The position numbers were made by a program, and so were the translations under genes. This document shows, one piece after another, positions 1 through 64,000 of a stretch of DNA of 64,000 nt (the stretch's first letter is position 1; each line of letters opens with the position of its first letter). The stretch comes from Enterococcus florum. Lineage in GTDB: Bacteria; Bacillota; Bacilli; Lactobacillales; Enterococcaceae. The stretch spans positions 124,001 to 188,000 of the forward strand of contig NZ_BJCC01000001.1 in the NCBI RefSeq assembly GCF_004309355.1. Direction: 5' to 3'. Under the pieces are notes generated by a model. That model had not been told where the DNA came from. It searched no databases and worked only from the letters and a program-made list of their open reading frames with translations.

Positions 1-759
1 GCCTTCAAAGACTTTGGATTGCGGAAGATACCCAATAAAACTGAACACTCCGATCAAGCCATCCTCTTCATCCGCTTCAAACCGTGTTGTTTCGTTCGTT
101 TCTGTGTTGCGAATCGTTATCGCTTCAACGATTCCGTCACCCTCTAATTTCTCAACAATTGAGTGATAAATGTAATGAATTTTTTTATTTGCCTTCGCTT
201 GTTCAATTGCAATTGCATCCGCTGTCAGTTCTGACAAGTTTTGAATAATCGTTACCTTTCGCGCAAACGTCGATAGGAACATTGCTTCTTCTACAGCAGA
301 ATTCCCTCCACCGATAACAAATACTTCCATGTCCTCAAAGAAAGCGGCATCACAAGTCGCACAGTAGGAAAGACCTTTACCAATGTAATCCTTTTCATTT
401 TCGCACCCAATTGGTCTAGGAAACGCACCTGCTGCAATAATCACAGAACGTCCCTGATACTCATCTTTTTTTCCTTTTAACACCTTAATTTCTTTTGAAA
501 GATCCGCTGCAACAACCGTATCCGCCGCACGAACCACACCAAATGACTCTACTTGCTGGCTCATCCGTTTGATTAATGAAGGCCCTGACTCATGTTCAAT
601 ACTGCCCGGATAATTCTCAATCTCAGATGTTAAAGCGATCTGTCCACCATCCTTTCCTTTTTCTATCAGCAAGGTCTTTAATCTCGCACGTCCAGCATAG
701 ATCGCTGCTGATAAACCTGCAGGCCCAGCGCCAATAATGATTACATCGTACACTTGCAT
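1..759 (-). CDS. trxB: thioredoxin reductase-like flavoprotein (3' end beyond window)
   Basis: FAD- and NADPH-dependent disulfide reductase that would pass electrons to thioredoxin-type proteins in the cytoplasm. Only the first 253 codons are present; the gene runs off the left edge. The protein opens with the FAD dinucleotide-binding motif GAGPAG at about residue 10, has a second nucleotide-binding motif VIGGGNSA near residue 150, and carries the redox motif SYCATCDA (Cys-Ala-Thr-Cys) just before it, the order seen in the low-molecular-weight TrxB family. The start is an ATG at 759 preceded by GGAGGAAGCTT. It is transcribed away from the amidotransferase-like gene at 1133. The family call is firm; whether this is the principal TrxB or a paralogue cannot be told from the fragment. 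Confidence 0.85.
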   Translation of the reverse strand, partial: MQVYDVIIIGAGPAGLSAAIYAGRARLKTLLIEKGKDGGQIALTSEIENYPGSIEHESGPSLIKRMSQQVESFGVVRAADTVVAADLSKEIKVLKGKKDEYQGRSVIIAAGAFPRPIGCENEKDYIGKGLSYCATCDAAFFEDMEVFVIGGGNSAVEEAMFLSTFARKVTIIQNLSELTADAIAIEQAKANKKIHYIYHSIVEKLEGDGIVEAITIRNTETNETTRFEADEEDGLIGVFSFIGYLPQSKVFEG

Positions 760-841
760 AAGCTTCCTCCATGTTTGATTTATTAAATACAGCTTTCTTT
801 ATTGCGAAGAAAGTGTAATTTCTGAGGTTATTTCATTATTT

Positions 842-869
842 GATATACAAAATGTGAATTTTTGAACAA
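842..869 (-). promoter_or_regulatory. candidate promoter of the trxB-like gene
   Basis: On the minus strand TTGTTC (864-869) and TATATC (842-847) are separated by 16 bp, upstream of the trxB-like start at 759. The match to the vegetative consensus is moderate. Confidence 0.4.
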
Positions 870-928
870 TATCTCCTAAAAATTTTTTATTTATTTTCCT
901 ATAAAAAAATAAATAAAAAAGCAACTTA

Positions 929-948
929 GTCGATTGTCGACAAACGAC
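929..948. promoter_or_regulatory. 20-bp dyad in the divergent intergenic region
   Basis: The 373-bp gap 760-1132 separates two divergent genes and holds no gene. In its middle lies GTCG-A-TTGTCGACAA-A-CGAC, an almost perfect dyad whose core TTGTCGACAA is fully palindromic. It has no run of T and is not a terminator; a regulator binding site is the simplest reading. The rest of the gap is very AT-rich and holds the two candidate promoters listed separately. Confidence 0.4.
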
Positions 949-1040
949 ACCCGCAAAATCATTTTAGCAATATTCCTCATTTCACGCAATACTTTTTTTA
1001 AGAATGGTGAAAAAAAACTGCGTTCTTGAATCTTGATTTC

Positions 1041-1070
1041 TTGCGTATCCTCTTTTTTTATGGTTACAAT
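1041..1070 (+). promoter_or_regulatory. candidate promoter of the amidotransferase-like gene
   Basis: TTGCGT (1041-1046) and TACAAT (1065-1070) are 18 bp apart, about 60 bp upstream of the start codon at 1133. Confidence 0.5.
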
Positions 1071-1132
1071 AAAAATAGTTCAGTTTTACATGTATTCGGA
1101 TTAACACTTTTTAAACAGAGGAGTATTCATTT

Positions 1133-1855
1133 ATGTCAAAACCAAAAATTGGAATTGCTGCAAATCAACATTATCAAGATAATCAAGCTTTCTTTGATCA
1201 GCCATTTACTTATGTTCCTCAAGGTTTTATCAACGGTGTTCATCAAGCGGGCGGCCTTCCCTTTTTATTTCCAATTGGCGATCCCGAGTTGGCACACGAG
1301 TATATCTCTGGTGTAGATAAACTGTTATTAGCGGGAGGTCAAGACGTGACTCCTTTTTTATATGACGAGGAACCTCGCCCTGAGTTAGGAGCAACCAGCA
1401 TTGAGCGTGATCGTTTCGAAATAGCGTTGATCAAAGAGGCCCTCAAACAGAATAAACCGATTTTCACTGTTTGCCGCGGTACTCAGCTTTTAAACGTTAC
1501 TTTAGGCGGAACATTGTATCAAGATCTTTCACAGTATGATCAATGGCGTGTAAAACACGATATGTATCCGACTTTTCCTGCCTTCGCTTTGCATTCAATC
1601 ACCGTCAAAAGCAATACGGTCCTGGCTCAGTTATTTGGAGAAAAAGCGCAGGTAAACTCTTACCATCATCAAGCTATTCAGAAAATTGCTGAATCATTAA
1701 CTCCGATTGCTTGGTCCGAGGATGGCATCATTGAAGCAGTAGAAAGTCGAGACACCAGCACCAGAATTTTAGGTGTTCAATGGCACCCTGAACTAACTCA
1801 TACTTCAGATCCAAAAGAGCAAAGGCTGTTTGATTATTTTGTCCAAACATTTTAA
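1133..1855 (+). CDS. class-I glutamine amidotransferase-like hydrolase (peptidase C26)
   Basis: Resembles the gamma-glutamyl-gamma-aminobutyrate hydrolase (PuuD) group of class-I glutamine amidotransferase-like enzymes, which cut gamma-glutamyl amide bonds in the cytoplasm. The nucleophile elbow FTVCRGTQ supplies Cys at about residue 114, and the GVQWHPE block near residue 217 supplies the catalytic His and Glu. The 240-residue length is usual for the family. The ATG at 1133 follows GAGGAG. It is a single gene with its own promoter and terminator, so the neighbours do not reveal the substrate. PuuD itself acts in putrescine breakdown, but no other puu gene is present, so I name only the family. 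Confidence 0.85.
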   Translation: MSKPKIGIAANQHYQDNQAFFDQPFTYVPQGFINGVHQAGGLPFLFPIGDPELAHEYISGVDKLLLAGGQDVTPFLYDEEPRPELGATSIERDRFEIALIKEALKQNKPIFTVCRGTQLLNVTLGGTLYQDLSQYDQWRVKHDMYPTFPAFALHSITVKSNTVLAQLFGEKAQVNSYHHQAIQKIAESLTPIAWSEDGIIEAVESRDTSTRILGVQWHPELTHTSDPKEQRLFDYFVQTF

Positions 1856-1867
1856 ACGCAAAGAAGT

Positions 1868-1901
1868 TTTGGAAAGATCTCACTTTTCCAAAGCTTTTTC
1901 T
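1868..1901 (+). terminator. rho-independent terminator
   Basis: Stem TTTGGAAA / TTTTCCAAA around an 8-nt loop, followed by GCTTTTTCTTTT, directly after the amidotransferase-like gene. Confidence 0.7.
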
Positions 1902-2011
1902 TTTGGAGCTTCACAGGATTTCGCCTTTTTTCAAATTTCCTCTGTTGTAAAATCAGACTCTCTACAATTTTTATTTTGATTGTTTGACGATATGAAGATT
2001 TTTTAGCTGCG

Positions 2012-2048
2012 TAAAAAACTCCTCAGAAATAAGCTTCCTGAGGAGTTT
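2012..2048 (-). terminator. rho-independent terminator of the aldo/keto reductase gene
   Basis: An 11-bp stem AAACTCCTCAG / CTGAGGAGTTT; read on the minus strand it ends in a run of six T. Confidence 0.85.
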
Positions 2049-2069
2049 ACGAATTTATCCTTGATTGGT

Positions 2070-2885
2070 TTAGAAATCAAAATTATCTGGGTCAGCCCCT
2101 AAACGTTCGTTACTATTCAATCCATCGATTTGTGCCATTTCATCCTTTGTTAATTCAAAATCAAATACATCAAAATTTTGTTGAATGCGTGCTTCGTGAA
2201 CCGATTTCGGGATAACGATGATGTCACTCTGCAAATGCCAGCGGATAATCACTTGAGCAGCAGTCTTATTGTGTTGTTTGCCTATAGACACCAGCGTTTC
2301 ATTTTCTAATATTTTCCCTTGACCAAGAGGAGACCAAGCTTCTACAGCAATTCCCTCTGATGCTAAATATTTCCTTAGAGGTTCTTGTGTCAACGTCGGA
2401 TGTAATTCAATTTGATCCACCATCGGTTTTATTTTTGCTGTTGCCATCAGTTTTTCAATATGATGTTGATGGAAATTCGAAACGCCGATCGCTTTTGCTC
2501 TGCCGCTCTCATAAATCTCTTCCATCGCACGCCATGAATCGTTGAATTCCCCTTCCACCGGCCAATGGATCAGATATAAATCGACATATTCCAATCCTAA
2601 ACGATCCAAACTATCATTAAACGCTTGATGTGCGGATTCGTATCCTTGGTCACTGTTCCAAAGCTTAGTCGTGATAAATAAATCTTTACGCTGGATGCCT
2701 GACTCTCGAATCCCTTTGCCTACACCTGTTTCATTTTTGTAAATTGCTGCCGTGTCGATCAAACGATACCCATCGTTAATCGCCCATTTGACCGCATCAG
2801 TTGCCGTGGTGTCTTCCACACGCCATACTCCTAAGCCTAACCGGGGCATCTCCAACCCATTAGCAAGTTGTTTCGTCTTTTCCAT
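2070..2885 (-). CDS. aldo/keto reductase
   Basis: NAD(P)H-dependent reductase of aldehydes and ketones with the AKR (beta/alpha)8 barrel. Visible family marks are the GYRLIDTAAIYKNE block with the catalytic Asp and Tyr, the KLWN segment with the catalytic Lys, LIHWPVEG with the catalytic His, GVSNF, and a C-terminal IPKSVHEARIQQN cofactor-binding segment. The open frame extends 33 codons further upstream, but I chose the ATG at 2885 because AGGAGG lies 10 bases before it and the family motif LANGLEMPRLGLG then sits at the N-terminus as in homologues; ATG at 2891 is an alternative. With this start the protein has 271 residues. The natural substrate cannot be predicted. Confidence 0.88.
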   Translation of the reverse strand: MEKTKQLANGLEMPRLGLGVWRVEDTTATDAVKWAINDGYRLIDTAAIYKNETGVGKGIRESGIQRKDLFITTKLWNSDQGYESAHQAFNDSLDRLGLEYVDLYLIHWPVEGEFNDSWRAMEEIYESGRAKAIGVSNFHQHHIEKLMATAKIKPMVDQIELHPTLTQEPLRKYLASEGIAVEAWSPLGQGKILENETLVSIGKQHNKTAAQVIIRWHLQSDIIVIPKSVHEARIQQNFDVFDFELTKDEMAQIDGLNSNERLGADPDNFDF

Positions 2886-2924
2886 TCTCATCATTCCTCC
2901 TTGTTCTCTCCTCAATACACCAAG

Positions 2925-2972
2925 CTCCACAATAAAGCGAGCAGGACTGTACCTACAACCTTTATTGTGGAG
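2925..2972. repeat. perfect 13-bp inverted repeat
   Basis: CTCCACAATAAAG (2925-2937) and its exact complement (2960-2972) are separated by 22 nt. There is no T run on either side, so it is not an obvious terminator. It lies between the ABC permease gene and the aldo/keto reductase start and could be an operator or an RNA hairpin. Confidence 0.5.
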
Positions 2973-2992
2973 TTGATTGAACATTTGGTCAA

Positions 2993-4270
2993 CTACTTTG
3001 TTTGTTTTTTTCGTCGTTCATTCCGCATGATTGACAGAGATTGTTTAAACGAGCTGAAAGTTCCTCCCTCACTATAAACCAATACATTTGATTTATATAG
3101 TTCGGCTGAGAATAAAGTCAAACCTATCGTTGTCCCAAATAGAATCCCTAACGAAACCAATGCACTTGAAAAATGCACAGTATTAGTTGCCAGTCTCAAA
3201 GGCATACTATAAGAAGAGATGAAGGGAATATAAGAAGTCACTTTTATAACCGCATTGGTTGGATCGGCCGCTCCTAAAATCAACCCGATCATATAACCAA
3301 TCATCGAAAGATACATAACCGGTTGAATCGCTTTTGCCGTGTCCTCTGGTTTATTGACCAATGACCCACAAAGTGCCGAGAGAACCGCATAAATAAAGAT
3401 ACCGATCAGCATAAAACCGATGATTACGAAAACATTTTTTCCTAACAAGCTTTTGATCGATACATTGGATAGAAAATCACGAACTATTGGTTGATCCTTA
3501 AACTGCTGGTAAGCAATGATGAAAGCAATCAGATAAATAACTAATTGAGTGACTGCGACAAGCAAGACACCTAAAAGCTTGCCATAATAATGGGTTTTAG
3601 CCTTCATACTAGATAACAGAACCTCCATGATCCGTGTTCCCTTTTCAGAAGCAATCTCCTGAGAAATGATCGATGAATAGGTCATGATAAAAACAAACAT
3701 GATGATTGTTGTCAAAAAACTCAATACTAGTTGAATACCCGCATCTCCCTGGTCACTTTCCATCTTTCCATTTTCAAAACTGACCTTCGAGGCCTTAAAA
3801 GCAGCTGGAGCCATCACTGCCTGGACCTGCTCAGTAGAAAGAGAAAGATTAGCAGCCCGAATGCTAGATTGTAGCTGATTTAAAATTTGCTGAAGACTTA
3901 GTTCAGTGGTAGTTCCTAGTGAGGAAGTACTGTACATTTCTCCATTGATATTCTGACCATCAATACTTAATTTTAGGTAGGCATCGATGGTTTCATTCTC
4001 TAATTGATCTTGTGCTTTCTTTTCCGAGGAAACTGTCTCAAAGCGATAATCCTTATTCTTTATTTGCTTAAACTGATCAGCAATCGTAGATTCCTCTGCG
4101 ACGATCCCAATTTTGTTGATATCATTCATATCCCCAAAAAAGTGTTGCGACAAATAGAAGATACCCATGACTAAAAATGGTGCTAAAATCATGATGACAA
4201 AGGCTACCGACTTCACATTTTTTTTGTAAACATCCTTAATAATGATCCCCAGCTTACTCATTAATTTCAC
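2993..4270 (-). CDS. ABC-2 type transporter permease (NatB/YhaP-like)
   Basis: Membrane half of an ABC exporter. One N-terminal membrane segment is followed by a large extracytoplasmic part (about residues 45-175), then five or more hydrophobic segments from residue 178 onward, the arrangement of NatB/YhaP-type ABC-2 permeases. It overlaps the ATPase gene by 17 bp, so the two are translationally coupled; the ATG at 4261 (MSKLGI) is an equally possible start. NatAB of Bacillus exports sodium, but many relatives export peptides or drugs, so the cargo is open. It is the last gene of the operon that starts with the XRE regulator at 5845. Confidence 0.82.
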   Translation of the reverse strand: MKLMSKLGIIIKDVYKKNVKSVAFVIMILAPFLVMGIFYLSQHFFGDMNDINKIGIVAEESTIADQFKQIKNKDYRFETVSSEKKAQDQLENETIDAYLKLSIDGQNINGEMYSTSSLGTTTELSLQQILNQLQSSIRAANLSLSTEQVQAVMAPAAFKASKVSFENGKMESDQGDAGIQLVLSFLTTIIMFVFIMTYSSIISQEIASEKGTRIMEVLLSSMKAKTHYYGKLLGVLLVAVTQLVIYLIAFIIAYQQFKDQPIVRDFLSNVSIKSLLGKNVFVIIGFMLIGIFIYAVLSALCGSLVNKPEDTAKAIQPVMYLSMIGYMIGLILGAADPTNAVIKVTSYIPFISSYSMPLRLATNTVHFSSALVSLGILFGTTIGLTLFSAELYKSNVLVYSEGGTFSSFKQSLSIMRNERRKKQTK

Positions 4271-5153
4271 CAGCTTTCCATTTAAAGATCTCTTCTAAGG
4301 TTGGTGGTTGTTGATTAAACATCGGAATGTAGCCGTTCTTAGTGGCCTCACTGAAAACTTTCTCCCCCACATCAGGTGTTGTCAGCGTTAGATCAAAACT
4401 ACCGTCTTCACGCTCCGAAATATTATGAATACCGTCAAATTGCATAAGTTCCGCTTTTGTTAGCGAAGATTTTAAGTACAACTTCGTTCTGCCGAAAGAT
4501 TCACGGATCTCACTAACCTTGCCATTCAAAACGGTTTCCCCATTCCTAAGCATGATTAGATGATCGCAAATTTTTTCAACATTATCCATATTATGGCTAG
4601 AAAAAATCACACAAGAGCCTTTCTCCTTGAGTTCGATGATGCCATTTTTCAATAATTCTGCATTCACTGGATCCAATCCGCTAAAAGGTTCATCTAAAAT
4701 AACCAATTTTGGCTCGTGAATCAACGTAGCGATCAATTGAACCTTTTGCTGATTTCCTTTAGAAAGCGACTTTACCTTGTCCGTCTTTTTTCCTTTGACT
4801 TGAAATTTTTCCATCCACTCGTCAATTTTTGGAGCAATTTCTTTTCGGCTTCTTCCTCGCAGAGATGCAAAAAACAGCAATTGTTCCTCGATACTAACTT
4901 TGGGATACAGACCTCGTTCCTCCGGCAAGTAACCAATCGAATCGAAATCCTTTTCCTTCAAAGTATGCCCGTTCCAAAGAATTTCTCCTGAATCATTGCT
5001 CAAAAAATCCAAAATCAGGCGAAAAGTTGTTGTTTTCCCTGCACCATTTTGTCCGATCAATCCCAATATTTTTCCATCCTCTATCGAAAATGACAAATCG
5101 TCTAATGCTTTAAATGTGCCAAAGCTTTTACTCAAATGCTTAACCGTTAACAT
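4254..5153 (-). CDS. ABC transporter ATP-binding protein (NatA/YhaQ-like)
   Basis: ATPase partner of the permease at 2993-4270. Walker A is GQNGAGKTT near residue 35, the signature is the variant SKGNQQK, and Walker B LVILDEPFSGLDP follows. A C-terminal extension of about 80 residues after the nucleotide-binding domain is typical of NatA-type exporters. The start at 5153 lies 27 bp after the membrane protein gene. It is the third gene of the regulator-membrane protein-ABC operon. Confidence 0.88.
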   Translation of the reverse strand: MLTVKHLSKSFGTFKALDDLSFSIEDGKILGLIGQNGAGKTTTFRLILDFLSNDSGEILWNGHTLKEKDFDSIGYLPEERGLYPKVSIEEQLLFFASLRGRSRKEIAPKIDEWMEKFQVKGKKTDKVKSLSKGNQQKVQLIATLIHEPKLVILDEPFSGLDPVNAELLKNGIIELKEKGSCVIFSSHNMDNVEKICDHLIMLRNGETVLNGKVSEIRESFGRTKLYLKSSLTKAELMQFDGIHNISEREDGSFDLTLTTPDVGEKVFSEATKNGYIPMFNQQPPTLEEIFKWKAGEINE

Positions 5154-5180
5154 ACTTTCATTCCTCCATTCACTACTTGT

Positions 5181-5648
5181 TTACATTTTTTTACGATAGT
5201 AAAAATAGCTGACCATATAGATCAATCCGAAAAGATACAGCAATCCACTAGATACCTTCAATAGCAAAGGATCGAAAAAACTTCCAATCACACTGGCCAC
5301 AACCAAAGAAGCCGTTAGAAAGTATGTTGCAATACTTTGTGCACGCAGAACGATGTTTTGCGTTCGTTCATCTGTACTTTCAATTCTCGCCTTACGCAAC
5401 ATTTTGGGGTTGTTCATGATTCGAGTGTTTCGGAAAATGAAAATCACAAATGTTAAAATGATCGCACTGAACAACCCTGAAAGAAAGTCTTTCCCATGTT
5501 CCTGAATGGACAATTCAAACAGCTGTATGCCGAATCGTAAAAAAAGCATGGAAAAAAGTAAAACCAAAACGACTAAACCATACCAACGGTTTTTCCGGAT
5601 TAATCTATCTCGATAGACTTGATCTGCTGAAGTCAACTTTTCCATCAC
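5181..5648 (-). CDS. small integral membrane protein, unknown function
   Basis: 155 residues with four hydrophobic segments (about residues 25-45, 55-72, 108-125 and 130-150) and a charged stretch between the second and third. I do not recognise a characterised family. It overlaps the XRE regulator gene by 4 bp (ATGA type) and precedes the ABC exporter, so the four genes form one transcription unit. Pairs of a very small XRE protein and a four-helix membrane protein next to an ABC exporter are common in Firmicutes. Roles in immunity or signal sensing are possible but not shown here. Confidence 0.7.
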   Translation of the reverse strand: MMEKLTSADQVYRDRLIRKNRWYGLVVLVLLFSMLFLRFGIQLFELSIQEHGKDFLSGLFSAIILTFVIFIFRNTRIMNNPKMLRKARIESTDERTQNIVLRAQSIATYFLTASLVVASVIGSFFDPLLLKVSSGLLYLFGLIYMVSYFYYRKKM

Positions 5649-5845
5649 TGTTCCTCCTCAAAAATGAATACTTCCTCGATTGCTAAGTCAAAAAAACGGG
5701 CTACCTTGTGAGCCAAGAGCAGCGAGGCATTGTATCGTCCATTTTCTAACGAAATGATCGTCTGTCTCGTTACTTCCAAATGATCTGCCAGTTCACTTTG
5801 AGTCATTCGACGTTCTTTACGTAATTCCTGGATTCGATTTTGCAA
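5645..5845 (-). CDS. small XRE-family DNA-binding regulator
   Basis: 66 residues made up almost entirely of one helix-turn-helix domain: RKERRMTQSELADHLEVTRQ is the Cro/CI-type motif and the C-terminus ends in an acidic tail. Such minimal regulators usually repress their own operon. The start codon is TTG at 5845, supported by GGAGGGGG seven bases upstream. Three copies of a 16-bp repeat in its promoter region (5862-5931) are the probable binding sites, which suggests autoregulation of this gene, the membrane protein and the ABC exporter. Confidence 0.85.
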   Translation of the reverse strand: MQNRIQELRKERRMTQSELADHLEVTRQTIISLENGRYNASLLLAHKVARFFDLAIEEVFIFEEEQ

Positions 5846-5861
5846 TTAAACCCCCTCCAAT

Positions 5862-5931
5862 GTATAGTCCGCTTTACATCTTACACCAAAAAGTATAGCA
5901 CGCTTTACTTTTATTGTAAAGCGTACTATAC
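5862..5931. promoter_or_regulatory. three 16-bp operator-like repeats with embedded promoter
   Basis: GTATAGTCCGCTTTAC (5862-5877), GTATAGCACGCTTTAC (5893-5908) and, inverted, GTAAAGCGTACTATAC (5916-5931). The first two are direct repeats 31 bp apart, about three helical turns. On the minus strand TTTACA of the inverted copy and TATACT overlapping the middle copy are 17 bp apart, a good vegetative promoter for the XRE operon; the first copy lies between that promoter and the start codon. This is the layout expected of an autorepressed operon. Confidence 0.75.
5887..5931 (-). terminator. rho-independent terminator of uvrC
   Basis: The inverted pair of repeats forms a 16-bp stem with a central mismatch and a 7-nt loop, followed on the minus strand by TTTTT. 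The stop codon TAG of uvrC lies inside the left arm, so the same DNA closes uvrC and starts the next operon. Confidence 0.75.
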
Positions 5932-7710
5932 ATTTTTTTCCTCATGAACTTGATTGTACACATTTTGAGCAACAGTCATCGGCAAACCGATCGCTTTTAA
6001 TTCTTCTACTGAAGCTGCTTGAATATTTTTTAAGGATTTAAATTCCTTTAGCAAAAGTTTTTTCCGTTTCGGTCCCAATCCTTCAATTTCGTCTAGCTTG
6101 GAAGCAAAGCTGTTTTTACTTCGCAATTGACGATGAAAGGTGATCGCAAAACGGTGGACTTCATCTTGGATTCTCTGCAGTAAGAAAAACTCCTGCGAAT
6201 TTCTTTCTAAAGGTATCCGTTCTAAGTTTGTACCAAAAAGCAGCTCACTGGTTTTATGTTTATCATCTTTGGCTAATCCTGCAATCGGAATATCTAGCCC
6301 TAGCTGATTATCCAATACATCTTTGGCAGCATCAACCTGTCCCTTCCCTCCATCGATCACAATCAAATCAGGAAATGGTAAGCCTTCTTTCAGTACACGG
6401 GAGTATCGACGATAGATCACCTCTCGCATGGAAGCATAATCATCCGGCCCTTTGACCGTTTTGATTTTATATTTTCGGTACTCTTTTTTAGCTGGCCTGC
6501 CATCAATAAAGACGACCATTGCTGATACCGGATCTGATCCCATGATGTTGGAATTATCGAAGGCTTCGATGCGAATCGGCTCTGGAATGTTCATCGCATT
6601 ACCTAGCCGTTCAACTGCCCCAATTGTACGGGCCTCGTTACGTTCAATCAAATCAAATTTCTCATTTAAAGCGACGTGAGCATTTTTCCCAGCAAGCTTC
6701 ACCAATTTTTTCTTTTCTCCACGCTGCGGCTGCAATACTTTTGTAGCCAATAAAGCTTCAACACTGGTTTTATCGATATCGTCTGGAATCAATACTTCTT
6801 TCGGAATAAAATGTTCATTTTCTTGATAGAACTGACCAATGTAAGTTAGAAAATCTTCTTGGGCTTCATTATAAAAGGGAAACATCGACACATCTCGTTC
6901 GATCAGCTTCCCTTGTCTGATAAAGAAGACCTGGACACACATCCACCCTTTGTCTGTGGCATAACCAAAGACATCACGGTCCACTAAATCGGCATTGGTC
7001 ATTTTTTGCTTAGTCATCACCGTCTCAATTGCCTGAATTTGATCGCGATACTCTGCAGCCTTCTCAAACTCCATGTTTTCAGCGGCATCGTTCATCTTTT
7101 TTTCCAACACCGTTTGTACTTCGGTGTGTCCACCATTTAAAAAGCGCTTGATCTCATTGACCATCATCTTGTAGCGGACACTCGGAATATCAAAAATGCA
7201 TGGAGCTAAGCACTGCCCCATATGGTAATAAAGACAAACTTCCTTTGGCAAAGTTTTGCACTTTCTTAGCGGAAATAGACGATCCAATAGTCTTTTAGTT
7301 TCATTGGCAGCTCCAACATCTGGATATGGGCCAAAATACAAGGCTTTATCCTTTACTACCTTTCGAGTGATCAGTAAACGAGGGTAATCCTCATTCGTGA
7401 TTTTAATGAAAGGATAGGTTTTATCATCTTTCAACATGATATTGTATTTTGGATCATTCTTTTTGATCAGATTGATTTCCAGAATCAACGCTTCAATGTT
7501 TGACTCTGTCACAATGTATTCAAAATCCACGATTTCGCTGACCAGACGCTCGGTTTTAGTATCATGACTGCCAGTAAAATAAGAGCGGACACGATTTTTC
7601 AAGATCTTAGCTTTTCCAACGTAAATGATCGTGCCATTCTTGTCTTTCATTAAATAGCATCCCGGTTGATCTGGCAACAAGGCTAATTTATTTTTGATTC
7701 GTTCATTCAT
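5926..7710 (-). CDS. uvrC: excinuclease ABC subunit C
   Basis: Endonuclease subunit of nucleotide excision repair that makes the dual incision next to UvrAB-bound lesions. The N-terminal GIY-YIG domain starts with [14 protein letters not shown] and contains IIYVGKAK. The UVR motif that binds UvrB is at about residues 200-235. The RNase H-like C-terminal nuclease domain carries EAFDNSN and VIDGGKGQV, and tandem helix-hairpin-helix motifs ([13 protein letters not shown]) end the protein. The 594-residue length is normal. It is the last gene of the zapA-cvpA-mutS2-trxA-uvrC block, separated from trxA by a terminator. Confidence 0.97.
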
Positions 7711-7802
7711 CGCTAGCTTCCCTTCAACATCTTCAAAAAACGGTAAAACGACCTCACGAACTTGTTTCGCATTTAAGCAATAATCATTCGTGGGGCCCGA
7801 TC

Positions 7803-7858
7803 TCTTGAGGCTTTTTCTTCACTGTTTGACCATGAAGAAAAAGCTGAGCCTCAGCCCA
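7803..7858 (-). terminator. terminator between trxA and uvrC
   Basis: Long stem pairing GGCTTTTTCTTCA with TGAAGAAAAAGC, with extra GAGG/CCTC pairing at the base. It follows the trxA stop and contains T-rich stretches; uvrC starts 93 bp further on. Confidence 0.6.
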
Positions 7859-7868
7859 GCTTTGACAC

Positions 7869-8183
7869 CTACATATGTGCGCTGATCAATTCTTTTAATT
7901 GATCTTTTGTATGAACACCGATTACTTTGTCAACCACTTGTCCGTCTTTTTTCAAGACGAGTGTCGGAATGCTCATGATTCCAAAAGAAGCAGGTGTTTC
8001 TGGATTTTCATCTACATCCATTTTAACGATTTTCAGGTCGTCTTCTCCATATTCTTCACCAAGTTGCTCTAAAATCGGCGCTTGCATGCGACAAGGACCG
8101 CACCAAGTAGCCCAAAAATCTATCAAGACTAATCCTTTATCGGTTTCTTCATTAAATGTTGTATCTGTAACTGCTTGTGACAT
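7869..8183 (-). CDS. trxA: thioredoxin
   Basis: General cytoplasmic disulfide reductase. The active site WCGPC is at residues 28-32 in the FWATWCGPCRM block and the cis-proline loop IPTLV follows at about residue 74. The start is the ATG at 8183 (MSQAVT), preceded by GGGAGG. The frame stays open for 11 more codons, but these lack a ribosome binding site. The resulting 104 residues are the standard length. It lies downstream of mutS2 as in related genomes and is the likely partner of the reductase at the left edge of the window. Confidence 0.95.
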   Translation of the reverse strand: MSQAVTDTTFNEETDKGLVLIDFWATWCGPCRMQAPILEQLGEEYGEDDLKIVKMDVDENPETPASFGIMSIPTLVLKKDGQVVDKVIGVHTKDQLKELISAHM

Positions 8184-8268
8184 GTATGTATCCCTCCCAA
8201 AAATTTCTATGACCATTATAGCATGCTCTTTCGTTCGTGGCTATTTTTCTGCTTACACTTGTAAACAA

Positions 8269-10629
8269 TTATTTAAAGGTGACTACTGTAGCCCCACTGC
8301 CGCCTTCATTGCCCGCTGCAAATTCAAAACTTTTGACCTGCCGGTTGTTCTTCAAATATTCTGTAATGCCTTTTCGAAGCGCACCAGTTCCCTTGCCGTG
8401 AATAATTCTGACTTGTGGATAATTTGCCAACAATGCAGCGTCAATGTATTGATCTACTTCGGCTAACGCTTCTTCGTATCGTTTCCCTCGAAGGTCCAGC
8501 TCCGGTTTTACTTGGGCGCTTGCTCCGCGTTGAACACCAGTTACAACTCTTTGTTTTGGCTCTTCGAGTGGCGCAACAGGCGCCATATCCTCTTCTGCTA
8601 TCGTCATTTTTAAAATTCCTAATTGGACTTGCCACTGTTCATTTGCCATTTTTTTGATCAAGGTTCCCCTTTGTCCGTAGGTCTCGACCAATACTTCATC
8701 TCCAGCATGAAATTGTTTCTTCGCCTTCGCTTTTTGGAGAACTTTATTTTTTTTGAGATGTTCGTCCTGCTTCAAATCTTCTAATTGCGAACGTGCACCG
8801 ATCAACTGATGCTCTTTCACTGTGCCTTGACCTTCTAATTGCATTTTTCGAATATCTTTAATGATCTTCTCGGCATTCTCTTGAGCTTCTTGTACAAGTA
8901 AATTGGCTTTTTTTCTCGCCTTTTCCATCTCTTTTTCGCGCTCATCAAAGAAATAAGTGTATGCATTCTTCAAATCGCGATACAAGATCTCTGATTCCTG
9001 TACATAATGGCGAACTTCGTGGTATTCCGTTTCTGTCATCTTACGTTGGTTTTCCAGATCCGCTATCATCTCATTCAAATCTTGACTTTCTTCATCGATG
9101 ATTTGCTTAGCACTTTCAATCACTGCAGCATCCAGTCCGAGTCGTCGAGAAATTTCAAACGCATTGCTTCGTCCAGGAACACCAATCAGCAAACGATACG
9201 TCGGACTCAACGTATCCACATCGAACTCCATACTGGCATTGATCGTATTCGGACGATTATAGCCATAGATTTTTAACTCAGGATAATGGGTCGTAGCCAT
9301 CACGTAAGAAGATTTCATACCTACTGCGTCTAAGATTGCTATAGCCAGAGCAGCCCCCTCTTGAGGATCCGTCCCAGCACCTAGTTCATCAAAGAGCACC
9401 AAACTTCGCTCGTCGATCTTTTCTAAAATCGATACGATGTTGGTCATATGAGAAGAAAACGTCGATAAACTTTGTTCGATCGATTGTTCGTCGCCGATAT
9501 CAGCAAAAATCTCTTGGAAAATACCCATCTGACTTTCTTCAGCTACTGGCAAGGGCAATCCGGCTTGTCCCATCAGCTGTAAAATTCCTAGTGTTTTCAA
9601 CGTGATCGTTTTGCCACCAGTATTTGGGCCGGTGATAACCACCGCTTGATACTCTTCTCCGATCCGAATATCATTAGCAACAGCCATATCCTGATTCAGC
9701 AATGGATGTCTGGCCTGCTTGAAAAACACATGATTGTCTCGACTGATTGCTGGTACGACTGCTTTCAATTCTTTAGCGAAACGTGCTTTGGCATTCATTA
9801 CATCAAAGCGGCCCAATACATAAGCATTGTGCAAAATCTCTCGTCGATAAGGAGCTAGGTCAGCTGAAAGTTCGGATAAAATCCGTTCGATCTCACTACG
9901 TTCAGCGATTTGCTGTTGCCGCAATCGATTGTTCAAATCAACGACTTGTTTTGGTTCAATAAACAAGGTTTGTCCAGATGAACTTTGATCATGCACGACA
10001 CCACCAAAGATGCTGCGGTATTCTTGTTTTACTGGGATTACATATCGGTCGTTACGCATCGTTATGATTGGATCACTCAGATACTTCGCATTCTTTCCAC
10101 GAACCAATCCATCTAATTTCTCGCGAATCGTTTGTTCGCTTCGCCTTATTTGACTGCGGATTGTCCGTAATTCAGAAGAAGCCTCGTCCTTGATTCGGCC
10201 ATCCTCTTCAACAGAACGACGCAATCGTCCGCTTAATTCGGGTAAAGTCACCAATTGATCTGCCCAAAAATAAAGGCGGAGAAACTCCAGCTCGTTGTCT
10301 TTCAGGTCATCAATAAATCGCATGATCTCGCTCGTTGTAGAAAGCACGCGTGAAACTTCTGCCAATTCTAGACCATTTAAGTTTGCCCCAATTTCGACTC
10401 GTTTCATATGAGGTTTGATATTCATTAATTTGGGTACAGGAAGTCCTCCACGCAACCGTAGAACGTTTAGTCCATCTTCCGTTTCTTCCAACCAAGACCG
10501 AACAACCTCTCGATCACTAGAAGGTACGAGCTTGCGGAGCTCTTCAGACCCTTGCATAGTCGCTAGATGATTTGCGATCATTGCCTTAACCTCATCAAAT
10601 CCAAGCGTTGTCAGAATTCGTTCATTCAT
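8269..10629 (-). CDS. mutS2: endonuclease/ribosome-rescue ATPase MutS2
   Basis: MutS-related ATPase without the mismatch-recognition domain. Members are reported to suppress recombination or, in Bacillus, to act on collided ribosomes. Visible parts are the core helical region, the ATPase with Walker A GPNTGGKT near residue 335 and Walker B LVLFDELGAGTDP, a long charged coiled coil (about 515-640), and a C-terminal Smr domain (LDLRGKRYEEA ... IIHGKGTGALR). The length of 786 residues is typical. It follows cvpA and precedes trxA. Confidence 0.96.
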   Translation of the reverse strand: MNERILTTLGFDEVKAMIANHLATMQGSEELRKLVPSSDREVVRSWLEETEDGLNVLRLRGGLPVPKLMNIKPHMKRVEIGANLNGLELAEVSRVLSTTSEIMRFIDDLKDNELEFLRLYFWADQLVTLPELSGRLRRSVEEDGRIKDEASSELRTIRSQIRRSEQTIREKLDGLVRGKNAKYLSDPIITMRNDRYVIPVKQEYRSIFGGVVHDQSSSGQTLFIEPKQVVDLNNRLRQQQIAERSEIERILSELSADLAPYRREILHNAYVLGRFDVMNAKARFAKELKAVVPAISRDNHVFFKQARHPLLNQDMAVANDIRIGEEYQAVVITGPNTGGKTITLKTLGILQLMGQAGLPLPVAEESQMGIFQEIFADIGDEQSIEQSLSTFSSHMTNIVSILEKIDERSLVLFDELGAGTDPQEGAALAIAILDAVGMKSSYVMATTHYPELKIYGYNRPNTINASMEFDVDTLSPTYRLLIGVPGRSNAFEISRRLGLDAAVIESAKQIIDEESQDLNEMIADLENQRKMTETEYHEVRHYVQESEILYRDLKNAYTYFFDEREKEMEKARKKANLLVQEAQENAEKIIKDIRKMQLEGQGTVKEHQLIGARSQLEDLKQDEHLKKNKVLQKAKAKKQFHAGDEVLVETYGQRGTLIKKMANEQWQVQLGILKMTIAEEDMAPVAPLEEPKQRVVTGVQRGASAQVKPELDLRGKRYEEALAEVDQYIDAALLANYPQVRIIHGKGTGALRKGITEYLKNNRQVKSFEFAAGNEGGSGATVVTFK

Positions 10630-10653
10630 TTTTTCACCTTCTACTATAAAATA

Positions 10654-10687
10654 AACCGAAATCCTTTTCGTATGCAGGATCCCGGTT
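10654..10687 (-). terminator. possible terminator between cvpA and mutS2
   Basis: Minus-strand hairpin AACCGGGATCCT / AGGATTTCGGTT with a short loop, then TATTTTAT. The T tract is weak, so partial readthrough into mutS2 is likely. Confidence 0.45.
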
Positions 10688-10693
10688 TTTGAT

Positions 10694-11242
10694 TTAACCT
10701 ATGATTCTTGATACCCATAATGTTTCAAAAGCCGGACTTAAAAACAAGGAATGCTCCACAATAAATATGGCCAGCCCGCTGCCATCGAGTGCATTTTGAA
10801 CCAATGCCAGTGGAATGAACGATGCCAATTTTAATAGAAGAAAAATCAACATGTATGACAAAAATACAGAGATAGCACCTGCAATGAGTCCATCGTACTT
10901 CGCAAAAAGAACTCGAAACAACAAGTTCTTAAAGAACACAGCAATTAAATGGGTGATCAGCCAGCCAATCAAGATAATGCTCATGAAGGCGACACCTGCA
11001 TAAAAAGCCTTATCTAATTCAAAGCCTTGTTCAACCGTATAAAACACCATCGTCGATTCACTCGTCACCGAAGGATACGGAACGAACAAGTCCAAACGCT
11101 CCCCTAATCCCTTATAAAAAAATAAAGCAAGAATAAATGAGATCGCATATCCGATCGTAAAGAATAATTGATAGGCTGTACCACGTCGATATCCTGTATA
11201 AAAGGAAATCAACAAAAAAAATAGAATAATCAGAGTTAACAT
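10694..11242 (-). CDS. CvpA family membrane protein
   Basis: 182 residues with four hydrophobic segments and the N-terminal YTGYRRGTAYQLFF block that marks the CvpA family (colicin V production protein homologues). The function in Firmicutes is not settled; effects on envelope and biofilm have been reported for relatives. It lies 12 bp downstream of zapA and upstream of mutS2, the usual gene order. Confidence 0.88.
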   Translation of the reverse strand: MLTLIILFFLLISFYTGYRRGTAYQLFFTIGYAISFILALFFYKGLGERLDLFVPYPSVTSESTMVFYTVEQGFELDKAFYAGVAFMSIILIGWLITHLIAVFFKNLLFRVLFAKYDGLIAGAISVFLSYMLIFLLLKLASFIPLALVQNALDGSGLAIFIVEHSLFLSPAFETLWVSRIIG

Positions 11243-11254
11243 AGGATTCCTCGC

Positions 11255-11689
11255 TTATTTATTGGCCGCACGCTTTTGGATCTCACGTTTGCGGTTTTCG
11301 TTCACAATTTGTTGTGCTTCTACATGATTGCGGATCTGCGCATGGTTGTTACCATTCTTTTGCAAAATCGATTTTGCTTCGGCTTCCACTGCCTCAATCT
11401 TTCTGATTCTGTTTTCCAATTCCACAGACCGGGCCGCTTTTCGCTGCAGCTCGTTTTGATGTTTTTTCAATCTTAATAGCTCTTCTTGCTTTTTCACTTG
11501 ATCCGATACTGCATTGATCGCCAGTAAGATCGCTGCTTGTTCCAGTGAAACATCTTGTGACAACCCTTTGATCTCTGTCAATTGTTCATTGACTAGAGCA
11601 ACAACCAGATCCATATGTTGCTTGGACTCTTGACCAATAATAGTATAAGTCTGGCCAGCAACTTCTGCTTTGTATCTATTTTGAGCCAT
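11255..11689 (-). CDS. zapA: cell division protein ZapA
   Basis: Cytoplasmic protein that bundles FtsZ filaments at mid-cell. The N-terminal globular domain begins KAEVAGQTYTIIG and is followed by a long helix with heptad character (about residues 65-130) that makes the dimer coiled coil. I chose the ATG at 11689 (MAQNRYK) because GGAGGG precedes it; 17 further upstream codons are open but lack a site. At 144 residues it is somewhat longer than Gram-negative ZapA, with a basic C-terminal tail. Confidence 0.88.
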   Translation of the reverse strand: MAQNRYKAEVAGQTYTIIGQESKQHMDLVVALVNEQLTEIKGLSQDVSLEQAAILLAINAVSDQVKKQEELLRLKKHQNELQRKAARSVELENRIRKIEAVEAEAKSILQKNGNNHAQIRNHVEAQQIVNENRKREIQKRAANK

Positions 11690-11977
11690 GCAAATCGTCC
11701 CTCCATAAGCATGTTTCGTTTTCGTCATTCGCAAAAACACTGAGTCTATTATATGCTAAAACAGGAGGTTTTTACAACTTTCAATGAATAAAACCCAATT
11801 AAATTAAGGAAAAGAGAAATATTTTATGCGTTCGGCCGTAGTAAACTTATAAAAAATGCTATATAGTCATCGATTGGCTGTCCAATCGATGAAGTTGTGG
11901 CAGTCTTACAAGCTATAGAAGCAGGAAAAATAGCCAAAAGCAGCACCATTTGGAATCTGTACTGATTTTGACTATTG

Positions 11978-13081
11978 TTAGATATAACGATTTTCTCTCA
12001 ATTTTATTCCTTGGATCTCTTCGATGGTTTGCACGCCGGCTAACTGCATTACCATTTCCAATTCTGTTTGGAAAAATTCAAAGACTTGACGAATACCGAC
12101 AGAACCGCCCAACGCCAAGCCATAGATCGCTGGGCGACCAATGGCGACAAGATCGGCCCCAGAAGCTAAAGCTTTAAAAACATGTTGTCCTCGGCGAACA
12201 CCGCTGTCGAATACGATCGGGACCCGTCCATCAACTGCTTTTGATACATACTGTAAAGAATCAAAGGCAGCAGGTCCGCCATCTAATTGACGCCCACCGT
12301 GGTTAGATACCCAAATCCCGTTTGCACCTGCTGACAGTGCCCGTTCTACATCTTCCTCTGACTGAACTCCTTTTACATAAACAGGCAAGGAAGAATGCTC
12401 GACAATAAATTCAACATCTTTGGGACTCAGTTTTTGCTTTGATGAACCATAAACAGCATTCATCGTCTGTCCAACGCCGGTCTGATAGGATTCAACGATC
12501 GGCATCGCCAATGGAAATGTGAACCCATTTCGTCGATCTGTTTCACGATTCCCACCAACTGTAGCATCTGCTGTCAAAACAATCGCTTTTGCTCCGTTAG
12601 CTTTCGCTTGTTCAAGGATCGTCAAATTGATTCCGTCATCTTTACTCATATAAAACTGAAACCATTGATTAGCAGAAGGGCCCGCTGCCTGTCTGATCTG
12701 TTCCATCGTTCGCGAAGCATAAGAACTGATGGTGTAAATGGTCCCATATTCGGCTACTCCTTTTGCTGACGCTTCTTCGCCTTTTGTATTTGCCAATCCA
12801 TGAGCAGCCACTGGAGCCATGATGATAGGCGAGCGTAGCTTCTCTCCTTCAAACAATTTTTCTGTGGAAGGCAGTTCAACATCCTTCAAGACATGAGGGA
12901 TAATTAATTGATGTTCAAATGCCCGTTCGTTCTCTCGATAAGTAAAAACGTCTCCTGCTCCACTGCTGATATATCCAAATCCGCCTTTAGGAATAACCTC
13001 CTGAGCCATGTGTTCAAGGTCAAACATGTTTATAAAATTGATAGTCCCTTCGGCATCGCTGGTCTGATAAATTTCTGTCAT
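11978..13081 (-). CDS. L-lactate oxidase (FMN-dependent)
   Basis: Flavoenzyme that oxidises L-lactate with O2 to pyruvate and H2O2. It shows the alpha-hydroxy-acid oxidase barrel: APVAAHGLA, QFYMSKDD, VLTADATVGGNRETDRRNGF, VYVKGV, and the FMN/active-site block IWVSNHGGRQLDGGPA with the catalytic His and Arg, then VFDSGVRRGQHVFKALASGA. The loop around GNRETDRRNGF and the overall 367 residues fit the lactate oxidases of aerococci and related cocci better than lactate dehydrogenases LldD. The ribosome binding site is weak. A cre-like site 35-48 bp upstream suggests carbon catabolite control. Confidence 0.88.
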   Translation of the reverse strand: MTEIYQTSDAEGTINFINMFDLEHMAQEVIPKGGFGYISSGAGDVFTYRENERAFEHQLIIPHVLKDVELPSTEKLFEGEKLRSPIIMAPVAAHGLANTKGEEASAKGVAEYGTIYTISSYASRTMEQIRQAAGPSANQWFQFYMSKDDGINLTILEQAKANGAKAIVLTADATVGGNRETDRRNGFTFPLAMPIVESYQTGVGQTMNAVYGSSKQKLSPKDVEFIVEHSSLPVYVKGVQSEEDVERALSAGANGIWVSNHGGRQLDGGPAAFDSLQYVSKAVDGRVPIVFDSGVRRGQHVFKALASGADLVAIGRPAIYGLALGGSVGIRQVFEFFQTELEMVMQLAGVQTIEEIQGIKLRENRYI

Positions 13082-13115
13082 TTCCTACACATCCCGTCCT
13101 AAATAATCACTATTC

Positions 13116-13129
13116 AAAAAACGCTTACA
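13116..13129 (-). promoter_or_regulatory. candidate cre (CcpA) site of lactate oxidase
   Basis: Minus-strand TGTAAGCGTTTTTT matches the cre consensus TGWAARCGYTWNCW at 13 of 14 positions. It lies 35-48 bp upstream of the lactate oxidase start. Confidence 0.55.
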
Positions 13130-13253
13130 AGCAAATCCTACTCCAGTCATTTAAAGCTGACAAATAATCTGTTTGTTCTACAACATAATCAGCTTGTTAA
13201 AAACGTTAGGAAAACTTATAGTAGAAGAAAAGAATACGAAGGGAAGTGTTAAG

Positions 13254-13745
13254 ATGAAATTTGCAGTCATTTACTATAGTGTTAGCGGCAATACAAAATC
13301 GATGGCTGAAGAAATTGCTGAGGGCATCCGAATCGCTGGAGAAGAAGCTCGATTGTTTTCGATTGAAGAGAACGTAGATCCTGCCTATCTTGAGCAATGT
13401 AAAGGAATCCTATTTGGAACGCCGACTTATGTGGCGACCAGTCACTGGAAAATGATCGAATGGCTGAATCATACTTCTGGAATAAATCTATCTGGAAAGT
13501 TAGGCGGATGTTTCGCAACAGCTCACTATGCTCAAGGCGGTGGAGACACTGCGATCTTGTCAATGATCGGTGTGTTATTAGTCAAGGGGATGCTTATTTA
13601 TTCAGGAGGAGCCGCTTTCGGCCAACCATTTATTCACCACGGACCAATTGCTTTAGATGCTGTCGGTACCCATTTTGAGGATTCTCGGGAAATGTTCAGA
13701 ATATTTGGTGAACGATTTGCAAATAAAGCCCTTGAGCTGTTTTAA
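13254..13745 (+). CDS. flavodoxin family protein
   Basis: FMN-binding electron carrier or quinone reductase of the flavodoxin/WrbA-like fold. The N-terminal phosphate-binding loop is YYSVSGNTKSMAE (residues 8-20); GTPTYVATSHWKMIEW and the GGCFATAHYAQGGG stretch follow. The start is ATG 13254 after AAGGGAAGTG; 27 upstream codons are open but unsupported. At 163 residues it is longer than classical flavodoxins. The large GGGD segment resembles NAD(P)H:quinone oxidoreductases, but the electron partner is unknown. It is a single gene, divergent from lactate oxidase. Confidence 0.8.
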   Translation: MKFAVIYYSVSGNTKSMAEEIAEGIRIAGEEARLFSIEENVDPAYLEQCKGILFGTPTYVATSHWKMIEWLNHTSGINLSGKLGGCFATAHYAQGGGDTAILSMIGVLLVKGMLIYSGGAAFGQPFIHHGPIALDAVGTHFEDSREMFRIFGERFANKALELF

Positions 13746-13748
13746 AAG

Positions 13749-13862
13749 AGGCGGCGACAAAAGCGTTTAGCTCCGAGAAATCAGCCGGATAATCCGAAAA
13801 TAACTTCTCTTATTTTTGCGAATAGGCGGCTGATTTCCGAAAGAACTGTTTCAGCCACACCG
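13749..13862. repeat. palindromic intergenic repeat unit
   Basis: Between the convergent flavodoxin and trkH genes. GAAATCAGCCG (13777-13787) is exactly complementary to CGGCTGATTTC (13827-13837), with an inner pairing of AAAATAA and TTATTTT. It would fold into a long cruciform-like hairpin. The start AAAGAGGCGGCGACA resembles AAAGAGGTTGTGACA at 13877, as if the unit were bounded by related ends. It looks like a dispersed intergenic repeat. Confidence 0.5.
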
Positions 13863-13876
13863 ATTATGCGGATTTT

Positions 13877-13910
13877 AAAGAGGTTGTGACAGTGCTGTCA
13901 CAGCCTCTTT
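13877..13910. terminator. terminator of trkH
   Basis: A 16-bp stem AAAGAGGTTGTGACAG / CTGTCACAGCCTCTTT with a 2-nt centre, overlapping the trkH stop codon; it can serve both directions. Confidence 0.7.
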
Positions 13911-15348
13911 ACTCTCGCCAAAAAGCCTTTGAAAAAAGAATAAACAACGGGAAAATTTCCAATCTTCCAGCCAACATGACAAACGACAAAACAACTTTTG
14001 AAGGGTTGGAGAGAAATCCATAGTTCCCCATCGGTCCAACCTCACCAAAGCCTGGACCAACGTTGTTAATACAAGTGGCAACGGCGGAAAAGGTTGTTTG
14101 AAAGTCAACATTCTCTAATGACAAGAAAATCAAAGCCCCTGCAAATGTCATTAGGTACAATACCAAATAAGCATGAATATTGTTCAACGTCTTGATGGAA
14201 ACCGACATTTTCTCAAAGCTGACCGTCAATACACTTTGAGGGTGAATCAATTTTTTGATTTCCTTCGCCGCATTTTTAACAAACATTACGATGCGAGATA
14301 CTTTGATGCCTCCACCTGTAGAACCAGAACAAGCACCGACGAACATCAATAGCAAAAGAAGGGTTTGCGAAAACATCGGCCATTGATTATAGTCTGCTGT
14401 AGCAAAGCCTGTAGTCGTTATGATTGACGCGACCTGAAAAGCAGCATATCTGAAAGCTGCTGAAAATGAATGGTACAAAGGCTGAATATTGATGGTGATT
14501 CCTGCAATTGCTGCAGCAATAATGCCTAAATACCATAATAACTCCTCATTTTTCAATACAGCAAGTACTTTTCCAACCAGCAAAAAATACAATAAATTGA
14601 AGTTGATTCCGAAAAGGATCATAAAAATCGTAATAACGCCATCAATGTAGGCACTTTGATAGCCGATAATGCCTGCTGTACTCATTGAAAATCCGCCAGT
14701 ACCTGCAGTAGCAAACGCGTTCAGCAAACTGTCAAACACCGGCATTCCGCCTAAAAGCAATAAGAGAACTTCAATCAAGGTCAAGGCTGTGTAAATGACA
14801 TACAGAATTCGCGCGGATACATGGATTTTAGATACTAATTTCCCTACAATAGGACCAGGCATTTCCGCCTTCAAAATGTGCATTGTTCTTCCCGAAGCCA
14901 ACGGAATAAAGGCTACCGTAAAAACTAAAATTCCCATCCCGCCTATCCAATGTGTGAAACTCCGCCAAAAAAGACTAGCATGGCTCATGTGATCTAAGTT
15001 TGATAAAATCGAAGCCCCTGTAGTCGTGAACCCAGAAACGGTTTCGAAAAAAGCATCAATGTAAGAGGGTATCTCACCGGTTAAAACAAAAGGAAGAGCA
15101 CCAAATGCTGACAACAAACACCAACTGATGCCCACGATAAAAAAACCCTCTTTCGCATAAATTTTTCGATTTTCAAGTGGATGACGGCTAATAAAGGAGC
15201 CTAGCAGGAAAACGATCAGACCGACTGACACATAATCCAGACTTGATTGTTCCTGATAGATCAAACCAACCAGAACAGGAAAGAGCATCAGAAGTCCTTC
15301 TACTTTCATCAATTTCCCTAATGTATAAACGATCATTTTCTTATTCAT
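13909..15348 (-). CDS. Trk/Ktr potassium uptake membrane subunit
   Basis: Ion-translocating subunit of a Trk/Ktr K+ transporter. Many membrane segments alternate with four pore loops; filter-like sequences TVSGFTTTGAS, FATAGTGGFS, IITTTGFATAD and CINNVGPGFG are spaced as in TrkH/KtrB proteins. GACSGSTGGGIK follows the third loop. The 479-residue length fits TrkH. It is co-transcribed with the regulatory subunit gene immediately upstream (9 bp gap), which is of the two-RCK TrkA form, so TrkH is the better label. Confidence 0.93.
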   Translation of the reverse strand: MNKKMIVYTLGKLMKVEGLLMLFPVLVGLIYQEQSSLDYVSVGLIVFLLGSFISRHPLENRKIYAKEGFFIVGISWCLLSAFGALPFVLTGEIPSYIDAFFETVSGFTTTGASILSNLDHMSHASLFWRSFTHWIGGMGILVFTVAFIPLASGRTMHILKAEMPGPIVGKLVSKIHVSARILYVIYTALTLIEVLLLLLGGMPVFDSLLNAFATAGTGGFSMSTAGIIGYQSAYIDGVITIFMILFGINFNLLYFLLVGKVLAVLKNEELLWYLGIIAAAIAGITINIQPLYHSFSAAFRYAAFQVASIITTTGFATADYNQWPMFSQTLLLLLMFVGACSGSTGGGIKVSRIVMFVKNAAKEIKKLIHPQSVLTVSFEKMSVSIKTLNNIHAYLVLYLMTFAGALIFLSLENVDFQTTFSAVATCINNVGPGFGEVGPMGNYGFLSNPSKVVLSFVMLAGRLEIFPLFILFSKAFWRE

Positions 15349-15357
15349 GTCGCTCTG

Positions 15358-16719
15358 CTATCTCCTGACAATCTCATTCAAATTACTAATTTTTTTATCT
15401 TTCGTGATTATTACGATATGGTCGTTTAAGCGGATCCTAGTTTCTCCATTAGGAATTACGAAACCTCTTTCCCTGGAGATTGCTGCGATCAAAAGCCCTT
15501 CACGTAAATTTAAACTGGCTATTTTTTGATCGATAAATGAAGTGTGCTTTGTCACGATAAATTCTAAACCTTCTACTTCGTCATTGATGATTTTGTGCAA
15601 TGTCTTTACACTGGTGTCATCATCTTTGTTGTCTTTTGCACGAACGTAGCGCAGGATTTGCGAGGCAATAATGCTTTTAGGAGAAATCACACTATCAATA
15701 TCAATTTGATCCAAAACACTGGTAAAATTCATCCTAGTGACCTTTGCAACGGTCTTCTTAGCATTCATCTGCTTTCCATATAAAGAGATCACAATATTTT
15801 CCTCATCAAGTCCGGTCAAAGAAACAAGCGCATCAATTTTTTCAATTCCTTCTTCAATCAACACCTCTTCGTCACTTCCATCAGCCTCAATGATGGTTAC
15901 GTGGGAAAGTTTTCGAGACAGCTCCAGACAACGTTTTGAATTGTTCTCAATTATTTTGACCCGAATTCCTTGGGTTGATAATTGCTGAGCAAGGTAAAAG
16001 GCAATCCTCCCTCCACCGATAATCATCACACGTTTGCTCTTGTGTTCAAATAGCCCAATATCCTGACAAAATCGAACCAAATCCCGGTGCTGTCCAGTGA
16101 CATAAATACGATCATTTTGTTCCAATACAAAATTACCGTCAGGAATAATCAACTCACATTTTCTTCGTACAGCGCAGATCAGTACATTGGTTTTAGATAC
16201 CTTTGGCAAACGACTCAACGAAATTCCGGAAAGCTTGGTCTTTCCTGTCAAACGAAATTCTGCCAGCTCAATCTTTCCACTGACAAATGTATCTACTTTG
16301 AATGCAGAAGGAAACATTAGAATCCGTCGAATCTCATTGGCGGCTTCTAGTTCTGGGTTGACGATCATCGACAGTCCCAATTGATCCCGCATGAACGAGC
16401 GTTGCTTCAAATATTCTGGATTTCTCACCCGAGCGATCGTATTATCTGCACCCATGCGTTTAGCCATCAGACAAGCCAAAATATTCAATTCATCCGAATC
16501 CGTCACCGCAATAATGATATCCGCTTCCTTAATGTCCGCTTCTTCCAAAACATCGTAAGTCGCTCCATTTCCGCTTATTCCAAATACGTCAAACTGATCT
16601 ACGATTTTTTCTACTTTTTCACTGTGCAGATCAATGATCACCAGGTCATGGTCTTCGTCTGATAAATGTTGCACAAGGGCCTTTCCGACTTTTCCAGCAC
16701 CCAAAATAATAATTTTCAC
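15358..16719 (-). CDS. trkA: Trk system potassium uptake regulatory protein TrkA
   Basis: Cytoplasmic gating ring subunit of the Trk K+ channel. It has two successive Rossmann RCK domains, each starting with a nucleotide-binding glycine motif (ILGAGKVGKALV at residue 4; MIGGGRIAFYLAQ near 235), and two TrkA-C domains. The duplicated organisation and 453 residues are typical of TrkA rather than the single-domain KtrA. The start is GTG at 16719, six bases after AGGAGG; the ten further upstream codons have no site. It lies upstream of trkH in the same operon. Confidence 0.93.
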   Translation of the reverse strand: MKIIILGAGKVGKALVQHLSDEDHDLVIIDLHSEKVEKIVDQFDVFGISGNGATYDVLEEADIKEADIIIAVTDSDELNILACLMAKRMGADNTIARVRNPEYLKQRSFMRDQLGLSMIVNPELEAANEIRRILMFPSAFKVDTFVSGKIELAEFRLTGKTKLSGISLSRLPKVSKTNVLICAVRRKCELIIPDGNFVLEQNDRIYVTGQHRDLVRFCQDIGLFEHKSKRVMIIGGGRIAFYLAQQLSTQGIRVKIIENNSKRCLELSRKLSHVTIIEADGSDEEVLIEEGIEKIDALVSLTGLDEENIVISLYGKQMNAKKTVAKVTRMNFTSVLDQIDIDSVISPKSIIASQILRYVRAKDNKDDDTSVKTLHKIINDEVEGLEFIVTKHTSFIDQKIASLNLREGLLIAAISRERGFVIPNGETRIRLNDHIVIITKDKKISNLNEIVRR

Positions 16720-16830
16720 GCTGTTCCTCCTGAATGATTCTTTCTCCATATTTTAGTATATTCAGGGAAGGAAAACAATCACTGTTAAAAACAGTTAAGG
16801 AGACAATGATTAGGGTCATCGCTTTCCCAT

Positions 16831-16862
16831 AAAAAAAAGACTAAACTCATTCGTCTAGTCCT
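16831..16862 (-). terminator. terminator of the ireB-ruvX-DUF1292 operon
   Basis: Minus-strand GACTAGACG ... TTTAGTC stem followed by eight T. Confidence 0.75.
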
Positions 16863-16869
16863 TCACAGT

Positions 16870-17178
16870 CTATTCTTCTTCAGACATGAATGTGTTGAAA
16901 ACCTCTTCAATCATATCCCATTCAGCATCCGTTTCAATCTGCAGCAGTTCACCTTCACTGCCATCTTCATTTTCCACGTAAGCATACGCTTGCAACTCTA
17001 CGTCTTCGTCCTCAGGCGCACCCGCTGGATAAAGCAGTACATAGTTACGATTGAACTCCTCTTGTCCATCAATGGTTAGGAGAATCTCATACAGCGTTTC
17101 ATTTCCCTCATCGTCTACCAAAGTAATCATTTCATGTTCGTGATCGTGGTCATGATCGTGATTATGTTCGTGTGCCAT
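16870..17178 (-). CDS. DUF1292 family protein (YrzB-like)
   Basis: 102-residue acidic protein with an N-terminal His/Asp repeat ([14 protein letters not shown]) that could bind metal, followed by the DUF1292 core ([20 protein letters not shown] ... YVLLYP). No biochemical role is established for the family. It is the third gene of the conserved ireB-ruvX-DUF1292 unit, 15 bp after ruvX. Confidence 0.9.
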
Positions 17179-17193
17179 TCCATTTCCTCATTT

Positions 17194-17622
17194 CTAAAAT
17201 TTATTGCTGGTACGATCAAGATAATTCTGCAAGATCATGACCGCCGCAAGTTTATCGATAACCTTTTTTCGTTTGGCCCGGGAAGTATCCGCTTGTTCCA
17301 CCAACATGCGCTCTGCCTGAACAGTCGTTAATCGTTCGTCTTGATAATCCACCGGTAAATCAAACAATTCCTTGAGTTTTTCGCCGTAGTGCATGGAAGC
17401 TTCGGCCCTAGGACCAATCGAATTATTCATATTTTTTGGCAGCCCGATAACAAATTTTGTCACCTGGTACTCTTTGACTAATTCTTGCAGTCGCTTAAGG
17501 CCAAACTCGCCTCGATCTTCATTGATCCGAATGATCTCAACACCCTGTGCTGTCCACCCAAAAGGATCGCTGACAGCGATTCCTACTGTTTTTGAACCGA
17601 CATCTAATCCCATTATTCTCAT
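17194..17622 (-). CDS. ruvX: YqgF/RuvX family pre-16S rRNA nuclease
   Basis: RNase H-like nuclease, annotated historically as a Holliday junction resolvase and shown in E. coli to mature 16S rRNA. The N-terminus [19 protein letters not shown] carries the first catalytic Asp, [10 protein letters not shown] the middle acidic strand region, and [12 protein letters not shown] the third. The 142-residue length is typical. It overlaps the ireB stop by one base. Confidence 0.95.
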
Positions 17623-17888
17623 TAAAGATCAATACCGTGGTTCGACAAGTAATACTTCACCAATACTTCCATGACTTCATCACGTTCGTGACGGCGAATT
17701 AAATTTCGCGCGTCCTGAAAACGCGGGATATAAGCCGGATCGCCTGATAACAAATAACCGACGATCTGATTGATTGGGTTGTAGCCTTTTTCCGCTAATG
17801 CATGATAAACGATTTCTAACGTTTCGCTGATTTCCTTTTTACGATTGTCATCAAAATCGAAACGAACTGTTTCATCTGTATATCCCAT
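17622..17888 (-). CDS. ireB: IreB family regulatory phosphoprotein
   Basis: Small cytoplasmic protein that in Enterococcus faecalis is phosphorylated by the kinase IreK and lowers intrinsic cephalosporin resistance. The N-terminus [14 protein letters not shown] keeps Thr4 and Thr7, the reported phosphorylation positions. The central [20 protein letters not shown] and RRHERDE blocks are diagnostic. The start is ATG 17888 after GAGGTG; the seven codons upstream are ignored. The result is 88 residues, the family length. It is the first gene of the operon with ruvX and DUF1292. Confidence 0.95.
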
Positions 17889-18073
17889 CTTTGAACACCT
17901 CTTTCTCAAACTTTCACATACCTTATTCTACTAAATATAACGACAACTTACAAATATTGAAATTTTACAAAAGAATTACCAGAAACAGCGCATTTGTAAC
18001 ACTCCTCTAATCCATTCGATCAGTCGTTTCCAGCCTCACCTGGTTTTATTTTTTTATCCATAGCTGGTACCTG

Positions 18074-18108
18074 CTAAAAAAACAGCACGACATCATGTCA
18101 TGCTGTTT
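18074..18108 (-). terminator. terminator of glnRA
   Basis: Minus-strand AAACAGCATGAC / GTCGTGCTGTT stem, then TTTTTTT, just after the glnA stop. Confidence 0.85.
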
Positions 18109-18122
18109 CAACTTCGTTTCTT

Positions 18123-19463
18123 TTAATACAATTCTAAATACTGCTCACGTTCCCATTCGGACACCGTTTGACGGAACGCTGCCCACTCGATTTTTTTCGC
18201 TTCAGTAAAGTTGTTGTAAATGTGCGAACCCAAAGAATCAATCATCACTTGGTCTTCGCGCAACGCTTTGATCGCATTGTGGATAGTAGAAGGAAGATCT
18301 AGAATTTGCGCTTCTTTACGTTCTTCTTCACTCATCACATAAATGTTGCGATCTACCGCTGCAGGAGGAGTTAAGTCATTACGAATTCCATCTAAGCCAG
18401 CTTCAAGCAGCACTGCCATAGTCAAATACGGATTGGCAGCCGGGTCAACAGATCGTAGTTCTAAACGCGTTGACAACCCGCGTGATTCTGGAATACGGAT
18501 CAACGGAGAACGGTTGCGTCCACTCCACGCGACGTATACAGGTGCTTCGAAGCCAGGTACTAAGCGTTTATAAGAATTAACGATTGGATTACATACTGCT
18601 GTATATGCTCGAGCATGTTTCAATAGTCCAGCTAAAAATTGATATGCCGTTTTGCTTAGCTTCATTGGACCATCTTCATCGAAAAAGACATTGCCTTCCT
18701 CGTTGAAAAGAGACATGTTGCAATGCATACCAGAACCATTGATTCCATACAAAGGTTTTGGCATAAAAGTTGCGTGCAATCCATGCTTGCGGGCGATCGT
18801 CTTAACGACCAATTTAAAAGTTTGAATATTGTCGCAAGCCTCGATGGCATCTGCATATTTAAAATCGATCTCATGCTGCCCTGGAGCAACCTCATGGTGA
18901 GAGGCCTCAACTTCAAAACCAAGACTTTCAAGTTCTAAAACGATGTCTCGACGGCAGTTTTCTCCAAGATCTGTAGGGGCAAAGTCAAAATAGCCGCCTT
19001 TATCATTTAGGTCTAGTGTTGGATCACCGCATTCGTCCATTTTAAACAGGAAAAATTCAGGCTCAGGCCCTAAGTTGAATGAAGTAAAGCCAAATTCTTC
19101 CATGCCAGTCAATACACGCTTTAAGTTTCCACGAGGATCCCCAGCAAAAGGAGTACCATCTGGATTGTAGATATCGCAAATCAAACGCCCTACTTTTCCA
19201 TGATCGCTTTCCCAAGGGAAAATCATCCAAGTAGAAAGGTCTGGATATAAATACATATCACTTTCTTCGATCCGCACGAACCCTTCAATTGATGAACCAT
19301 CGAACATCATCTTATTGCTCAATACTTTGTCCATTTGACTTACAGGTACTTCTACGTTTTTGATCGTTCCTAAAATATCGGTGAACATTAAGCGCAGAAA
19401 TCGTACATTTTCTTCCTCAACGATTCGTTTGATGTCTTGAACAGTTAAATCTTTCTTTGGCAT
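18123..19463 (-). CDS. glnA: glutamine synthetase type I
   Basis: Forms glutamine from glutamate, ammonia and ATP as a dodecamer. Family blocks in order: [43 protein letters not shown] (metal-binding Glu), [18 protein letters not shown] (ATP/metal His), [13 protein letters not shown] (glutamate binding) and NRSPLIRIP. At 446 residues without an adenylylation loop it is the GSI-alpha form of Firmicutes, which is feedback inhibited and interacts with GlnR. It is 43 bp downstream of glnR in the same transcript. Confidence 0.97.
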
Positions 19464-19506
19464 AGTATCCCTTCCTTACACTTCATTTTTTTATATTCCA
19501 CAACCA

Positions 19507-19887
19507 CTAAAGCTTTGGCCCTTGTGATTGAAATGGATGTTGCTGGTTTAATCCGCTTTGAGTCAGCATCTCATCATAGAAAATGCGCCGAACATCTTTA
19601 TCAGTCAACGGCGGTTTTTCTTTTGCTGCCTTTTCTTCTTCTTGGCGCATCTGGTAGACGCGCTTGATGCCAGCCATATTTAATCCATCCGATAAATAAT
19701 CCTTGATTTCCAAGAGCACATCAATGTCATTAAGAGAGTACATTCTGCGGTTGCCTTCACTCCGCTCTGGATGGATCAATTCTTGTTCTTCGTAATAACG
19801 AATCTGACGAGCCGTTAAATCTGTTAACTTCATGACTGTACCAATTGGAAAAACGGCCAATGACCGACGTAGTTCTTTCTCCCGCAT
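19507..19887 (-). CDS. glnR: MerR-family nitrogen regulator GlnR
   Basis: Represses glnRA and other nitrogen genes when glutamine is plentiful, after contact with feedback-inhibited glutamine synthetase. The MerR winged helix is FPIGTVMKLTDLTARQIRYYEEQ and EGNRRMYSLNDID. The short C-terminal tail rich in charged residues is the part that senses glutamine synthetase in relatives. I chose ATG at 19887 (seven bases after AGGAGG) over a TTG one codon upstream. The GlnR box in its own promoter (19956-19974) fits autoregulation. Confidence 0.94.
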   Translation of the reverse strand: MREKELRRSLAVFPIGTVMKLTDLTARQIRYYEEQELIHPERSEGNRRMYSLNDIDVLLEIKDYLSDGLNMAGIKRVYQMRQEEEKAAKEKPPLTDKDVRRIFYDEMLTQSGLNQQHPFQSQGPKL

Positions 19888-19920
19888 CAAATATCCTCCT
19901 CGTTTCTTAATGATGAAACT

Positions 19921-19974
19921 AGAATACCAAGCAATAGACCACTTGTCAACAGCAAATGTGAGATTTTATGACAT
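19921..19974 (-). promoter_or_regulatory. glnRA promoter with GlnR box
   Basis: Minus strand: TTGACA (19944-19949) and TATTCT (19921-19926) with 17-bp spacing. Directly upstream lies ATGTCATAAAATCTCACAT (19956-19974), which fits the GlnR/TnrA consensus TGTNA-N7-TNACA exactly. A second half site TGTCAG lies further upstream. Confidence 0.85.
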
Positions 19975-20031
19975 GGAAACAAAATTTTTTCTGACATCAA
20001 AAATCAAATCCCTCTTTCAGGATTCAGCACA

Positions 20032-20062
20032 CAAAAAAAAGACCTCAACGGAGATCTTTCGT
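20032..20062 (-). terminator. terminator of the methionine gamma-lyase-like gene
   Basis: Minus-strand AAGATCTC-CGTT-GAGGTCTT followed by T7. Confidence 0.85.
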
Positions 20063-20066
20063 TTTA

Positions 20067-21317
20067 TCAATGATACACATCATTAACCGCATTTGAAACC
20101 GCAACTTTCACATGTTCGTAGGTCAGTCCCCCTTGCAAATAAAGCGAATAAGGTTCTCTTAATGGTCCATCCGCACTTAGTTCAATGCTTGCTCCCTGAA
20201 CAAAAGTCCCTGCTGCCATGATAATATCATCCTCATAACCAGGCATGTATGCAGGAATCGGTAATACGTAAGCATCAATCGGCGAGAATTTTTGAATTGA
20301 CTGACAAAAACGAATCATCGCCTCCCGATCATTAAAGTTGATTAGTTGAATGAGATCGGTTCGAGGCTCATGCCACTTGGGAGTTGATTCCAGATGGTAT
20401 TCCTCTAGTAGTGCTGAAGAAAAAATCGTCCCCTGAATCGCCTGCCCCACCACATGAGGAGCTAAAAAAAATCCTTGCAGCATGTCATACACATTGCCCA
20501 GCATTGCACCACCTTCCGCACCGACTCCAGGTGTAGTCAAACGATACGCACACCTTTCTATCAACGCTTTTTTCCCGGCAATGTACCCACCTGTTTTTGC
20601 TATTCCGCCTCCAGGATTTTTAATTAACGAACCTGCCACCAGATCTGCACCTACTTGTGTTGGTTCTTTCAATTCAGCAAATTCACCATAGCAATTGTCA
20701 ACGAAAATAATGACATTCGGTGCGACCTTCTTTACAAATTGACACATTTCTTCGATTTGAGCAATCGTAAATGATAGCCGAGAAGCATAACCTCTAGAAC
20801 GTTGAATGGCTACGACCTTTGTCTTTTCAGTTATACTCGTTTGAACTTTTTCAAGATCGACTGAACCGTCCACTTTCAATGCCACTTCAGCATATCCAAT
20901 TTTATACTCGTTGAATGAGCCGATGCCATTACCTTGGACACCGATCACTTCCAATAATGTATCGTATGGCGTTCCGGTGATGTACAACAAGTCATCTTCA
21001 GGACGTAAAACACCAAACAATGCTGTTGAGATAGCATGTGTCCCAGAAACAATTTGTGGGCGAACTAAAGCAGCCTCCGCACCAAAGGTTTGAGCATATA
21101 CAGCCTCTAACACCTCACGACCTAAATCGTCGTTCCCGTAACCAGTGGAGGGCAGAAAATGATTTTCTGACACCCGATTGTCTCGAAAAGCGGTTAAAAC
21201 TTTTGCTTGATTCGATAAAGCAGTCTCCCTAATTGCTTTCAAACGATCATCGATTTTTTGATCGACTTTTTGGATCGTTTGGATCAATTCAGGCGAAAGC
21301 TCAGCGGTCCATCCCAT
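20067..21317 (-). CDS. methionine gamma-lyase-like PLP protein (YnbB/'aluminium resistance' family)
   Basis: Fold-type I PLP enzyme of a family often annotated as methionine gamma-lyase or aluminium resistance protein. The PLP-lysine region is AGSLIKNPGGGIAKTGGYIAGK; the earlier stretch FVDNCYGEF supplies the Asp that contacts the pyridine ring; STGYGNDDLGRE near residue 56 is a family mark. It is 416 residues long. The gene sits between hflX (17 bp overlap) and glnR, the same place as ynbB in Bacillus. The true substrate of this group is not established, so the enzymatic name should be taken loosely. Confidence 0.88.
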   Translation of the reverse strand: MGWTAELSPELIQTIQKVDQKIDDRLKAIRETALSNQAKVLTAFRDNRVSENHFLPSTGYGNDDLGREVLEAVYAQTFGAEAALVRPQIVSGTHAISTALFGVLRPEDDLLYITGTPYDTLLEVIGVQGNGIGSFNEYKIGYAEVALKVDGSVDLEKVQTSITEKTKVVAIQRSRGYASRLSFTIAQIEEMCQFVKKVAPNVIIFVDNCYGEFAELKEPTQVGADLVAGSLIKNPGGGIAKTGGYIAGKKALIERCAYRLTTPGVGAEGGAMLGNVYDMLQGFFLAPHVVGQAIQGTIFSSALLEEYHLESTPKWHEPRTDLIQLINFNDREAMIRFCQSIQKFSPIDAYVLPIPAYMPGYEDDIIMAAGTFVQGASIELSADGPLREPYSLYLQGGLTYEHVKVAVSNAVNDVYH

Positions 21318-22545
21318 CTTCCATCCTCCTCAGCCAACTAGAAGACTTTTTTGCAAATCCTCTTATTTGGTAGTTCTCTTTTTCTTCGTTAAATTGCTCA
21401 CTTAAAACCAGCGTTTCACGTTTGATGATGCTCAATTCGTGCCCATTTTCTGCTGAAATACTCAGCAAGTACGGTTCTAGGATTTCCATCATCACTGTTT
21501 TGATAGCTTCAGAGAGTTGTTCTTTCCCCTTGCTGGATTTTGCTGAGATCAAGACATTTGGAAACAATGTAGGTGTAAAATGAAATGCATCAATCCGATC
21601 TGCTTTATTGTAAATCGTTAAAACCGGGATAGACTCCATGCCTAATTCTTTCAGCAGTGTAATAACAGTTTGTTCCTGCTGCTGCCGATCCTCAGAACTT
21701 GCATCTACTACATGCAGCAGCAAATCCATTCCTTGGCTCTCCTCCAACGTTGACTGAAATGCATCGATCAGTTGCGTTGGCAGATCTTGAATAAAACCAA
21801 CCGTATCTGTGATCGTGGCTTCCATTCCTTGAGGCAGGTGCCATCTTTTTGTCAAAGGATCCAGCGTAGCGAACAATTGATCCTGCGAATAGGTTTCAGC
21901 ATTTGTCAAGAGGTTCAAAATAGTCGATTTGCCAGCATTTGTATAGCCGATCAGCCCGATTTGAAATAAATTAGACTGTTGACGCTGCTGACGGTTTCGT
22001 GCACGATGCGCTTCGACATGTTTCAACTCTTTTTTGATCGCAGAGATTCGACGGCGAATATGACGACGATCCGTTTCTAATTTTGTTTCACCAGGACCTC
22101 TTGTTCCGATCCCTCCACCTAAACGTGAAAGGTTTTGCCCTTGTCCCATCAATCGAGGCAAAAGGTAGCTTAATTGTGCTAGTTCTACCTGCAACTTCCC
22201 TTCCTTTGATCTTGCCCGTTGTGCAAATATATCCAAAATCAGTTGGATGCGATCAATCACAGGAACGCCAACGATCTCCTCGATTAATTGTGCTTGTCGA
22301 GGTGTCAAAGCATGATTGAAAATGACCAGATCAGCTTCGTGAGCATCCACAAGTTGGGCCAATTCGTGTGTCTTCCCTTTACCGATGATCGTCTGCGGAT
22401 CGACTCTAGGACGCTTTTGGGTCAACGAGAAAACAATCTCTCCATTCGCCGTTTTAGCCAATCCAGCTAGCTCATACATCGATTCTAAATGATTTTTCTT
22501 TGTTTCTTCTGTTTCCACTCCCACAAGGATTACTCGTTCTGACAA
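21301..22545 (-). CDS. hflX: GTPase HflX
   Basis: Ribosome-associated GTPase that splits stalled 70S ribosomes under stress. The N-terminal HflX domain includes the VDPQTIIGKGK block, a glycine-rich linker GQGQNLSRLGGGIGTRGPGE precedes the G domain, and G motifs are GYTNAGKST (G1), DTVGFI (G3) and NKAD (G4). The likely start is TTG at 22545, seven bases after AGGAGG, giving MSERVILVGVE; the ATG eight codons upstream has no site. It overlaps the miaA end by 16 bp. Confidence 0.94.
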   Translation of the reverse strand: MSERVILVGVETEETKKNHLESMYELAGLAKTANGEIVFSLTQKRPRVDPQTIIGKGKTHELAQLVDAHEADLVIFNHALTPRQAQLIEEIVGVPVIDRIQLILDIFAQRARSKEGKLQVELAQLSYLLPRLMGQGQNLSRLGGGIGTRGPGETKLETDRRHIRRRISAIKKELKHVEAHRARNRQQRQQSNLFQIGLIGYTNAGKSTILNLLTNAETYSQDQLFATLDPLTKRWHLPQGMEATITDTVGFIQDLPTQLIDAFQSTLEESQGMDLLLHVVDASSEDRQQQEQTVITLLKELGMESIPVLTIYNKADRIDAFHFTPTLFPNVLISAKSSKGKEQLSEAIKTVMMEILEPYLLSISAENGHELSIIKRETLVLSEQFNEEKENYQIRGFAKKSSSWLRRMEDGMDR

Positions 22546-23468
22546 ACTGATCCCTCCTCCAGCCAGCATTTTGCGGCTGAAATTATTTGACTGATGTCCT
22601 CTGGATGCTGCACTAGGTCATACCAATGTACATCCATTCGGTTTCTAAACCATGTTAATTGGCGTTTGGCATAACGTCTCGACTGCTGTTGAACAACCGC
22701 TGCAGCTTCTTCTAGCGAAATTTCTCCAGCAAAATATGGGAAAAACTCTTTGTAGCCAATCCCTTGTGCCGCCTGAACAGTGGGAGTTTTATACAAACTC
22801 CGTGCTTCGTCTAAGATTCCAGATTCAAGCATTGACTCAACCCGTTGATCGATTCGAGCATACAGCAATTCTCTCTTCGTATCTAACCCGATTAAATAAG
22901 CATCATAAAGTAATTTAGGCTCTTTCTCAGGAACCATGATCGAACGTCCCGTAAGTTCAAATACCTCTAACGCGCGGATCACTTTTTTCTGATTGTTCAA
23001 GTGAATTTTCTGTGCTGCTAATGGATCTCTTTCGGCTAAATAGCGCCATAATGCTTCTTTGCCATGCTCCTTAGCGTAAGCTTCATACATTCTCCGCAAT
23101 CTAGGATCCTGCTGGTCTCGCTCATTGCCTAGCTTATAGTCCCAAAGTAAAGATTGAATATAAAGACCTGTCCCACCCACTACGATCGGCAGCTTGCCAC
23201 GACTGCAGATCGTCGCGATCACTTCTCTGGCAGTCGCTTGAAATTCAGAAACAGAATATCCTTCTGTCACCTCTTTAATGTCGATCAAGTGGTGCGGGAT
23301 TCCTGACATTTCCTTCTTAGTTACTTTGGCAGTACCAATGTCTAACGTTCGGTAGACTTGCATGGAGTCTCCACTAATAATCTCTCCATTCAACCGTTTG
23401 GCAAGTTCAATACTTAAACTTGTTTTGCCTACAGCCGTTGGACCTACGATAGCCAATACTTTTTTCAT
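22530..23468 (-). CDS. miaA: tRNA dimethylallyltransferase
   Basis: Adds a dimethylallyl group to A37 of tRNAs reading UNN codons. P-loop GPTAVGKTSLS at residue 8, GDSMQVYR with the catalytic Asp, GTAKVT, and VGGTGLYIQSLL are the diagnostic blocks; ALEVFELTGRS lies in the middle. The 312 residues match the family. It overlaps the upstream glycerophosphodiesterase gene by 4 bp and the downstream hflX by 16 bp. Confidence 0.96.
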   Translation of the reverse strand: MKKVLAIVGPTAVGKTSLSIELAKRLNGEIISGDSMQVYRTLDIGTAKVTKKEMSGIPHHLIDIKEVTEGYSVSEFQATAREVIATICSRGKLPIVVGGTGLYIQSLLWDYKLGNERDQQDPRLRRMYEAYAKEHGKEALWRYLAERDPLAAQKIHLNNQKKVIRALEVFELTGRSIMVPEKEPKLLYDAYLIGLDTKRELLYARIDQRVESMLESGILDEARSLYKTPTVQAAQGIGYKEFFPYFAGEISLEEAAAVVQQQSRRYAKRQLTWFRNRMDVHWYDLVQHPEDISQIISAAKCWLEEGSVCQNE

Positions 23469-24199
23469 CTTCGCATCCTACTCTTTACCCGGTGTGCTTT
23501 TTCAGGAAAATCAGTAATAATCGCAGCCAGTTTCAAATCGAAGCATTGAATCATAGACTGGTATAAATTAGGTGTCCACGGACGAATCGCTTTAGGAAAA
23601 TTTGCCACTTGATTACTGTTTTCTTGTACCCACTGATAGCTTGGATGAATCCCTTCAATAAAATCACATTCCATTGCGGCTGCAACTTGTGATCGCGATT
23701 TCTTAAGCAGCAAGTCCAATTGTGCATCCGGTTCGATCTCATGAAGGATCCGCAGCGTTTCAAGATTAAAACTGGAATACCAATGAGTAAATGGCCACTC
23801 TTGCGTATGGAGACATTTCGAAACAGCCATTTCGATCCCAGGATAATGATAATTCTCAGTCTTTAGTTCTATGTTTAAAATCCCTCGAAAGTTCATCTGC
23901 AGCAAAAGATTTAACACTTCCTGCAAGGTCGATACCTTAGTGGCTTTGTATTTTTTTGCAAACCAGCTTCCTGCATCCAGTTTCTTTATTTCCTCAAGTG
24001 TTAGCTCTCGAACCAGGCCTTTTCCATCCGTGGTGCGATCCACCGTCTCATCATGCATGATGATTAGCTGCTGATCCTTTGTCAGATGTACATCTAAATG
24101 GATACCATCTGCTCCAGTGCGTACTGCTTCAGCAAAAGCAGGCAATGTATTTTCAGGATGCGTTCCACTGCTTCCTCGATGAGCCAAAATAAGCGTCAC
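23465..24199 (-). CDS. glycerophosphodiester phosphodiesterase
   Basis: Cleaves glycerophosphodiesters to glycerol 3-phosphate and an alcohol. The GDPD signatures are LAHRGSSGTHPENTLPAF at the N-terminus (catalytic His and Glu) and GIHLDVHLTKDQQLIIMHDET with the second catalytic His and metal ligands. It has 244 residues, no signal peptide and no membrane segment, so it is the cytoplasmic UgpQ-like form. It is translationally coupled to miaA. Confidence 0.93.
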   Translation of the reverse strand: MTLILAHRGSSGTHPENTLPAFAEAVRTGADGIHLDVHLTKDQQLIIMHDETVDRTTDGKGLVRELTLEEIKKLDAGSWFAKKYKATKVSTLQEVLNLLLQMNFRGILNIELKTENYHYPGIEMAVSKCLHTQEWPFTHWYSSFNLETLRILHEIEPDAQLDLLLKKSRSQVAAAMECDFIEGIHPSYQWVQENSNQVANFPKAIRPWTPNLYQSMIQCFDLKLAAIITDFPEKAHRVKSRMRR

Positions 24200-24212
24200 T
24201 GTCTTTCACCTC

Positions 24213-24728
24213 TTATTTTGCGTCAAAATAACGCAATGGTTGTTTAGTTAATTTGCTCAATTGCATTTTTTTCTCTCGAACAATCTCCATCAATTGATCG
24301 GAGAATGACTCCATAACCAGTCTTCCACCCTTATAAGCATACCCACCCATCGTAGCTGTTTCCTCCGGTGACAAAATCACTTTGCGGTGGGAGATATTTT
24401 TAAAGAATTCCTCGATCAAAAAAGTTGGCAAATAGAAATTGTTTTGTGCGGTAAAGGATTGGAGATAAATATAGTCATCAATGGTAATATAGCAATCATC
24501 AAATGAATTGAAGCTAACATATTCTTCGCTTAGTACCGTTCTTTTTCCTAAAATTTCATTGATTTTTTTATTTAGGAGATTCAAGGTCTCGATCTCCTTT
24601 ACTTTATGTTCAAGTTCACGCCGCTTAAACTCCGTGCGTTGCATAAATTTAAAGATAATAAATACTGTGATACCAACGATCACAGCCCCTACAATAACTC
24701 CCAATAAGCCGATCATTGCTGTTTTCAT
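24213..24728 (-). CDS. membrane-anchored protein of unknown function
   Basis: About 171 residues: an N-terminal membrane segment (roughly residues 5-29, rich in Gly, Val and Ile), a basic stretch (KFMQRTEFKRRE), a short predicted coiled coil (residues 38-62), then a cytoplasmic-looking domain with an unusual aromatic cluster (YITIDDYIYLQSF). I do not recognise the family. The start at 24728 (MKTAMIG) is set by GAGGGG seven bases upstream. It lies 13 bp before the glycerophosphodiesterase gene and probably leads that operon (with miaA, hflX and onward). Confidence 0.7.
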   Translation of the reverse strand: MKTAMIGLLGVIVGAVIVGITVFIIFKFMQRTEFKRRELEHKVKEIETLNLLNKKINEILGKRTVLSEEYVSFNSFDDCYITIDDYIYLQSFTAQNNFYLPTFLIEEFFKNISHRKVILSPEETATMGGYAYKGGRLVMESFSDQLMEIVREKKMQLSKLTKQPLRYFDAK

Positions 24729-24825
24729 TTCCATCCCCCTCAACAGTTTGTTTGCGTTATTAATAGTACCATATTTTAATGGTTTTCGGATAGTTTTGCT
24801 TTATCAAAAAAACTTGAGTATACTA

Positions 24826-24855
24826 TTTGACCAAAACTGACCAATGTTGTATACT
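24826..24855 (+). promoter_or_regulatory. clpP promoter overlapping a CtsR box
   Basis: TTGACC (24827-24832) and TATACT (24850-24855) are 17 bp apart. The bases 24826-24842 read, on the other strand, GGTCAGTTTTGGTCAAA, close to the CtsR consensus GGTCAAA-NAN-GGTCAAA with one half degenerate. A repressor bound there would block the -35 region, so heat and protein stress should induce clpP. Confidence 0.8.
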
Positions 24856-24924
24856 CTTTTTTAGAATTTAGCTATTACTTATGCTAAACTATAATATGAA
24901 GAACAATTTTGAGGAGGAGTCACT

Positions 24925-25518
24925 ATGAATTTAGTTCCTACAGTTATTGAACAATCTTCCCGTGGTGAACGGGCCTACGACATTTATTCTCGCTTATTAA
25001 AGGATCGCATTATCATGTTGAGCGGACCAATTGATGACAATGTGGCTAACTCTGTGATTGCCCAGCTGCTTTTCTTGGATGCTCAGGACTCTGAAAAGGA
25101 TATCTATTTGTACATTAACTCTCCTGGCGGGAGCGTATCTGCTGGTTTGGCTATTTTTGATACGATGAACTTTGTGAAAGCGGATGTTCAAACCATCGTT
25201 CTTGGAATGGCTGCTTCGATGGGCAGCTTCTTGTTGACCGCTGGCACCAAAGGAAAACGTTTCGCACTGCCAAATGCGGAGATCATGATCCATCAACCAC
25301 TAGGTGGAGCACAAGGTCAAGCAACTGAAATTGAGATCGCTGCTCGGCATATCTTAAAAACGCGTGAGCGCCTCAATAACATCTTGGCTGAGCGTACCGG
25401 TCAACCTCTTGAAGTGATCGAAAAAGACACGGATCGGGATAATTTTATGACGGCAGAGCAAGCCAAGGAATATGGGTTAATCGATGAAGTGATGATTAAC
25501 AGCAGTGCATTGAGCTAA
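24925..25518 (+). CDS. clpP: ATP-dependent Clp protease proteolytic subunit
   Basis: Serine protease tetradecamer fed by ClpX or ClpC. Catalytic triad: Ser in GMAASMGSF (about residue 97), His in [10 protein letters not shown] (about 122), Asp in KDTDRDNFM (about 171). The 197 residues, including a short propeptide starting [12 protein letters not shown], are standard. It has a strong GAGGAG ribosome binding site, its own CtsR-type promoter and its own terminator. Confidence 0.97.
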
Positions 25519-25589
25519 CCGCTTTACAAAAACTGAAAGAATCACATCTGCTTTACCCTAACAAATCAATAAAGTTGATGATTGAAACA

Positions 25590-25630
25590 AAAAGGCGACC
25601 CTCATTTTTTTCGTGAGGGTTGCCTTTTTT
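25590..25630 (+). terminator. clpP terminator
   Basis: Stem AAAGGCGACCCTCA / TGAGGGTTGCCTTT, then TTT. It lies 70 bp after the clpP stop. Confidence 0.85.
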
Positions 25631-25735
25631 AATTATATGACGACTGCGAATGTCGGTTTTTTGATTAAACATATCCTTTAGCTGTCGCTGGTCAATAGCT
25701 CAATAAGTCTTCATATCCTATTATATGAATGACGT

Positions 25736-26443
25736 TTATTCTGCTTTAGAACGTCCAGTTGTATAATCGATCGAAACACCTTGTTGAATATTGTAAATAA
25801 ACACATTAAAAGAAACTTCCTTATCCTCTATGCTTTGTGCCTCCATTTGTACTCCTCTGGCTACCAGCTCTTCTCCTTTGAAATAAGGCGTTATTCGATA
25901 TCGAATATGATTACCCGTTTCTTTCAGATACTCAGCTACTTGCTCTTCATAAACCGTCATACCCGGCGAATTCAAGCTGCTGGTGGCTGTCATCAAATTT
26001 TTCCAGTTGTTGTTTTCACCGGTCAGGCGAAAAGCAATCAAATGCGCTCGATTGTACAATGGGCGATCTTGATAAAATTTTTGTTGCCAGCCTGTTGGCT
26101 TAACATATAAACGCTCTCGTTCCTCTCTTGGAAAAAGACTTTTGTTCAACATGGCATTCGCTGGTCCTACTCGATTGAAAGAATCCAAGTCAGAAAAATG
26201 CGTTCCTAAAGGCATTTTCAGGTCTTCCTCCGAAAAATCAGGACGACCATGATTGAGTTGTATCACCTGATGTTCGCCATCGTATTCTGGAATCTCGGCT
26301 AATTGCTGGACCTCGATCGTTTTAAGTGAATTATCTGGCTCCAGCGTTTGCGTATAAAGCCCATACAATGCTGCCAACAACAATACGACACTGGATAAAA
26401 TCTTAGTAGTGGTTTGTTTCTTCTTGCGTGCGATAATGGTCAC
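25736..26443 (-). CDS. DNA/RNA non-specific endonuclease, membrane-anchored
   Basis: beta-beta-alpha metal nuclease. A basic N-terminus and a hydrophobic segment (about residues 14-28) anchor or export it. The catalytic block is YNRAHLIAFRLTGENNNW: the His corresponds to the general base of the DRGH motif (here NRAH), and the following Asn-rich stretch NNNWKNLMT supplies the metal ligand. The C-terminal VFIYNIQQGVSIDYTTG is a family mark. It resembles the extracytoplasmic DNases of lactic acid bacteria (EndA-like). It stands alone, so roles in DNA uptake or nutrient scavenging are open. Confidence 0.87.
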   Translation of the reverse strand: MTIIARKKKQTTTKILSSVVLLLAALYGLYTQTLEPDNSLKTIEVQQLAEIPEYDGEHQVIQLNHGRPDFSEEDLKMPLGTHFSDLDSFNRVGPANAMLNKSLFPREERERLYVKPTGWQQKFYQDRPLYNRAHLIAFRLTGENNNWKNLMTATSSLNSPGMTVYEEQVAEYLKETGNHIRYRITPYFKGEELVARGVQMEAQSIEDKEVSFNVFIYNIQQGVSIDYTTGRSKAE

Positions 26444-26576
26444 TCCTCTAATCTGTTTGCAAGCCTGTCGCAGGCTCCTTTGACATCATATACTAAAATG
26501 AAGCACCAAAAAAGTCCTTCCCGTATCCTTATTTAAAAAAGCAAAAAATGTCTCGGCACCTTCTGCTCAAATCGTA

Positions 26577-27050
26577 TTATTCGTTTGTTACCCACAATAA
26601 CTCATCGCTCTTGTAGGGCCATTTCTTAGCGCCATCTTCAACAATATAAAAACGTGATTCGTCAATTCCTTCATGGACCATTACAAAGATTGCACGCTGT
26701 GCGCCGCTTCCTCCGCCAGGGCAAACAACATAAATAGGCTCTGTCCCATTCTCAAATACATCTATCTGATCCACCACTTTTTGTTCCAGCTCTTTAGTGT
26801 CTACAGGATAAGCAGCTACACTAATTGAATTGGGCAAATGTCCCCGTTGATACTCTGCTTCAGGTTGAATATCCATAATTTGATAACTGCCAGATGACTC
26901 TTCTTCGATCACCTGTTTCATTTTTTTAGGCGTAATATATTGCCAGTCGATGTCCTTCTGATCTTTTTTAGCATTCCTTGTTGAACATCCTGCAAACAAA
27001 ACCAATCCTGATAGGATGACTAAAATAAACAAACCAATGTTGCTTTTCAT
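26577..27050 (-). CDS. rhodanese-like lipoprotein
   Basis: Exported, lipid-anchored protein: a hydrophobic signal ends in the lipobox LFAGC (Cys at about residue 22). The mature part is a rhodanese-like domain with YQIMDIQPEAEYQRGHLPNSI. The active-site loop reads VCPGGGSGAQRA: the Cys is present, but nine residues from Cys to Arg make the loop longer than the CxxGxR of standard rhodaneses, so sulfur transfer is doubtful. The neighbours give no hint. Family assignment is good; activity is unknown. Confidence 0.82.
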   Translation of the reverse strand: MKSNIGLFILVILSGLVLFAGCSTRNAKKDQKDIDWQYITPKKMKQVIEEESSGSYQIMDIQPEAEYQRGHLPNSISVAAYPVDTKELEQKVVDQIDVFENGTEPIYVVCPGGGSGAQRAIFVMVHEGIDESRFYIVEDGAKKWPYKSDELLWVTNE

Positions 27051-27296
27051 CTGATTCCCTCTTCCAAAATAAATAAATAATGCTTTTCACAAATTATAAT
27101 AGCAATCAAAGGGCCATTTATAAAGTACTTTTTAATTTTAACAATAATTTTATAATTTTTATGAATTGAAATTGTTATTTTTATTTAGAAACCAAAAACA
27201 TCCAATCGTATGACTAAACATCGAATAATCATTTCATTTTTTATTTGATGTTCGATGGGCTATAATCAAGTTACCAAGGACAGGAGGGTGATCTTG

Positions 27297-27413
27297 ATGC
27301 AAAAACATTCGGAGCGATCAGAACAGCTGTTGAAACTCGCGGCCATGTTAAGTGCAGTAAGTCTATTCTTAAAAATCATTACCCTTTTCATCGATCGCAA
27401 GCAAAAAAGCTAG
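27297..27413 (+). CDS. 38-residue hydrophobic peptide
   Basis: Short frame not previously obvious because of its length: a charged N-terminus (MQKHSERSEQ), one membrane-spanning stretch (residues 11-32) and a basic tail ending RKQKS. The ribosome binding site AGGAGGGTGATC (27282-27293) is close to a perfect complement of the 16S 3' end. TATAAT at 27261-27266 is a likely -10 box. Its stop codon lies inside a terminator stem. The build (single helix, basic tail, strong translation) resembles type I toxin peptides, but I see no antitoxin RNA, so the role is unassigned. Confidence 0.6.
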   Translation: MQKHSERSEQLLKLAAMLSAVSLFLKIITLFIDRKQKS

Positions 27414-27439
27414 AAACCTTTTTAGGTTCTAGCTTTTTA
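27403..27439. terminator. bidirectional terminator
   Basis: AGCTAGAAACC / GGTTCTAGCT stem flanked by A6 on the left and T5 on the right. It ends the small peptide gene and, on the other strand, the tRNA-Gly transcript. Confidence 0.85.
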
Positions 27440-27440
27440 A

Positions 27441-27511
27441 AGCGGGTGACGAGAATCGAACTCGCGACGGAAGCTTGGGAAGCTTCTGTTTTACCACTAA
27501 ACTACACCCGC
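27441..27511 (-). tRNA. tRNA-Gly (anticodon CCC)
   Basis: The acceptor stem GCGGGTG pairs with CACCCGC; D loop AGTGGTAAAA; anticodon stem GAAGC / GCTTC closes the loop TTCCCAA, giving anticodon CCC; the T arm contains TTCGATT. The discriminator is T, as usual for bacterial glycine tRNAs. CCA is not encoded. Total length is 71 nt. Confidence 0.95.
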
Positions 27512-27594
27512 ATCGTATAAAATATTATATACCTGATTACGATTTGTTTCAAATAAATCCTCACCATTTTTCTTTGTTAGTAAGGAGCAACACT

Positions 27595-27930
27595 ATGGAT
27601 TCTTTAAATCAAGTTCAAGCAGTTCTCAAAACAGAAGCCCGTTTAATCATTTTTATTTCTTCTAAGTATTGACGTATTTGTCATGTCGACGAACCTCGAG
27701 TTCGAGGGATAGCAGAAAAATACGCCTTGCCGTACTATCACTTGGATATTTTAGATGAACCTGAGTTGTCAGGCTATTTCGAAGTATTGACTGTTCCAGC
27801 CGTTCTCATTTACTATTCTGGACAAGAGATCCTGCGCCAGGCACGATTCCTTGACTACCAAGAAATTGAAAAACGGATCATGCAGTTACCTGACCAACCT
27901 GACCTGTCAGACTATTCGACGTTATTTTGA
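27595..27930 (+). pseudogene. thioredoxin-like gene with in-frame TGA at the redox site (pseudogene or selenoprotein)
   Basis: The ATG at 27595 follows AAGGAG with 7-nt spacing, so translation surely starts here. Codon 26 (27670-27672) is TGA, and the same frame then continues without any other disturbance to 27930, for 111 codons in all. Around the TGA the protein reads FISSKY-(TGA)-RICHVDEPRV, exactly where thioredoxins have their Cys-x-x-Cys, and the later LTVPAVLIYY gives the cis-proline loop of the thioredoxin fold. So the TGA replaces the first redox Cys and would form Sec-Arg-Ile-Cys if recoded. One change from TGT or TGC also explains it. The downstream part has its own Met at 27727 but no good site. 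Confidence 0.75.
27694..27707 (+). other. small hairpin just after the in-frame TGA
   Basis: CCTCG-AGTT-CGAGG forms a 5-bp stem with a G in the second loop position; the loop starts 27 nt after the TGA, within the distance range of bacterial SECIS elements. An alternative stem CGAAC / GTTCG competes with it. The signal is suggestive only. Confidence 0.3.
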
Positions 27931-27965
27931 CACAACTCTGCGGGCGAATGAATGATTTTAGACAA

Positions 27966-27993
27966 TAAAAAAAGCAAGTTCGAAAACTTACTT
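27966..27993 (-). terminator. rex terminator
   Basis: Minus-strand AAGTAAGTT-TTCG-AACTTGCTT followed by T5; it overlaps the last codons of rex. Confidence 0.75.
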
Positions 27994-28629
27994 TTTATCG
28001 TCATCATTATGATGTAGAAAATAAATCAGTGTTTGTAATTCATTGGTTAAATCAACACTTTGGATGATTACATTACTAGGCGCGTTCAAACGTGCTGCTG
28101 TAAAATTCAAGATCCCCTTAATACCAGCATCGGTCAATTGATCAACCACTGGTTGAGCTTGTTGTGCAGGCAATGTTAAAATAGCGATCTCAATTTGCTG
28201 GAGTTTGATTTGCTCCACTAAATTGTCCATCGGATAAACTGGAATACCATCAACGATTCGGCCAACAATGTCTTCCTTGACATCAAATGCACAACTGACA
28301 CGAATGCTGTTGCTTTGATGAAACTTGAACTTTAATAAAGCGCTGCCTAGGTTCCCCACCCCGACGAGTGCCACATTAGTCAGCTGATCATCGTTAAGGA
28401 TCTTCCCGAAAAAATTCATCAAGTCCTCAACATCATACCCATATCCCCGCTTGCCTAACTCACCAAAATAAGAAAAGTCGCGGCGAATCGTTGCGCTGTC
28501 GACTTGAATCGCTTCACTTAGTTCTGTAGAAGAAACCTTTGTTTTACCTGCGTTATTCAAAATACGGAGATAACGATAATACAAGGGCAATCGTTTTACA
28601 GTCGCTTTTGGAATTGCGTTTTCTTTCAC
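27988..28629 (-). CDS. rex: redox-sensing transcriptional repressor Rex
   Basis: Senses the NADH/NAD+ ratio and represses fermentation and respiration genes. The N-terminal winged helix contains KVSSTELSEAIQVDSATIRRDFSYFGELGKRGYGYDV. The Rossmann domain has the NADH motif VGVGNLGSALL near residue 92, and the C-terminal domain-swapped helix carries the TNELQTLIYFL segment. The 213 residues are normal. An imperfect Rex-like site lies upstream (28722-28739), between rex and the ABC-F gene. Confidence 0.96.
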   Translation of the reverse strand: MKENAIPKATVKRLPLYYRYLRILNNAGKTKVSSTELSEAIQVDSATIRRDFSYFGELGKRGYGYDVEDLMNFFGKILNDDQLTNVALVGVGNLGSALLKFKFHQSNSIRVSCAFDVKEDIVGRIVDGIPVYPMDNLVEQIKLQQIEIAILTLPAQQAQPVVDQLTDAGIKGILNFTAARLNAPSNVIIQSVDLTNELQTLIYFLHHNDDDKK

Positions 28630-28721
28630 AATATCTCCCCTTTACAAAATTCTTGTTAGTCAATTTCAAATCCTATAATATCAAGAATAGATAGACAATT
28701 GCAACGTCTCTGCTCAAATAA

Positions 28722-28739
28722 TTGTGAAATAATCACGAA
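28722..28739. promoter_or_regulatory. imperfect Rex-like operator
   Basis: TTGTGAAATAATCACGAA resembles the Rex consensus TTGTGAAATATTTCACAA, but the right half is shifted by one base. It lies in the rex/ABC-F intergenic region. Confidence 0.3.
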
Positions 28740-28825
28740 TTTACTAGAAACCGCACACAATTCTGCCGTCTTAAAAAGAAATATGGTAGACTAGTACCAT
28801 TGAAAACGATGAATGAGGAAAAATT

Positions 28826-30757
28826 ATGCTATTACTACAAGTAAATCAAGTGGCACGCTATTTTGGTGCTGAAACACTTTTTGAGAATATTCAGCTTGAG
28901 GTTTCTAGTCGCGGAAGAATCGGGTTAGTCGGTCGAAATGGGGCTGGAAAGTCTACCTTGTTAAAAATCATTGCTGGTGTTGAAAGCCCTGATGCAGGCC
29001 AAATCATTAAGAACAAGCAAACATCATTAGGCTACCTAGCTCAGGATACTGGTCTTGTTTCGAATGAGACCGTATGGAATGAGATGTTAAAGGCTTTCGA
29101 ACACTTGAGAAAAATGGAAGCCCGTATGCGTGAAGTTGAGCTTACTATCAGTACAGGGGCAGAATCTGATGAACGCTACGAAGCGTTACTAAAGGAATAT
29201 GACCAGCTGCAACATGATTTCAATGATCAAAATGGCTATGGCTATGAAAATGAGATTCGCAGTGTTCTGCATGGATTCAAATTCGATGACTCCTTTTATG
29301 AGAAACCCATCGACACTTTGTCAGGCGGACAAAAAACTCGTCTTGCACTGGCGCGAATGTTGCTGGTCAAGCCCGATATTTTGATTTTGGATGAGCCGAC
29401 AAACCATTTGGACATTGAAACACTTGCTTGGTTAGAAGATTATTTGCAAGCATACTCCGGTGCCCTGTTGATCGTTTCCCATGACCGATATTTTCTCGAT
29501 CAGGTCGTCACAGAGATCTATGAAATCTCTAGACAAAAAATGACCCACTACACCGGTAATTATTCGCGCTATTTGGACGTTAAAGCGGCACAAATTGCAA
29601 GTGATTGGAAAGCCTATGAGAAACAACAGGCAGAAATTGAAAAACTAGAAGATTTTGTCGCCCGCAATCTTGTTCGAGCATCCACAACAAAACGAGCACA
29701 AAGTCGCCGCAAGACCTTAGAAAAGATGGATCGTTTAGACCGACCCGACGGCAAAGAAAAGTCAGCACATTTTATGTTCGATATCGAAAAAGCTTCTGGA
29801 AATGTTGTTCTCCAGCTAGAAGATGGGGCAATTGGCTATGAGAAACCATTGGCAGAACCAATCAATCTAGATATTCGCCGTACAGATGCCATTGCTTTAG
29901 TCGGTCCAAATGGGGTTGGAAAATCGACTCTGCTTAAGTCGTTGATCGACCAAATTCCTTTTTTAAGAGGAAAACCACATTTCGGAACCAATGTTTCTAT
30001 TGGTTATTATGATCAAACTCAGGCAGATCTTCATGGAAACAAGACGATTTTGGCTGAGTTATGGGACGAACATCCGACAGTTCCGGAAAAAGAAATTCGA
30101 TCTGTATTAGGCGGGTTTTTATTTAGTGGAGAGGATGTAGAAAAAACGATTCCCTTGCTTAGCGGAGGCGAAAAAGCGCGGGTCGCATTAGCGAAGCTAT
30201 CTATGAATAAAGAGAATTTTCTAATTTTAGATGAACCCACCAATCATTTAGATATTGACAACAAAGAGGTTTTGGAGAATGCCTTGATCGATTTTGAAGG
30301 AACCTTGCTATTTGTCTCACACGACCGGTACTTTATCAACCGGTTGGCAAATAAGGTGGTCGAGCTGTCTCCTGAAGGCAGCAGGTTGTATTTAGGTGAC
30401 TACGATTATTATCTTGAAAAGAAAAAAGAAGAAGAAGAAATTGCTGCATTATTAGCTGAAGAAACAACTGTGGTTGACCCTGCGCCTAGAAATAAATTCT
30501 ATCAAGACAAAGAACAACAAAAGATGATTCGCAGCCTTCGCCGAAAAATAGAGACCCTCGAAGAGAATTTAACGATTTTAGAAACGACTATTGCACAGTT
30601 AGAAGAGTCGATGACGCAGCCAGAACTATTGAACGACCATGTAAAGTTGACGGAATTATCTGCCGAACTAGAAGCCAAAAGGCAAGTACAAGAAGAACAG
30701 TTGACTCAATGGGAAGAATTGAGTTTAGAGTTGGAAGAAATCACTAGTACGACTTAA
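28826..30757 (+). CDS. ABC-F family ATPase (YdiF-like)
   Basis: Soluble protein with two ABC domains in one chain and no membrane part. Walker A GRNGAGKST and GPNGVGKST, signatures LSGGQKTRLALAR and LSGGEKARVALAK, Walker B ILILDEPTNHLD and FLILDEPTNHLD. The P-site tRNA interaction linker lies between the domains (about residues 235-310), and a C-terminal coiled coil (about 565-640) ends the protein. ABC-F proteins act on translating ribosomes. The length (643) and coiled-coil tail fit the YdiF/Uup branch rather than the antibiotic-resistance forms, but that is not certain. It is divergent from rex. Confidence 0.92.
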   Translation: MLLLQVNQVARYFGAETLFENIQLEVSSRGRIGLVGRNGAGKSTLLKIIAGVESPDAGQIIKNKQTSLGYLAQDTGLVSNETVWNEMLKAFEHLRKMEARMREVELTISTGAESDERYEALLKEYDQLQHDFNDQNGYGYENEIRSVLHGFKFDDSFYEKPIDTLSGGQKTRLALARMLLVKPDILILDEPTNHLDIETLAWLEDYLQAYSGALLIVSHDRYFLDQVVTEIYEISRQKMTHYTGNYSRYLDVKAAQIASDWKAYEKQQAEIEKLEDFVARNLVRASTTKRAQSRRKTLEKMDRLDRPDGKEKSAHFMFDIEKASGNVVLQLEDGAIGYEKPLAEPINLDIRRTDAIALVGPNGVGKSTLLKSLIDQIPFLRGKPHFGTNVSIGYYDQTQADLHGNKTILAELWDEHPTVPEKEIRSVLGGFLFSGEDVEKTIPLLSGGEKARVALAKLSMNKENFLILDEPTNHLDIDNKEVLENALIDFEGTLLFVSHDRYFINRLANKVVELSPEGSRLYLGDYDYYLEKKKEEEEIAALLAEETTVVDPAPRNKFYQDKEQQKMIRSLRRKIETLEENLTILETTIAQLEESMTQPELLNDHVKLTELSAELEAKRQVQEEQLTQWEELSLELEEITSTT

Positions 30758-30815
30758 GTTGGATGACAAGTTCTCCGTTTTCAGTTTTAATAGGTTTACG
30801 GAGGTGTGAATAACT

Positions 30816-31475
30816 ATGAAAAAGAAAAGCAGCCTGTCAACCTTACTGGGAATTTTTCTGGTAGTTGCCGGACTGGGAATTTTTTCGTTGAGATTTCTAG
30901 CTCCAAAAACAATTGCCATTCCTTCCTCATTTGCAAACGAAGCAAACCACTATTTAAGTACCTCTGGACAAGATATGACGTTGCTTTTACAAACTGATCC
31001 TGCTTGGGGCCAGACGCCCTATGGCAGCGGATCAGAAACAAACGATCTGGCTACTAATGGATGTGCTATCACTTCATTAGCGATGGTTCTCTCATACTAC
31101 CAAAAGCGGACTGTATTGCCTACTGAGATTTTAGAATGGTCCCAAGATCGTTACTATGTTGAGGGCAGCGGAACGGCTTGGTCGATTTTCCCAGATTTTG
31201 CAGATCGTTACCAGTTGTCCTGTCAAGATCTTGGTCTTGATGCTTCTCAAATCCAGGATCGCCTAAATCAAAACCAGCCGATAATTCTTTCTGTTAAACC
31301 GGGTGAATTTACGACTATCGGACACATTATGGTCATCAAAAAGGACCTGACAAGTGATCAGATTATCGTTTACGATCCCAACGACTCTCCTGAAAAGGAG
31401 CATTTCAAAACGCGTTATGCATTAGAGCCGCTTCTGGCTCAAAGTGTCCATGCATGGAGCTTTGCTCCGATATAA
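30816..31475 (+). CDS. exported C39-like cysteine peptidase
   Basis: 219 residues with an N-terminal membrane anchor or signal (about residues 9-28). The C39-like fold shows the catalytic Cys in NGCAITSLAMVLSYY (near residue 85), the His in IGHIMVI (near 171), and the Asp-containing YDPND segment. There is no ABC transporter domain, so it is not a bacteriocin processing exporter but a free, surface-exposed peptidase or amidase of unknown substrate. It starts 58 bp after the ABC-F gene and is probably co-transcribed; the shared terminator follows it. Confidence 0.8.
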   Translation: MKKKSSLSTLLGIFLVVAGLGIFSLRFLAPKTIAIPSSFANEANHYLSTSGQDMTLLLQTDPAWGQTPYGSGSETNDLATNGCAITSLAMVLSYYQKRTVLPTEILEWSQDRYYVEGSGTAWSIFPDFADRYQLSCQDLGLDASQIQDRLNQNQPIILSVKPGEFTTIGHIMVIKKDLTSDQIIVYDPNDSPEKEHFKTRYALEPLLAQSVHAWSFAPI

Positions 31476-31523
31476 AAAAACAAGGCATCAAAACGTGACT
31501 CATCGTTTTGATGCCTGTTTTTT
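31474..31523. terminator. bidirectional terminator
   Basis: A 13-bp perfect stem AGGCATCAAAACG / CGTTTTGATGCCT with A7 before and T7 after, between convergent genes. Confidence 0.9.
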
Positions 31524-32629
31524 TATACGTCTGTCCAAATTTCTTTAGCTGTATCGATCACTAATTTCAACTTAGCCCATTGATCCTCTTCAGTAACGTG
31601 GTTGCCTTCATGCGTTGAAGAAAAACCGCATTGAGGACTAAGGCACAATTGATCCAAAGGCACGTATTTTGATGCTTCTTGGATTCTTTTTTTGAGAATC
31701 TCTTTGTCTTCTAAATTAGGAGTTTTTGTTGTAACCAATCCAAGAACTAAACGTTGCTGACCGAGATTCTTTATCGGTTCGAAGCTGCCGGAACGTTCAT
31801 CATCAAACTCTAAAAAGAATCCATCAAATGCAGCAATCGATAATAAGCGTTTTGCTATTTTATCATACGACCCGTTATACAGCCAATGAGATTGAAAATT
31901 CCCTTTGCAAAAGTGAAACGTGATCGCTATATCTGCCGGCTTTTGGGAAAGTGCCTGCTCTGTGATATCGCCGAATGCTTGGATCAACTCATCAGGATCA
32001 AATCCATTCTGGGAGATCATTTCACGAAACCGTTCGTCAAACAGTCCACCCCAACTGGTATCATCTAATTGCAGGTATCGGCAACCTACATCATAAAATG
32101 CTTGAATAGCCGCTTGATACGTGCGCACCAAGTCTTCTTTGAATGTTTCAATAGAAGAGTAAATTGGATTTTCTTTGTACTGCTTGGACAAGATCAACGA
32201 GTCCAAAAAAATCATATTCGGTCCAGGAATCGTCTGTTTTGCTACTGTCTCACCGGCGTGTTTCTTAGTGAATGTAAAATGCTTTAAGAATGGATGATTT
32301 TCATTGAATGACAATTTCCCGCTCACATAAGTCCCTTGTGCTTCAGTAGTGATTCCAAATGCCGTCGTTGTAAAATCGTAAACGGTGATCCCATTCAATC
32401 CAGCAATAAAATCAAGATGCCACCAGCGGCGACGAAACTCCCCATCCGTAACTGCCTGCAATCCGACTGACTTTTGTTTTTCAATTACGTTTATGATTTC
32501 TGCATCTTCGACAGCTGTTAATTCTTCCTTGGAAAGTTCTCCCAGCTTACATTTTTCACGTGCCTCTTTTAAAGCGATTGGCCGCAATAAACTACCCACC
32601 TGATCAAATCGAAATGGTATTTTTTCCAT
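31523..32629 (-). CDS. MetE C-terminal-like homocysteine methyltransferase (YxjG/YxjH family)
   Basis: Cobalamin-independent methionine synthase-like enzyme holding only the catalytic half (368 residues). FDQVGSLLRP at the N-terminus, RYLQLDDTSWGGLFDE, FHFCKGNFQ with zinc-ligand His and Cys, and CLSPQCGFSST with the third zinc ligand Cys are visible. In Bacillus, YxjG and YxjH are methionine-related and also under methionine-sensing RNA control. The T-box upstream supports a role in methionine supply; the methyl donor is not known. It is a single gene. Confidence 0.88.
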   Translation of the reverse strand: MEKIPFRFDQVGSLLRPIALKEAREKCKLGELSKEELTAVEDAEIINVIEKQKSVGLQAVTDGEFRRRWWHLDFIAGLNGITVYDFTTTAFGITTEAQGTYVSGKLSFNENHPFLKHFTFTKKHAGETVAKQTIPGPNMIFLDSLILSKQYKENPIYSSIETFKEDLVRTYQAAIQAFYDVGCRYLQLDDTSWGGLFDERFREMISQNGFDPDELIQAFGDITEQALSQKPADIAITFHFCKGNFQSHWLYNGSYDKIAKRLLSIAAFDGFFLEFDDERSGSFEPIKNLGQQRLVLGLVTTKTPNLEDKEILKKRIQEASKYVPLDQLCLSPQCGFSSTHEGNHVTEEDQWAKLKLVIDTAKEIWTDV

Positions 32630-32660
32630 TCTTTCACACTCCTTTTTTATTTAAAGACGC

Positions 32661-32930
32661 AAAAAAGCCTTAGACACCTAAAAAGATATCTAAGGGCAAA
32701 CATTTGCGGTACCACCTTATTTTTTACAGCTATTTGTTGCGTGCTGTCTCGAACAGTCTCCATTCGGACACTGTTGCCAGCTAACGGGGCTAGCCGTACC
32801 TTCTTACTTATCAGAAGATCCACTCAAAAGCCATTTTCTGAACGAACGAATTCCATCTCTTTTCAGCTGCCGAGACTCTCTGTTAGAACCGTGATCGATC
32901 ATACTTTCTTTTTCATCGTGTTTTATATTT
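32661..32930 (-). promoter_or_regulatory. T-box leader (probably methionyl-tRNA sensing)
   Basis: Minus-strand leader of the methyltransferase gene. The T-box sequence AAGGTGGTACCGC lies at 32706-32718, the terminator stem CCTTAGATATC / GTGTCTAAGG with T6 at 32661-32696, and the Stem I side holds the AGAGAG motif. A candidate specifier AUG occurs in GAGAUGGAA of the Stem I region, consistent with methionine, but I could not fold the leader to prove it. Confidence 0.85.
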
Positions 32931-32936
32931 TTTCTA

Positions 32937-32965
32937 AGATACCAAAAATCTGTAAGCAATGTCAA
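32937..32965 (-). promoter_or_regulatory. promoter of the T-box transcript
   Basis: TTGACA (32960-32965) and GTATCT (32937-32942) with 17-bp spacing on the minus strand. Confidence 0.6.
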
Positions 32966-33239
32966 TAGGGTTTGTGTATTAATTTTGAACCTGAGAGCTT
33001 CCACAAAAAGGATCCGCAGTCTTTTTGCGGAAGTTTCAGATTGAAATGGTATCCTATTCAGGGGGAAGTGATCTAGGATGTACTTTTATATTACCTTCCC
33101 CTCTTGAAGATTTTTCGACGAATTCTTAAAAATGAATCGTCCTTTTAAAGAATTTTAATGTCTCCGCTTCATACCAGAATCATTTTCTGCATTCTCAAGG
33201 GGTGTGACCACACAATGCCAAACTACGATTTTGTTCGAA
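32966..33239. other. intergenic region without a recognised gene
   Basis: Between the T-box promoter and the terminator of the dga-like operon. It holds an imperfect inverted repeat GCTTCC-CAAAAAG / CTTTTTG-GGAAG (about 32998-33036) but no plausible gene. Confidence 0.4.
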
Positions 33240-33274
33240 CTATAAAACCTGCCGCCTTCACATAGACGACAGGT
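33240..33274 (-). terminator. terminator of the dgaF-containing operon
   Basis: Minus-strand ACCTGTCGTC / GGCGGCAGGT stem followed by TTTTAT, 11 bp after the last gene. Confidence 0.7.
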
Positions 33275-33284
33275 AATGACTATA

Positions 33285-34025
33285 CTATTTCAGTGTATTT
33301 CTCATCATTTCTAATAATAGACTTACATCTTTTGGCTTAGTATCCCCTGTTTTTGAATCAATGATCGAGCTGTATACATGTGGAATGATTTTTTTCACTC
33401 CAGCATCTACAGCAATTTGCACGATTTCCTCAAAATTATCCAGATCGATCCCGCCTGTTGGCTCTAAGTAAAAGTCTTGTCTCGCACAAGCTTCTGCTAC
33501 TGCTTTATACTCTTCAATATGTGCTAGACCCTTCATCGGGAAATATTTGACAGAACTAGCTCCCATGTCCTTTAATAAAGCAATCGCTGTATCGATTGGA
33601 ACCTCTGCAGGTGTCTCTTTTGAACTTAATGGACCAGTAGCAATATTGACAAAGCCTACCTTGCCAGTTGGAGACACTAGTGCATTAACTACGGTATCAT
33701 TTTGTCCAAGTACCGCTCTTGATGTACCAGCCCCTGTAAAAACCTGATTCACGTGTTGAGGTTGTAATACGGCCGACAAACGAGAGACCATGGCACTTTG
33801 ATTGGGATCACCCGCTCCTAAACCAACCGATAAAGCGTTATTTGTAGCAGTTTGGTACTTTTTCATGTCTTCAGTGGCTGCTTCATCGCTGTCATAGTTT
33901 TTCGAAAGCACACCTAATACAACATGTCCTTCCGCTGCTTCATAACATTCTTTCGCATTCTCGACTGAATTGGCTAAAACATTTAAGCAAATTCGATCTG
34001 ATAAATAATTTGGTATTAATGACAT
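33285..34025 (-). CDS. dgaF: 2-dehydro-3-deoxy-phosphogluconate aldolase, DgaF/KDGP type
   Basis: Predicted to split 2-keto-3-deoxygluconate 6-phosphate to pyruvate and glyceraldehyde 3-phosphate. It belongs to the KDGP aldolase family typified by Salmonella DgaF, distinct from Eda. The Schiff-base Lys is probably in SSVKYFPMKGL (near residue 157); GLGAGDPNQ and EPTGGIDLDNF are phosphate-binding loops. It has 246 residues and lies 3 bp after dgaE. It provides the last step of the pathway encoded by this operon. Confidence 0.88.
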   Translation of the reverse strand: MSLIPNYLSDRICLNVLANSVENAKECYEAAEGHVVLGVLSKNYDSDEAATEDMKKYQTATNNALSVGLGAGDPNQSAMVSRLSAVLQPQHVNQVFTGAGTSRAVLGQNDTVVNALVSPTGKVGFVNIATGPLSSKETPAEVPIDTAIALLKDMGASSVKYFPMKGLAHIEEYKAVAEACARQDFYLEPTGGIDLDNFEEIVQIAVDAGVKKIIPHVYSSIIDSKTGDTKPKDVSLLLEMMRNTLK

Positions 34026-34028
34026 TTT

Positions 34029-35129
34029 TTACTCCTCTTTCATGATTTCTTTCAGACGTGCTGTAATAGCAGCCATTTCCCGCTGATTTACTGAACGGAC
34101 ATCAAACTCAATGATGCCGTTATTCGACTGATATTCTCGAGTATACACAGCTGGATCACCTGCTTTTAATTCTTCGATTACTTGTTTGGCTGATTTTCCT
34201 TCCGTAACCTTGACACTGGCACGGTAGATGTCCCGGCCCGCTCCATCCTGAACGATATTTCCTTGCAAGCCACAAATCTCATTGATGGCTTCAATAAAAG
34301 GAGCCAAACGTTCCTGCATGGACTTTCCAGATTCACTGCCAAATGTCAGGTAATCCTCAACTGCCTGAGTGAAGCCTAAAATATTATCTTTGCCAATTTT
34401 CATTGAGCGACCTAATCCCTTGCTTTGCAAACGTACCCACTCAATATACTTTTTCTTTCCAATAACCATCCCAGCACTAGGCCCCTCTATGGCCTTAGCA
34501 CCAGAATAAATCACTATGTCTGCGCCTTGTTCAATATATTTTGATAAGTCCTCTTCCGCCGCAGCATCAACAATCAGCGGGAGCTGATGTTTTTTCGCAA
34601 TCTCCGCAGCTTCAGCTACTGACAGCATGCTTTTTTGAACAGTATGATGACTTTTGATATATAGAACCGCAGCCGTTTTTTCAGTAATCATCATTTCAAT
34701 GTGCTCAGGTGAACACATGTTAGCATATCCTGCTTCAACGACCTGACCACCACCCTGTTCGACCATAACTTCAACAGCTGTCCCGTAGTCAACGTTATGC
34801 CCCTTTGGTAAAATAATCTCTCTTTTTTCAATTCGAGCGGTGTAAGGATGATAGGTATGATAGATATCTCCACGACCAATAATTCCTGCCACAGATTGAG
34901 CAATACCAGCAGATGCAGATGAGACAATTTGAACATCCTCTACCTTTAAGAGCTTTGCTAGATAAGCCCCTGTTTTCATAGCCAAATCACTCATCTCAAA
35001 AAAGTGTTCCCCACCAAAACGCTGCGCAGCCAAAACATTTTCCGAAACCTTCGATACGCCTAAAATGGTCATTCGACCTGAAGCATTGATTACATGCTTC
35101 AAGTCGAATTTTTTATAATTGATTGTCAT
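34029..35129 (-). CDS. dgaE: DgaE-like PLP-dependent ammonia lyase
   Basis: Fold-type I PLP enzyme related to D-glucosaminate-6-phosphate ammonia lyase, which removes ammonia from a 2-amino-2-deoxy-sugar acid phosphate to give the keto-deoxy acid used by DgaF. The PLP Lys lies in VIYSGAKAIEGPSAG. The family is a relative of SelA, and automatic annotation sometimes calls it selenocysteine synthase. With DgaF adjacent and no tRNA-Sec features, that reading is unlikely here. I chose ATG 35129 (MTINYKK) because GGAGGA precedes it; this gives 366 residues and a 17-bp overlap with the amidohydrolase gene. Confidence 0.88.
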   Translation of the reverse strand: MTINYKKFDLKHVINASGRMTILGVSKVSENVLAAQRFGGEHFFEMSDLAMKTGAYLAKLLKVEDVQIVSSASAGIAQSVAGIIGRGDIYHTYHPYTARIEKREIILPKGHNVDYGTAVEVMVEQGGGQVVEAGYANMCSPEHIEMMITEKTAAVLYIKSHHTVQKSMLSVAEAAEIAKKHQLPLIVDAAAEEDLSKYIEQGADIVIYSGAKAIEGPSAGMVIGKKKYIEWVRLQSKGLGRSMKIGKDNILGFTQAVEDYLTFGSESGKSMQERLAPFIEAINEICGLQGNIVQDGAGRDIYRASVKVTEGKSAKQVIEELKAGDPAVYTREYQSNNGIIEFDVRSVNQREMAAITARLKEIMKEE

Positions 35130-36225
35130 ATATTTCTCCTCCAATGACCGTCTGTACGGGTATGATCCTTTCCCTAGTTTGACGGGTATTTCCATTGGAG
35201 TCAACTAACACCTTTTCTTCCTCAACAATTTTGAACACCGTTAGATCGGCATCACAGCCAACTTCCAAACGCCCTTTTTGAGTAAAATGAAATTGAGCGG
35301 CAGCCGCAACAGTGATTTTATCGATAATTTCTTCCCACGAGTAGCCCACGACATGAAGCTTCTCTAAAGTTGTAGCCAGATCGTAAACTGGACCATTTTT
35401 TCGATTGCGAATATAGATGTCTGTACTGATGGTATTTGCCTTCATTCCCTCTTTGAAAGCCGCTTCAGCGACATCAAAATTGAAACTATCTGTACCATGA
35501 CCGATATCGAATAGAATTCCTTCCTTATGAGCCTTCCAGGCGAAATCTTTTATCTGATCGGTTTCTCGATTCAAAATACCATTGACCTTGCCATTGAAGC
35601 AGTGCGTCAAAATATCCCCTTCGCTCATAACCTCTAAAATATCAGTTAATTCCGGTGGTGCAGATCCAATATGCACCATCAGCGGCAGCCCTAGAATTTC
35701 GTTTTGAATTTCTTTAGCCAATTTCAGAGGTGTGATTCCATTCTCTCCAATGACCGTCTTACTCATGCGAGCCTTAATTCCTACGATAAACTCCGGCAAG
35801 TCTGTGATCGCTTGTTTCACTAACTCTGCCTGTACTTTTGTGAGATCTGCCAGTTCATCCTGCTCAACGATGCCGAATTTAGAAATATTCAACAGCGCAT
35901 AAACGTTGGTTTTTGCCTGCTGTGCCAATTCGTAAAAATGCCGAACATTTTCTGCGCCCGTTGTTCCAGCATCGATAACCGTTGTTACACCCTTTTCAAC
36001 CCCGATTTCATCTGGATAATCGTAATACAGCTCCATTTCCTGGTAGCAGTGAACATGACTGTCGATCCAACCGGCAGACACATAATTTCCAGCTAAATCC
36101 AATACTTTCAGATCTCCTGCTTCAATCGATTCTGCTACCTCTAAAATTTTCCCTTCAGAGATAACCAGTTCGATGGGGTCTCCATTAATTAGTCTTCCGT
36201 GTTTCAGTACAATTTTAGACATCAT
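35113..36225 (-). CDS. amidohydrolase/deacetylase family metal-dependent hydrolase
   Basis: Amidohydrolase-superfamily enzyme with a binuclear metal site: HVH in WIDSHVHCYQE, a probable bridging Lys in VGIKARMSK, His residues in MVHIGS and THCFNG, and the Asp in TISTDIYIR. Members of this COG3964 group were long annotated as dihydroorotase or adenine deaminase, but some proved to be deacetylases. Its place directly before dgaE suggests that it removes an acyl group from the nitrogen of the amino-sugar acid that DgaE then deaminates. The substrate is inferred from context only. Confidence 0.85.
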   Translation of the reverse strand: MMSKIVLKHGRLINGDPIELVISEGKILEVAESIEAGDLKVLDLAGNYVSAGWIDSHVHCYQEMELYYDYPDEIGVEKGVTTVIDAGTTGAENVRHFYELAQQAKTNVYALLNISKFGIVEQDELADLTKVQAELVKQAITDLPEFIVGIKARMSKTVIGENGITPLKLAKEIQNEILGLPLMVHIGSAPPELTDILEVMSEGDILTHCFNGKVNGILNRETDQIKDFAWKAHKEGILFDIGHGTDSFNFDVAEAAFKEGMKANTISTDIYIRNRKNGPVYDLATTLEKLHVVGYSWEEIIDKITVAAAAQFHFTQKGRLEVGCDADLTVFKIVEEEKVLVDSNGNTRQTRERIIPVQTVIGGEIYDNQL

Positions 36226-36235
36226 TTCGTCCTTT

Positions 36236-36907
36236 CTACTGTTCCAAGGTTACAGGGAATAAGGCACCTAAGATCATTGCACCGAGGATTGCGCCACCGG
36301 CAATTGGTTTTTTCCACTTATAAAAGACAATTGCACCAATCGTTGAGCCAATACCGATAGGAATAGATGCTCCTGCCGCACTCAAAATAATCAACGGCCC
36401 CAGGAAGCGCCCTGATTGATTCCCAGCTCCCATCATAATATCCGCACCAAAAGTCGAGTTCGATTGATTGATAGTGAATTTACGAATCAAAATGATGATT
36501 CCGCCGACCAGCACACCAAGGATCGCACCTGTGACTAATGCCAAAGGGAAGCTTTCGATCGGTGCAGTAATTCCCATTGAAAGAAAAATTGCTGGGATAC
36601 CAATTCCTAGTCCAGTCAAGATCGATCCGCCTAGATCTAGAATCCCTACAAGAGAACCTTCTAAGATACGTGCAAATAGAAAGCTTGCTCCGAAAGCTGC
36701 AGCGGCTCCATACGAACCTCCGTCTAGACCAGCTTTCAGCATTGCAACGATCGATACTTCATTAAAGGCACCTACCCCATATTGAACATACATGTGTGTT
36801 CCTGTAAATACTGCCGACGCCATTAATCCCACTAAAATCGGGAATGACCAATCAGCAAACCAGAAACTCTTTTTCTTTTGCTCTTCAGTCAAATCTGTAA
36901 TTTCCAT
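36236..36907 (-). CDS. DUF4310 family integral membrane protein
   Basis: 223 residues with about six hydrophobic segments and many Gly and Ala residues (GGSYGAAAAFGASFLFARILEG, GIGSTIGAIVFYKW). It matches the DUF4310 family, which occurs almost only beside DUF4311, DUF4312 and SFCGS proteins. No function is established. In this operon it and DUF4311 are the only membrane proteins, so together they are the natural candidates for the transport channel. It lies 10 bp upstream of the amidohydrolase gene. Confidence 0.85.
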   Translation of the reverse strand: MEITDLTEEQKKKSFWFADWSFPILVGLMASAVFTGTHMYVQYGVGAFNEVSIVAMLKAGLDGGSYGAAAAFGASFLFARILEGSLVGILDLGGSILTGLGIGIPAIFLSMGITAPIESFPLALVTGAILGVLVGGIIILIRKFTINQSNSTFGADIMMGAGNQSGRFLGPLIILSAAGASIPIGIGSTIGAIVFYKWKKPIAGGAILGAMILGALFPVTLEQ

Positions 36908-36954
36908 GAATTGCTCCTCCTAAATCAAATCTTTCTACTCATTTAAAATCACTA

Positions 36955-37734
36955 TTATTTCACTGTGAATACTTCATGCAGATTGTTCAACCAAGCTGGA
37001 GCATCCAGTTTGAAGCTTTCCAGCAATTGCAAATCGAATCCACGGAAGAATCCGCTGAAAACAAACAATAAGATAGCGGCAGTTAAAATGATCTTAGTAA
37101 TCTTTGTCCAGCCTTGATCGTCTACACCCTTACCGACTAAAATCCCTAATACTACACCAGGGACTGCATTGCCCATGATCATTTGTGCAATTGCTCCAAA
37201 AAGAGTTCCCCAAAAGCCAGAACGTTTTCCTGCATCTATAGCAGCTAACCAAAAGAGAACTGGCATCACGATGTTGATCAGCGTTGTTGCTGCAGGTACC
37301 AATACCGCGACTGCTGTAACTTGCAACGCTTCAGGGATTGCAGCCGCAGTCGTGTTCAAGAAGGCTACTAACGCCATTCCTATCACCGCACCAGAGAAGC
37401 CCATCTTTTTAGGATCATGCATTGTTTGTGCAACATTTTTATTTTTTAGAAGCAATGCAGCTGTGGCCCAGTTCGGTACAACACGGTGCGTCACATCCTG
37501 TGTGAATGCCCCTGCTCCTACTGCTGATGCCCATGCATTAAAGAAGAAGCCCAACCCGAAAGAGAAATGGGATGCTGGATCCCCTTCACACGCATTCATT
37601 TCACCAAGTGTTCGGAAAGCCCCTAATCCTTGTGTGCTCGGCGCATGAAACATTCGAGCTGCTCCAGCTCCGGCTGAAAAGCCCAGCAGTCCGCCGATGA
37701 CCAATGATTTCAATAAAATAATTACAAAATCCAC
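36955..37734 (-). CDS. DUF4311 family integral membrane protein
   Basis: 259 residues, six or more hydrophobic segments, N-terminal GGLLGFSAGAGAARMFHAP, and a conserved-looking polar stretch RTLGEMNACEGDPASHFSFG between the first two segments that might contribute to a substrate site. It is a DUF4311 family member of unknown function. It is 47 bp upstream of the DUF4310 gene and 15 bp downstream of the DUF4312 gene; the four genes together look like one membrane complex. Confidence 0.85.
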   Translation of the reverse strand: MDFVIILLKSLVIGGLLGFSAGAGAARMFHAPSTQGLGAFRTLGEMNACEGDPASHFSFGLGFFFNAWASAVGAGAFTQDVTHRVVPNWATAALLLKNKNVAQTMHDPKKMGFSGAVIGMALVAFLNTTAAAIPEALQVTAVAVLVPAATTLINIVMPVLFWLAAIDAGKRSGFWGTLFGAIAQMIMGNAVPGVVLGILVGKGVDDQGWTKITKIILTAAILLFVFSGFFRGFDLQLLESFKLDAPAWLNNLHEVFTVK

Positions 37735-37749
37735 GTTTTACTCACCCTT

Positions 37750-38121
37750 TTACATTTTTTTTGATAGAAACGGAAATGAAATCGAATCTGGAGCTGATTG
37801 ATCCATCTGCTTAAATACAACGTTATTCATTTGAATCGTCGACAGCTCCACCTCAACTTTCAACTTTACGGCATAGTCTACCCGTTTCCTTGGCATAAAG
37901 AAGAACAAAAATCGCTCTGTATACTGTTGTTCTTCAGCAGAAAGTACAGTGACTTCTTTAGGCTCGATACGCAAGATAACATCTTGTGATCCTTTTAATA
38001 CTTGCTTCTGTATTTTATTCAAGGCATCTGAAAATGCGGCTGTCTTGCTTTCTCCTTTACCCTCAACGATCAGGCTTTGCTGTATTTTTGTTGTTGTGTC
38101 CACCTGTACTTCCCCTTTCAT
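37750..38121 (-). CDS. DUF4312 family protein
   Basis: 123-residue soluble protein; the family core is VEGKGESKTAAFSDALNKIQ followed by ILRIEPKEVTVLSAEEQ and FLFFFMPRKRVDYAV, alternating strands and helices. No catalytic motif is apparent. It shares the TGA/ATG junction base with the SFCGS gene (stop and start overlap by one base), so the two are coupled. By analogy with multi-component PTS systems it could be a cytoplasmic subunit, but nothing in the sequence shows that. Confidence 0.83.
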   Translation of the reverse strand: MKGEVQVDTTTKIQQSLIVEGKGESKTAAFSDALNKIQKQVLKGSQDVILRIEPKEVTVLSAEEQQYTERFLFFFMPRKRVDYAVKLKVEVELSTIQMNNVVFKQMDQSAPDSISFPFLSKKM

Positions 38122-38477
38122 TACGCGCCGTATTTCTTGATATATGCTTCTGTTAGTCGTTTCCCTAATTCTTCAACGTCCATGAATCCAAAGCCTAATA
38201 CTGTGTTTCCATCTTCGATTGCTGTAACGCCCTCTTCAACAGAGCGCATGCCATGACGCTCTTTATACCCATATTTTGTCGCTGCAGTTAGCGCTCCTGC
38301 TCCGCCGCTTCCGCAAAATGAGATCCCTAAATCTGCATTTTCCTGCTGCATAACATCTCCCAGACGCATATCTGCTCCCATTCCTGGAACAACGACTGCC
38401 CGTCCGCCTGCTGCTTCAACACCTTTTGCCACGTTTTGTCCTTTTCCTAAACGATCTGCGATGACTACTGTTACCAT
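38121..38477 (-). CDS. SFCGS family glycine-rich protein
   Basis: 118 residues with an alternating beta/alpha pattern: VTVVIADRLGKGQNVAKG at the N-terminus, then the eponymous GISFCGSGGAGALTAATKYG near residue 53. The single Cys sits at the start of a glycine-rich loop after a beta strand, a geometry like the phospho-cysteine loop of PTS enzyme IIB proteins. It is the first gene after the regulators and heads the DUF4312-DUF4311-DUF4310-amidohydrolase-dgaE-dgaF series. Function unknown; the IIB comparison is my inference. Confidence 0.83.
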   Translation of the reverse strand: MVTVVIADRLGKGQNVAKGVEAAGGRAVVVPGMGADMRLGDVMQQENADLGISFCGSGGAGALTAATKYGYKERHGMRSVEEGVTAIEDGNTVLGFGFMDVEELGKRLTEAYIKKYGA

Positions 38478-38499
38478 GTTTATTCCTCCTAATTATTGA

Positions 38500-38832
38500 T
38501 TAATTTTGTTTAGCACTTTCAAAGTGAATCGATAAAACATAGATCTCGTCTTCGGCAAGTCCGCCGATTTTCTCAACGACATTTCTTGAGATCTGCATTG
38601 CCTCCTTCGAAACCTCATTGAACATTTCAGGATCTACAGTGGGAATCGTAGTGCCTTCCTTTTGTCGTAAGATCATTTCATTCAAGTGATTGATCAAGAT
38701 CGTCCATTGCAGCTCCGTTGGTTCGATTTGATAGGTTGTTACTAAATTATCTGTGTAGTCGACAATTGCTTTCAATTCTTCAGGATAAACACTCTTCTGA
38801 AAAATCTGCTGACTCTCTTCTGTTACTTTCAT
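38500..38832 (-). CDS. free-standing PRD domain protein
   Basis: About 110 residues making up a single PTS regulation domain, with the two His positions expected in PRDs (INHLNEM and LSIHFES). It has no DNA-binding or EII part. The start is ATG 38832, preceded by AAGGAGG; it lies inside the 3' end of the BglG-type regulator gene (53-bp overlap in another frame). It may act as a removable or phosphorylatable partner of the regulator, as PRDs dimerise. Confidence 0.82.
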   Translation of the reverse strand: MKVTEESQQIFQKSVYPEELKAIVDYTDNLVTTYQIEPTELQWTILINHLNEMILRQKEGTTIPTVDPEMFNEVSKEAMQISRNVVEKIGGLAEDEIYVLSIHFESAKQN

Positions 38833-40711
38833 TGCCTTTTCTTTCCTCCTTGCTTTTTTTGTCGACATAATTGAACAATGCCGTTAACTCCGCTTCATTG
38901 ACAGCCAAATCATTTTCAGAGAATAGCTGCTCGATTGCTTTGAACAGGTGACGGTCCTGAAAGAGCGTGTGATGATCTACGTTGCCCTCCAACTCATATT
39001 GTTGCTTAAAAATAATGCGATGAACCATCAAGAAGACATGCAATAAAAAGGCATCTTCGATTTCCTTTTTTAATCGCTGGGCAAACAGTTTTCTTAAGCC
39101 TTCATAGAGGATAAAGCCCTTCAAAATGACTTCTTTTGTCGCTTCCTCAGGTGCTGTACCAAGTTGAGTACGATCAAATCGCACGTACGATGCCGCCGGT
39201 TGTCGATTGACTGCGGTTTTCTTTGTAAACTCCTTGATGGCTTCAATATCCTCTCGCGAGGGAATGGCGTTCACCTTGATCAAAGGACAATTGATTCCTT
39301 CGATGGGAAAAATGCTGACCACCAAATCAGGCTTATGCGTACGGATCATTTCCACTGCGTTTAAAACGGATGCAAAGCTGACGATTTCTACATTGGAAAT
39401 CTCTTCTTCGATTTTTTGTTGAATCAAACTGGTTACCCCTAATCCCGTTGAGCATACATACACGATGCGAACGATTCCCTGCTCTATCTTTTCCTTTTCA
39501 AAATGGACCATAAAATGGAGTGCAATGTAGGAGATAAAGGAATCATTGATCAAATAACGCATCGCACTCGGTAGAACCTTGCGACAGGCTTTCTTTATTG
39601 CTGAGAATAATGCTGGATGCATCCCCTTGATATCATCGATAAAAGGATTGTATTCATTCAAATATAAATGCTTTTTTCCCAGTCGCAAGGACAGGTGAGC
39701 AAACAGGTTCGTCAGCAATTGCGGGTTTTCATCGAATGACACATTCATATCCTTAGATATAGAGTCAATCAATTGAATAGACAGCTGCAGTGTATCAGGA
39801 TGTTCTTCCTCTACCGTCAAATCACTGCAAATATATTCATATTCATCTCTGAGTATCGGCAAACCATAATGAGAAAAGACCAATTCCATCAACATCATTG
39901 GAATGTCTTGATTTTTCAACAGCGTTTGTCTTTCCTGAAGCAAAGTAAATGAACCAATTGATTTATGAATCAGCAGCCGGCTAGTGGCGATTGCAACCCG
40001 AAACGTGATTGCCAGCAACTCCGCATAATTGAATTCGTTCATTACGTTAGGAGCCAATAATTCTGCTGTTTTATCGATCACCAATTGATAAACTTCATAA
40101 AAGGGAAGACCTTTGCCGATATGAATCGGATGCTTGGCCGGTTCTAACGGATCAGTCAATCGATGCATAATTTGATAGATATCATACTCTGTAAGGCTGT
40201 GATGCAAGAGATAGTCCATCAAAAACCGGCATTTTTCTTCCGTGCCTTCTAGCCAAAATCCTTGTCCGCTTTGTCTTTTCAAAACTAAGCCGTATTTGAA
40301 TGCAAATTCTTCGACCTTCTCTAAATCAGTCATAATGGTATTCTTTGAAACATCCATTGAATCCGCTAACCTTTTTGCCGTCGTTACCGTTTCAGAAAAC
40401 AAGAGACAAAGAGTGATCTGATCAATTCTTGCCTTTTGATCCAAGTAAACGTCAAAAAATTTCTCTCCAATGAGTTCATTTTTTAGAGCGATTCGCTGCG
40501 TTTCCGTCAGTTCAAACCAAAAACCTTTGCTGCGTTGCGCATGCAATTCGATTTCACGTTCATACAACCACAGGCGAATATTGTCCAAGTCATATTTCAC
40601 TGTGCGCACGCTTACAAGAAATTGATCAGACAATTCCTTTGTCGTGACACTTTTTTCACTGTCCAGCAGCTTTAATAAAATTTTGATCTCTCGTTTCGAT
40701 AATTGCATCAT
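38780..40711 (-). CDS. BglG-type transcriptional activator with PRDs and EIIB-like domain
   Basis: 643 residues. N-terminal winged helix (about residues 5-60: KEIKILLKLLDSEKSVTTKELSD), a second helix-turn-helix region (about 85-150), two PRDs (about 190-290 and 300-405) with His in FAHLSLR and ALHFMVHFE, an EIIB-like domain with phosphorylatable Cys in VRIVYVCSTGLGVTS (near 425), and a C-terminal helical PRD-like part in place of an EIIA domain. Such proteins activate sugar operons according to PTS phosphorylation. It should control the genes downstream; candidate binding sites lie at 40773-40934. Confidence 0.9.
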   Translation of the reverse strand: MMQLSKREIKILLKLLDSEKSVTTKELSDQFLVSVRTVKYDLDNIRLWLYEREIELHAQRSKGFWFELTETQRIALKNELIGEKFFDVYLDQKARIDQITLCLLFSETVTTAKRLADSMDVSKNTIMTDLEKVEEFAFKYGLVLKRQSGQGFWLEGTEEKCRFLMDYLLHHSLTEYDIYQIMHRLTDPLEPAKHPIHIGKGLPFYEVYQLVIDKTAELLAPNVMNEFNYAELLAITFRVAIATSRLLIHKSIGSFTLLQERQTLLKNQDIPMMLMELVFSHYGLPILRDEYEYICSDLTVEEEHPDTLQLSIQLIDSISKDMNVSFDENPQLLTNLFAHLSLRLGKKHLYLNEYNPFIDDIKGMHPALFSAIKKACRKVLPSAMRYLINDSFISYIALHFMVHFEKEKIEQGIVRIVYVCSTGLGVTSLIQQKIEEEISNVEIVSFASVLNAVEMIRTHKPDLVVSIFPIEGINCPLIKVNAIPSREDIEAIKEFTKKTAVNRQPAASYVRFDRTQLGTAPEEATKEVILKGFILYEGLRKLFAQRLKKEIEDAFLLHVFLMVHRIIFKQQYELEGNVDHHTLFQDRHLFKAIEQLFSENDLAVNEAELTALFNYVDKKSKEERKGNESNRRESADFSEECLS

Positions 40712-40772
40712 CCGTTTATCTCCTTACACTTGCTACTATAATCATGAAAATCACTTGTCACAATACAAACCT

Positions 40773-40934
40773 ATTGCACTTACTTAAGTGCAATGCTTCA
40801 CCAAAATCTAAATTCTTTTCTTTGCAGGATTGCGCTTTTTGAGCACCAGAACAGACGAAATGCTGATTATTCACAAAAAATCCGATTGCACTAATTCTTT
40901 TTTCTTACCTAATTTCATTATGCAATTGCACTAA
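40773..40934. promoter_or_regulatory. cluster of ATTGCACTWA operator-like repeats
   Basis: ATTGCACTTA and its inverted copy form a 22-bp dyad (40773-40794) with a 2-bp centre; ATTGCACTAA recurs at 40885-40894 and 40925-40934. All lie in the 309-bp gene-free stretch upstream of the BglG-type regulator. The copies are good candidates for binding sites of that regulator. Confidence 0.65.
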
Positions 40935-40976
40935 GAGGATTGCTTGTCTTTTTTTTTAGGAGTTCTAAATAATTCA

Positions 40977-41009
40977 AACAAAAAAAGAATGGACCGAGAT
41001 CCATTCTTC
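40977..41009 (-). terminator. argS terminator
   Basis: Minus-strand AGAATGGA / TCCATTCT stem followed by T7. Confidence 0.85.
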
Positions 41010-41020
41010 TCCTGGAGCTG

Positions 41021-42712
41021 CTACATCTTATTCGGTGCATGAACGCCCAACAACCGCAAATCCTCTTTCAAGATCGTAGTCACGGCTGAAACCAATGCTA
41101 GACGCGCATCCTTTTGTTCATCTTCGACCAATATTTTGGTATGTGCATAGTATTTATTGAAGGCTTGGGCAACTTTCAATGAATGCTTGGCAATCACGGA
41201 TGGTTCATATTGGTTGGCAGCCTGCATAACGACCTCAGGATAATTTTGTAAAAGCTTGATGATTTCCCAGCTGTCCCCATCATTTAATGCGTAAACTGCC
41301 TCGGGATTAGGTGTAAAACCCGCTTTATCCAAAATCGTCATAGCGCGTGCATGGGTGTATTGCACGTAAGGTCCCGTCTCCCCTTCGAAACGAACAACCT
41401 CTTCCAATTCAAAATCGAAATTATTCAAACGATCATTTTTTAAATCATGAAAGACTACTGCACCTACCCCTACTTGGCGGGCTACCTCCTCTTTGTTTGG
41501 CAAATCAGGATTTTTCTCGACGATTTGATTCAAAGCAGATTCGATCGCTTCGTTTAGAACCTCTTCTAATAAAATGATTTTGCCTTTTCGAGTAGACAGT
41601 TTTTTACCGCCCTGAGTGATTAATCCGAATGGTACATGCGTCATTTCATCCGACCAATCAAAGCCCATTTCTTTTAACACAGCCTTCAATTGTTTGAAAT
41701 GAATACTTTGCTCATTGCCTACAACATACAAAGATTTCACAAAATTATAGGTGCGTTTTCGATATATTGCTGCTGCTAGATCTCGTGTAATATACAATGT
41801 TGCACCATCAGATTTCTTGATTAGTGCAGGATTTAACTCATAAGCTGAAAGATCCACGATTTCCGCACCTTGATCTTCCTTCAACAAATGCTTTTCCTCC
41901 AACATCGTAACGACCTCAGCCATTTTATCGTTATAAAAGGCCTCACCATTGTATGAATCAAACGACACTTCCAGCATTTGATAAATTTTATCGAACTCTT
42001 TTAATGATTCGCTGCGGAACCATTTCCACAATTCAACGGCCTCTTCATCATTCTCTTCTAGTTTTTTGAACCAAGCGCGTGCTTCGTCTTCTAAAGCAGG
42101 CTCGCTCTCTGCAACTTCATGGAATTGAACATATAAACGCAAAAGTTCTGTAATCGGTTCAGCTTTCACTTTTTCCTCGGAACCCCATTTTTGGTACGCA
42201 ACAATCAGTTTGCCGAATTGCGTGCCCCAATCTCCTAAGTGATTGATTTTGACTGGTTGAAAGCCTACCTTATCCAGAATAAGACTGATGGAATTGCCGA
42301 TCACCGTGGAACGCAAGTGTCCCATAGAAATTGGCTTAGCAATGTTAGGAGAGGACATATCGATAGTGACATTCCCTTTATTTCCAATCACACTGTCTCC
42401 GAAAGTGCTGCCCTCTTTAGCAATCTCTTTTAACACTAGGCTTGAAATAACTTCTTTATTCATGAAAAAGTTTAAGTACGGTCCTACAACATCAATTTTT
42501 TCAAAACGATCGCCATTGATCTTTTTAGCTAAATCGGCTGCAATCTGCTGAGGTGCTTTCCGGTAAATTTTTGCCAAAGCAAAAGTTGGAAAGGCCACGT
42601 CTCCGTGTTCAGCAGACTTAGGGTTTTCTAAAAGCCTTCCAACTTCCTCTATTGTCAACTCTTCCTTTACCGCCTCAAAAATAGCCTGTGCGACGATTTC
42701 CTTGTTGTTCAT
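41021..42712 (-). CDS. argS: arginyl-tRNA synthetase
   Basis: Class I synthetase charging tRNA-Arg. The N-terminal Add-1 domain is followed by the HIGH-type motif [33 protein letters not shown], and a C-terminal anticodon-binding domain from about residue 450 ([13 protein letters not shown]). [10 protein letters not shown] keeps a KMSKS-like lysine signature. The 563-residue length is usual. The T-box in its leader links expression to uncharged tRNA-Arg. Confidence 0.96.
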
Positions 42713-42821
42713 CCTGATTTCCTCCTATTGGTTCATCTTCTACAAAATTCCTACTACTCGTATTGGTTTACAAAAAAATGCCATCCTGCATGTAAAATGC
42801 AGAACAAATCGCCTTAAAAAC

Positions 42822-43035
42822 AAAAAAAGTCTCTGATGAAGTTATCATCAGAGACGAGATTTCCCGCGGTACCACTCTTATTGTCTTACGACCATCTTTA
42901 CTATAACGGTAGCTGCCGTTTCCTCTCCAAAGTGCGCCCTCTATCTTTGTTTATCCGGCTCACACCCTCCCGAAATCGCTAAAAAACAGTCGATAGACTT
43001 CTCTTTGTCATTGACGAAATAGTTATCTGGATTTC
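42822..43035 (-). promoter_or_regulatory. T-box leader of argS
   Basis: The T-box sequence ATAAGAGTGGTACCGC is on the minus strand at 42866-42881. The terminator GTCTCTGATGA / TCATCAGAGAC with T7 is at 42822-42855. The upstream part should form Stem I. By position it should sense tRNA-Arg; I could not identify the specifier codon with certainty. It occupies most of the 353-bp gap 42713-43065. At its start (43024-43050) lies a hairpin GGTTATCTGG / CCAGATAAC that lacks a T tract. Confidence 0.85.
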
Positions 43036-43065
43036 ATAGTACCAGATAACCCAAAGAAGTCAAGG

Positions 43066-44079
43066 TTAAACTTTAGGGATAAACAAATTTCCCAGAGTAG
43101 CAGCCATTACAGCCTTGATGGTGTGCATCCGATTTTCAGCCTGCTCAAATTGATACGCATAATCTGATTGGAAGACTTCATCGGAGACCTCCATTTCTGC
43201 TAGTCCGGATGATGCTTGGATCTCTTTCGCAACTTCCGTTTCCAAATCGTGAAAGGCTGGCAGACAATGTAAAAAGATCGTTTCTTTTTTACCTGTTTTG
43301 TTGATCATTGCTTGATTCACTTGATAAGGCAGCAGTAAATCGATCCGTTTTTGGAATTCTGCTTCCTCACCCATAGACACCCAAACATCCGTATAAACCA
43401 CATCGGCTCCTTTGACGCCTAAATCGATGTTGTCTGTCACTACGATTTCAGCCCCTGATTTTGCTGCGTACTCCTCAGCTAAACTGATCAATGACTCTTC
43501 CGGATATAATTCCTTCGGGGTCACAATGTGCATGTTTACTCCCAAAATTGCCCCCGTGATCAATAAGGAGTTTGCCACATTGTTTCGACCATCCCCGGCA
43601 TAAGCCAGCGTCAACCCTTCAAGTGTACCAAATTGCTCTTTGATTGTTAAAAAATCTGCCAACATTTGAGTTGGATGCCATTGGTCAGTCAACCCGTTCC
43701 AAACAGGAACACCGGAAAACTCTGCTAACTGCTCCACCGCTTCCTGAGAAAAACCTCGATATTCGATGCCGTCGAACATACTGCCTAACACTTTTGCCGT
43801 GTCTTTCACAGACTCTTTCTTCCCTAATTGAATATCATTTTTTCCTAAATACTCTGGATGAGCCCCTAAATCAATTGCAGCTGTCGTGAATGCAGCTCGT
43901 GTCCTAGTAGAGGTTTTTTCAAACAGCAAAGCTATATTTTTCCCGGCTAGGTAGTGGTGTTGAATATTTTTTTTCTTTAATTGCTTAAGATGAGCAGCAA
44001 AATCAATCAAATAAAGCAGTTCATCCTTTGTAAAATCAATCTCCTTTAAAAAACTTTTCCCTTGAAATACTGAATTCAT
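43066..44079 (-). CDS. ornithine carbamoyltransferase
   Basis: Interconverts ornithine plus carbamoyl phosphate and citrulline plus phosphate. [12 protein letters not shown] binds carbamoyl phosphate, [14 protein letters not shown] follows, and HCLPAFHD carries the catalytic Cys that binds ornithine. The 337 residues fit both the anabolic (argF) and the catabolic (arcB) type. Neither arcA nor arcC nor other arg genes are adjacent, so I give no symbol. It lies directly upstream of the argS T-box, and no strong terminator separates them. Confidence 0.93.
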
Positions 44080-44340
44080 AATTTTTTCCTCCCGAATATT
44101 TAAACAATAAACGTGTAAAATAATCTATTTTTATACACAATAGCAGAATTTGATGAAAATAGCAATGCTTCTTTTCTTTCTTGTTTAAATCCTCTATGAT
44201 AAAAGGGTGCATTTAAAATCGAGTGTGGAAACTCGGACTGGTTCGAAAACTTCCCAGAATAAAAAACTAAGTATCTCTTGATGAAGGGGTTGTACTGTCC
44301 ATTTGCAAACTGTTCATCAGAAAGAAGGAGGTTAGAAAAA

Positions 44341-45315
44341 ATGCAAAAGGTGATTATTGATTGTGATCCTGGAATCGATGATGTCTTAGCTCTAGAGTAC
44401 GCGTTACGTTCAGAGGAGCTAGAGGTTCTTGCAGTGACCGTTGTAGCAGGAAATGTTCCGGTTGATCTAGGTGTGGAAAATGTGTTCAAAGTTTTGGAAC
44501 GCTGTCAGCGACTGGATGTCCCAGTCTATACTGGTGCGGCCCAGCCTTTACACAAGACCTTCGTATCTGCTCAAGATACGCACGGGATGGATGGGCTTGG
44601 AGAGAGCAACATTCCAAGAACATCGATGATTAAGGTTCAACCTACATCTGCATCAGATTTTTTAGCAGATTTTTTTAGCGAGAAGCAAGACGTGGGTATC
44701 ATTGCTCTTGGACCTTTGACGAATATTGCCATGGCGCTGGGCAAAAACCCTTGTTTAGGAAAACATTTGACTCGCTTTGTAACGATGGGTGGAACCTATA
44801 AAAGTCATGGAAATTGTTCGCCTGTGGCAGAGTTTAATTATTGGTGCGACCCGGAGGCTTCAGCCATCGTTTATCAAGATCTCGGCTGTCTGATCGAAAT
44901 GGTTGGCTTGGATGTAACCCGTCAGATTGTTTTGACACCGAATCTTTTAAATTATTGTTCGAGAATTAATCCGCATGTGCACCAGTACATGGAAAGAATC
45001 ACTCAATTTTATTTTGATTTTCATTGGAAATATGAACATCTTCTTGGTTGTGTGATCAATGACCCTCTAGCTGTTGCTTATTACATTGACCAAAGCCTTT
45101 GTCAAGGCTTTGACAGTTATACCGCTATAGAGACCAACGGCATCAGTCTTGGACAGACACTGGTTGACCGTTACGATTTTTGGCAAAAAGAGGTGAACAG
45201 CCGGATTTTAGTATCGGTGGATACTCGCCGCTTTTTCACCCAGTTTTTGACCGTCCTTTTAGATGCACCAGAAGCTTTGATCGCTTCTGATCTAAATCAA
45301 TTACAGTTAGGATGA
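44341..45315 (+). CDS. nucleoside hydrolase (IunH family)
   Basis: Cleaves the N-glycosidic bond of ribonucleosides. The N-terminal metal and ribose motif IIDCDPGIDDVLAL is intact; GNVPVDLGVENV, LGPLTNIAMAL, MGGTYKSHGN, AEFNYWCDPEA and the later INDPLAVAYY all belong to the family. The start is ATG 44341 after AAGGAGG; the 21 open codons upstream are untranslated. It has 324 residues. It overlaps the ECF S-component gene by 4 bp, which suggests that the base or nucleoside is brought in by that transporter. Confidence 0.92.
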   Translation: MQKVIIDCDPGIDDVLALEYALRSEELEVLAVTVVAGNVPVDLGVENVFKVLERCQRLDVPVYTGAAQPLHKTFVSAQDTHGMDGLGESNIPRTSMIKVQPTSASDFLADFFSEKQDVGIIALGPLTNIAMALGKNPCLGKHLTRFVTMGGTYKSHGNCSPVAEFNYWCDPEASAIVYQDLGCLIEMVGLDVTRQIVLTPNLLNYCSRINPHVHQYMERITQFYFDFHWKYEHLLGCVINDPLAVAYYIDQSLCQGFDSYTAIETNGISLGQTLVDRYDFWQKEVNSRILVSVDTRRFFTQFLTVLLDAPEALIASDLNQLQLG

Positions 45316-45866
45316 GTCATTTGAAAAAAACAACTCCCCATCAGCTTGCTTTGATGGCATTGGCCGTTGCTCTGAACATTGTTTTAGGAAACCTCGCTTT
45401 ATTCTTGAGGCTTCCAATTTATTTAGATGCAGTGGGTACGATGCTTTCAGCTGCTGCATTTGGTCCTTTTGCTGGAATTCTTACTGGATTATCCAGCGCA
45501 TTGATCACAGGACTTACAACCGATCTTTTTTCTCTTTACTTTGCACCTGTTCAAGTTTGCGTAGGTTTGATGACTGGGCTGCTCGTGTATCGACAAACCT
45601 TTAAGGGTCCCCTCATCATTAAGGCATTGCTGATCACGATTCCTGGTACGTTCATTGCTTCGCTCATCACCGTTCTATTGTTCGGAGGAATCACTTCTTC
45701 TGGATCCAGCATGATCGTACAAATCCTGAATGGATTAGGGCTCAATCAAACATTGAGTGTCTTTCTCGTACAGCTTGGAACAGATTATTTAGACCGATTT
45801 CTAGCGTTGACCCTCGTCGTTGGTGCCTTAAGAATAATGCCGAGTTATAAGAAACGAGTGTTGTAA
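45312..45866 (+). CDS. ECF transporter S component
   Basis: Substrate-binding membrane subunit of an energy-coupling factor transporter. It has 184 residues, about six hydrophobic segments, an Ala-rich first helix (LALMALAVALNIVLGN, with the Ala/small residue pattern that contacts the T component), and RLPIYLDAVGTMLSAAAFGPFAG. The shared ECF ATPases and T component are not nearby, as usual for group II. Substrate unknown; the coupling to a nucleoside hydrolase points to a nucleoside, nucleobase or modified base. Confidence 0.85.
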   Translation: MSHLKKTTPHQLALMALAVALNIVLGNLALFLRLPIYLDAVGTMLSAAAFGPFAGILTGLSSALITGLTTDLFSLYFAPVQVCVGLMTGLLVYRQTFKGPLIIKALLITIPGTFIASLITVLLFGGITSSGSSMIVQILNGLGLNQTLSVFLVQLGTDYLDRFLALTLVVGALRIMPSYKKRVL

Positions 45867-45869
45867 CCT

Positions 45870-45995
45870 TTGAGAACATCCTTTCTGAGTGTTCTTTTCT
45901 ATAAAAAAGAGACGAGACTGTAGCATAAGTCTCTGAAAAACCCTCCAGAAATGACGTGATTTGTCTGTTTTTGGAGGTTTTTTGTAAAATAAAAG
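45870..45995. terminator. series of hairpins after the ECF gene
   Basis: AGAACA / TGTTCT with TTTTCT (45870-45900) ends the plus-strand pair. GAGAC / GTCTC with T6 on the minus strand (45900-45937) and a long ACCTCCA / TGGAGGT hairpin (45940-45982) follow. The 310-bp gap 45867-46176 holds nothing else that I can support; the repeated hairpins look like a degraded mobile or repeat element. Confidence 0.5.
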
Positions 45996-46176
45996 AGTAC
46001 GGGATCACTCCCATACTCTAAGTCATTCAACCCTCGAAAAGATCAAAATCATGCATCCAAATTATACTATGAATCGACTCACCTCAGATATCTCATACTT
46101 CCTATTTTCCAAAGGAAGACAGCACTGCGTTATCAATGAATAGGTCGAATCTCTTGAAATAAATGACTCCTAGACT

Positions 46177-47214
46177 CTAGACAACTTCTCGTTGAAAAGC
46201 AGCACTGGGTTCCGCGTTCAAATCCATAGCCGCCGTGTGTTGTTTTCTCAACTCCACATGTGCAGCAGCACCAATCATTGCTGCATTGTCTCCACACAAT
46301 CGCAAAGGTGGAATAATCAGAGTCAAGTCGGGCATTTGTTCTTCCAGTGTCTGTTGCATTGCATCTCGCAGACCTTGATTTGCTGCAACTCCGCCAGCAA
46401 TGATCAACTGATATACCGGATAATTCTGACAAGCTCGAAGTGTTTTTGTAACTAACACTTCAATGACACTTGCTTGAAAACTTGCAGCAAGATCTTTACT
46501 ATCTAACTCTTCGTCCCGTTGCTGTGCATTATGGACCAAATTAATAAACGCACTTTTTAATCCGCTAAAGCTGAAATCAAAGTTGTCCTCTTTGATCATC
46601 GCACGTGGAAAGTGGAAAATATCTTCTCCTTCATGTGCTAGTCGATCAATTTCTTTGCCGCTTGGATAGGGTAACCCGAGCACTCGTCCGACTTTATCAT
46701 AAGCTTCTCCGGCTGCATCATCTCTAGTTTCTCCAATGATTTGATATGAACCATCCTCCACCATATACACTAACTCTGTGTGTCCTCCACTGACTAAGAG
46801 GGCCATCAGAGGAAATTTTAGAGGCTGAGTCAACCGAGCTGCATAAATATGTCCAGCCATGTGATTCACCGGAATCAGCGGCAATCCGTGAGCCCAAGCA
46901 AACGCCTTCGCTGCACTTAGACCAATAAGTAACGCCCCGACCAGTCCCGGACCATATGTTACAGCAACAGCTGTCAACTCTTCGGGAGCGATACCGGCTT
47001 CTTCCAGTGCTTCTTCCAAACAAATTGTAATTTGTTCCACATGGTGCCGACTGGCCACTTCAGGCACCACTCCGCCAAACCGTTGATGACTTTTGATTTG
47101 AGAGGCTACAATGTTGGAAAGGATCGCTTCTCCATTTTTTACGATCGCTACACTGGTTTCATCACAACTGCTTTCTATTGCTAATATGTATTCATCAATC
47201 TGCATTTGCTTCAT
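46177..47214 (-). CDS. tsaD: tRNA N6-adenosine threonylcarbamoyltransferase TsaD
   Basis: Catalytic subunit that transfers threonylcarbamoyl to A37 of ANN-decoding tRNAs, with TsaB and TsaE. The ASKHA fold starts [17 protein letters not shown]; the metal motif [11 protein letters not shown] (HxxxH) lies near residue 115; [10 protein letters not shown] and [11 protein letters not shown] follow. It has 345 residues from the ATG at 47214; ATG 47205 is possible but further from the GAGGGTGA site. It overlaps the rimI gene by 20 bp. Confidence 0.96.
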
Positions 47215-47656
47215 TCACCCTCATACTCATTAAAATAGCATCCTCGATCGGATGCGCATAATACTTTTTTCGAAGGCCGGTTTCTTTAAATCCGTACTTC
47301 CCATAAAACTGACGTGCCGACTGATTGGAGGCACGTACTTCTAAAAAGATTTGCACGATTCCCTGCTCTTTCGCATAGTCAATCAATCGCTGGATGAGAT
47401 GAAAGCCAAATCCTTGGCCTTTGTATTCTGGACGAACGGCAATGTTCGTAACTTCCAGCTCATCCAATACCTGATGAACCCCAACAAAGCCAATCACTTG
47501 CTGCTTCTCCTCAAGGATAAAATAATGACTATGTGACAAAGCGATATCCTCAGCGAAAATCTTCTTAGGCCAAGGAGAACCAAACTCGTAAGCGTGTTGA
47601 CTGATTTCCCATACTTGTTCAGCTAACTCCTGATTTATTGATTCCTTAATGATCAT
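47195..47656 (-). CDS. rimI: ribosomal protein S18-alanine N-acetyltransferase (RimI)
   Basis: GNAT acetyltransferase of 153 residues. The acetyl-CoA motif A is [24 protein letters not shown], and motif [20 protein letters not shown] is typical of RimI. It lies between tsaD and a second RimI-like gene; both junctions overlap. Confidence 0.9.
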
Positions 47657-48198
47657 TCTTCCTGTAACCTCTTAATCATCTCCAACGCATCTTCATGATC
47701 TTCCGTGTAATAATTCCTGCGAATGGACAGGCTTTCAAACCCAAGACGCCGATACAGTCTCTGGGCATCCTTGTTACTGACCCGCACTTCTAAAGAGAGG
47801 GTGATACAGCCATTCATTATAGCGAATTTTTCAACTTCGTCAATCAAATAGCTGCCTAATCCCGCGTTTTGCGCATCACGCCGCACGGCCACATTTGTAA
47901 TGTGAGTATCATTTCCGATCACACGACAGCCAATGAACGCGACAATCTCTTTTTGACGAATCAGACACGCGTAAAGATGGTGAATTGGTGAATGGATCTC
48001 CGATAAAAAGGCACTCTTGGTCCAAGGTGTTTCACCAAAATAAACATCCTTTTCTAATGCAATCAACTCTTTGATATCAGCATCCATGATTGATCGAAGA
48101 ATATAATCTTCTTGATTAATGGATACTTTCTTAGGTTGTGCTAAAGGAGATCTGCGAATAAAAAAAGTTTTGATCAGTCCACTAAATTTTTTCAACAT
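47653..48198 (-). CDS. second RimI-like GNAT acetyltransferase
   Basis: 181 residues. An N-terminal basic extension of about 30 residues (FFIRRSPLAQPKKV) precedes a GNAT domain with ITNVAVRRDAQNAGLGSYLID and LEVRVSNKDAQRLYRRLGFESL. It is a paralogue of its downstream neighbour, clearly diverged. The pair in tandem inside the tsaB-tsaD operon suggests one is RimI for S18 and the other has another target; I cannot say which. Confidence 0.87.
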   Translation of the reverse strand: MLKKFSGLIKTFFIRRSPLAQPKKVSINQEDYILRSIMDADIKELIALEKDVYFGETPWTKSAFLSEIHSPIHHLYACLIRQKEIVAFIGCRVIGNDTHITNVAVRRDAQNAGLGSYLIDEVEKFAIMNGCITLSLEVRVSNKDAQRLYRRLGFESLSIRRNYYTEDHEDALEMIKRLQEE

Positions 48199-48889
48199 AA
48201 TCCGTATCCTCAGATGGGTGAGTTTTCAACCAATTTTCTTCTGCTTCTACACGTTTTAAATAGTCTGGAACAAAAGAGTGAATGTCTTCTACCGTATTTT
48301 GCTCCAAACCCAATCTTCCCAAACTTACTGCATTGGGTAAATTGAATTGATCCTCAGTAATAATGTTAGCATCCGGCAATCGTTCATAAATCAGAGTTTG
48401 AAATTTTTCCGCCTCACCGACAAAAATAGCCGGTTCCTTGAGATTATCCAGCAATTCGTCCAGCGAGACATGCTGATCCGAAAAAACAGCTTTCAATTGT
48501 TGATCTTCCCAACGATACCCGCCAGCATAAACATTTTTTCTTCTGGCATCAAACAGCGGAACGATCAAAGAATCCGTTCGAAAATTTGCCGCAATACTGG
48601 CCAAGCTTGAGACTCCGACCAACTCGATCTTCAATGTATCTGCCAATGTCTTCGCTGTCGTAACCGCAATTCGAATTCCTGTATAAGAACCTGGTCCTTG
48701 GGCAACTACGATACGATCCAAATCCTTCGGTATCAGACCACTGGCCTTCATTAATTGTTCGATCGCAGGCATCAATGTCAGGCTGTGGTTCATCTTACGA
48801 TTCAGCTGCATCGAAGCGATCACCTGCTGATCCTCTAAAACTGCGACCGCCAAGCCTTGGTTGGATGTATCGAATGCCAATAGTTTCAT
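48182..48889 (-). CDS. tsaB: threonylcarbamoyladenosine biosynthesis protein TsaB
   Basis: Non-catalytic partner that activates TsaD. MKLLAFDTSNQGLAVAVL at the N-terminus and VVAQGPGSYTGIRIAVTTAKTLAD are diagnostic; the metal-binding His motif of TsaD is absent, as expected. The start is ATG 48889 after GCGAGG; ten upstream codons are ignored. The result is 235 residues. It is the first gene of the tsaB-rimI2-rimI-tsaD operon, and all junctions overlap. Confidence 0.94.
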   Translation of the reverse strand: MKLLAFDTSNQGLAVAVLEDQQVIASMQLNRKMNHSLTLMPAIEQLMKASGLIPKDLDRIVVAQGPGSYTGIRIAVTTAKTLADTLKIELVGVSSLASIAANFRTDSLIVPLFDARRKNVYAGGYRWEDQQLKAVFSDQHVSLDELLDNLKEPAIFVGEAEKFQTLIYERLPDANIITEDQFNLPNAVSLGRLGLEQNTVEDIHSFVPDYLKRVEAEENWLKTHPSEDTDYVEKI

Positions 48890-48991
48890 AGAAATTTTCC
48901 TCGCTTTCAGATACCACATTTTATCATAAAATCAATCGTCCTTATAGCTCTCTTATAGAGATTTTAAATTAGGCCCTGATAAAGACGGCTA

Positions 48992-49037
48992 ACTGAAAAA
49001 GATGCAGAAACCTTCCAAAATAGGAAAGTTCTGCATC
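48992..49037 (-). terminator. terminator of the gal operon
   Basis: Minus-strand stem GATGCAGAA-CTTTCC / GGAAGG-TTTCTGCATC, then TTTTT, right after galR. Confidence 0.85.
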
Positions 49038-49039
49038 GC

Positions 49040-51555
<2,516 letters not shown>

Positions 51556-51604
51556 GAATAGTTCCTCCTAAATTATACTATGAATCAAAAAACACAGAAC
51601 AGTC

Positions 51605-52597
51605 TTACTTGTCTTGATATCCTTCTGGATGTTGAACATGCCAATTCCAAGCGGTTTTGATAATTGCCTGAATATCTGTATATTCAGGTTTCCAACCCAA
51701 TAGATTTTTTGCCTTTTCACTTGATGCAACCAGCGTACTAGGATCTCCAGCACGGCGCGGTCCCATAACGGCAGGAATCTCTTTATTTGTGACCTGCCTT
51801 GCAGCATCAAGCATTTCTTTGACAGAGTAACCATTGTTTGAACCTAGATTAAACACTTCACTTGCATTTCCTGCCTTCAAGTATTCCAAAGCCAAAATGT
51901 GGGCATCCGCCAAATCTTCTACCTGAACATAGTCTCGAATGCAGGTACCATCTGGCGTATCATAATCCTCTCCAAAAATCGTCAAATAATCCCTTTGGCC
52001 CAAAGCAACCTGCAAGATGATAGGTACTAAATGTGTCTCTGGATCATGATCTTCTCCAATTGAGGCATCGGATTTTGCTCCAGCCACGTTGAAATAGCGC
52101 AAAGCGACATAACGCATTCCATATGCTTCATCGCACCATTTCATCATTTTCTCCATCATCAGTTTGCTCTCACCATAGGGATTTTTAGGATTTGTAGGTG
52201 TATCTTCGCTAATTGGAGAAACTTCAGGCTCTCCATATGTAGCGGCAGTTGAAGAAAAGACGATGTGCTTCACATCAAACTCTTCCATTACCTCAAGCAA
52301 AGCTTCCATCCCTACCACGTTATTGTTAAAATACTTTAATGGATTTTCTACAGATTCACCGACCAGTGAGCTCGCCGCAAAATGAACCACACCCTCAATC
52401 GGCTCCACTTTAAAAACCTCGCGCATAAAATCTCTATCACGACAATCTCCTTGATAGAAGCGGGCTTTATTATGAACCGCTTGTCGGTGCCCCGTCAATA
52501 AATTATCTACGACCACCACGTCGTATCCTTGATTGATCATACGATCCACCGTATGAGACCCGATATACCCTGCCCCGCCTAAAACTAAAATCGCCAT
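51605..52597 (-). CDS. galE: UDP-glucose 4-epimerase
   Basis: Short-chain dehydrogenase fold that interconverts UDP-glucose and UDP-galactose. The NAD motif GGAGYIGSH is at residue 7, the catalytic Ser/Tyr-Lys pair is in SSTAATYG and [13 protein letters not shown], and [12 protein letters not shown] follows. It has 330 residues and is the first gene of the galE-galT-galR unit; an operator-like dyad lies at its promoter. Confidence 0.96.
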
Positions 52598-52626
52598 ACC
52601 AAATGCTCTCCTTTATAAATCGTTTT

Positions 52627-52658
52627 GTTTACTAAATAAATTATAGTTTGTTTAGTAA
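52627..52658 (-). promoter_or_regulatory. galE promoter region with operator-like dyads
   Basis: GTTTACTAAA (52627-52636) and the inverted TTTAGTAA (52651-52658) flank a TATAAT-type -10 on the minus strand (52640-52646). Two copies of this half site around the promoter suit a LacI-family repressor such as GalR. Confidence 0.5.
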
Positions 52659-52679
52659 TTTTTTTCAAGAGGTATAAAA

Positions 52680-52712
52680 TAAAAAAACGAAACAACGGAT
52701 TGTTTCGTTTCG
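52680..52712 (-). terminator. ridA terminator
   Basis: Minus-strand AACGAAACAA / TTGTTTCGTT stem followed by T7. Confidence 0.85.
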
Positions 52713-52724
52713 ATCATCTTATTC

Positions 52725-53102
52725 TTATTCGTTCTTTTCAGCGATTACTTCGATTTCTACCAATGCATCCATTGGTAAACGTGCCACCTCTACACAGCTC
52801 CGTGCTGGATAAGGTTCTGCAAAGCGCGACGCATAAATGTCATTTACTTTCGTAAAATTCTCCAAATCGCTGATAAAAACAGTTGCTTTTACAACATTTT
52901 CTAAAGTCAAATCAGCGGTTTTTAACAGATTCTCAATGTTTTGCAGTGACTGGGTCGTTTGCGCTTCGATCCCTTCTTGCAGCTTTCCTGTAGATGGATC
53001 GATACCTAGCTGTCCGGAAAGCAGCACTAAGTTTCCACTCGTCATTCCTTGAGAATAGGGTCCGATTGCCTTGGGTGCATTATCTGTATTGATACGTTTC
53101 AT
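52725..53102 (-). CDS. ridA: RidA family reactive enamine/imine deaminase
   Basis: Hydrolyses 2-aminoacrylate and related imines released by PLP enzymes. KAIGPYSQGM, LSGQLGIDPSTGKL, VVKATVFISDLENF and YPARSCVEVARLPMDALVEIE (with the substrate-binding Arg) are the family blocks; it has 125 residues. The start is ATG 53102, six bases after GGAGG. It is a single gene between galE and the DUF3042 gene. Confidence 0.94.
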   Translation of the reverse strand: MKRINTDNAPKAIGPYSQGMTSGNLVLLSGQLGIDPSTGKLQEGIEAQTTQSLQNIENLLKTADLTLENVVKATVFISDLENFTKVNDIYASRFAEPYPARSCVEVARLPMDALVEIEVIAEKNE

Positions 53103-53277
53103 TGTCATCCTCCTAATCATTTATTCTTCACAAGAAAATTATACTTGAAGACTAAACCGATTGCATCCGTTTTTTGTCAGCTTAGTGCTGCAATTTTCTT
53201 AATAAAATCATTTAGCTTTCCATTTTGCTGTTTTTCCCTCATAATAAAAGAAACGAGTACAAAAGGAGTGACCAGCG

Positions 53278-53445
53278 ATGCGTAAATTTACTTCCGGTTT
53301 CTTCACCGGAACCTTAGCCACAGCAGCAATAGTTGCCGGCTTTGTTTTAGGCGTGAAGAAAAAAATTATTGAACCTTTGGAAGAACAGGAAACAAAAATC
53401 GATGAAAATCGTAAAAAGGCCCGTAGAAAACGAATTGCGCGCTAA
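53278..53445 (+). CDS. DUF3042 family microprotein
   Basis: 55 residues: an N-terminal membrane helix with MRKFTSGFFTGTLATAA, an acidic stretch (IEPLEEQETKIDEN) and a very basic end (RKKARRKRIAR). It matches DUF3042, found across Lactobacillales, function unknown. The ribosome binding site AAAGGAGTGACC lies 8 nt upstream. It stands alone, with a strong bidirectional terminator after it. Confidence 0.88.
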   Translation: MRKFTSGFFTGTLATAAIVAGFVLGVKKKIIEPLEEQETKIDENRKKARRKRIAR

Positions 53446-53449
53446 TTAA

Positions 53450-53503
53450 AAAACTAGCCCACAACTGACGGAAACAATCTAATCAGTTGTGGGTTAGTTT
53501 TTT
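53450..53503. terminator. bidirectional terminator
   Basis: Stem ACTAGCCCACAACTGA / TCAGTTGTGGGTTAGT with A-run and T-run ends, between the DUF3042 gene and the convergent flavoprotein gene. Confidence 0.9.
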
Positions 53504-55326
53504 TAGGATTTTTTTTGATAGATGGATGCTGCAATCCGCTTTCCAACTAGAAAAATCCGATCGTTGTTTTTCGGGCGAGGCGTCGTGGCATTTAACCAAT
53601 CGATTCCCTCTGTCGGAACACCGTAACAATAAAGATTTTCAGAATGTTTTCCTTGTGAATCAATCACCTGATGCGAGTTTTCATCCACTAGTAATGCCCC
53701 AGTCTCCTTCTCACCATCATCAGTCAAAAGAACGTGCGGTGCTAAATAACCACGTTTCTTCATTTTCAGTATCAATGGATTGGTGGTCCGATGGTAGCTG
53801 ACAGACGGGATACGTGCCTCGATCAAACGACGAGCCGCATATCTTTGTTCTTTTGCCTGACGGCTGTAAGTCACAAATTGTCCATTTTCTCCTTTTATGA
53901 CCATCTCAGGTGCTAGAAAAACAATCAGTCCCGCTTCAACTAATGCCAACAATTGTTGCGTTCGCAAGACAGGCGGCCCCACAGTAATAAAGCCGTATTC
54001 CTTATTGTAGCTTTTCCACAACTCATTCCAAATTTCATCCGCGCTAAAACGCTGATGATCCAACATCCAATGGATCGGAAATTGAATTTCCTTTAATGTA
54101 TCAATTGCTGCGGCCACAGGACCATCCACGTTTCCTGCGAGCGCAACTTGAATACTTTGTCTCAAATAGTCCACTACAAAGCTTGAAAAATCCTGTGCAG
54201 ATACTTTCTTTGCCGGTTCGATCAACTCTTGCATCGTCAACCAGTCTTCTTTAGGAACCTGATGTTTTACTAAAGCCTCTTTTCGGTCCATTAGAACATA
54301 GTCTTGTAGGAAAGCATCTACATCAATCAACAAATTGGTCAATTTTTTTTGATAATAAACGATTTCAGCCTCTTTTTTCATCAAATCAAAGAAAATCGGT
54401 GCATCACCCGGTTTAAACTTGTCTAGACGTTCCTTTGTCAATATCTGCGGCTGCGCGTCCTCCCCTGCTTCTTTTTGATTCACTGGGCGTGGATGGTAAG
54501 GCAGACCGCCTCCAGACCCCACGATCATTCTCCCTTCATTTCCTGAGAGGCGATAGGATAATCTCCCATCTTCTTCATAAAAATGCCCACCCCAAAATTC
54601 TGGGACCATTGCTACGTAATCAAAAAAACTTAACCCGACACCACGAAATATTACATCCTCCTTGGTACCGATTTTAGATAAATCAACGGTTGCTGGATTA
54701 GCTGGTTTTTGATAATACAATTGATGTTTACGAGCGTAATTCTCTAGTTCGGCTTCTTCGTCTGTCGGGAGATCTTGTCCATGTCCTGTCGCTAAAATGA
54801 CCTGATCCACCTGCCAAGTTTCCTCTGCAAAAAGTGTAATGTGAGCGTCCATTTCCAAATCCATGATCTTCTGCGGTACCATCGTCAAACGGATCGTCGA
54901 AGGGAGCTTTTCTTTTAAGGATTGGAAGAACCATCGCTGATACAATCCGTAAAAACGTCGTTCGCAGCAATCGTTTTTCTGCAGCTTCTCAGCTTGTTTC
55001 AAAAACAGACGCTGATCTACATCTGCTTGCGTTGGAATAAATGTGAACGCCTCGCTTTTGCACCATTCGTACAGATTAGGCCCTCGAGTAGTAGATCGTC
55101 CCTTTTCTGGAGAACCATCGGAAAATAGGGTGACGTGCTGCATCACGCTATTCATAAGGACCGTCCCTCTTTGTTTAGGCGACCAAACAGCTCCGCCTGG
55201 TCCATCTGGGTCAAAGATGAAAAGCTCTATTGGAAATGTACCCGAGTGCTGGTAAATAAGCTGATCCAGCATCATCAATCCATACGGCCCCGCTCCGATT
55301 ACTGCAATTTTTTTCATGTTTTTCAT
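53503..55326 (-). CDS. FAD/NAD(P)-binding protein
   Basis: 607-residue protein with an N-terminal Rossmann motif AVIGAGPYGLMMLDQL and a long module of the FAD-NAD(P)-binding type (PF13454-like: IELFIFDPDGPGGAVWSP, VILATGHGQDLP, VIFRGVGLSFFDYVAM). The substrate is unknown. The gene starts 3 bp after the end of the DUF488 gene, so the two form an operon. Confidence 0.82.
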   Translation of the reverse strand: MKNMKKIAVIGAGPYGLMMLDQLIYQHSGTFPIELFIFDPDGPGGAVWSPKQRGTVLMNSVMQHVTLFSDGSPEKGRSTTRGPNLYEWCKSEAFTFIPTQADVDQRLFLKQAEKLQKNDCCERRFYGLYQRWFFQSLKEKLPSTIRLTMVPQKIMDLEMDAHITLFAEETWQVDQVILATGHGQDLPTDEEAELENYARKHQLYYQKPANPATVDLSKIGTKEDVIFRGVGLSFFDYVAMVPEFWGGHFYEEDGRLSYRLSGNEGRMIVGSGGGLPYHPRPVNQKEAGEDAQPQILTKERLDKFKPGDAPIFFDLMKKEAEIVYYQKKLTNLLIDVDAFLQDYVLMDRKEALVKHQVPKEDWLTMQELIEPAKKVSAQDFSSFVVDYLRQSIQVALAGNVDGPVAAAIDTLKEIQFPIHWMLDHQRFSADEIWNELWKSYNKEYGFITVGPPVLRTQQLLALVEAGLIVFLAPEMVIKGENGQFVTYSRQAKEQRYAARRLIEARIPSVSYHRTTNPLILKMKKRGYLAPHVLLTDDGEKETGALLVDENSHQVIDSQGKHSENLYCYGVPTEGIDWLNATTPRPKNNDRIFLVGKRIAASIYQKKS

Positions 55327-55329
55327 TCA

Positions 55330-55677
55330 TCATCCTACCAATTCTTTTAGTATCTGTGCTTGATTATACTTTGTGTCCTTTGCGCCGTACAACAAGGTGA
55401 CAGTGGGCTCTAGTTGTATCGTTTTCTTCAGCTCTTCCAAAGCTTCTTTGGCAGTTCCAGAAGAAAGCTCCTGAAGATACGCCAATCTAAACGCATCATA
55501 TTTTTTGGCGTCATGAGCAAACCACTTCCGCAATTCAGAACTAGGAGCGATATTCTTCAGCCACAGATTGATGCGAGCATCCTGTTTAGCGATCCCTCTT
55601 GGCCAAATGCGATCAACCAGAATTCGATACCCGTCCGAATCTTCATATTGTTCATAAATACGCTTAATTTTTACCAT
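55330..55677 (-). CDS. DUF488 family protein (YeaO-like)
   Basis: 115 residues with the DUF488 signature: KIKRIYEQYEDSDGYRILVDRIWPRGI, LWLKNIAPSSELRKWFAHD, YGAKDTKYNQAQIL. No function is established for the family. The start codon at 55677 is preceded by a hairpin that buries its ribosome binding site (55687-55709). Confidence 0.9.
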   Translation of the reverse strand: MVKIKRIYEQYEDSDGYRILVDRIWPRGIAKQDARINLWLKNIAPSSELRKWFAHDAKKYDAFRLAYLQELSSGTAKEALEELKKTIQLEPTVTLLYGAKDTKYNQAQILKELVG

Positions 55678-55686
55678 GCTATTAAC

Positions 55687-55709
55687 ACCTCTACCTACAG
55701 AGTAGAGGT
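55687..55709 (-). promoter_or_regulatory. hairpin sequestering the DUF488 ribosome binding site
   Basis: Perfect 8-bp arms ACCTCTAC / GTAGAGGT with a 7-nt loop. On the transcript the right arm contains AGAGGTG, the only Shine-Dalgarno-like sequence before the start, nine bases from the ATG. Opening of this stem would be needed for translation. Confidence 0.5.
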
Positions 55710-55727
55710 AAATGATGATTTGTGCAA

Positions 55728-55758
55728 CAAAAAAACAGGCACAACGTTTCTGCCTGTC
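55728..55758 (-). terminator. terminator of the glk-rhodanese operon
   Basis: Minus-strand ACAGGCA / TGCCTGT stem followed by T7. Confidence 0.8.
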
Positions 55759-55765
55759 TAGTAGA

Positions 55766-56167
55766 TCAATCTAAATTTTTCTTTTTCACTTTTCCCTGCC
55801 ACTCTTCGATTCCGCCTTTTAAAATGTAAAGATTGGTAAATCCATTCTTTCTCAGCAGATTCGCTGCCCGTGCACTAACAGCTTTATTATAATCATAAAT
55901 ATAGATCGGCTGGTCTTTTCTTAGCGACCCCATTGTTTCTTTCAGCATAGGGTAAGGAAAGCTTCGGGCACCTAGTATATGCTTTGAATTAAACTCATCA
56001 CGTTCACGAACATCGATCACTTGAGCCTTTCGCATCCCAGCCTGAAATTCTTCTTGACTGATTACCTTTGCTGAACGTTTGATCATGATTCGTTGGACTC
56101 CTTCATAGACAACGAAAACCAAAATAACCCCTAGCAAAATAATGTTGATCGTCCACCAAAATGACAT
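55766..56167 (-). CDS. rhodanese-like protein without active-site Cys
   Basis: 133 residues with an N-terminal membrane helix (about residues 6-24) and a cytoplasmic-looking rhodanese domain (IDVRERDEFNSKHILGARSFPY). The active-site loop reads IYIYDYNKAVSARAA: Asp stands where the sulfur-accepting Cys should be, so it is not a sulfurtransferase. A docking or sensing role is possible. It is the last gene of the 5-FCL, rhomboid, yqgQ, glk series. Confidence 0.85.
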   Translation of the reverse strand: MSFWWTINIILLGVILVFVVYEGVQRIMIKRSAKVISQEEFQAGMRKAQVIDVRERDEFNSKHILGARSFPYPMLKETMGSLRKDQPIYIYDYNKAVSARAANLLRKNGFTNLYILKGGIEEWQGKVKKKNLD

Positions 56168-56194
56168 AATACAAAATCCTTCCTGCTCTTAAAT

Positions 56195-57151
56195 TTATGT
56201 TAGTGCTAGTGAAGCTGCACCGATTACCCCAGCTTCATTTCCTAATTCGGCTAGCTTGATGTCAGTACTCTCTCGAACCTGAGGGAATGTGAATTCCTTA
56301 AAGTAGCTCTCTACTCGGCTACGCAGAAATTCTCCAGCCCCTGAAACGCCTCCGCCAATAATGATTGTTGAAGGATTTAGCGTATTTCCCAGGTTTCCAC
56401 AGGCAAGTCCTAAAAAGAAGGTTACTCTGTCGACCACCATCAGTGCCAAGTCATCCTTTTCCTTGGCTAGATCAAATACATCCTTGCTAGTGATATCTTC
56501 TCCATTATCTAGACGTGCTTTTAGCTGAGAACCTCCTGCATACTCTTCAGCCATTTGACGAGCAACTCGTACTACTCCTGTGGCACTTGCTACCGTTTCT
56601 AAACAGCCGCGTTTTCCACAAGTACACTCAAATCCACCTGGATCGACCGTCACATGCCCAATCTCTCCAGCACATCCAGCCACCCCATGAAGGAGTTGGC
56701 CGTTCATTACGATTCCTCCACCTACACCAGTACCCAGAGTCATGAAAACCACATCTGGTTCATTGTCTCCTGCACCTTTCCAACGTTCCCCCAATGCGGC
56801 TACATTGGCATCATTGTCAATATAAAACGAGATCCCTGTTCCTTTTTCAATTAATTCTTTGACGGGCTGCAACGTTGTCCAATTCAGATTATAGGCGCCT
56901 ATCACTGTTCCCTTTTCGCTATCCACGCTACCGGGAGTCCCCATGCCGATTCCAATAAATTGTTCTGGCTTCATCGCATACAGCTCTAAATGATGATTGA
57001 TCGATTCAACGATGTCCGGCACGATATGAGAGCCAGCATCTAAGATATTGGTATCAATACTCCATTTTTGCTGAACTTCTCCTTCAGGAGTCAAAATCGC
57101 GAACTTGGCTGTCGTTCCGCCTAGATCAATGCCTAATAGTTTTTTATCCAT
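56195..57151 (-). CDS. glk: glucokinase (ROK family)
   Basis: ATP-dependent hexokinase of the ROK family. ATP-binding LLGIDLGGTTAKFAIL, sugar-binding GIGMGTPGSVD and DNDANVAALGE, and the zinc motif CTCGKRGCLE with HV upstream (GEIGHVTVD) are all present; it has 318 residues. It shares one base with yqgQ. In Bacillus the order gluP-yqgQ-glcK is the same. Confidence 0.95.
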   Translation of the reverse strand: MDKKLLGIDLGGTTAKFAILTPEGEVQQKWSIDTNILDAGSHIVPDIVESINHHLELYAMKPEQFIGIGMGTPGSVDSEKGTVIGAYNLNWTTLQPVKELIEKGTGISFYIDNDANVAALGERWKGAGDNEPDVVFMTLGTGVGGGIVMNGQLLHGVAGCAGEIGHVTVDPGGFECTCGKRGCLETVASATGVVRVARQMAEEYAGGSQLKARLDNGEDITSKDVFDLAKEKDDLALMVVDRVTFFLGLACGNLGNTLNPSTIIIGGGVSGAGEFLRSRVESYFKEFTFPQVRESTDIKLAELGNEAGVIGAASLALT

Positions 57152-57381
57152 TATAATTCACCTTCCCGACTTTCTTCAATGTGATGTTCTCTTTTCAGTA
57201 TACGCCATCCATTTAGATAAGTATCTCGATCAATCAAACGTCCATCGTAAAGATTTTTCCATTCAATTTGCATCAACTCAATGTCATAAATACGTTTACC
57301 TAAATAAACATAGATCCCAAATTGCTTCAAGATCTGCTGTACATCATATAAACTCTTCACGTCAATCACATCCCTAGACAT
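57151..57381 (-). CDS. yqgQ: YqgQ family protein (DUF910)
   Basis: 76 residues with the YqgQ core KSLYDVQQILKQFGIYVYLGKRIYD and LMQIEWKNLYDG; predicted helical bundle that may bind nucleic acid, function unproven. It lies between the rhomboid protease and glucokinase genes, overlapping glk by one base. Confidence 0.9.
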   Translation of the reverse strand: MSRDVIDVKSLYDVQQILKQFGIYVYLGKRIYDIELMQIEWKNLYDGRLIDRDTYLNGWRILKREHHIEESREGEL

Positions 57382-57487
57382 TATACAGGTATTTTCCGTA
57401 TTTTTACAGAGGGAAATCGTTCTATTCCTTTTTATGCTTTAAAAACAATTGATTGATTCTATATTCATCTTGCGTTTCCAAAAAAAC

Positions 57488-57517
57488 AAAAAAATCGGCA
57501 ATCGGCCGATTTTAGAG
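57488..57517 (-). terminator. terminator after the rhomboid gene
   Basis: AATCGGC / GCCGATT stem plus T7 on the minus strand, overlapping the rhomboid stop codon. This should separate the upstream pair from yqgQ-glk. Confidence 0.8.
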
Positions 57518-58183
57518 AATAGGCAATCCTAACTTTCTAAATCCTAACAATATGGCTATCACAAAAAAGAATAAGAAAAACAGAACTCCGGTGATGCGTT
57601 CACGAGTAGAAAAGCGATCTTCTGCATGAGGAACAGCCAAGATCATTCCAGCCAAAGCCCCTCCAAGTAATCCTCCCAGATGCCCCCATAAATCAATCGA
57701 GGTATCGAAAACGCCGAAGACTAAATTCAATAAAATAAACATGCCAAACTGTTTAGTCAGCGCTTGAAAAGCACGATTGTCACGATAATGGTAGCCAATC
57801 ACTAAAAAACCGCCGAACAAACCGAATATTGCTGTACTGGCACCACCTGATAAGGTATTCGGATGATTAAACGCAAAACTAGCTAAATTTCCCATAAGTC
57901 CGCTAAGAAAATACAGCAAAGCAAAACGCCATTGACCGAATATCGCTTCACACTGCTGTCCCATGTAATAAAGTACAACTGAATTTAATGCGAAATGGGC
58001 CAACCCAAAATGAATCAGCATCGGGGTTAAAAAGCGCCAATATTCTTGCTGATAGACCACTGAAGGGGCAAACATCCCCAGTTCATTTTCGATCATGATT
58101 TCCGGCAATAGATATTGCATCAAAAAAACAATGGAATTGACTGCTAAAATTGCGTATGTGACATAAGGCTTCTCTTTTCTCAT
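57512..58183 (-). CDS. rhomboid family intramembrane serine protease (GluP-like)
   Basis: Integral membrane protease with six or seven hydrophobic segments. The catalytic Ser is in LSGGASTAIFGLFGG and the catalytic His in DLWGHLGGLLGG. It lacks the long N- and C-terminal extensions of Bacillus GluP; it has 223 residues. The start ATG 58183 follows AGGAGG. It is 8 bp after the 5-formyltetrahydrofolate cyclo-ligase gene. Confidence 0.92.
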   Translation of the reverse strand: MRKEKPYVTYAILAVNSIVFLMQYLLPEIMIENELGMFAPSVVYQQEYWRFLTPMLIHFGLAHFALNSVVLYYMGQQCEAIFGQWRFALLYFLSGLMGNLASFAFNHPNTLSGGASTAIFGLFGGFLVIGYHYRDNRAFQALTKQFGMFILLNLVFGVFDTSIDLWGHLGGLLGGALAGMILAVPHAEDRFSTRERITGVLFFLFFFVIAILLGFRKLGLPIL

Positions 58184-58191
58184 GCTTCCTC

Positions 58192-58749
58192 CTAATTTCG
58201 TGTAATGATTTTCTCGACTGGCACATCGAATGGTCCAGGCTGCCAATCCTCGTTCATTTGTTCCTCAAAAACCAGACTAAGCGTCTTTCCGTTATATTCC
58301 GACAGAAATCGATCATAAAAACCGCCGCCAAAACCAATGCGATATCCGGAGCTTTGAAAAACAAGCCCGGGAACAATCAACAAGTCAAGATCTTCAGGTG
58401 CAGCAGGGTGATCCTCTTTAGGTTCCTCAACACCAAATTTTGATCGTATATAGAGACTCGACTGGTCAATCCAATGAAAATCTAATGTTCTTCCAGGCAG
58501 CGATCTAGGAACGGCAACCCTTTTTCCAGAAGCCAAAGCCGCTTGAATCAACGGTTGAGTGGGAAATTCGAACTCTACAGCAATGGTTACTCCAATTGCC
58601 TGCGAAGAAGCCCATTCTCGACTAGCGTAAAGCTTTTTATAGATCGCTTCGATTTGCTCCAATCGTTCCTCACTTGTGGCGAGCTTAGTCAGTCGTTCGA
58701 TCATTAATTGACGCAATCGTTTTTTGTCCGTATCTTCCACCTCCATCAT
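58192..58749 (-). CDS. 5-formyltetrahydrofolate cyclo-ligase
   Basis: Converts 5-formyl-THF to 5,10-methenyl-THF with ATP. KKRLRQLMIERL at the N-terminus, VAVPRSLPGRTLDFHWI, LIVPGLVFQSSGYRIGFGGGFYDRFL are the 5-FCL blocks. It has 185 residues. The start is not certain: the ATG pair at 58749 lacks a good ribosome binding site, whereas a GGAGGTGG lies just inside the frame without a following ATG. Confidence 0.93.
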   Translation of the reverse strand: MMEVEDTDKKRLRQLMIERLTKLATSEERLEQIEAIYKKLYASREWASSQAIGVTIAVEFEFPTQPLIQAALASGKRVAVPRSLPGRTLDFHWIDQSSLYIRSKFGVEEPKEDHPAAPEDLDLLIVPGLVFQSSGYRIGFGGGFYDRFLSEYNGKTLSLVFEEQMNEDWQPGPFDVPVEKIITRN

Positions 58750-58873
58750 TGATTTCTAAGACCAGAACATACTCTTTCAGATTATTACATATTGATCGTG
58801 AAACGCTCAACATCGCTCGTTCTGATCTGCTGGAATCAATTCCTATGAACTGATACTACCAAATATAGGTCAA

Positions 58874-58900
58874 AATAAAAAGGGGACTAACCCCCCTTTA
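58874..58900 (-). terminator. terminator of the iron transport operon
   Basis: Minus-strand AAAGGGG / CCCCTTT stem followed by TTATTTT; it overlaps the stop of the SGNH hydrolase gene. Confidence 0.75.
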
Positions 58901-59894
58901 AACTTTCTATATTAATTAATTCCACGATTGCCCTTCCACCGATTGCGTTAAAATGCAAATGATCACCGCTATCCATTTCTTTTTTTAGTACACCATTTTT
59001 CGAAACAGGTGCTGCAAAGTCGAGGGCTTGTTCACCAAATCGTTGTTGGATCCACTGGTTGATCTTCAGCCTTGTTGCTTCCTTGCTTGGCGTCACATCA
59101 GGATAACCCGTAAAAGGTGTCAACGTTGAAACAAACAAACGAATCCCGTGTGCATCACATTCAGTAAAAATTGCTTCAACACCCCGTTGCAAATTAGCAA
59201 AAGTGGAACTTGAAAATACTAAATCATTGATTCCCATCGATAAAATCACTACCTTTACACTGCGATGACTCTTTAAACAGTTTTTTAATCTTGTAAGCGC
59301 AGCATAGCCATAAAAAAATTCGCGAGGATCTTGAGTGACGCGATCACTGCTATTTTTAAGAAGCTGTGCGCCATTGATTCCCTGATTCACCAGATACCAA
59401 TCCTCATCACGCAACCGTTGCTGCAAAGGCGCGGTCCAAGCACCTCCTTCAGTCAAAGAATCCCCCAAAGCCAAAATACAATTTCCAGCTGTTATGTCTG
59501 CCTCAATCGCCAACAGACCTGGACAAAAATTTATCGTGCCTTTTTTCTCAGGGTGTCCACAAAAATCACTATCTGTGAACCCATAGCCGCTGACTGCCTG
59601 TTCAGCAAAGAAATTGATCTGCCAAATTTCATTTTCCGCTTCCACCATAAGCTCTTCTGTACTATAAATTTCTCCAGGCTGAACATAAAATGAAGAGAGC
59701 TCAACTTTCTGATTTCCTGAAGAAAAAGAAACATCGCTTATAGTCAGCGGCGCACATCCATATTCATTCGCGAAAACCAAACGAATGTGTCGTGCTTTAG
59801 TCAATGGTCGAAAACGAAGCTGGATTTCCCCCGAAGTCTTTCCATAAGATAAAAATCCCCGATGTGCATGACTCCAGATTGTCACCCAAGACAT
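58887..59894 (-). CDS. SGNH/GDSL hydrolase in an iron-uptake operon
   Basis: Two-part protein of 335 residues. An N-terminal beta-rich region (about 1-130) precedes an SGNH esterase domain: block I LALGDSLTEGG (Ser), block III SMGINDLVF (Asn), block V GDHLHFN (Asp/His). No signal peptide, so it is cytoplasmic. It starts 27 bp after the second permease gene with a good AAAGGAGGAG site and no terminator between, so it belongs to the Fur-controlled iron operon. Hydrolysis of an imported ester siderophore is a reasonable hypothesis, not shown. Confidence 0.85.
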   Translation of the reverse strand: MSWVTIWSHAHRGFLSYGKTSGEIQLRFRPLTKARHIRLVFANEYGCAPLTISDVSFSSGNQKVELSSFYVQPGEIYSTEELMVEAENEIWQINFFAEQAVSGYGFTDSDFCGHPEKKGTINFCPGLLAIEADITAGNCILALGDSLTEGGAWTAPLQQRLRDEDWYLVNQGINGAQLLKNSSDRVTQDPREFFYGYAALTRLKNCLKSHRSVKVVILSMGINDLVFSSSTFANLQRGVEAIFTECDAHGIRLFVSTLTPFTGYPDVTPSKEATRLKINQWIQQRFGEQALDFAAPVSKNGVLKKEMDSGDHLHFNAIGGRAIVELINIESLKGG

Positions 59895-59921
59895 AAAACT
59901 CCTCCTTTAAACTGCAGCGAG

Positions 59922-60899
59922 TTACTCTTTTTTCAATAACTGATAAACAAAGTAAGGTGCCCCAATGATAGAAACAATAATCCCAGCAGCCATCTCACCA
60001 TCTGGTAAAATCACTCTTCCAAGAATATCGCTATAAAGCAGTAACAGGCCACCAATCATGCCACTCATCAGTAAATTTCGATTGTTTTTCTTCCGCTGAA
60101 AAATTTGAGCAATGTGTGGTGCAATCAATCCAATAAAGCTAATACTGCCAGCTACTGATACACTTACAGCTGCTAGACAAACTGCTGCCGACAGGAAAAA
60201 TAATTGAGCCCGTTTCATCTTTATTCCCAGGCTAGTTGCTACCTCATCTCCAAGAAAAATGACCTCTAATTCTTTTCCTTTGATCAAAATCCATGGGATC
60301 AAAAAAAGCAGCCAAGGAATGAGAATAGCTAGATGTTGCCAAGTTGTTCCCCAAATCGTGCCCGACAACCACGAAGCGACAAATTGGTAGCTGTCTTTCG
60401 ACGCTCTAACCGTTCCAATTAATGTCAGTGCTGAAATTCCTGCATTGACAGCAATCCCAGAAAGCAATAACCGATTAGGCGCAAGACGTCCTTTTTGATG
60501 ACCGCAGAAATACACTAAGGATGCTGCTAGCAAACTACCAATACAAGCAATCAAAGGCAGCACCCAAGCAGCTCGACTAACAGCGAAAAAACCAAGATAA
60601 TATAAAACTGTCAAGCCAGCACCGGCATTGATTCCTAAAATGCCCGGATCTGCTAACTCATTGTGCATAATCGTTTGAAATAGGTATCCCGAAATCGCTA
60701 AACCAAAACCAGCAAACAAGGCAACCAGCATCCGGGGAATCCGAAAATCAACGACAATCAATTGATGTGTCCGACTGGCGTTGCCTTGAAAAACAGAAAT
60801 GAGTTCATCAAAGCTGATCGGCAATGTTCCCACCATCAGACTCAATGCGATCCCCGCTCCTAATAAAAATAGAAGGGTGAAAAAAGAAAACTTTCTCAT
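59922..60899 (-). CDS. FecCD-type iron-siderophore ABC permease (second subunit)
   Basis: 325 residues, about nine or ten hydrophobic segments. Marks of the family: FRIPRMLVALFAGFGLAISG, NELADPGILGINAGA, and SFIGLIAPHIAQIF, which contacts the ATPase. It overlaps the first permease gene by 4 bp. With its partner it should form the heterodimeric channel for a ferric siderophore or heme. Confidence 0.93.
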   Translation of the reverse strand: MRKFSFFTLLFLLGAGIALSLMVGTLPISFDELISVFQGNASRTHQLIVVDFRIPRMLVALFAGFGLAISGYLFQTIMHNELADPGILGINAGAGLTVLYYLGFFAVSRAAWVLPLIACIGSLLAASLVYFCGHQKGRLAPNRLLLSGIAVNAGISALTLIGTVRASKDSYQFVASWLSGTIWGTTWQHLAILIPWLLFLIPWILIKGKELEVIFLGDEVATSLGIKMKRAQLFFLSAAVCLAAVSVSVAGSISFIGLIAPHIAQIFQRKKNNRNLLMSGMIGGLLLLYSDILGRVILPDGEMAAGIIVSIIGAPYFVYQLLKKE

Positions 60900-61876
60900 A
60901 TTTTTCCCCTCCTAATTTGAACCAGCAAGAAAGGGATACCGATAATGGTCACGATGACGCCAACTGGTGTTTCTAAAGGAGGAGCAATTAATCGTGCCGC
61001 AATATCCGCGGTGACAAAAAACAAAGCCCCAAAAAGTGCTGAAGCAGGCAAAACGACGCGATAATCGTGTCCCACAAAAAAACGAACCACATGCGGAACG
61101 ATCAAGCCAACAAAACTAACGGTTCCTACCAAAGATACGGCCGTACCCGCTAAAAACAAAACAAACAACATGCTCCATCTGCGGATAACCGCCGGATTTT
61201 TACCTAAGGATATAGCTGTCTCATCTCCCATGCTGAGCAATGTCACCTGAGGGGCAACAATGAAAGCCCCGATTAATCCTGTAATAATAAAGGGAGCTGC
61301 CGCCTGCAGCTGTTGCCACGAAATATTTCCAGTACCCCCAACATACCAAAAAGTCATGTCTTGGCTTAGTTGGAACAAGAGTCCTATACTTTGACTGAGT
61401 GCCGAGAAAAAAGAGCCTAACGCAGCTCCTAGCAACACGATCCGAATAGGATTCATCCCAAAGGAAACGCGAGAAGAAATAATATAGATCAGTAAAATTG
61501 CCACAGAAGCGCCAATAAACGATGCCACGAGAGCCGTCATTGGGGCGGGATTAGCAAAAACTGCAAAAACGATCGCCAATCCTAACGCAGCACCAGCATT
61601 GATCCCTAGAATACCTGAATCAGCAATCGGGTTGTTGGTGATTCCTTGCATCAAAGCACCTGCACTGGCTAAACTAGCGCCTACAGCAAGAGAACCTAAC
61701 ATTCTAGGCAACCGTAAAAAGCGTACTAGCTGCTCTCCCTGATTTGCTGGATCAAATGAACCTAAGGCGCCTGCAACATCCTTCCATGTTGTTTCAACTG
61801 CACCATATCTCAATGAGGCTAAAACAGCTGCTGCTAAACAAATTATTACGATAGGAAAAAAAACACGCTGTCTCAT
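60896..61876 (-). CDS. FecCD-type iron-siderophore ABC permease (first subunit)
   Basis: 326 residues with the same architecture: RFLRLPRMLGSLAVGASLASAGALMQG, NNPIADSGILGINAGA and SFVGLIVPHVVRFF. It overlaps the ATPase gene by 4 bp and the second permease by 4 bp, so the three are tightly coupled. Confidence 0.93.
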   Translation of the reverse strand: MRQRVFFPIVIICLAAAVLASLRYGAVETTWKDVAGALGSFDPANQGEQLVRFLRLPRMLGSLAVGASLASAGALMQGITNNPIADSGILGINAGAALGLAIVFAVFANPAPMTALVASFIGASVAILLIYIISSRVSFGMNPIRIVLLGAALGSFFSALSQSIGLLFQLSQDMTFWYVGGTGNISWQQLQAAAPFIITGLIGAFIVAPQVTLLSMGDETAISLGKNPAVIRRWSMLFVLFLAGTAVSLVGTVSFVGLIVPHVVRFFVGHDYRVVLPASALFGALFFVTADIAARLIAPPLETPVGVIVTIIGIPFLLVQIRRGKI

Positions 61877-62670
61877 CCTAAAGGACTCCCTTTCAATAAA
61901 TCATAATGCAATAAAACAGGTTTTGAATCCCCAGATGTCTTGTAGAAATGGGCACGGATGTCAAAAAGTTCACCCATGTTTTTTTCTGTAAAAACTTCTT
62001 CAGGCGACCCTTGCATGATCAATGCCCCTTTTTTCATTCCTAATATATAGTCAGAGAAACGTGACGCATGATTGAGATCATGTATAGTCATTAAGATCGT
62101 TTTCCCTTGCTGATTGATTCTTGTTAACAGATGAAGAATTTCCAATTGATGGGCAGGATCTAGAAAAGTGATCGGCTCATCTAAAATTAAAATATCGGTA
62201 TCTTGTGCCAACGCCATGGCTATCCATACTCGTTGCTGCTGCCCTCCAGAAAGGGTCGCTAATGTTCGATCACGCAATCCAGTCAAATCGGTAGCTTCTA
62301 ATGCCCAGTTGATCAACGCGTGATCACGCTCCCTCAAGCCCGAGAACCCCTTCTGATAAGGAAAACGTCCATAAGCCACGATCTCTTCTACATTCAATCC
62401 ATTGATTTGTGCACTGGTTTGCGAGAGCGAGGCAATTTTTTGAGCAACCATTTTTGAATCCATTTGATGGATGTTTTCACCATCTAACATCACTTCCCCC
62501 TTTACAGGGTTTAGGATTCTTGCTAACGATTTGAGTAATGTTGATTTCCCACTACCATTAGGTCCAATCAGGCTGGTGATTTTGTTCTGAGGAATCTCAA
62601 TCGTCACATCATTTAAAATAATTTTTTTGTCATACCCAACAGAAAGATCTGTCGTATTCAAGCTCACCAT
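61873..62670 (-). CDS. iron-siderophore ABC transporter ATP-binding protein
   Basis: 265 residues. Walker A GPNGSGKST, signature LSGGQQQRVWIAMA, Walker B ILILDEPITFLDPAHQ and the switch His in MTIHDLNHA match the FecE/FhuC/YclP group of iron chelate ATPases. It is first in the operon behind a Fur-type promoter and divergent from the binding protein gene. Confidence 0.94.
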   Translation of the reverse strand: MVSLNTTDLSVGYDKKIILNDVTIEIPQNKITSLIGPNGSGKSTLLKSLARILNPVKGEVMLDGENIHQMDSKMVAQKIASLSQTSAQINGLNVEEIVAYGRFPYQKGFSGLRERDHALINWALEATDLTGLRDRTLATLSGGQQQRVWIAMALAQDTDILILDEPITFLDPAHQLEILHLLTRINQQGKTILMTIHDLNHASRFSDYILGMKKGALIMQGSPEEVFTEKNMGELFDIRAHFYKTSGDSKPVLLHYDLLKGSPLG

Positions 62671-62688
62671 ACATCGTCCTCTTTCCTT

Positions 62689-62732
62689 TGATAACCGTTC
62701 TCAATTATCTCGTTCTTTTCCCCCTTCGTCAA
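62689..62732 (-). promoter_or_regulatory. promoter and Fur-like box of the iron ABC operon
   Basis: TTGACG (62727-62732) and GATAAT (62704-62709) are 17 bp apart on the minus strand. TGATAACCGTTCTCA (62689-62703) is a 7-1-7 dyad like the Fur consensus TGATAATNATTATCA and lies directly after the -10. Confidence 0.75.
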
Positions 62733-62757
62733 CTAGGTTTTGATGAAAAATTCCTTG

Positions 62758-62807
62758 TTGACAGCGTCGATCCTTTCGGTAATAATAGTAATTGAGAACA
62801 ATTCTCA
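62758..62807 (+). promoter_or_regulatory. promoter and Fur-like box of the binding protein gene
   Basis: TTGACA (62758-62763) and a TAATAAT -10 (62780-62786). TGAGAACAATTCTCA (62793-62807), a nearly perfect 7-1-7 dyad, covers the probable transcription start. Confidence 0.8.
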
Positions 62808-62832
62808 ATTAATGTACAAAGGAGTTCCATTA

Positions 62833-63771
62833 ATGTTTAAGTATAAGAAGTTTTTAACAGCAGCTGTTGTACTAGGTAGTTTGGTTGGATTAGGGGCTTG
62901 CGGCCAAGGAGAAAATAGTCAAGACTCTGCTACAAACAATGAAACGCGAGAAGTAACAGATTCCTTGAACCATAAAGTAGAAATTCCGAAAAAACCAAAA
63001 CGAGTAATCGCGTCGTATCTAGAAGATTACCTGGTCGCGTTAGATGAAAAGCCTGTTGCACAATGGACAGTCGGTCAAGGAAAGATCCAGCATTATTTGC
63101 AGGATGATTTGAAGGACATTCCTACCGTCAACTATGATCTTCCCTATGAAGAAGTACTAAAATACGAGCCTGATTTATTACTGGTTGGCTCCAACACTAC
63201 TGTTGAGGGAGGAAAATACGATGAATATGAAAAAATCGCTCCAACTTATGTGGTAAAAAATGGGGATGGTGTGACTTGGCAGGAACAATTGGAAGAAATT
63301 GGAGATGTCTTCGATAAAAAGGAGCAGGCCAAAAAGGTTAAGGACGACTATGAATCATTGGTCTCAGAAACAAAGGAAGAATTAAGTGATGACATCAATG
63401 GAAAGTCGGCCACCGTTTTATGGGTCACAAACAATTCCGCTTTTATGGTTGCTGAAAATCGTTCAAGCGGTCGATTGCTTTACAGCGATTTAGGGTTTGA
63501 AGTACCAGCATTAACAAAAGAAATCAGTGAACAAGCTACCTCTGATTGGTCTGCTGTTTCACTTGAAAGTCTTTCTCAACTTGATGCGGATTACATCTTC
63601 TTAGTGAATAGTGATACAGGGGCTGCCATGTTTGAGGATTCATTGTGGAAAAATATCCCAGCTATAAAAAATGGACAGCTTCATGAATTTGATAACAACT
63701 CCAGCTGGCTATACAATGGACCAATCGCTTACACAAAAATGATTGAAAGCATCAAGGATGCGTTAAGATAG
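62833..63771 (+). CDS. iron-siderophore ABC transporter substrate-binding lipoprotein
   Basis: 312 residues. Signal peptide with lipobox GLGAC (Cys near residue 22), then a class III binding protein: REVTDSLNHKVEIPKKPKRVIAS, YEEVLKYEPDLLLVG, and VLWVTNNSAFMVAENRSSGRLLYSDLG. It serves the divergent permease/ATPase operon. The start is ATG 62833 after AAAGGAG; 31 further open codons upstream belong to the promoter. The ligand (hydroxamate, catecholate or other chelate) cannot be read from the sequence. Confidence 0.92.
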   Translation: MFKYKKFLTAAVVLGSLVGLGACGQGENSQDSATNNETREVTDSLNHKVEIPKKPKRVIASYLEDYLVALDEKPVAQWTVGQGKIQHYLQDDLKDIPTVNYDLPYEEVLKYEPDLLLVGSNTTVEGGKYDEYEKIAPTYVVKNGDGVTWQEQLEEIGDVFDKKEQAKKVKDDYESLVSETKEELSDDINGKSATVLWVTNNSAFMVAENRSSGRLLYSDLGFEVPALTKEISEQATSDWSAVSLESLSQLDADYIFLVNSDTGAAMFEDSLWKNIPAIKNGQLHEFDNNSSWLYNGPIAYTKMIESIKDALR

Positions 63772-63778
63772 TTGAACA

Positions 63779-63829
63779 AAAAAACCTGATCAATCGACCT
63801 CTGCATAAAATCGATCGATCAGGTTTTTT
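63779..63829. terminator. bidirectional terminator
   Basis: AACCTGATC-AATCGA / TCGATCGATCAGGTT with A7 before and T6 after, between the binding protein gene and the convergent partial gene. Confidence 0.85.
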
Positions 63830-64000
63830 AATTGTGCCTGCTGCTGCGACTAACTAACTGTTTCGTTGTCTTACTGCGTACCAGTAGTTTTAATTGATAG
63901 GGTTCATGGTACCGTACACCCGAACGAACAAAATCGCCCCCGATAATGAAAAGACCAATTGGTTTCAATGTTTCAGACGAATACACCTCACCAATCGTAC
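63828..64000 (-). CDS. unidentified protein, C-terminal 56 residues
   Basis: A minus-strand frame enters from the right edge and ends at TAA 63828. The visible end contains SETLKPIGLFIIGGDFVRSG, then HEPYQLKLLVRSKTTKQL and a Ser/Arg-rich tail. The block of beta strands followed by a basic tail could be the end of a regulator, but I do not recognise it. Its stop lies at the base of the shared terminator, which supports it being real. Confidence 0.5.
   Translation of the reverse strand, partial: TIGEVYSSETLKPIGLFIIGGDFVRSGVRYHEPYQLKLLVRSKTTKQLVSRSSRHN

What the first reader, a model, noticed from the sequence alone, without database searches (positions are those of the whole stretch)
27595..27930. 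In-frame TGA exactly at the first redox Cys of a thioredoxin-like protein
Seen: a gene with a good ribosome binding site is open for 111 codons except for one TGA at codon 26, in the context SSKY-(TGA)-RICHVD. Both halves read as one thioredoxin fold, and the stop falls precisely on the first position of the CxxC motif. Known: many bacterial thioredoxin-like proteins use Sec-x-x-Cys at that place, and bacterial SECIS hairpins lie shortly after the UGA; here a 5-bp hairpin with G in its loop starts 27 nt downstream. Inference: either a selenoprotein in a lineage where selenocysteine is not expected, or a single-base loss of the catalytic Cys codon (TGT or TGC to TGA) with the rest of the gene still intact, which would be recent. 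The short hairpin and its competing fold keep the first option uncertain.
Basis: partly seen in the sequence, partly recalled or inferred. Interest (0 to 1): 0.75.

Follow-up and report, generated by a model that had tools for sequence, protein, structure and literature searches.

The report
Selenocysteine thioredoxin-like protein in Enterococcus
The apparent stop codon in this small redox-protein gene is almost certainly read as selenocysteine, because the bacterium carries the machinery for it and several related species keep the same codon where their sister species have cysteine.

Summary
A gene at 27595-27930 is open for 111 codons except for TGA at codon 26, the first position of a thioredoxin C-x-x-C motif. 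It is neither a recent nonsense mutation nor a sequencing error. The same genome has selB, a tRNA-Sec gene, selA and selD, and in-frame TGA in prdB, grdA and a grdB-type gene. All 20 held genomes of the genus have the orthologue: 5 have TGA at this codon, 15 have TGC or TGT. The locus (tRNA-Gly, trx, rex, ABC-F) is kept in nearly all. Codons after the UGA are under purifying selection (dN/dS 0.08-0.21 in the 7 of 10 Sec-Sec pairs where dS could be estimated). All five TGA genes carry a hairpin that fits the published bacterial SECIS model, its loop 26 nt after the UGA; none of 13 Cys genes tested has it at that place. By itself the hairpin is statistically weak. The likely product is a U-R-I-C thioredoxin-fold oxidoreductase. 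The premise 'selenocysteine not expected' is wrong here: selB and tRNA-Sec are in 19 of 20 genus genomes. It is a new member of a known kind (UxxC thioredoxin selenoproteins), in a clade where my paper searches found no report of Sec decoding. Substrate and the direction of the Cys/Sec switch stay open.

The parts
27582..27587 (+). ribosome binding site AAGGAG
   Evidence: read directly
27595..27930 (+). thioredoxin-like selenoprotein gene, 111 codons plus TGA stop
27670..27672 (+). in-frame TGA (UGA), read as selenocysteine; first position of U-R-I-C
   Evidence: TGA at the same codon in 5 of 20 genus genomes, TGC/TGT in the other 15
27679..27681 (+). TGT codon of the resolving Cys (Cys29), invariant in 20 of 20 aligned orthologues
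27694..27707 (+). bacterial SECIS-like hairpin CCUCG-AGUU-CGAGG, loop 27699-27702, 26 nt after the UGA
   Evidence: model constraints in PMC13188914
27441..27511 (-). tRNA-Gly gene, upstream neighbour also found in 17 of 18 named loci (at varying distance)
27988..28629 (-). rex-type redox-sensing repressor gene, conserved convergent neighbour (name recalled from the sequence; not run through a family library)
28826..30757 (+). ABC-F type ATPase gene, conserved neighbour (name recalled)

Best explanation
27595-27930 is an intact selenoprotein gene. UGA codon 26 is decoded as selenocysteine by SelB and tRNA-Sec, guided by a small SECIS hairpin within the coding sequence. This gives a 111-residue thioredoxin-fold protein with the redox motif Sec-Arg-Ile-Cys where most relatives have Cys-Ser-Ile-Cys. 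The protein most likely works as a thiol/selenol-disulfide oxidoreductase: Sec26 attacks the substrate disulfide and Cys29 resolves the mixed selenide-sulfide. Shown by computation: gene, TGA, machinery, orthology, selection, hairpin. Inferred: actual Sec insertion, the chemistry, and the substrate (unknown).
For: Machinery in the same genome: selB 361.9 bits over cut-off 242.25; tRNA-Sec 71.1 bits over 47, also called tRNA-SeC by ARAGORN; selD, selA and a class-V-aminotransferase (cysteine-desulfurase-like) gene in one cluster, selD and selA named by reading the ORFs. In-frame TGA also in prdB (UGTC), grdA (CFVU) and a grdB-type gene (UGTC) of this genome. TGA at codon 26 in 5 of 20 genus genomes, a Cys codon in 15 of 20; of 105 family genomes, 65 matched and only those 5 have an internal stop. 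Locus orthology: rex lies beside trx in 18 of the 20 genus loci; in a 19th (G005, named locus L074) rex is about 2.2 kb away; in G017 it was not found. Selection on codons 27-111: dN/dS 0.08-0.21 in 7 of 10 Sec-Sec pairs; in the other 3 dS is saturated and pN/pS is 0.33-0.36. Hairpin at one fixed place in 5 of 5 Sec genes (5, 5, 5, 5 and 4 pairs) against 0-2 pairs in 13 of 13 named Cys genes tested; loop N1-G-U-N2 with N1-N2 A-U, C-G, C-G, C-G and one G/A mismatch.
Against: No peptide, 75Se or reporter data exist here. The hairpin alone is weak: given the Sec proteins' own amino acids (PRVRG), synonymous shuffles make the stem at that place in 26-27% of draws per gene, and some hairpin at least as good anywhere in the allowed range in 36-52%; treating three lineages as independent (0.266 x 0.263 x 0.262, by hand) gives about 0.018. 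My loose form of the bSECIS rule is also met somewhere by 9 of 13 Cys genes, one of them (N17) with a better score than E. alishanensis; only the fixed place separates Sec from Cys. The 66-nt fold is no better than shuffles, z -0.61. The longer basal helix of G000 is not in the same register in the other Sec genes. In a 35-nt stretch one Sec gene (669A) folds at only -6.8 kcal/mol, short of the model's -7.5, while two Cys genes reach -8.3. Rfam has no hit at E up to 1. selB does not imply Sec in this protein: 14 of 19 selB-bearing genus genomes have Cys.
Confidence: 0.95

Rival explanations
1. A recent nonsense mutation of the catalytic Cys codon; the gene is a young pseudogene.
For: The Cys codon (TGT/TGC) is the commoner state in the genus, 15 of 20, and lies one base from TGA.
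Against: TGA at the same codon in 5 species; dN/dS well below 1 after the TGA between Sec orthologues; Sec machinery present.
Confidence: 0.02
2. Sequencing or assembly error at 27670-27672.
For: None seen; reads were not available.
Against: The same codon is TGA in four other species' genomes: E. alishanensis, E. pallens, E. sp. 669A and E. sp. 665A.
Confidence: 0.01
3. The UGA is a conserved regulatory stop: mainly a short peptide is made, with read-through by a near-cognate tRNA (e.g. Trp or Cys) and no selenocysteine.
For: The hairpin alone is statistically weak.
Against: The codon sits exactly on the redox Cys; TGA occurs only in selB-bearing genomes: 5 of 20 trx-bearing genomes with selB (19 of the genus and G025), 0 of 45 trx-bearing genomes without a selB call (related genomes, so not independent); the loop fits the bSECIS rule.
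Confidence: 0.02

Closest known systems
Thioredoxin (Trx) selenoproteins, PF00085, UxxC (listed in PMC13188914, passages seen, and in tables of PMC1794560, passages seen)
   Same: Thioredoxin fold, Sec at the first position of UxxC, bSECIS hairpin inside the coding sequence
   Different: The organisms with Sec-thioredoxin in the passages I saw are Anaeromyxobacter, Geobacter, Carboxydothermus and Treponema denticola; this one is in Enterococcus, beside rex, and scores far below the TrxA equivalog cut-off (26.8 against 96.8 bits)
Cys orthologues in Enterococcus (avium, raffinosus, malodoratus, hermanniensis and others)
   Same: Same locus, same family, 48-58% identity to the window protein, Cys29 invariant
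   Different: Cys instead of Sec at position 26; no hairpin at the SECIS place
B. cereus BCE_0499 thioredoxin-like protein, PDB 4euy
   Same: Best solved relative by sequence profile, E 4.9e-16 over positions 2-96
   Different: Described only as uncharacterized or thioredoxin-like in the listings
Thioredoxin-like selenoproteins SaoT (NF040730) and HUIPC-type (NF047660), from the list in PMC13188914
   Same: UxxC thioredoxin-like selenoproteins
   Different: Neither is listed for this protein at E up to 0.1

Membership tests
Bacterial selenoprotein | in-frame UGA at a conserved redox Cys position, with Cys homologues | tested here: met
Bacterial selenoprotein | selA, selB, selC and selD in the genome | tested here: met
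   selB; tRNA-Sec; selD and selA by reading ORFs (no family search run for these two)
Bacterial selenoprotein | bSECIS: loop 3-9 nt, upper stem 4-16 bp, G in the first two loop positions, spacer 16-37 nt | tested here: met
   loop 4, stem 5 (4 in E. alishanensis), G at loop position 2, spacer 26 nt in 5 of 5 Sec genes; model from PMC13188914. The rule is loose: 9 of 13 Cys genes meet it at some other place
Bacterial selenoprotein | bSECIS minimum free energy at or below -7.5 kcal/mol | tested here: inconclusive
   depends on the stretch folded: 35 nt -6.8 to -9.4, 66 nt -10.9 to -19.7 over the five Sec genes
Bacterial selenoprotein | selenium in the protein | not testable with these tools
   needs 75Se labelling or mass spectrometry
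Thioredoxin family PF00085 | score over the gathering cut-off | tested here: met
   25.6 against 23.5 bits; predicted fold matches thioredoxins
Thioredoxin TrxA equivalog TIGR01068 | score over the curated cut-off | tested here: not met
   26.8 against 96.8 bits
SaoT (NF040730) / HUIPC-type (NF047660) selenoproteins | match to the NCBIfam model | tested here: not met
   not among the five families listed at E up to 0.1

The most novel reading that the evidence does not exclude
A selenium-gated thioredoxin at the rex locus: in one part of this Enterococcus genus the electron-carrying Cys of an otherwise conserved thioredoxin-like protein is selenocysteine, so the amount of active protein follows selenium supply. 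It may serve the selenium-dependent Stickland reductases (proline and betaine/glycine reductase) that such genomes encode. Sister species with the same machinery kept or regained Cys, a within-genus natural experiment on why Sec replaces Cys.
Probability: 0.2. Interest if true: 0.75.

Novelty: new member of a known kind. Interest (0 to 1): 0.55.

Why it matters
It adds a selenoprotein that a plain ORF search breaks in two at the UGA, in an order (Lactobacillales) for which a 2006 survey named only an orphan selD in E. faecalis (PMC1794560, passage). Because congeneric species share the Sec machinery and the locus but differ in Sec or Cys at one position, the long-standing question of what Sec buys over Cys becomes testable with orthologues from closely related bacteria.

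Tried and rejected
A recent nonsense mutation, a sequencing error and a plain regulatory stop were considered and rejected (see rivals).

A claim that G005 (E. sp. 665A) lost prdB and keeps the machinery for this gene alone was dropped: its contig C86 begins just downstream of where prdB should lie.

A conserved basal helix below the hairpin was looked for and not found in one register. Energy z-score of the 66-nt fold: not remarkable. Rfam over 27660-27800: nothing at E up to 1. Rex-operator-like site: one 2-mismatch match in the window at 28614-28631, overlapping the start of rex and no more than chance (0.90 expected). Promoter scan of 27400-28050: three promoter-like sites, none on the + strand upstream of the ATG. 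(aminotransferase family) was a first probe; it later served to mark the desulfurase-like gene of the sel cluster.

Sec forms outside the genus: 22 of 398 sampled phylum genomes (the window's own included) matched at E 1e-15. Four rows besides the window's carry a stop inside the match. In the three I read (L100, L109, L112) the stop is at the C-terminus and the active site is Cys. The fourth, in G176 (one TGA and one TAG), was not inspected. In the plasmid collection 15 records matched; the one without annotation (A. noterae) and the E. faecalis one have Cys, the other 13 were not read.

Direction of the switch: the gene tree of 31 rows gives one change with all columns (support 83/86), but two in a 25-row tree with codons 26-38 left out (50% of bootstrap trees give one; one clade not rejected, p-AU 0.448). 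The rex + ABC-F tree of 23 rows also needs two changes, with 11% of bootstrap trees giving one. So one gain, two gains, or a gain followed by a loss all remain.

The first genome-contig scan found nothing; the second, with an alignment, gave 18 named loci.

Full report
Observation. The frame 27595-27930 (+) is open for 111 codons apart from TGA at 27670-27672, codon 26. AAGGAG stands at 27582-27587 before the ATG. A plain ORF list splits the gene in two. With the TGA read as a residue the protein passes Pfam PF00085 (25.6 bits, cut-off 23.5, residues 8-87). It is far below the TrxA equivalog cut-off (26.8 against 96.8), so it is of the thioredoxin family but not the housekeeping TrxA by that model. 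An AlphaFold2 model from 19 orthologues, with Cys at position 26 (mean pLDDT 83.8, pTM 0.77), matches thioredoxins. In it residue 26 lies between a strand (16-22) and the helix that starts at 29, the usual place of the redox motif. The best solved relative by profile is PDB 4euy.

Machinery. The window's genome (G000, 3,992,582 bases, 73 contigs) has one selB over the cut-off (361.9 bits). Beside it lie selD, selA and a cysteine-desulfurase-like gene; selD and selA were named by reading the ORF list. A tRNA-Sec gene lies on the same contig (71.1 bits; ARAGORN tRNA-SeC). Upstream in that cluster is a proline reductase set whose prdB holds an in-frame TGA (UGTC). A betaine/glycine-reductase-type cluster lies just upstream of the window and ends in its first bases, with TGA in grdA (CFVU) and in a grdB-type gene (UGTC). 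Gene names in these clusters other than prdB and selB are recalled from sequence. Across the genus, selB and tRNA-Sec are in 19 of 20 genomes; the exception in both is G013, 78% complete. A prdB over cut-off is in 18 of 20, each with a TGA.

Relatives. All 20 held genus genomes have an orthologue. Five (G000, G001, G005, G010, G012) have one TGA inside, at codon 26 in each; the other 15 have TGC or TGT there. In the family, 65 of 105 genomes match at E 1e-12 and only those five have an internal stop. Of the 18 named loci (TGA status), four have TGA: E. alishanensis, E. pallens, E. sp. 669A and E. sp. 665A. The other 14 have Cys: E. avium, two records titled E. raffinosus, E. malodoratus, E. 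hermanniensis, E. viikkiensis, E. devriesei, E. hulanensis, E. pseudoavium, E. dongliensis, E. pingfangensis, E. xiangfangensis, sp. MJM16 and sp. CSURQ0835. The window's own species is not identified (highest identity 79% over 636 columns of rex DNA, to 665A). tRNA-Gly lies upstream in 17 of 18 named loci, at varying distance; the exception, L076, is cut short. rex lies downstream in 17 of 18, about 2.2 kb away in 665A and close by in the other 16; in CSURQ0835 it was not found. These are therefore orthologues at one locus.

Selection. Between Sec-bearing orthologues, codons 27-111 have dN/dS of 0.08 to 0.21 in the 7 of 10 pairs where dS could be estimated (0.74 to 2.75); in the other 3 dS is saturated and pN/pS is 0.33-0.36. 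Codons 1-25 are less constrained (0.05-0.62 where measurable). A gene that ended at codon 26 would not keep the tail so. The TGA is therefore old and what lies after it is translated (inference from selection).

SECIS. In 5 of 5 Sec genes a hairpin with stem CCUCG/CGAGG (4 pairs in E. alishanensis, 5 in the rest) and a four-base loop N-G-U-N stands with its loop 26 nt after the UGA. The published bSECIS model asks for a loop of 3-9 nt, a stem of 4-16 bp, a G in the first two loop positions, mostly N1-G-[G/U]-N-N2 with N1 pairing N2, a spacer of 16-37 nt and an energy at or below -7.5 (PMC13188914, passages seen). Loop ends pair as A-U, C-G, C-G, C-G; the fifth is G/A. At that place 13 of 13 named Cys genes tested have 0-2 of 5 pairs (CSURQ0835 was not in that set). 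Against this: with the amino acids held fixed the stem comes up at that place in 26-27% of synonymous shuffles per gene, and a hairpin as good somewhere in 36-52%. My loose form of the rule is met at some other place by 9 of 13 Cys genes. The 66-nt fold is ordinary (z -0.61). No basal helix is shared in register. The hairpin is consistent support and not proof; the weight lies on the codon's conservation, the machinery and selection.

Mechanism. Most likely SelB with Sec-tRNA decodes UGA 26, giving a U-R-I-C thioredoxin-like protein. Sec26 would be the attacking residue and Cys29, invariant in 20 of 20, the resolving one. This chemistry follows established knowledge of thioredoxins and UxxC selenoproteins and was not tested. 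The substrate is unknown. The neighbour rex (NADH/NAD+-sensing repressor, recalled) and the selenium-dependent reductases of the genome suggest a role in anaerobic redox balance, but no convincing Rex-like operator was found at the gene.

Evolution. The 2006 survey reports 33 Cys-to-Sec events in 17 families, 15 of which are homologues of thiol redox proteins, and 15 Sec-to-Cys events in four families (PMC1794560, section 9 read). Here trees allow one or two changes and do not fix the direction. None of the 45 matched family genomes outside the genus has an internal stop; the ten of them that I read have Cys. Sec machinery alone does not decide: 14 of 19 selB-bearing genus genomes keep Cys, and so does G025, a selB-bearing genome outside the genus, as far as the absence of an internal stop shows.

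Prior knowledge. UxxC thioredoxin selenoproteins are long known (passages). In the 2006 survey E. faecalis is the only Lactobacillales member with selD and has no Sec trait. A 2022 genome paper on E. durans lists annotated selenoprotein-related genes and bSECIS-like hits, among them grdB, selA and selB, but not this protein in the passages I saw (PMC8894896). I found no report of this protein, nor of Sec decoding in the E. avium-type species, in searches of an open-access library, judged from the listings and the passages of the papers opened; supplementary tables were not readable and subscription papers are mostly not held.

Verdict. The finding is real: a selenoprotein, new as a member, ordinary in kind, and well placed for comparing Sec and Cys within one genus.

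Noticed in passing
L118 (G000:C1:108000-124500), about 7871-16484, minus strand; the last 480 bases or so lie in the window's first bases: A betaine/glycine-reductase-type cluster (trxB, trxA, grdA with TGA, further grd-type genes, grdB-type gene with TGA, BCCT-type transporter; names recalled) lies just upstream of the window.
   Followed up: partly
L017 (G000:C8:32000-50000), 206-14158: Proline reductase genes with TGA-containing prdB are followed by selD, selB, a desulfurase-like gene and selA; the 70 nt from the prdB UGA are almost identical in 19 copies of the genus.
   Followed up: partly
L017 7773-8813; genus search: SelD of G000 has Cys in its CNAK motif, and FdhA was found in only 1 of 20 genus genomes (not G000); this departs from the 2006 statement that Sec-decoders without FdhA have a Sec-containing SelD.
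   Followed up: no
G025, G082, G088, G104: selB over cut-off also occurs in four Enterococcaceae genomes outside the genus, in three other genera; their Sec genes were not examined.
   Followed up: no
window 27297-27413, +: A 38-codon ORF with AGGAGG before it and a terminator-like inverted repeat after it reads as a small hydrophobic peptide with a charged tail, like type I toxin or holin-like peptides (read by eye; likeness recalled).
   Followed up: no
window 32689-32925 (-) and 44232-44276 (+): A T-box leader and a PreQ1 riboswitch by Rfam.
   Followed up: no
L074 (E. sp. 665A) 3333-5590: About 2.2 kb lies between the Sec trx gene and rex, which are close neighbours in nearly all relatives; content not examined.
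   Followed up: no
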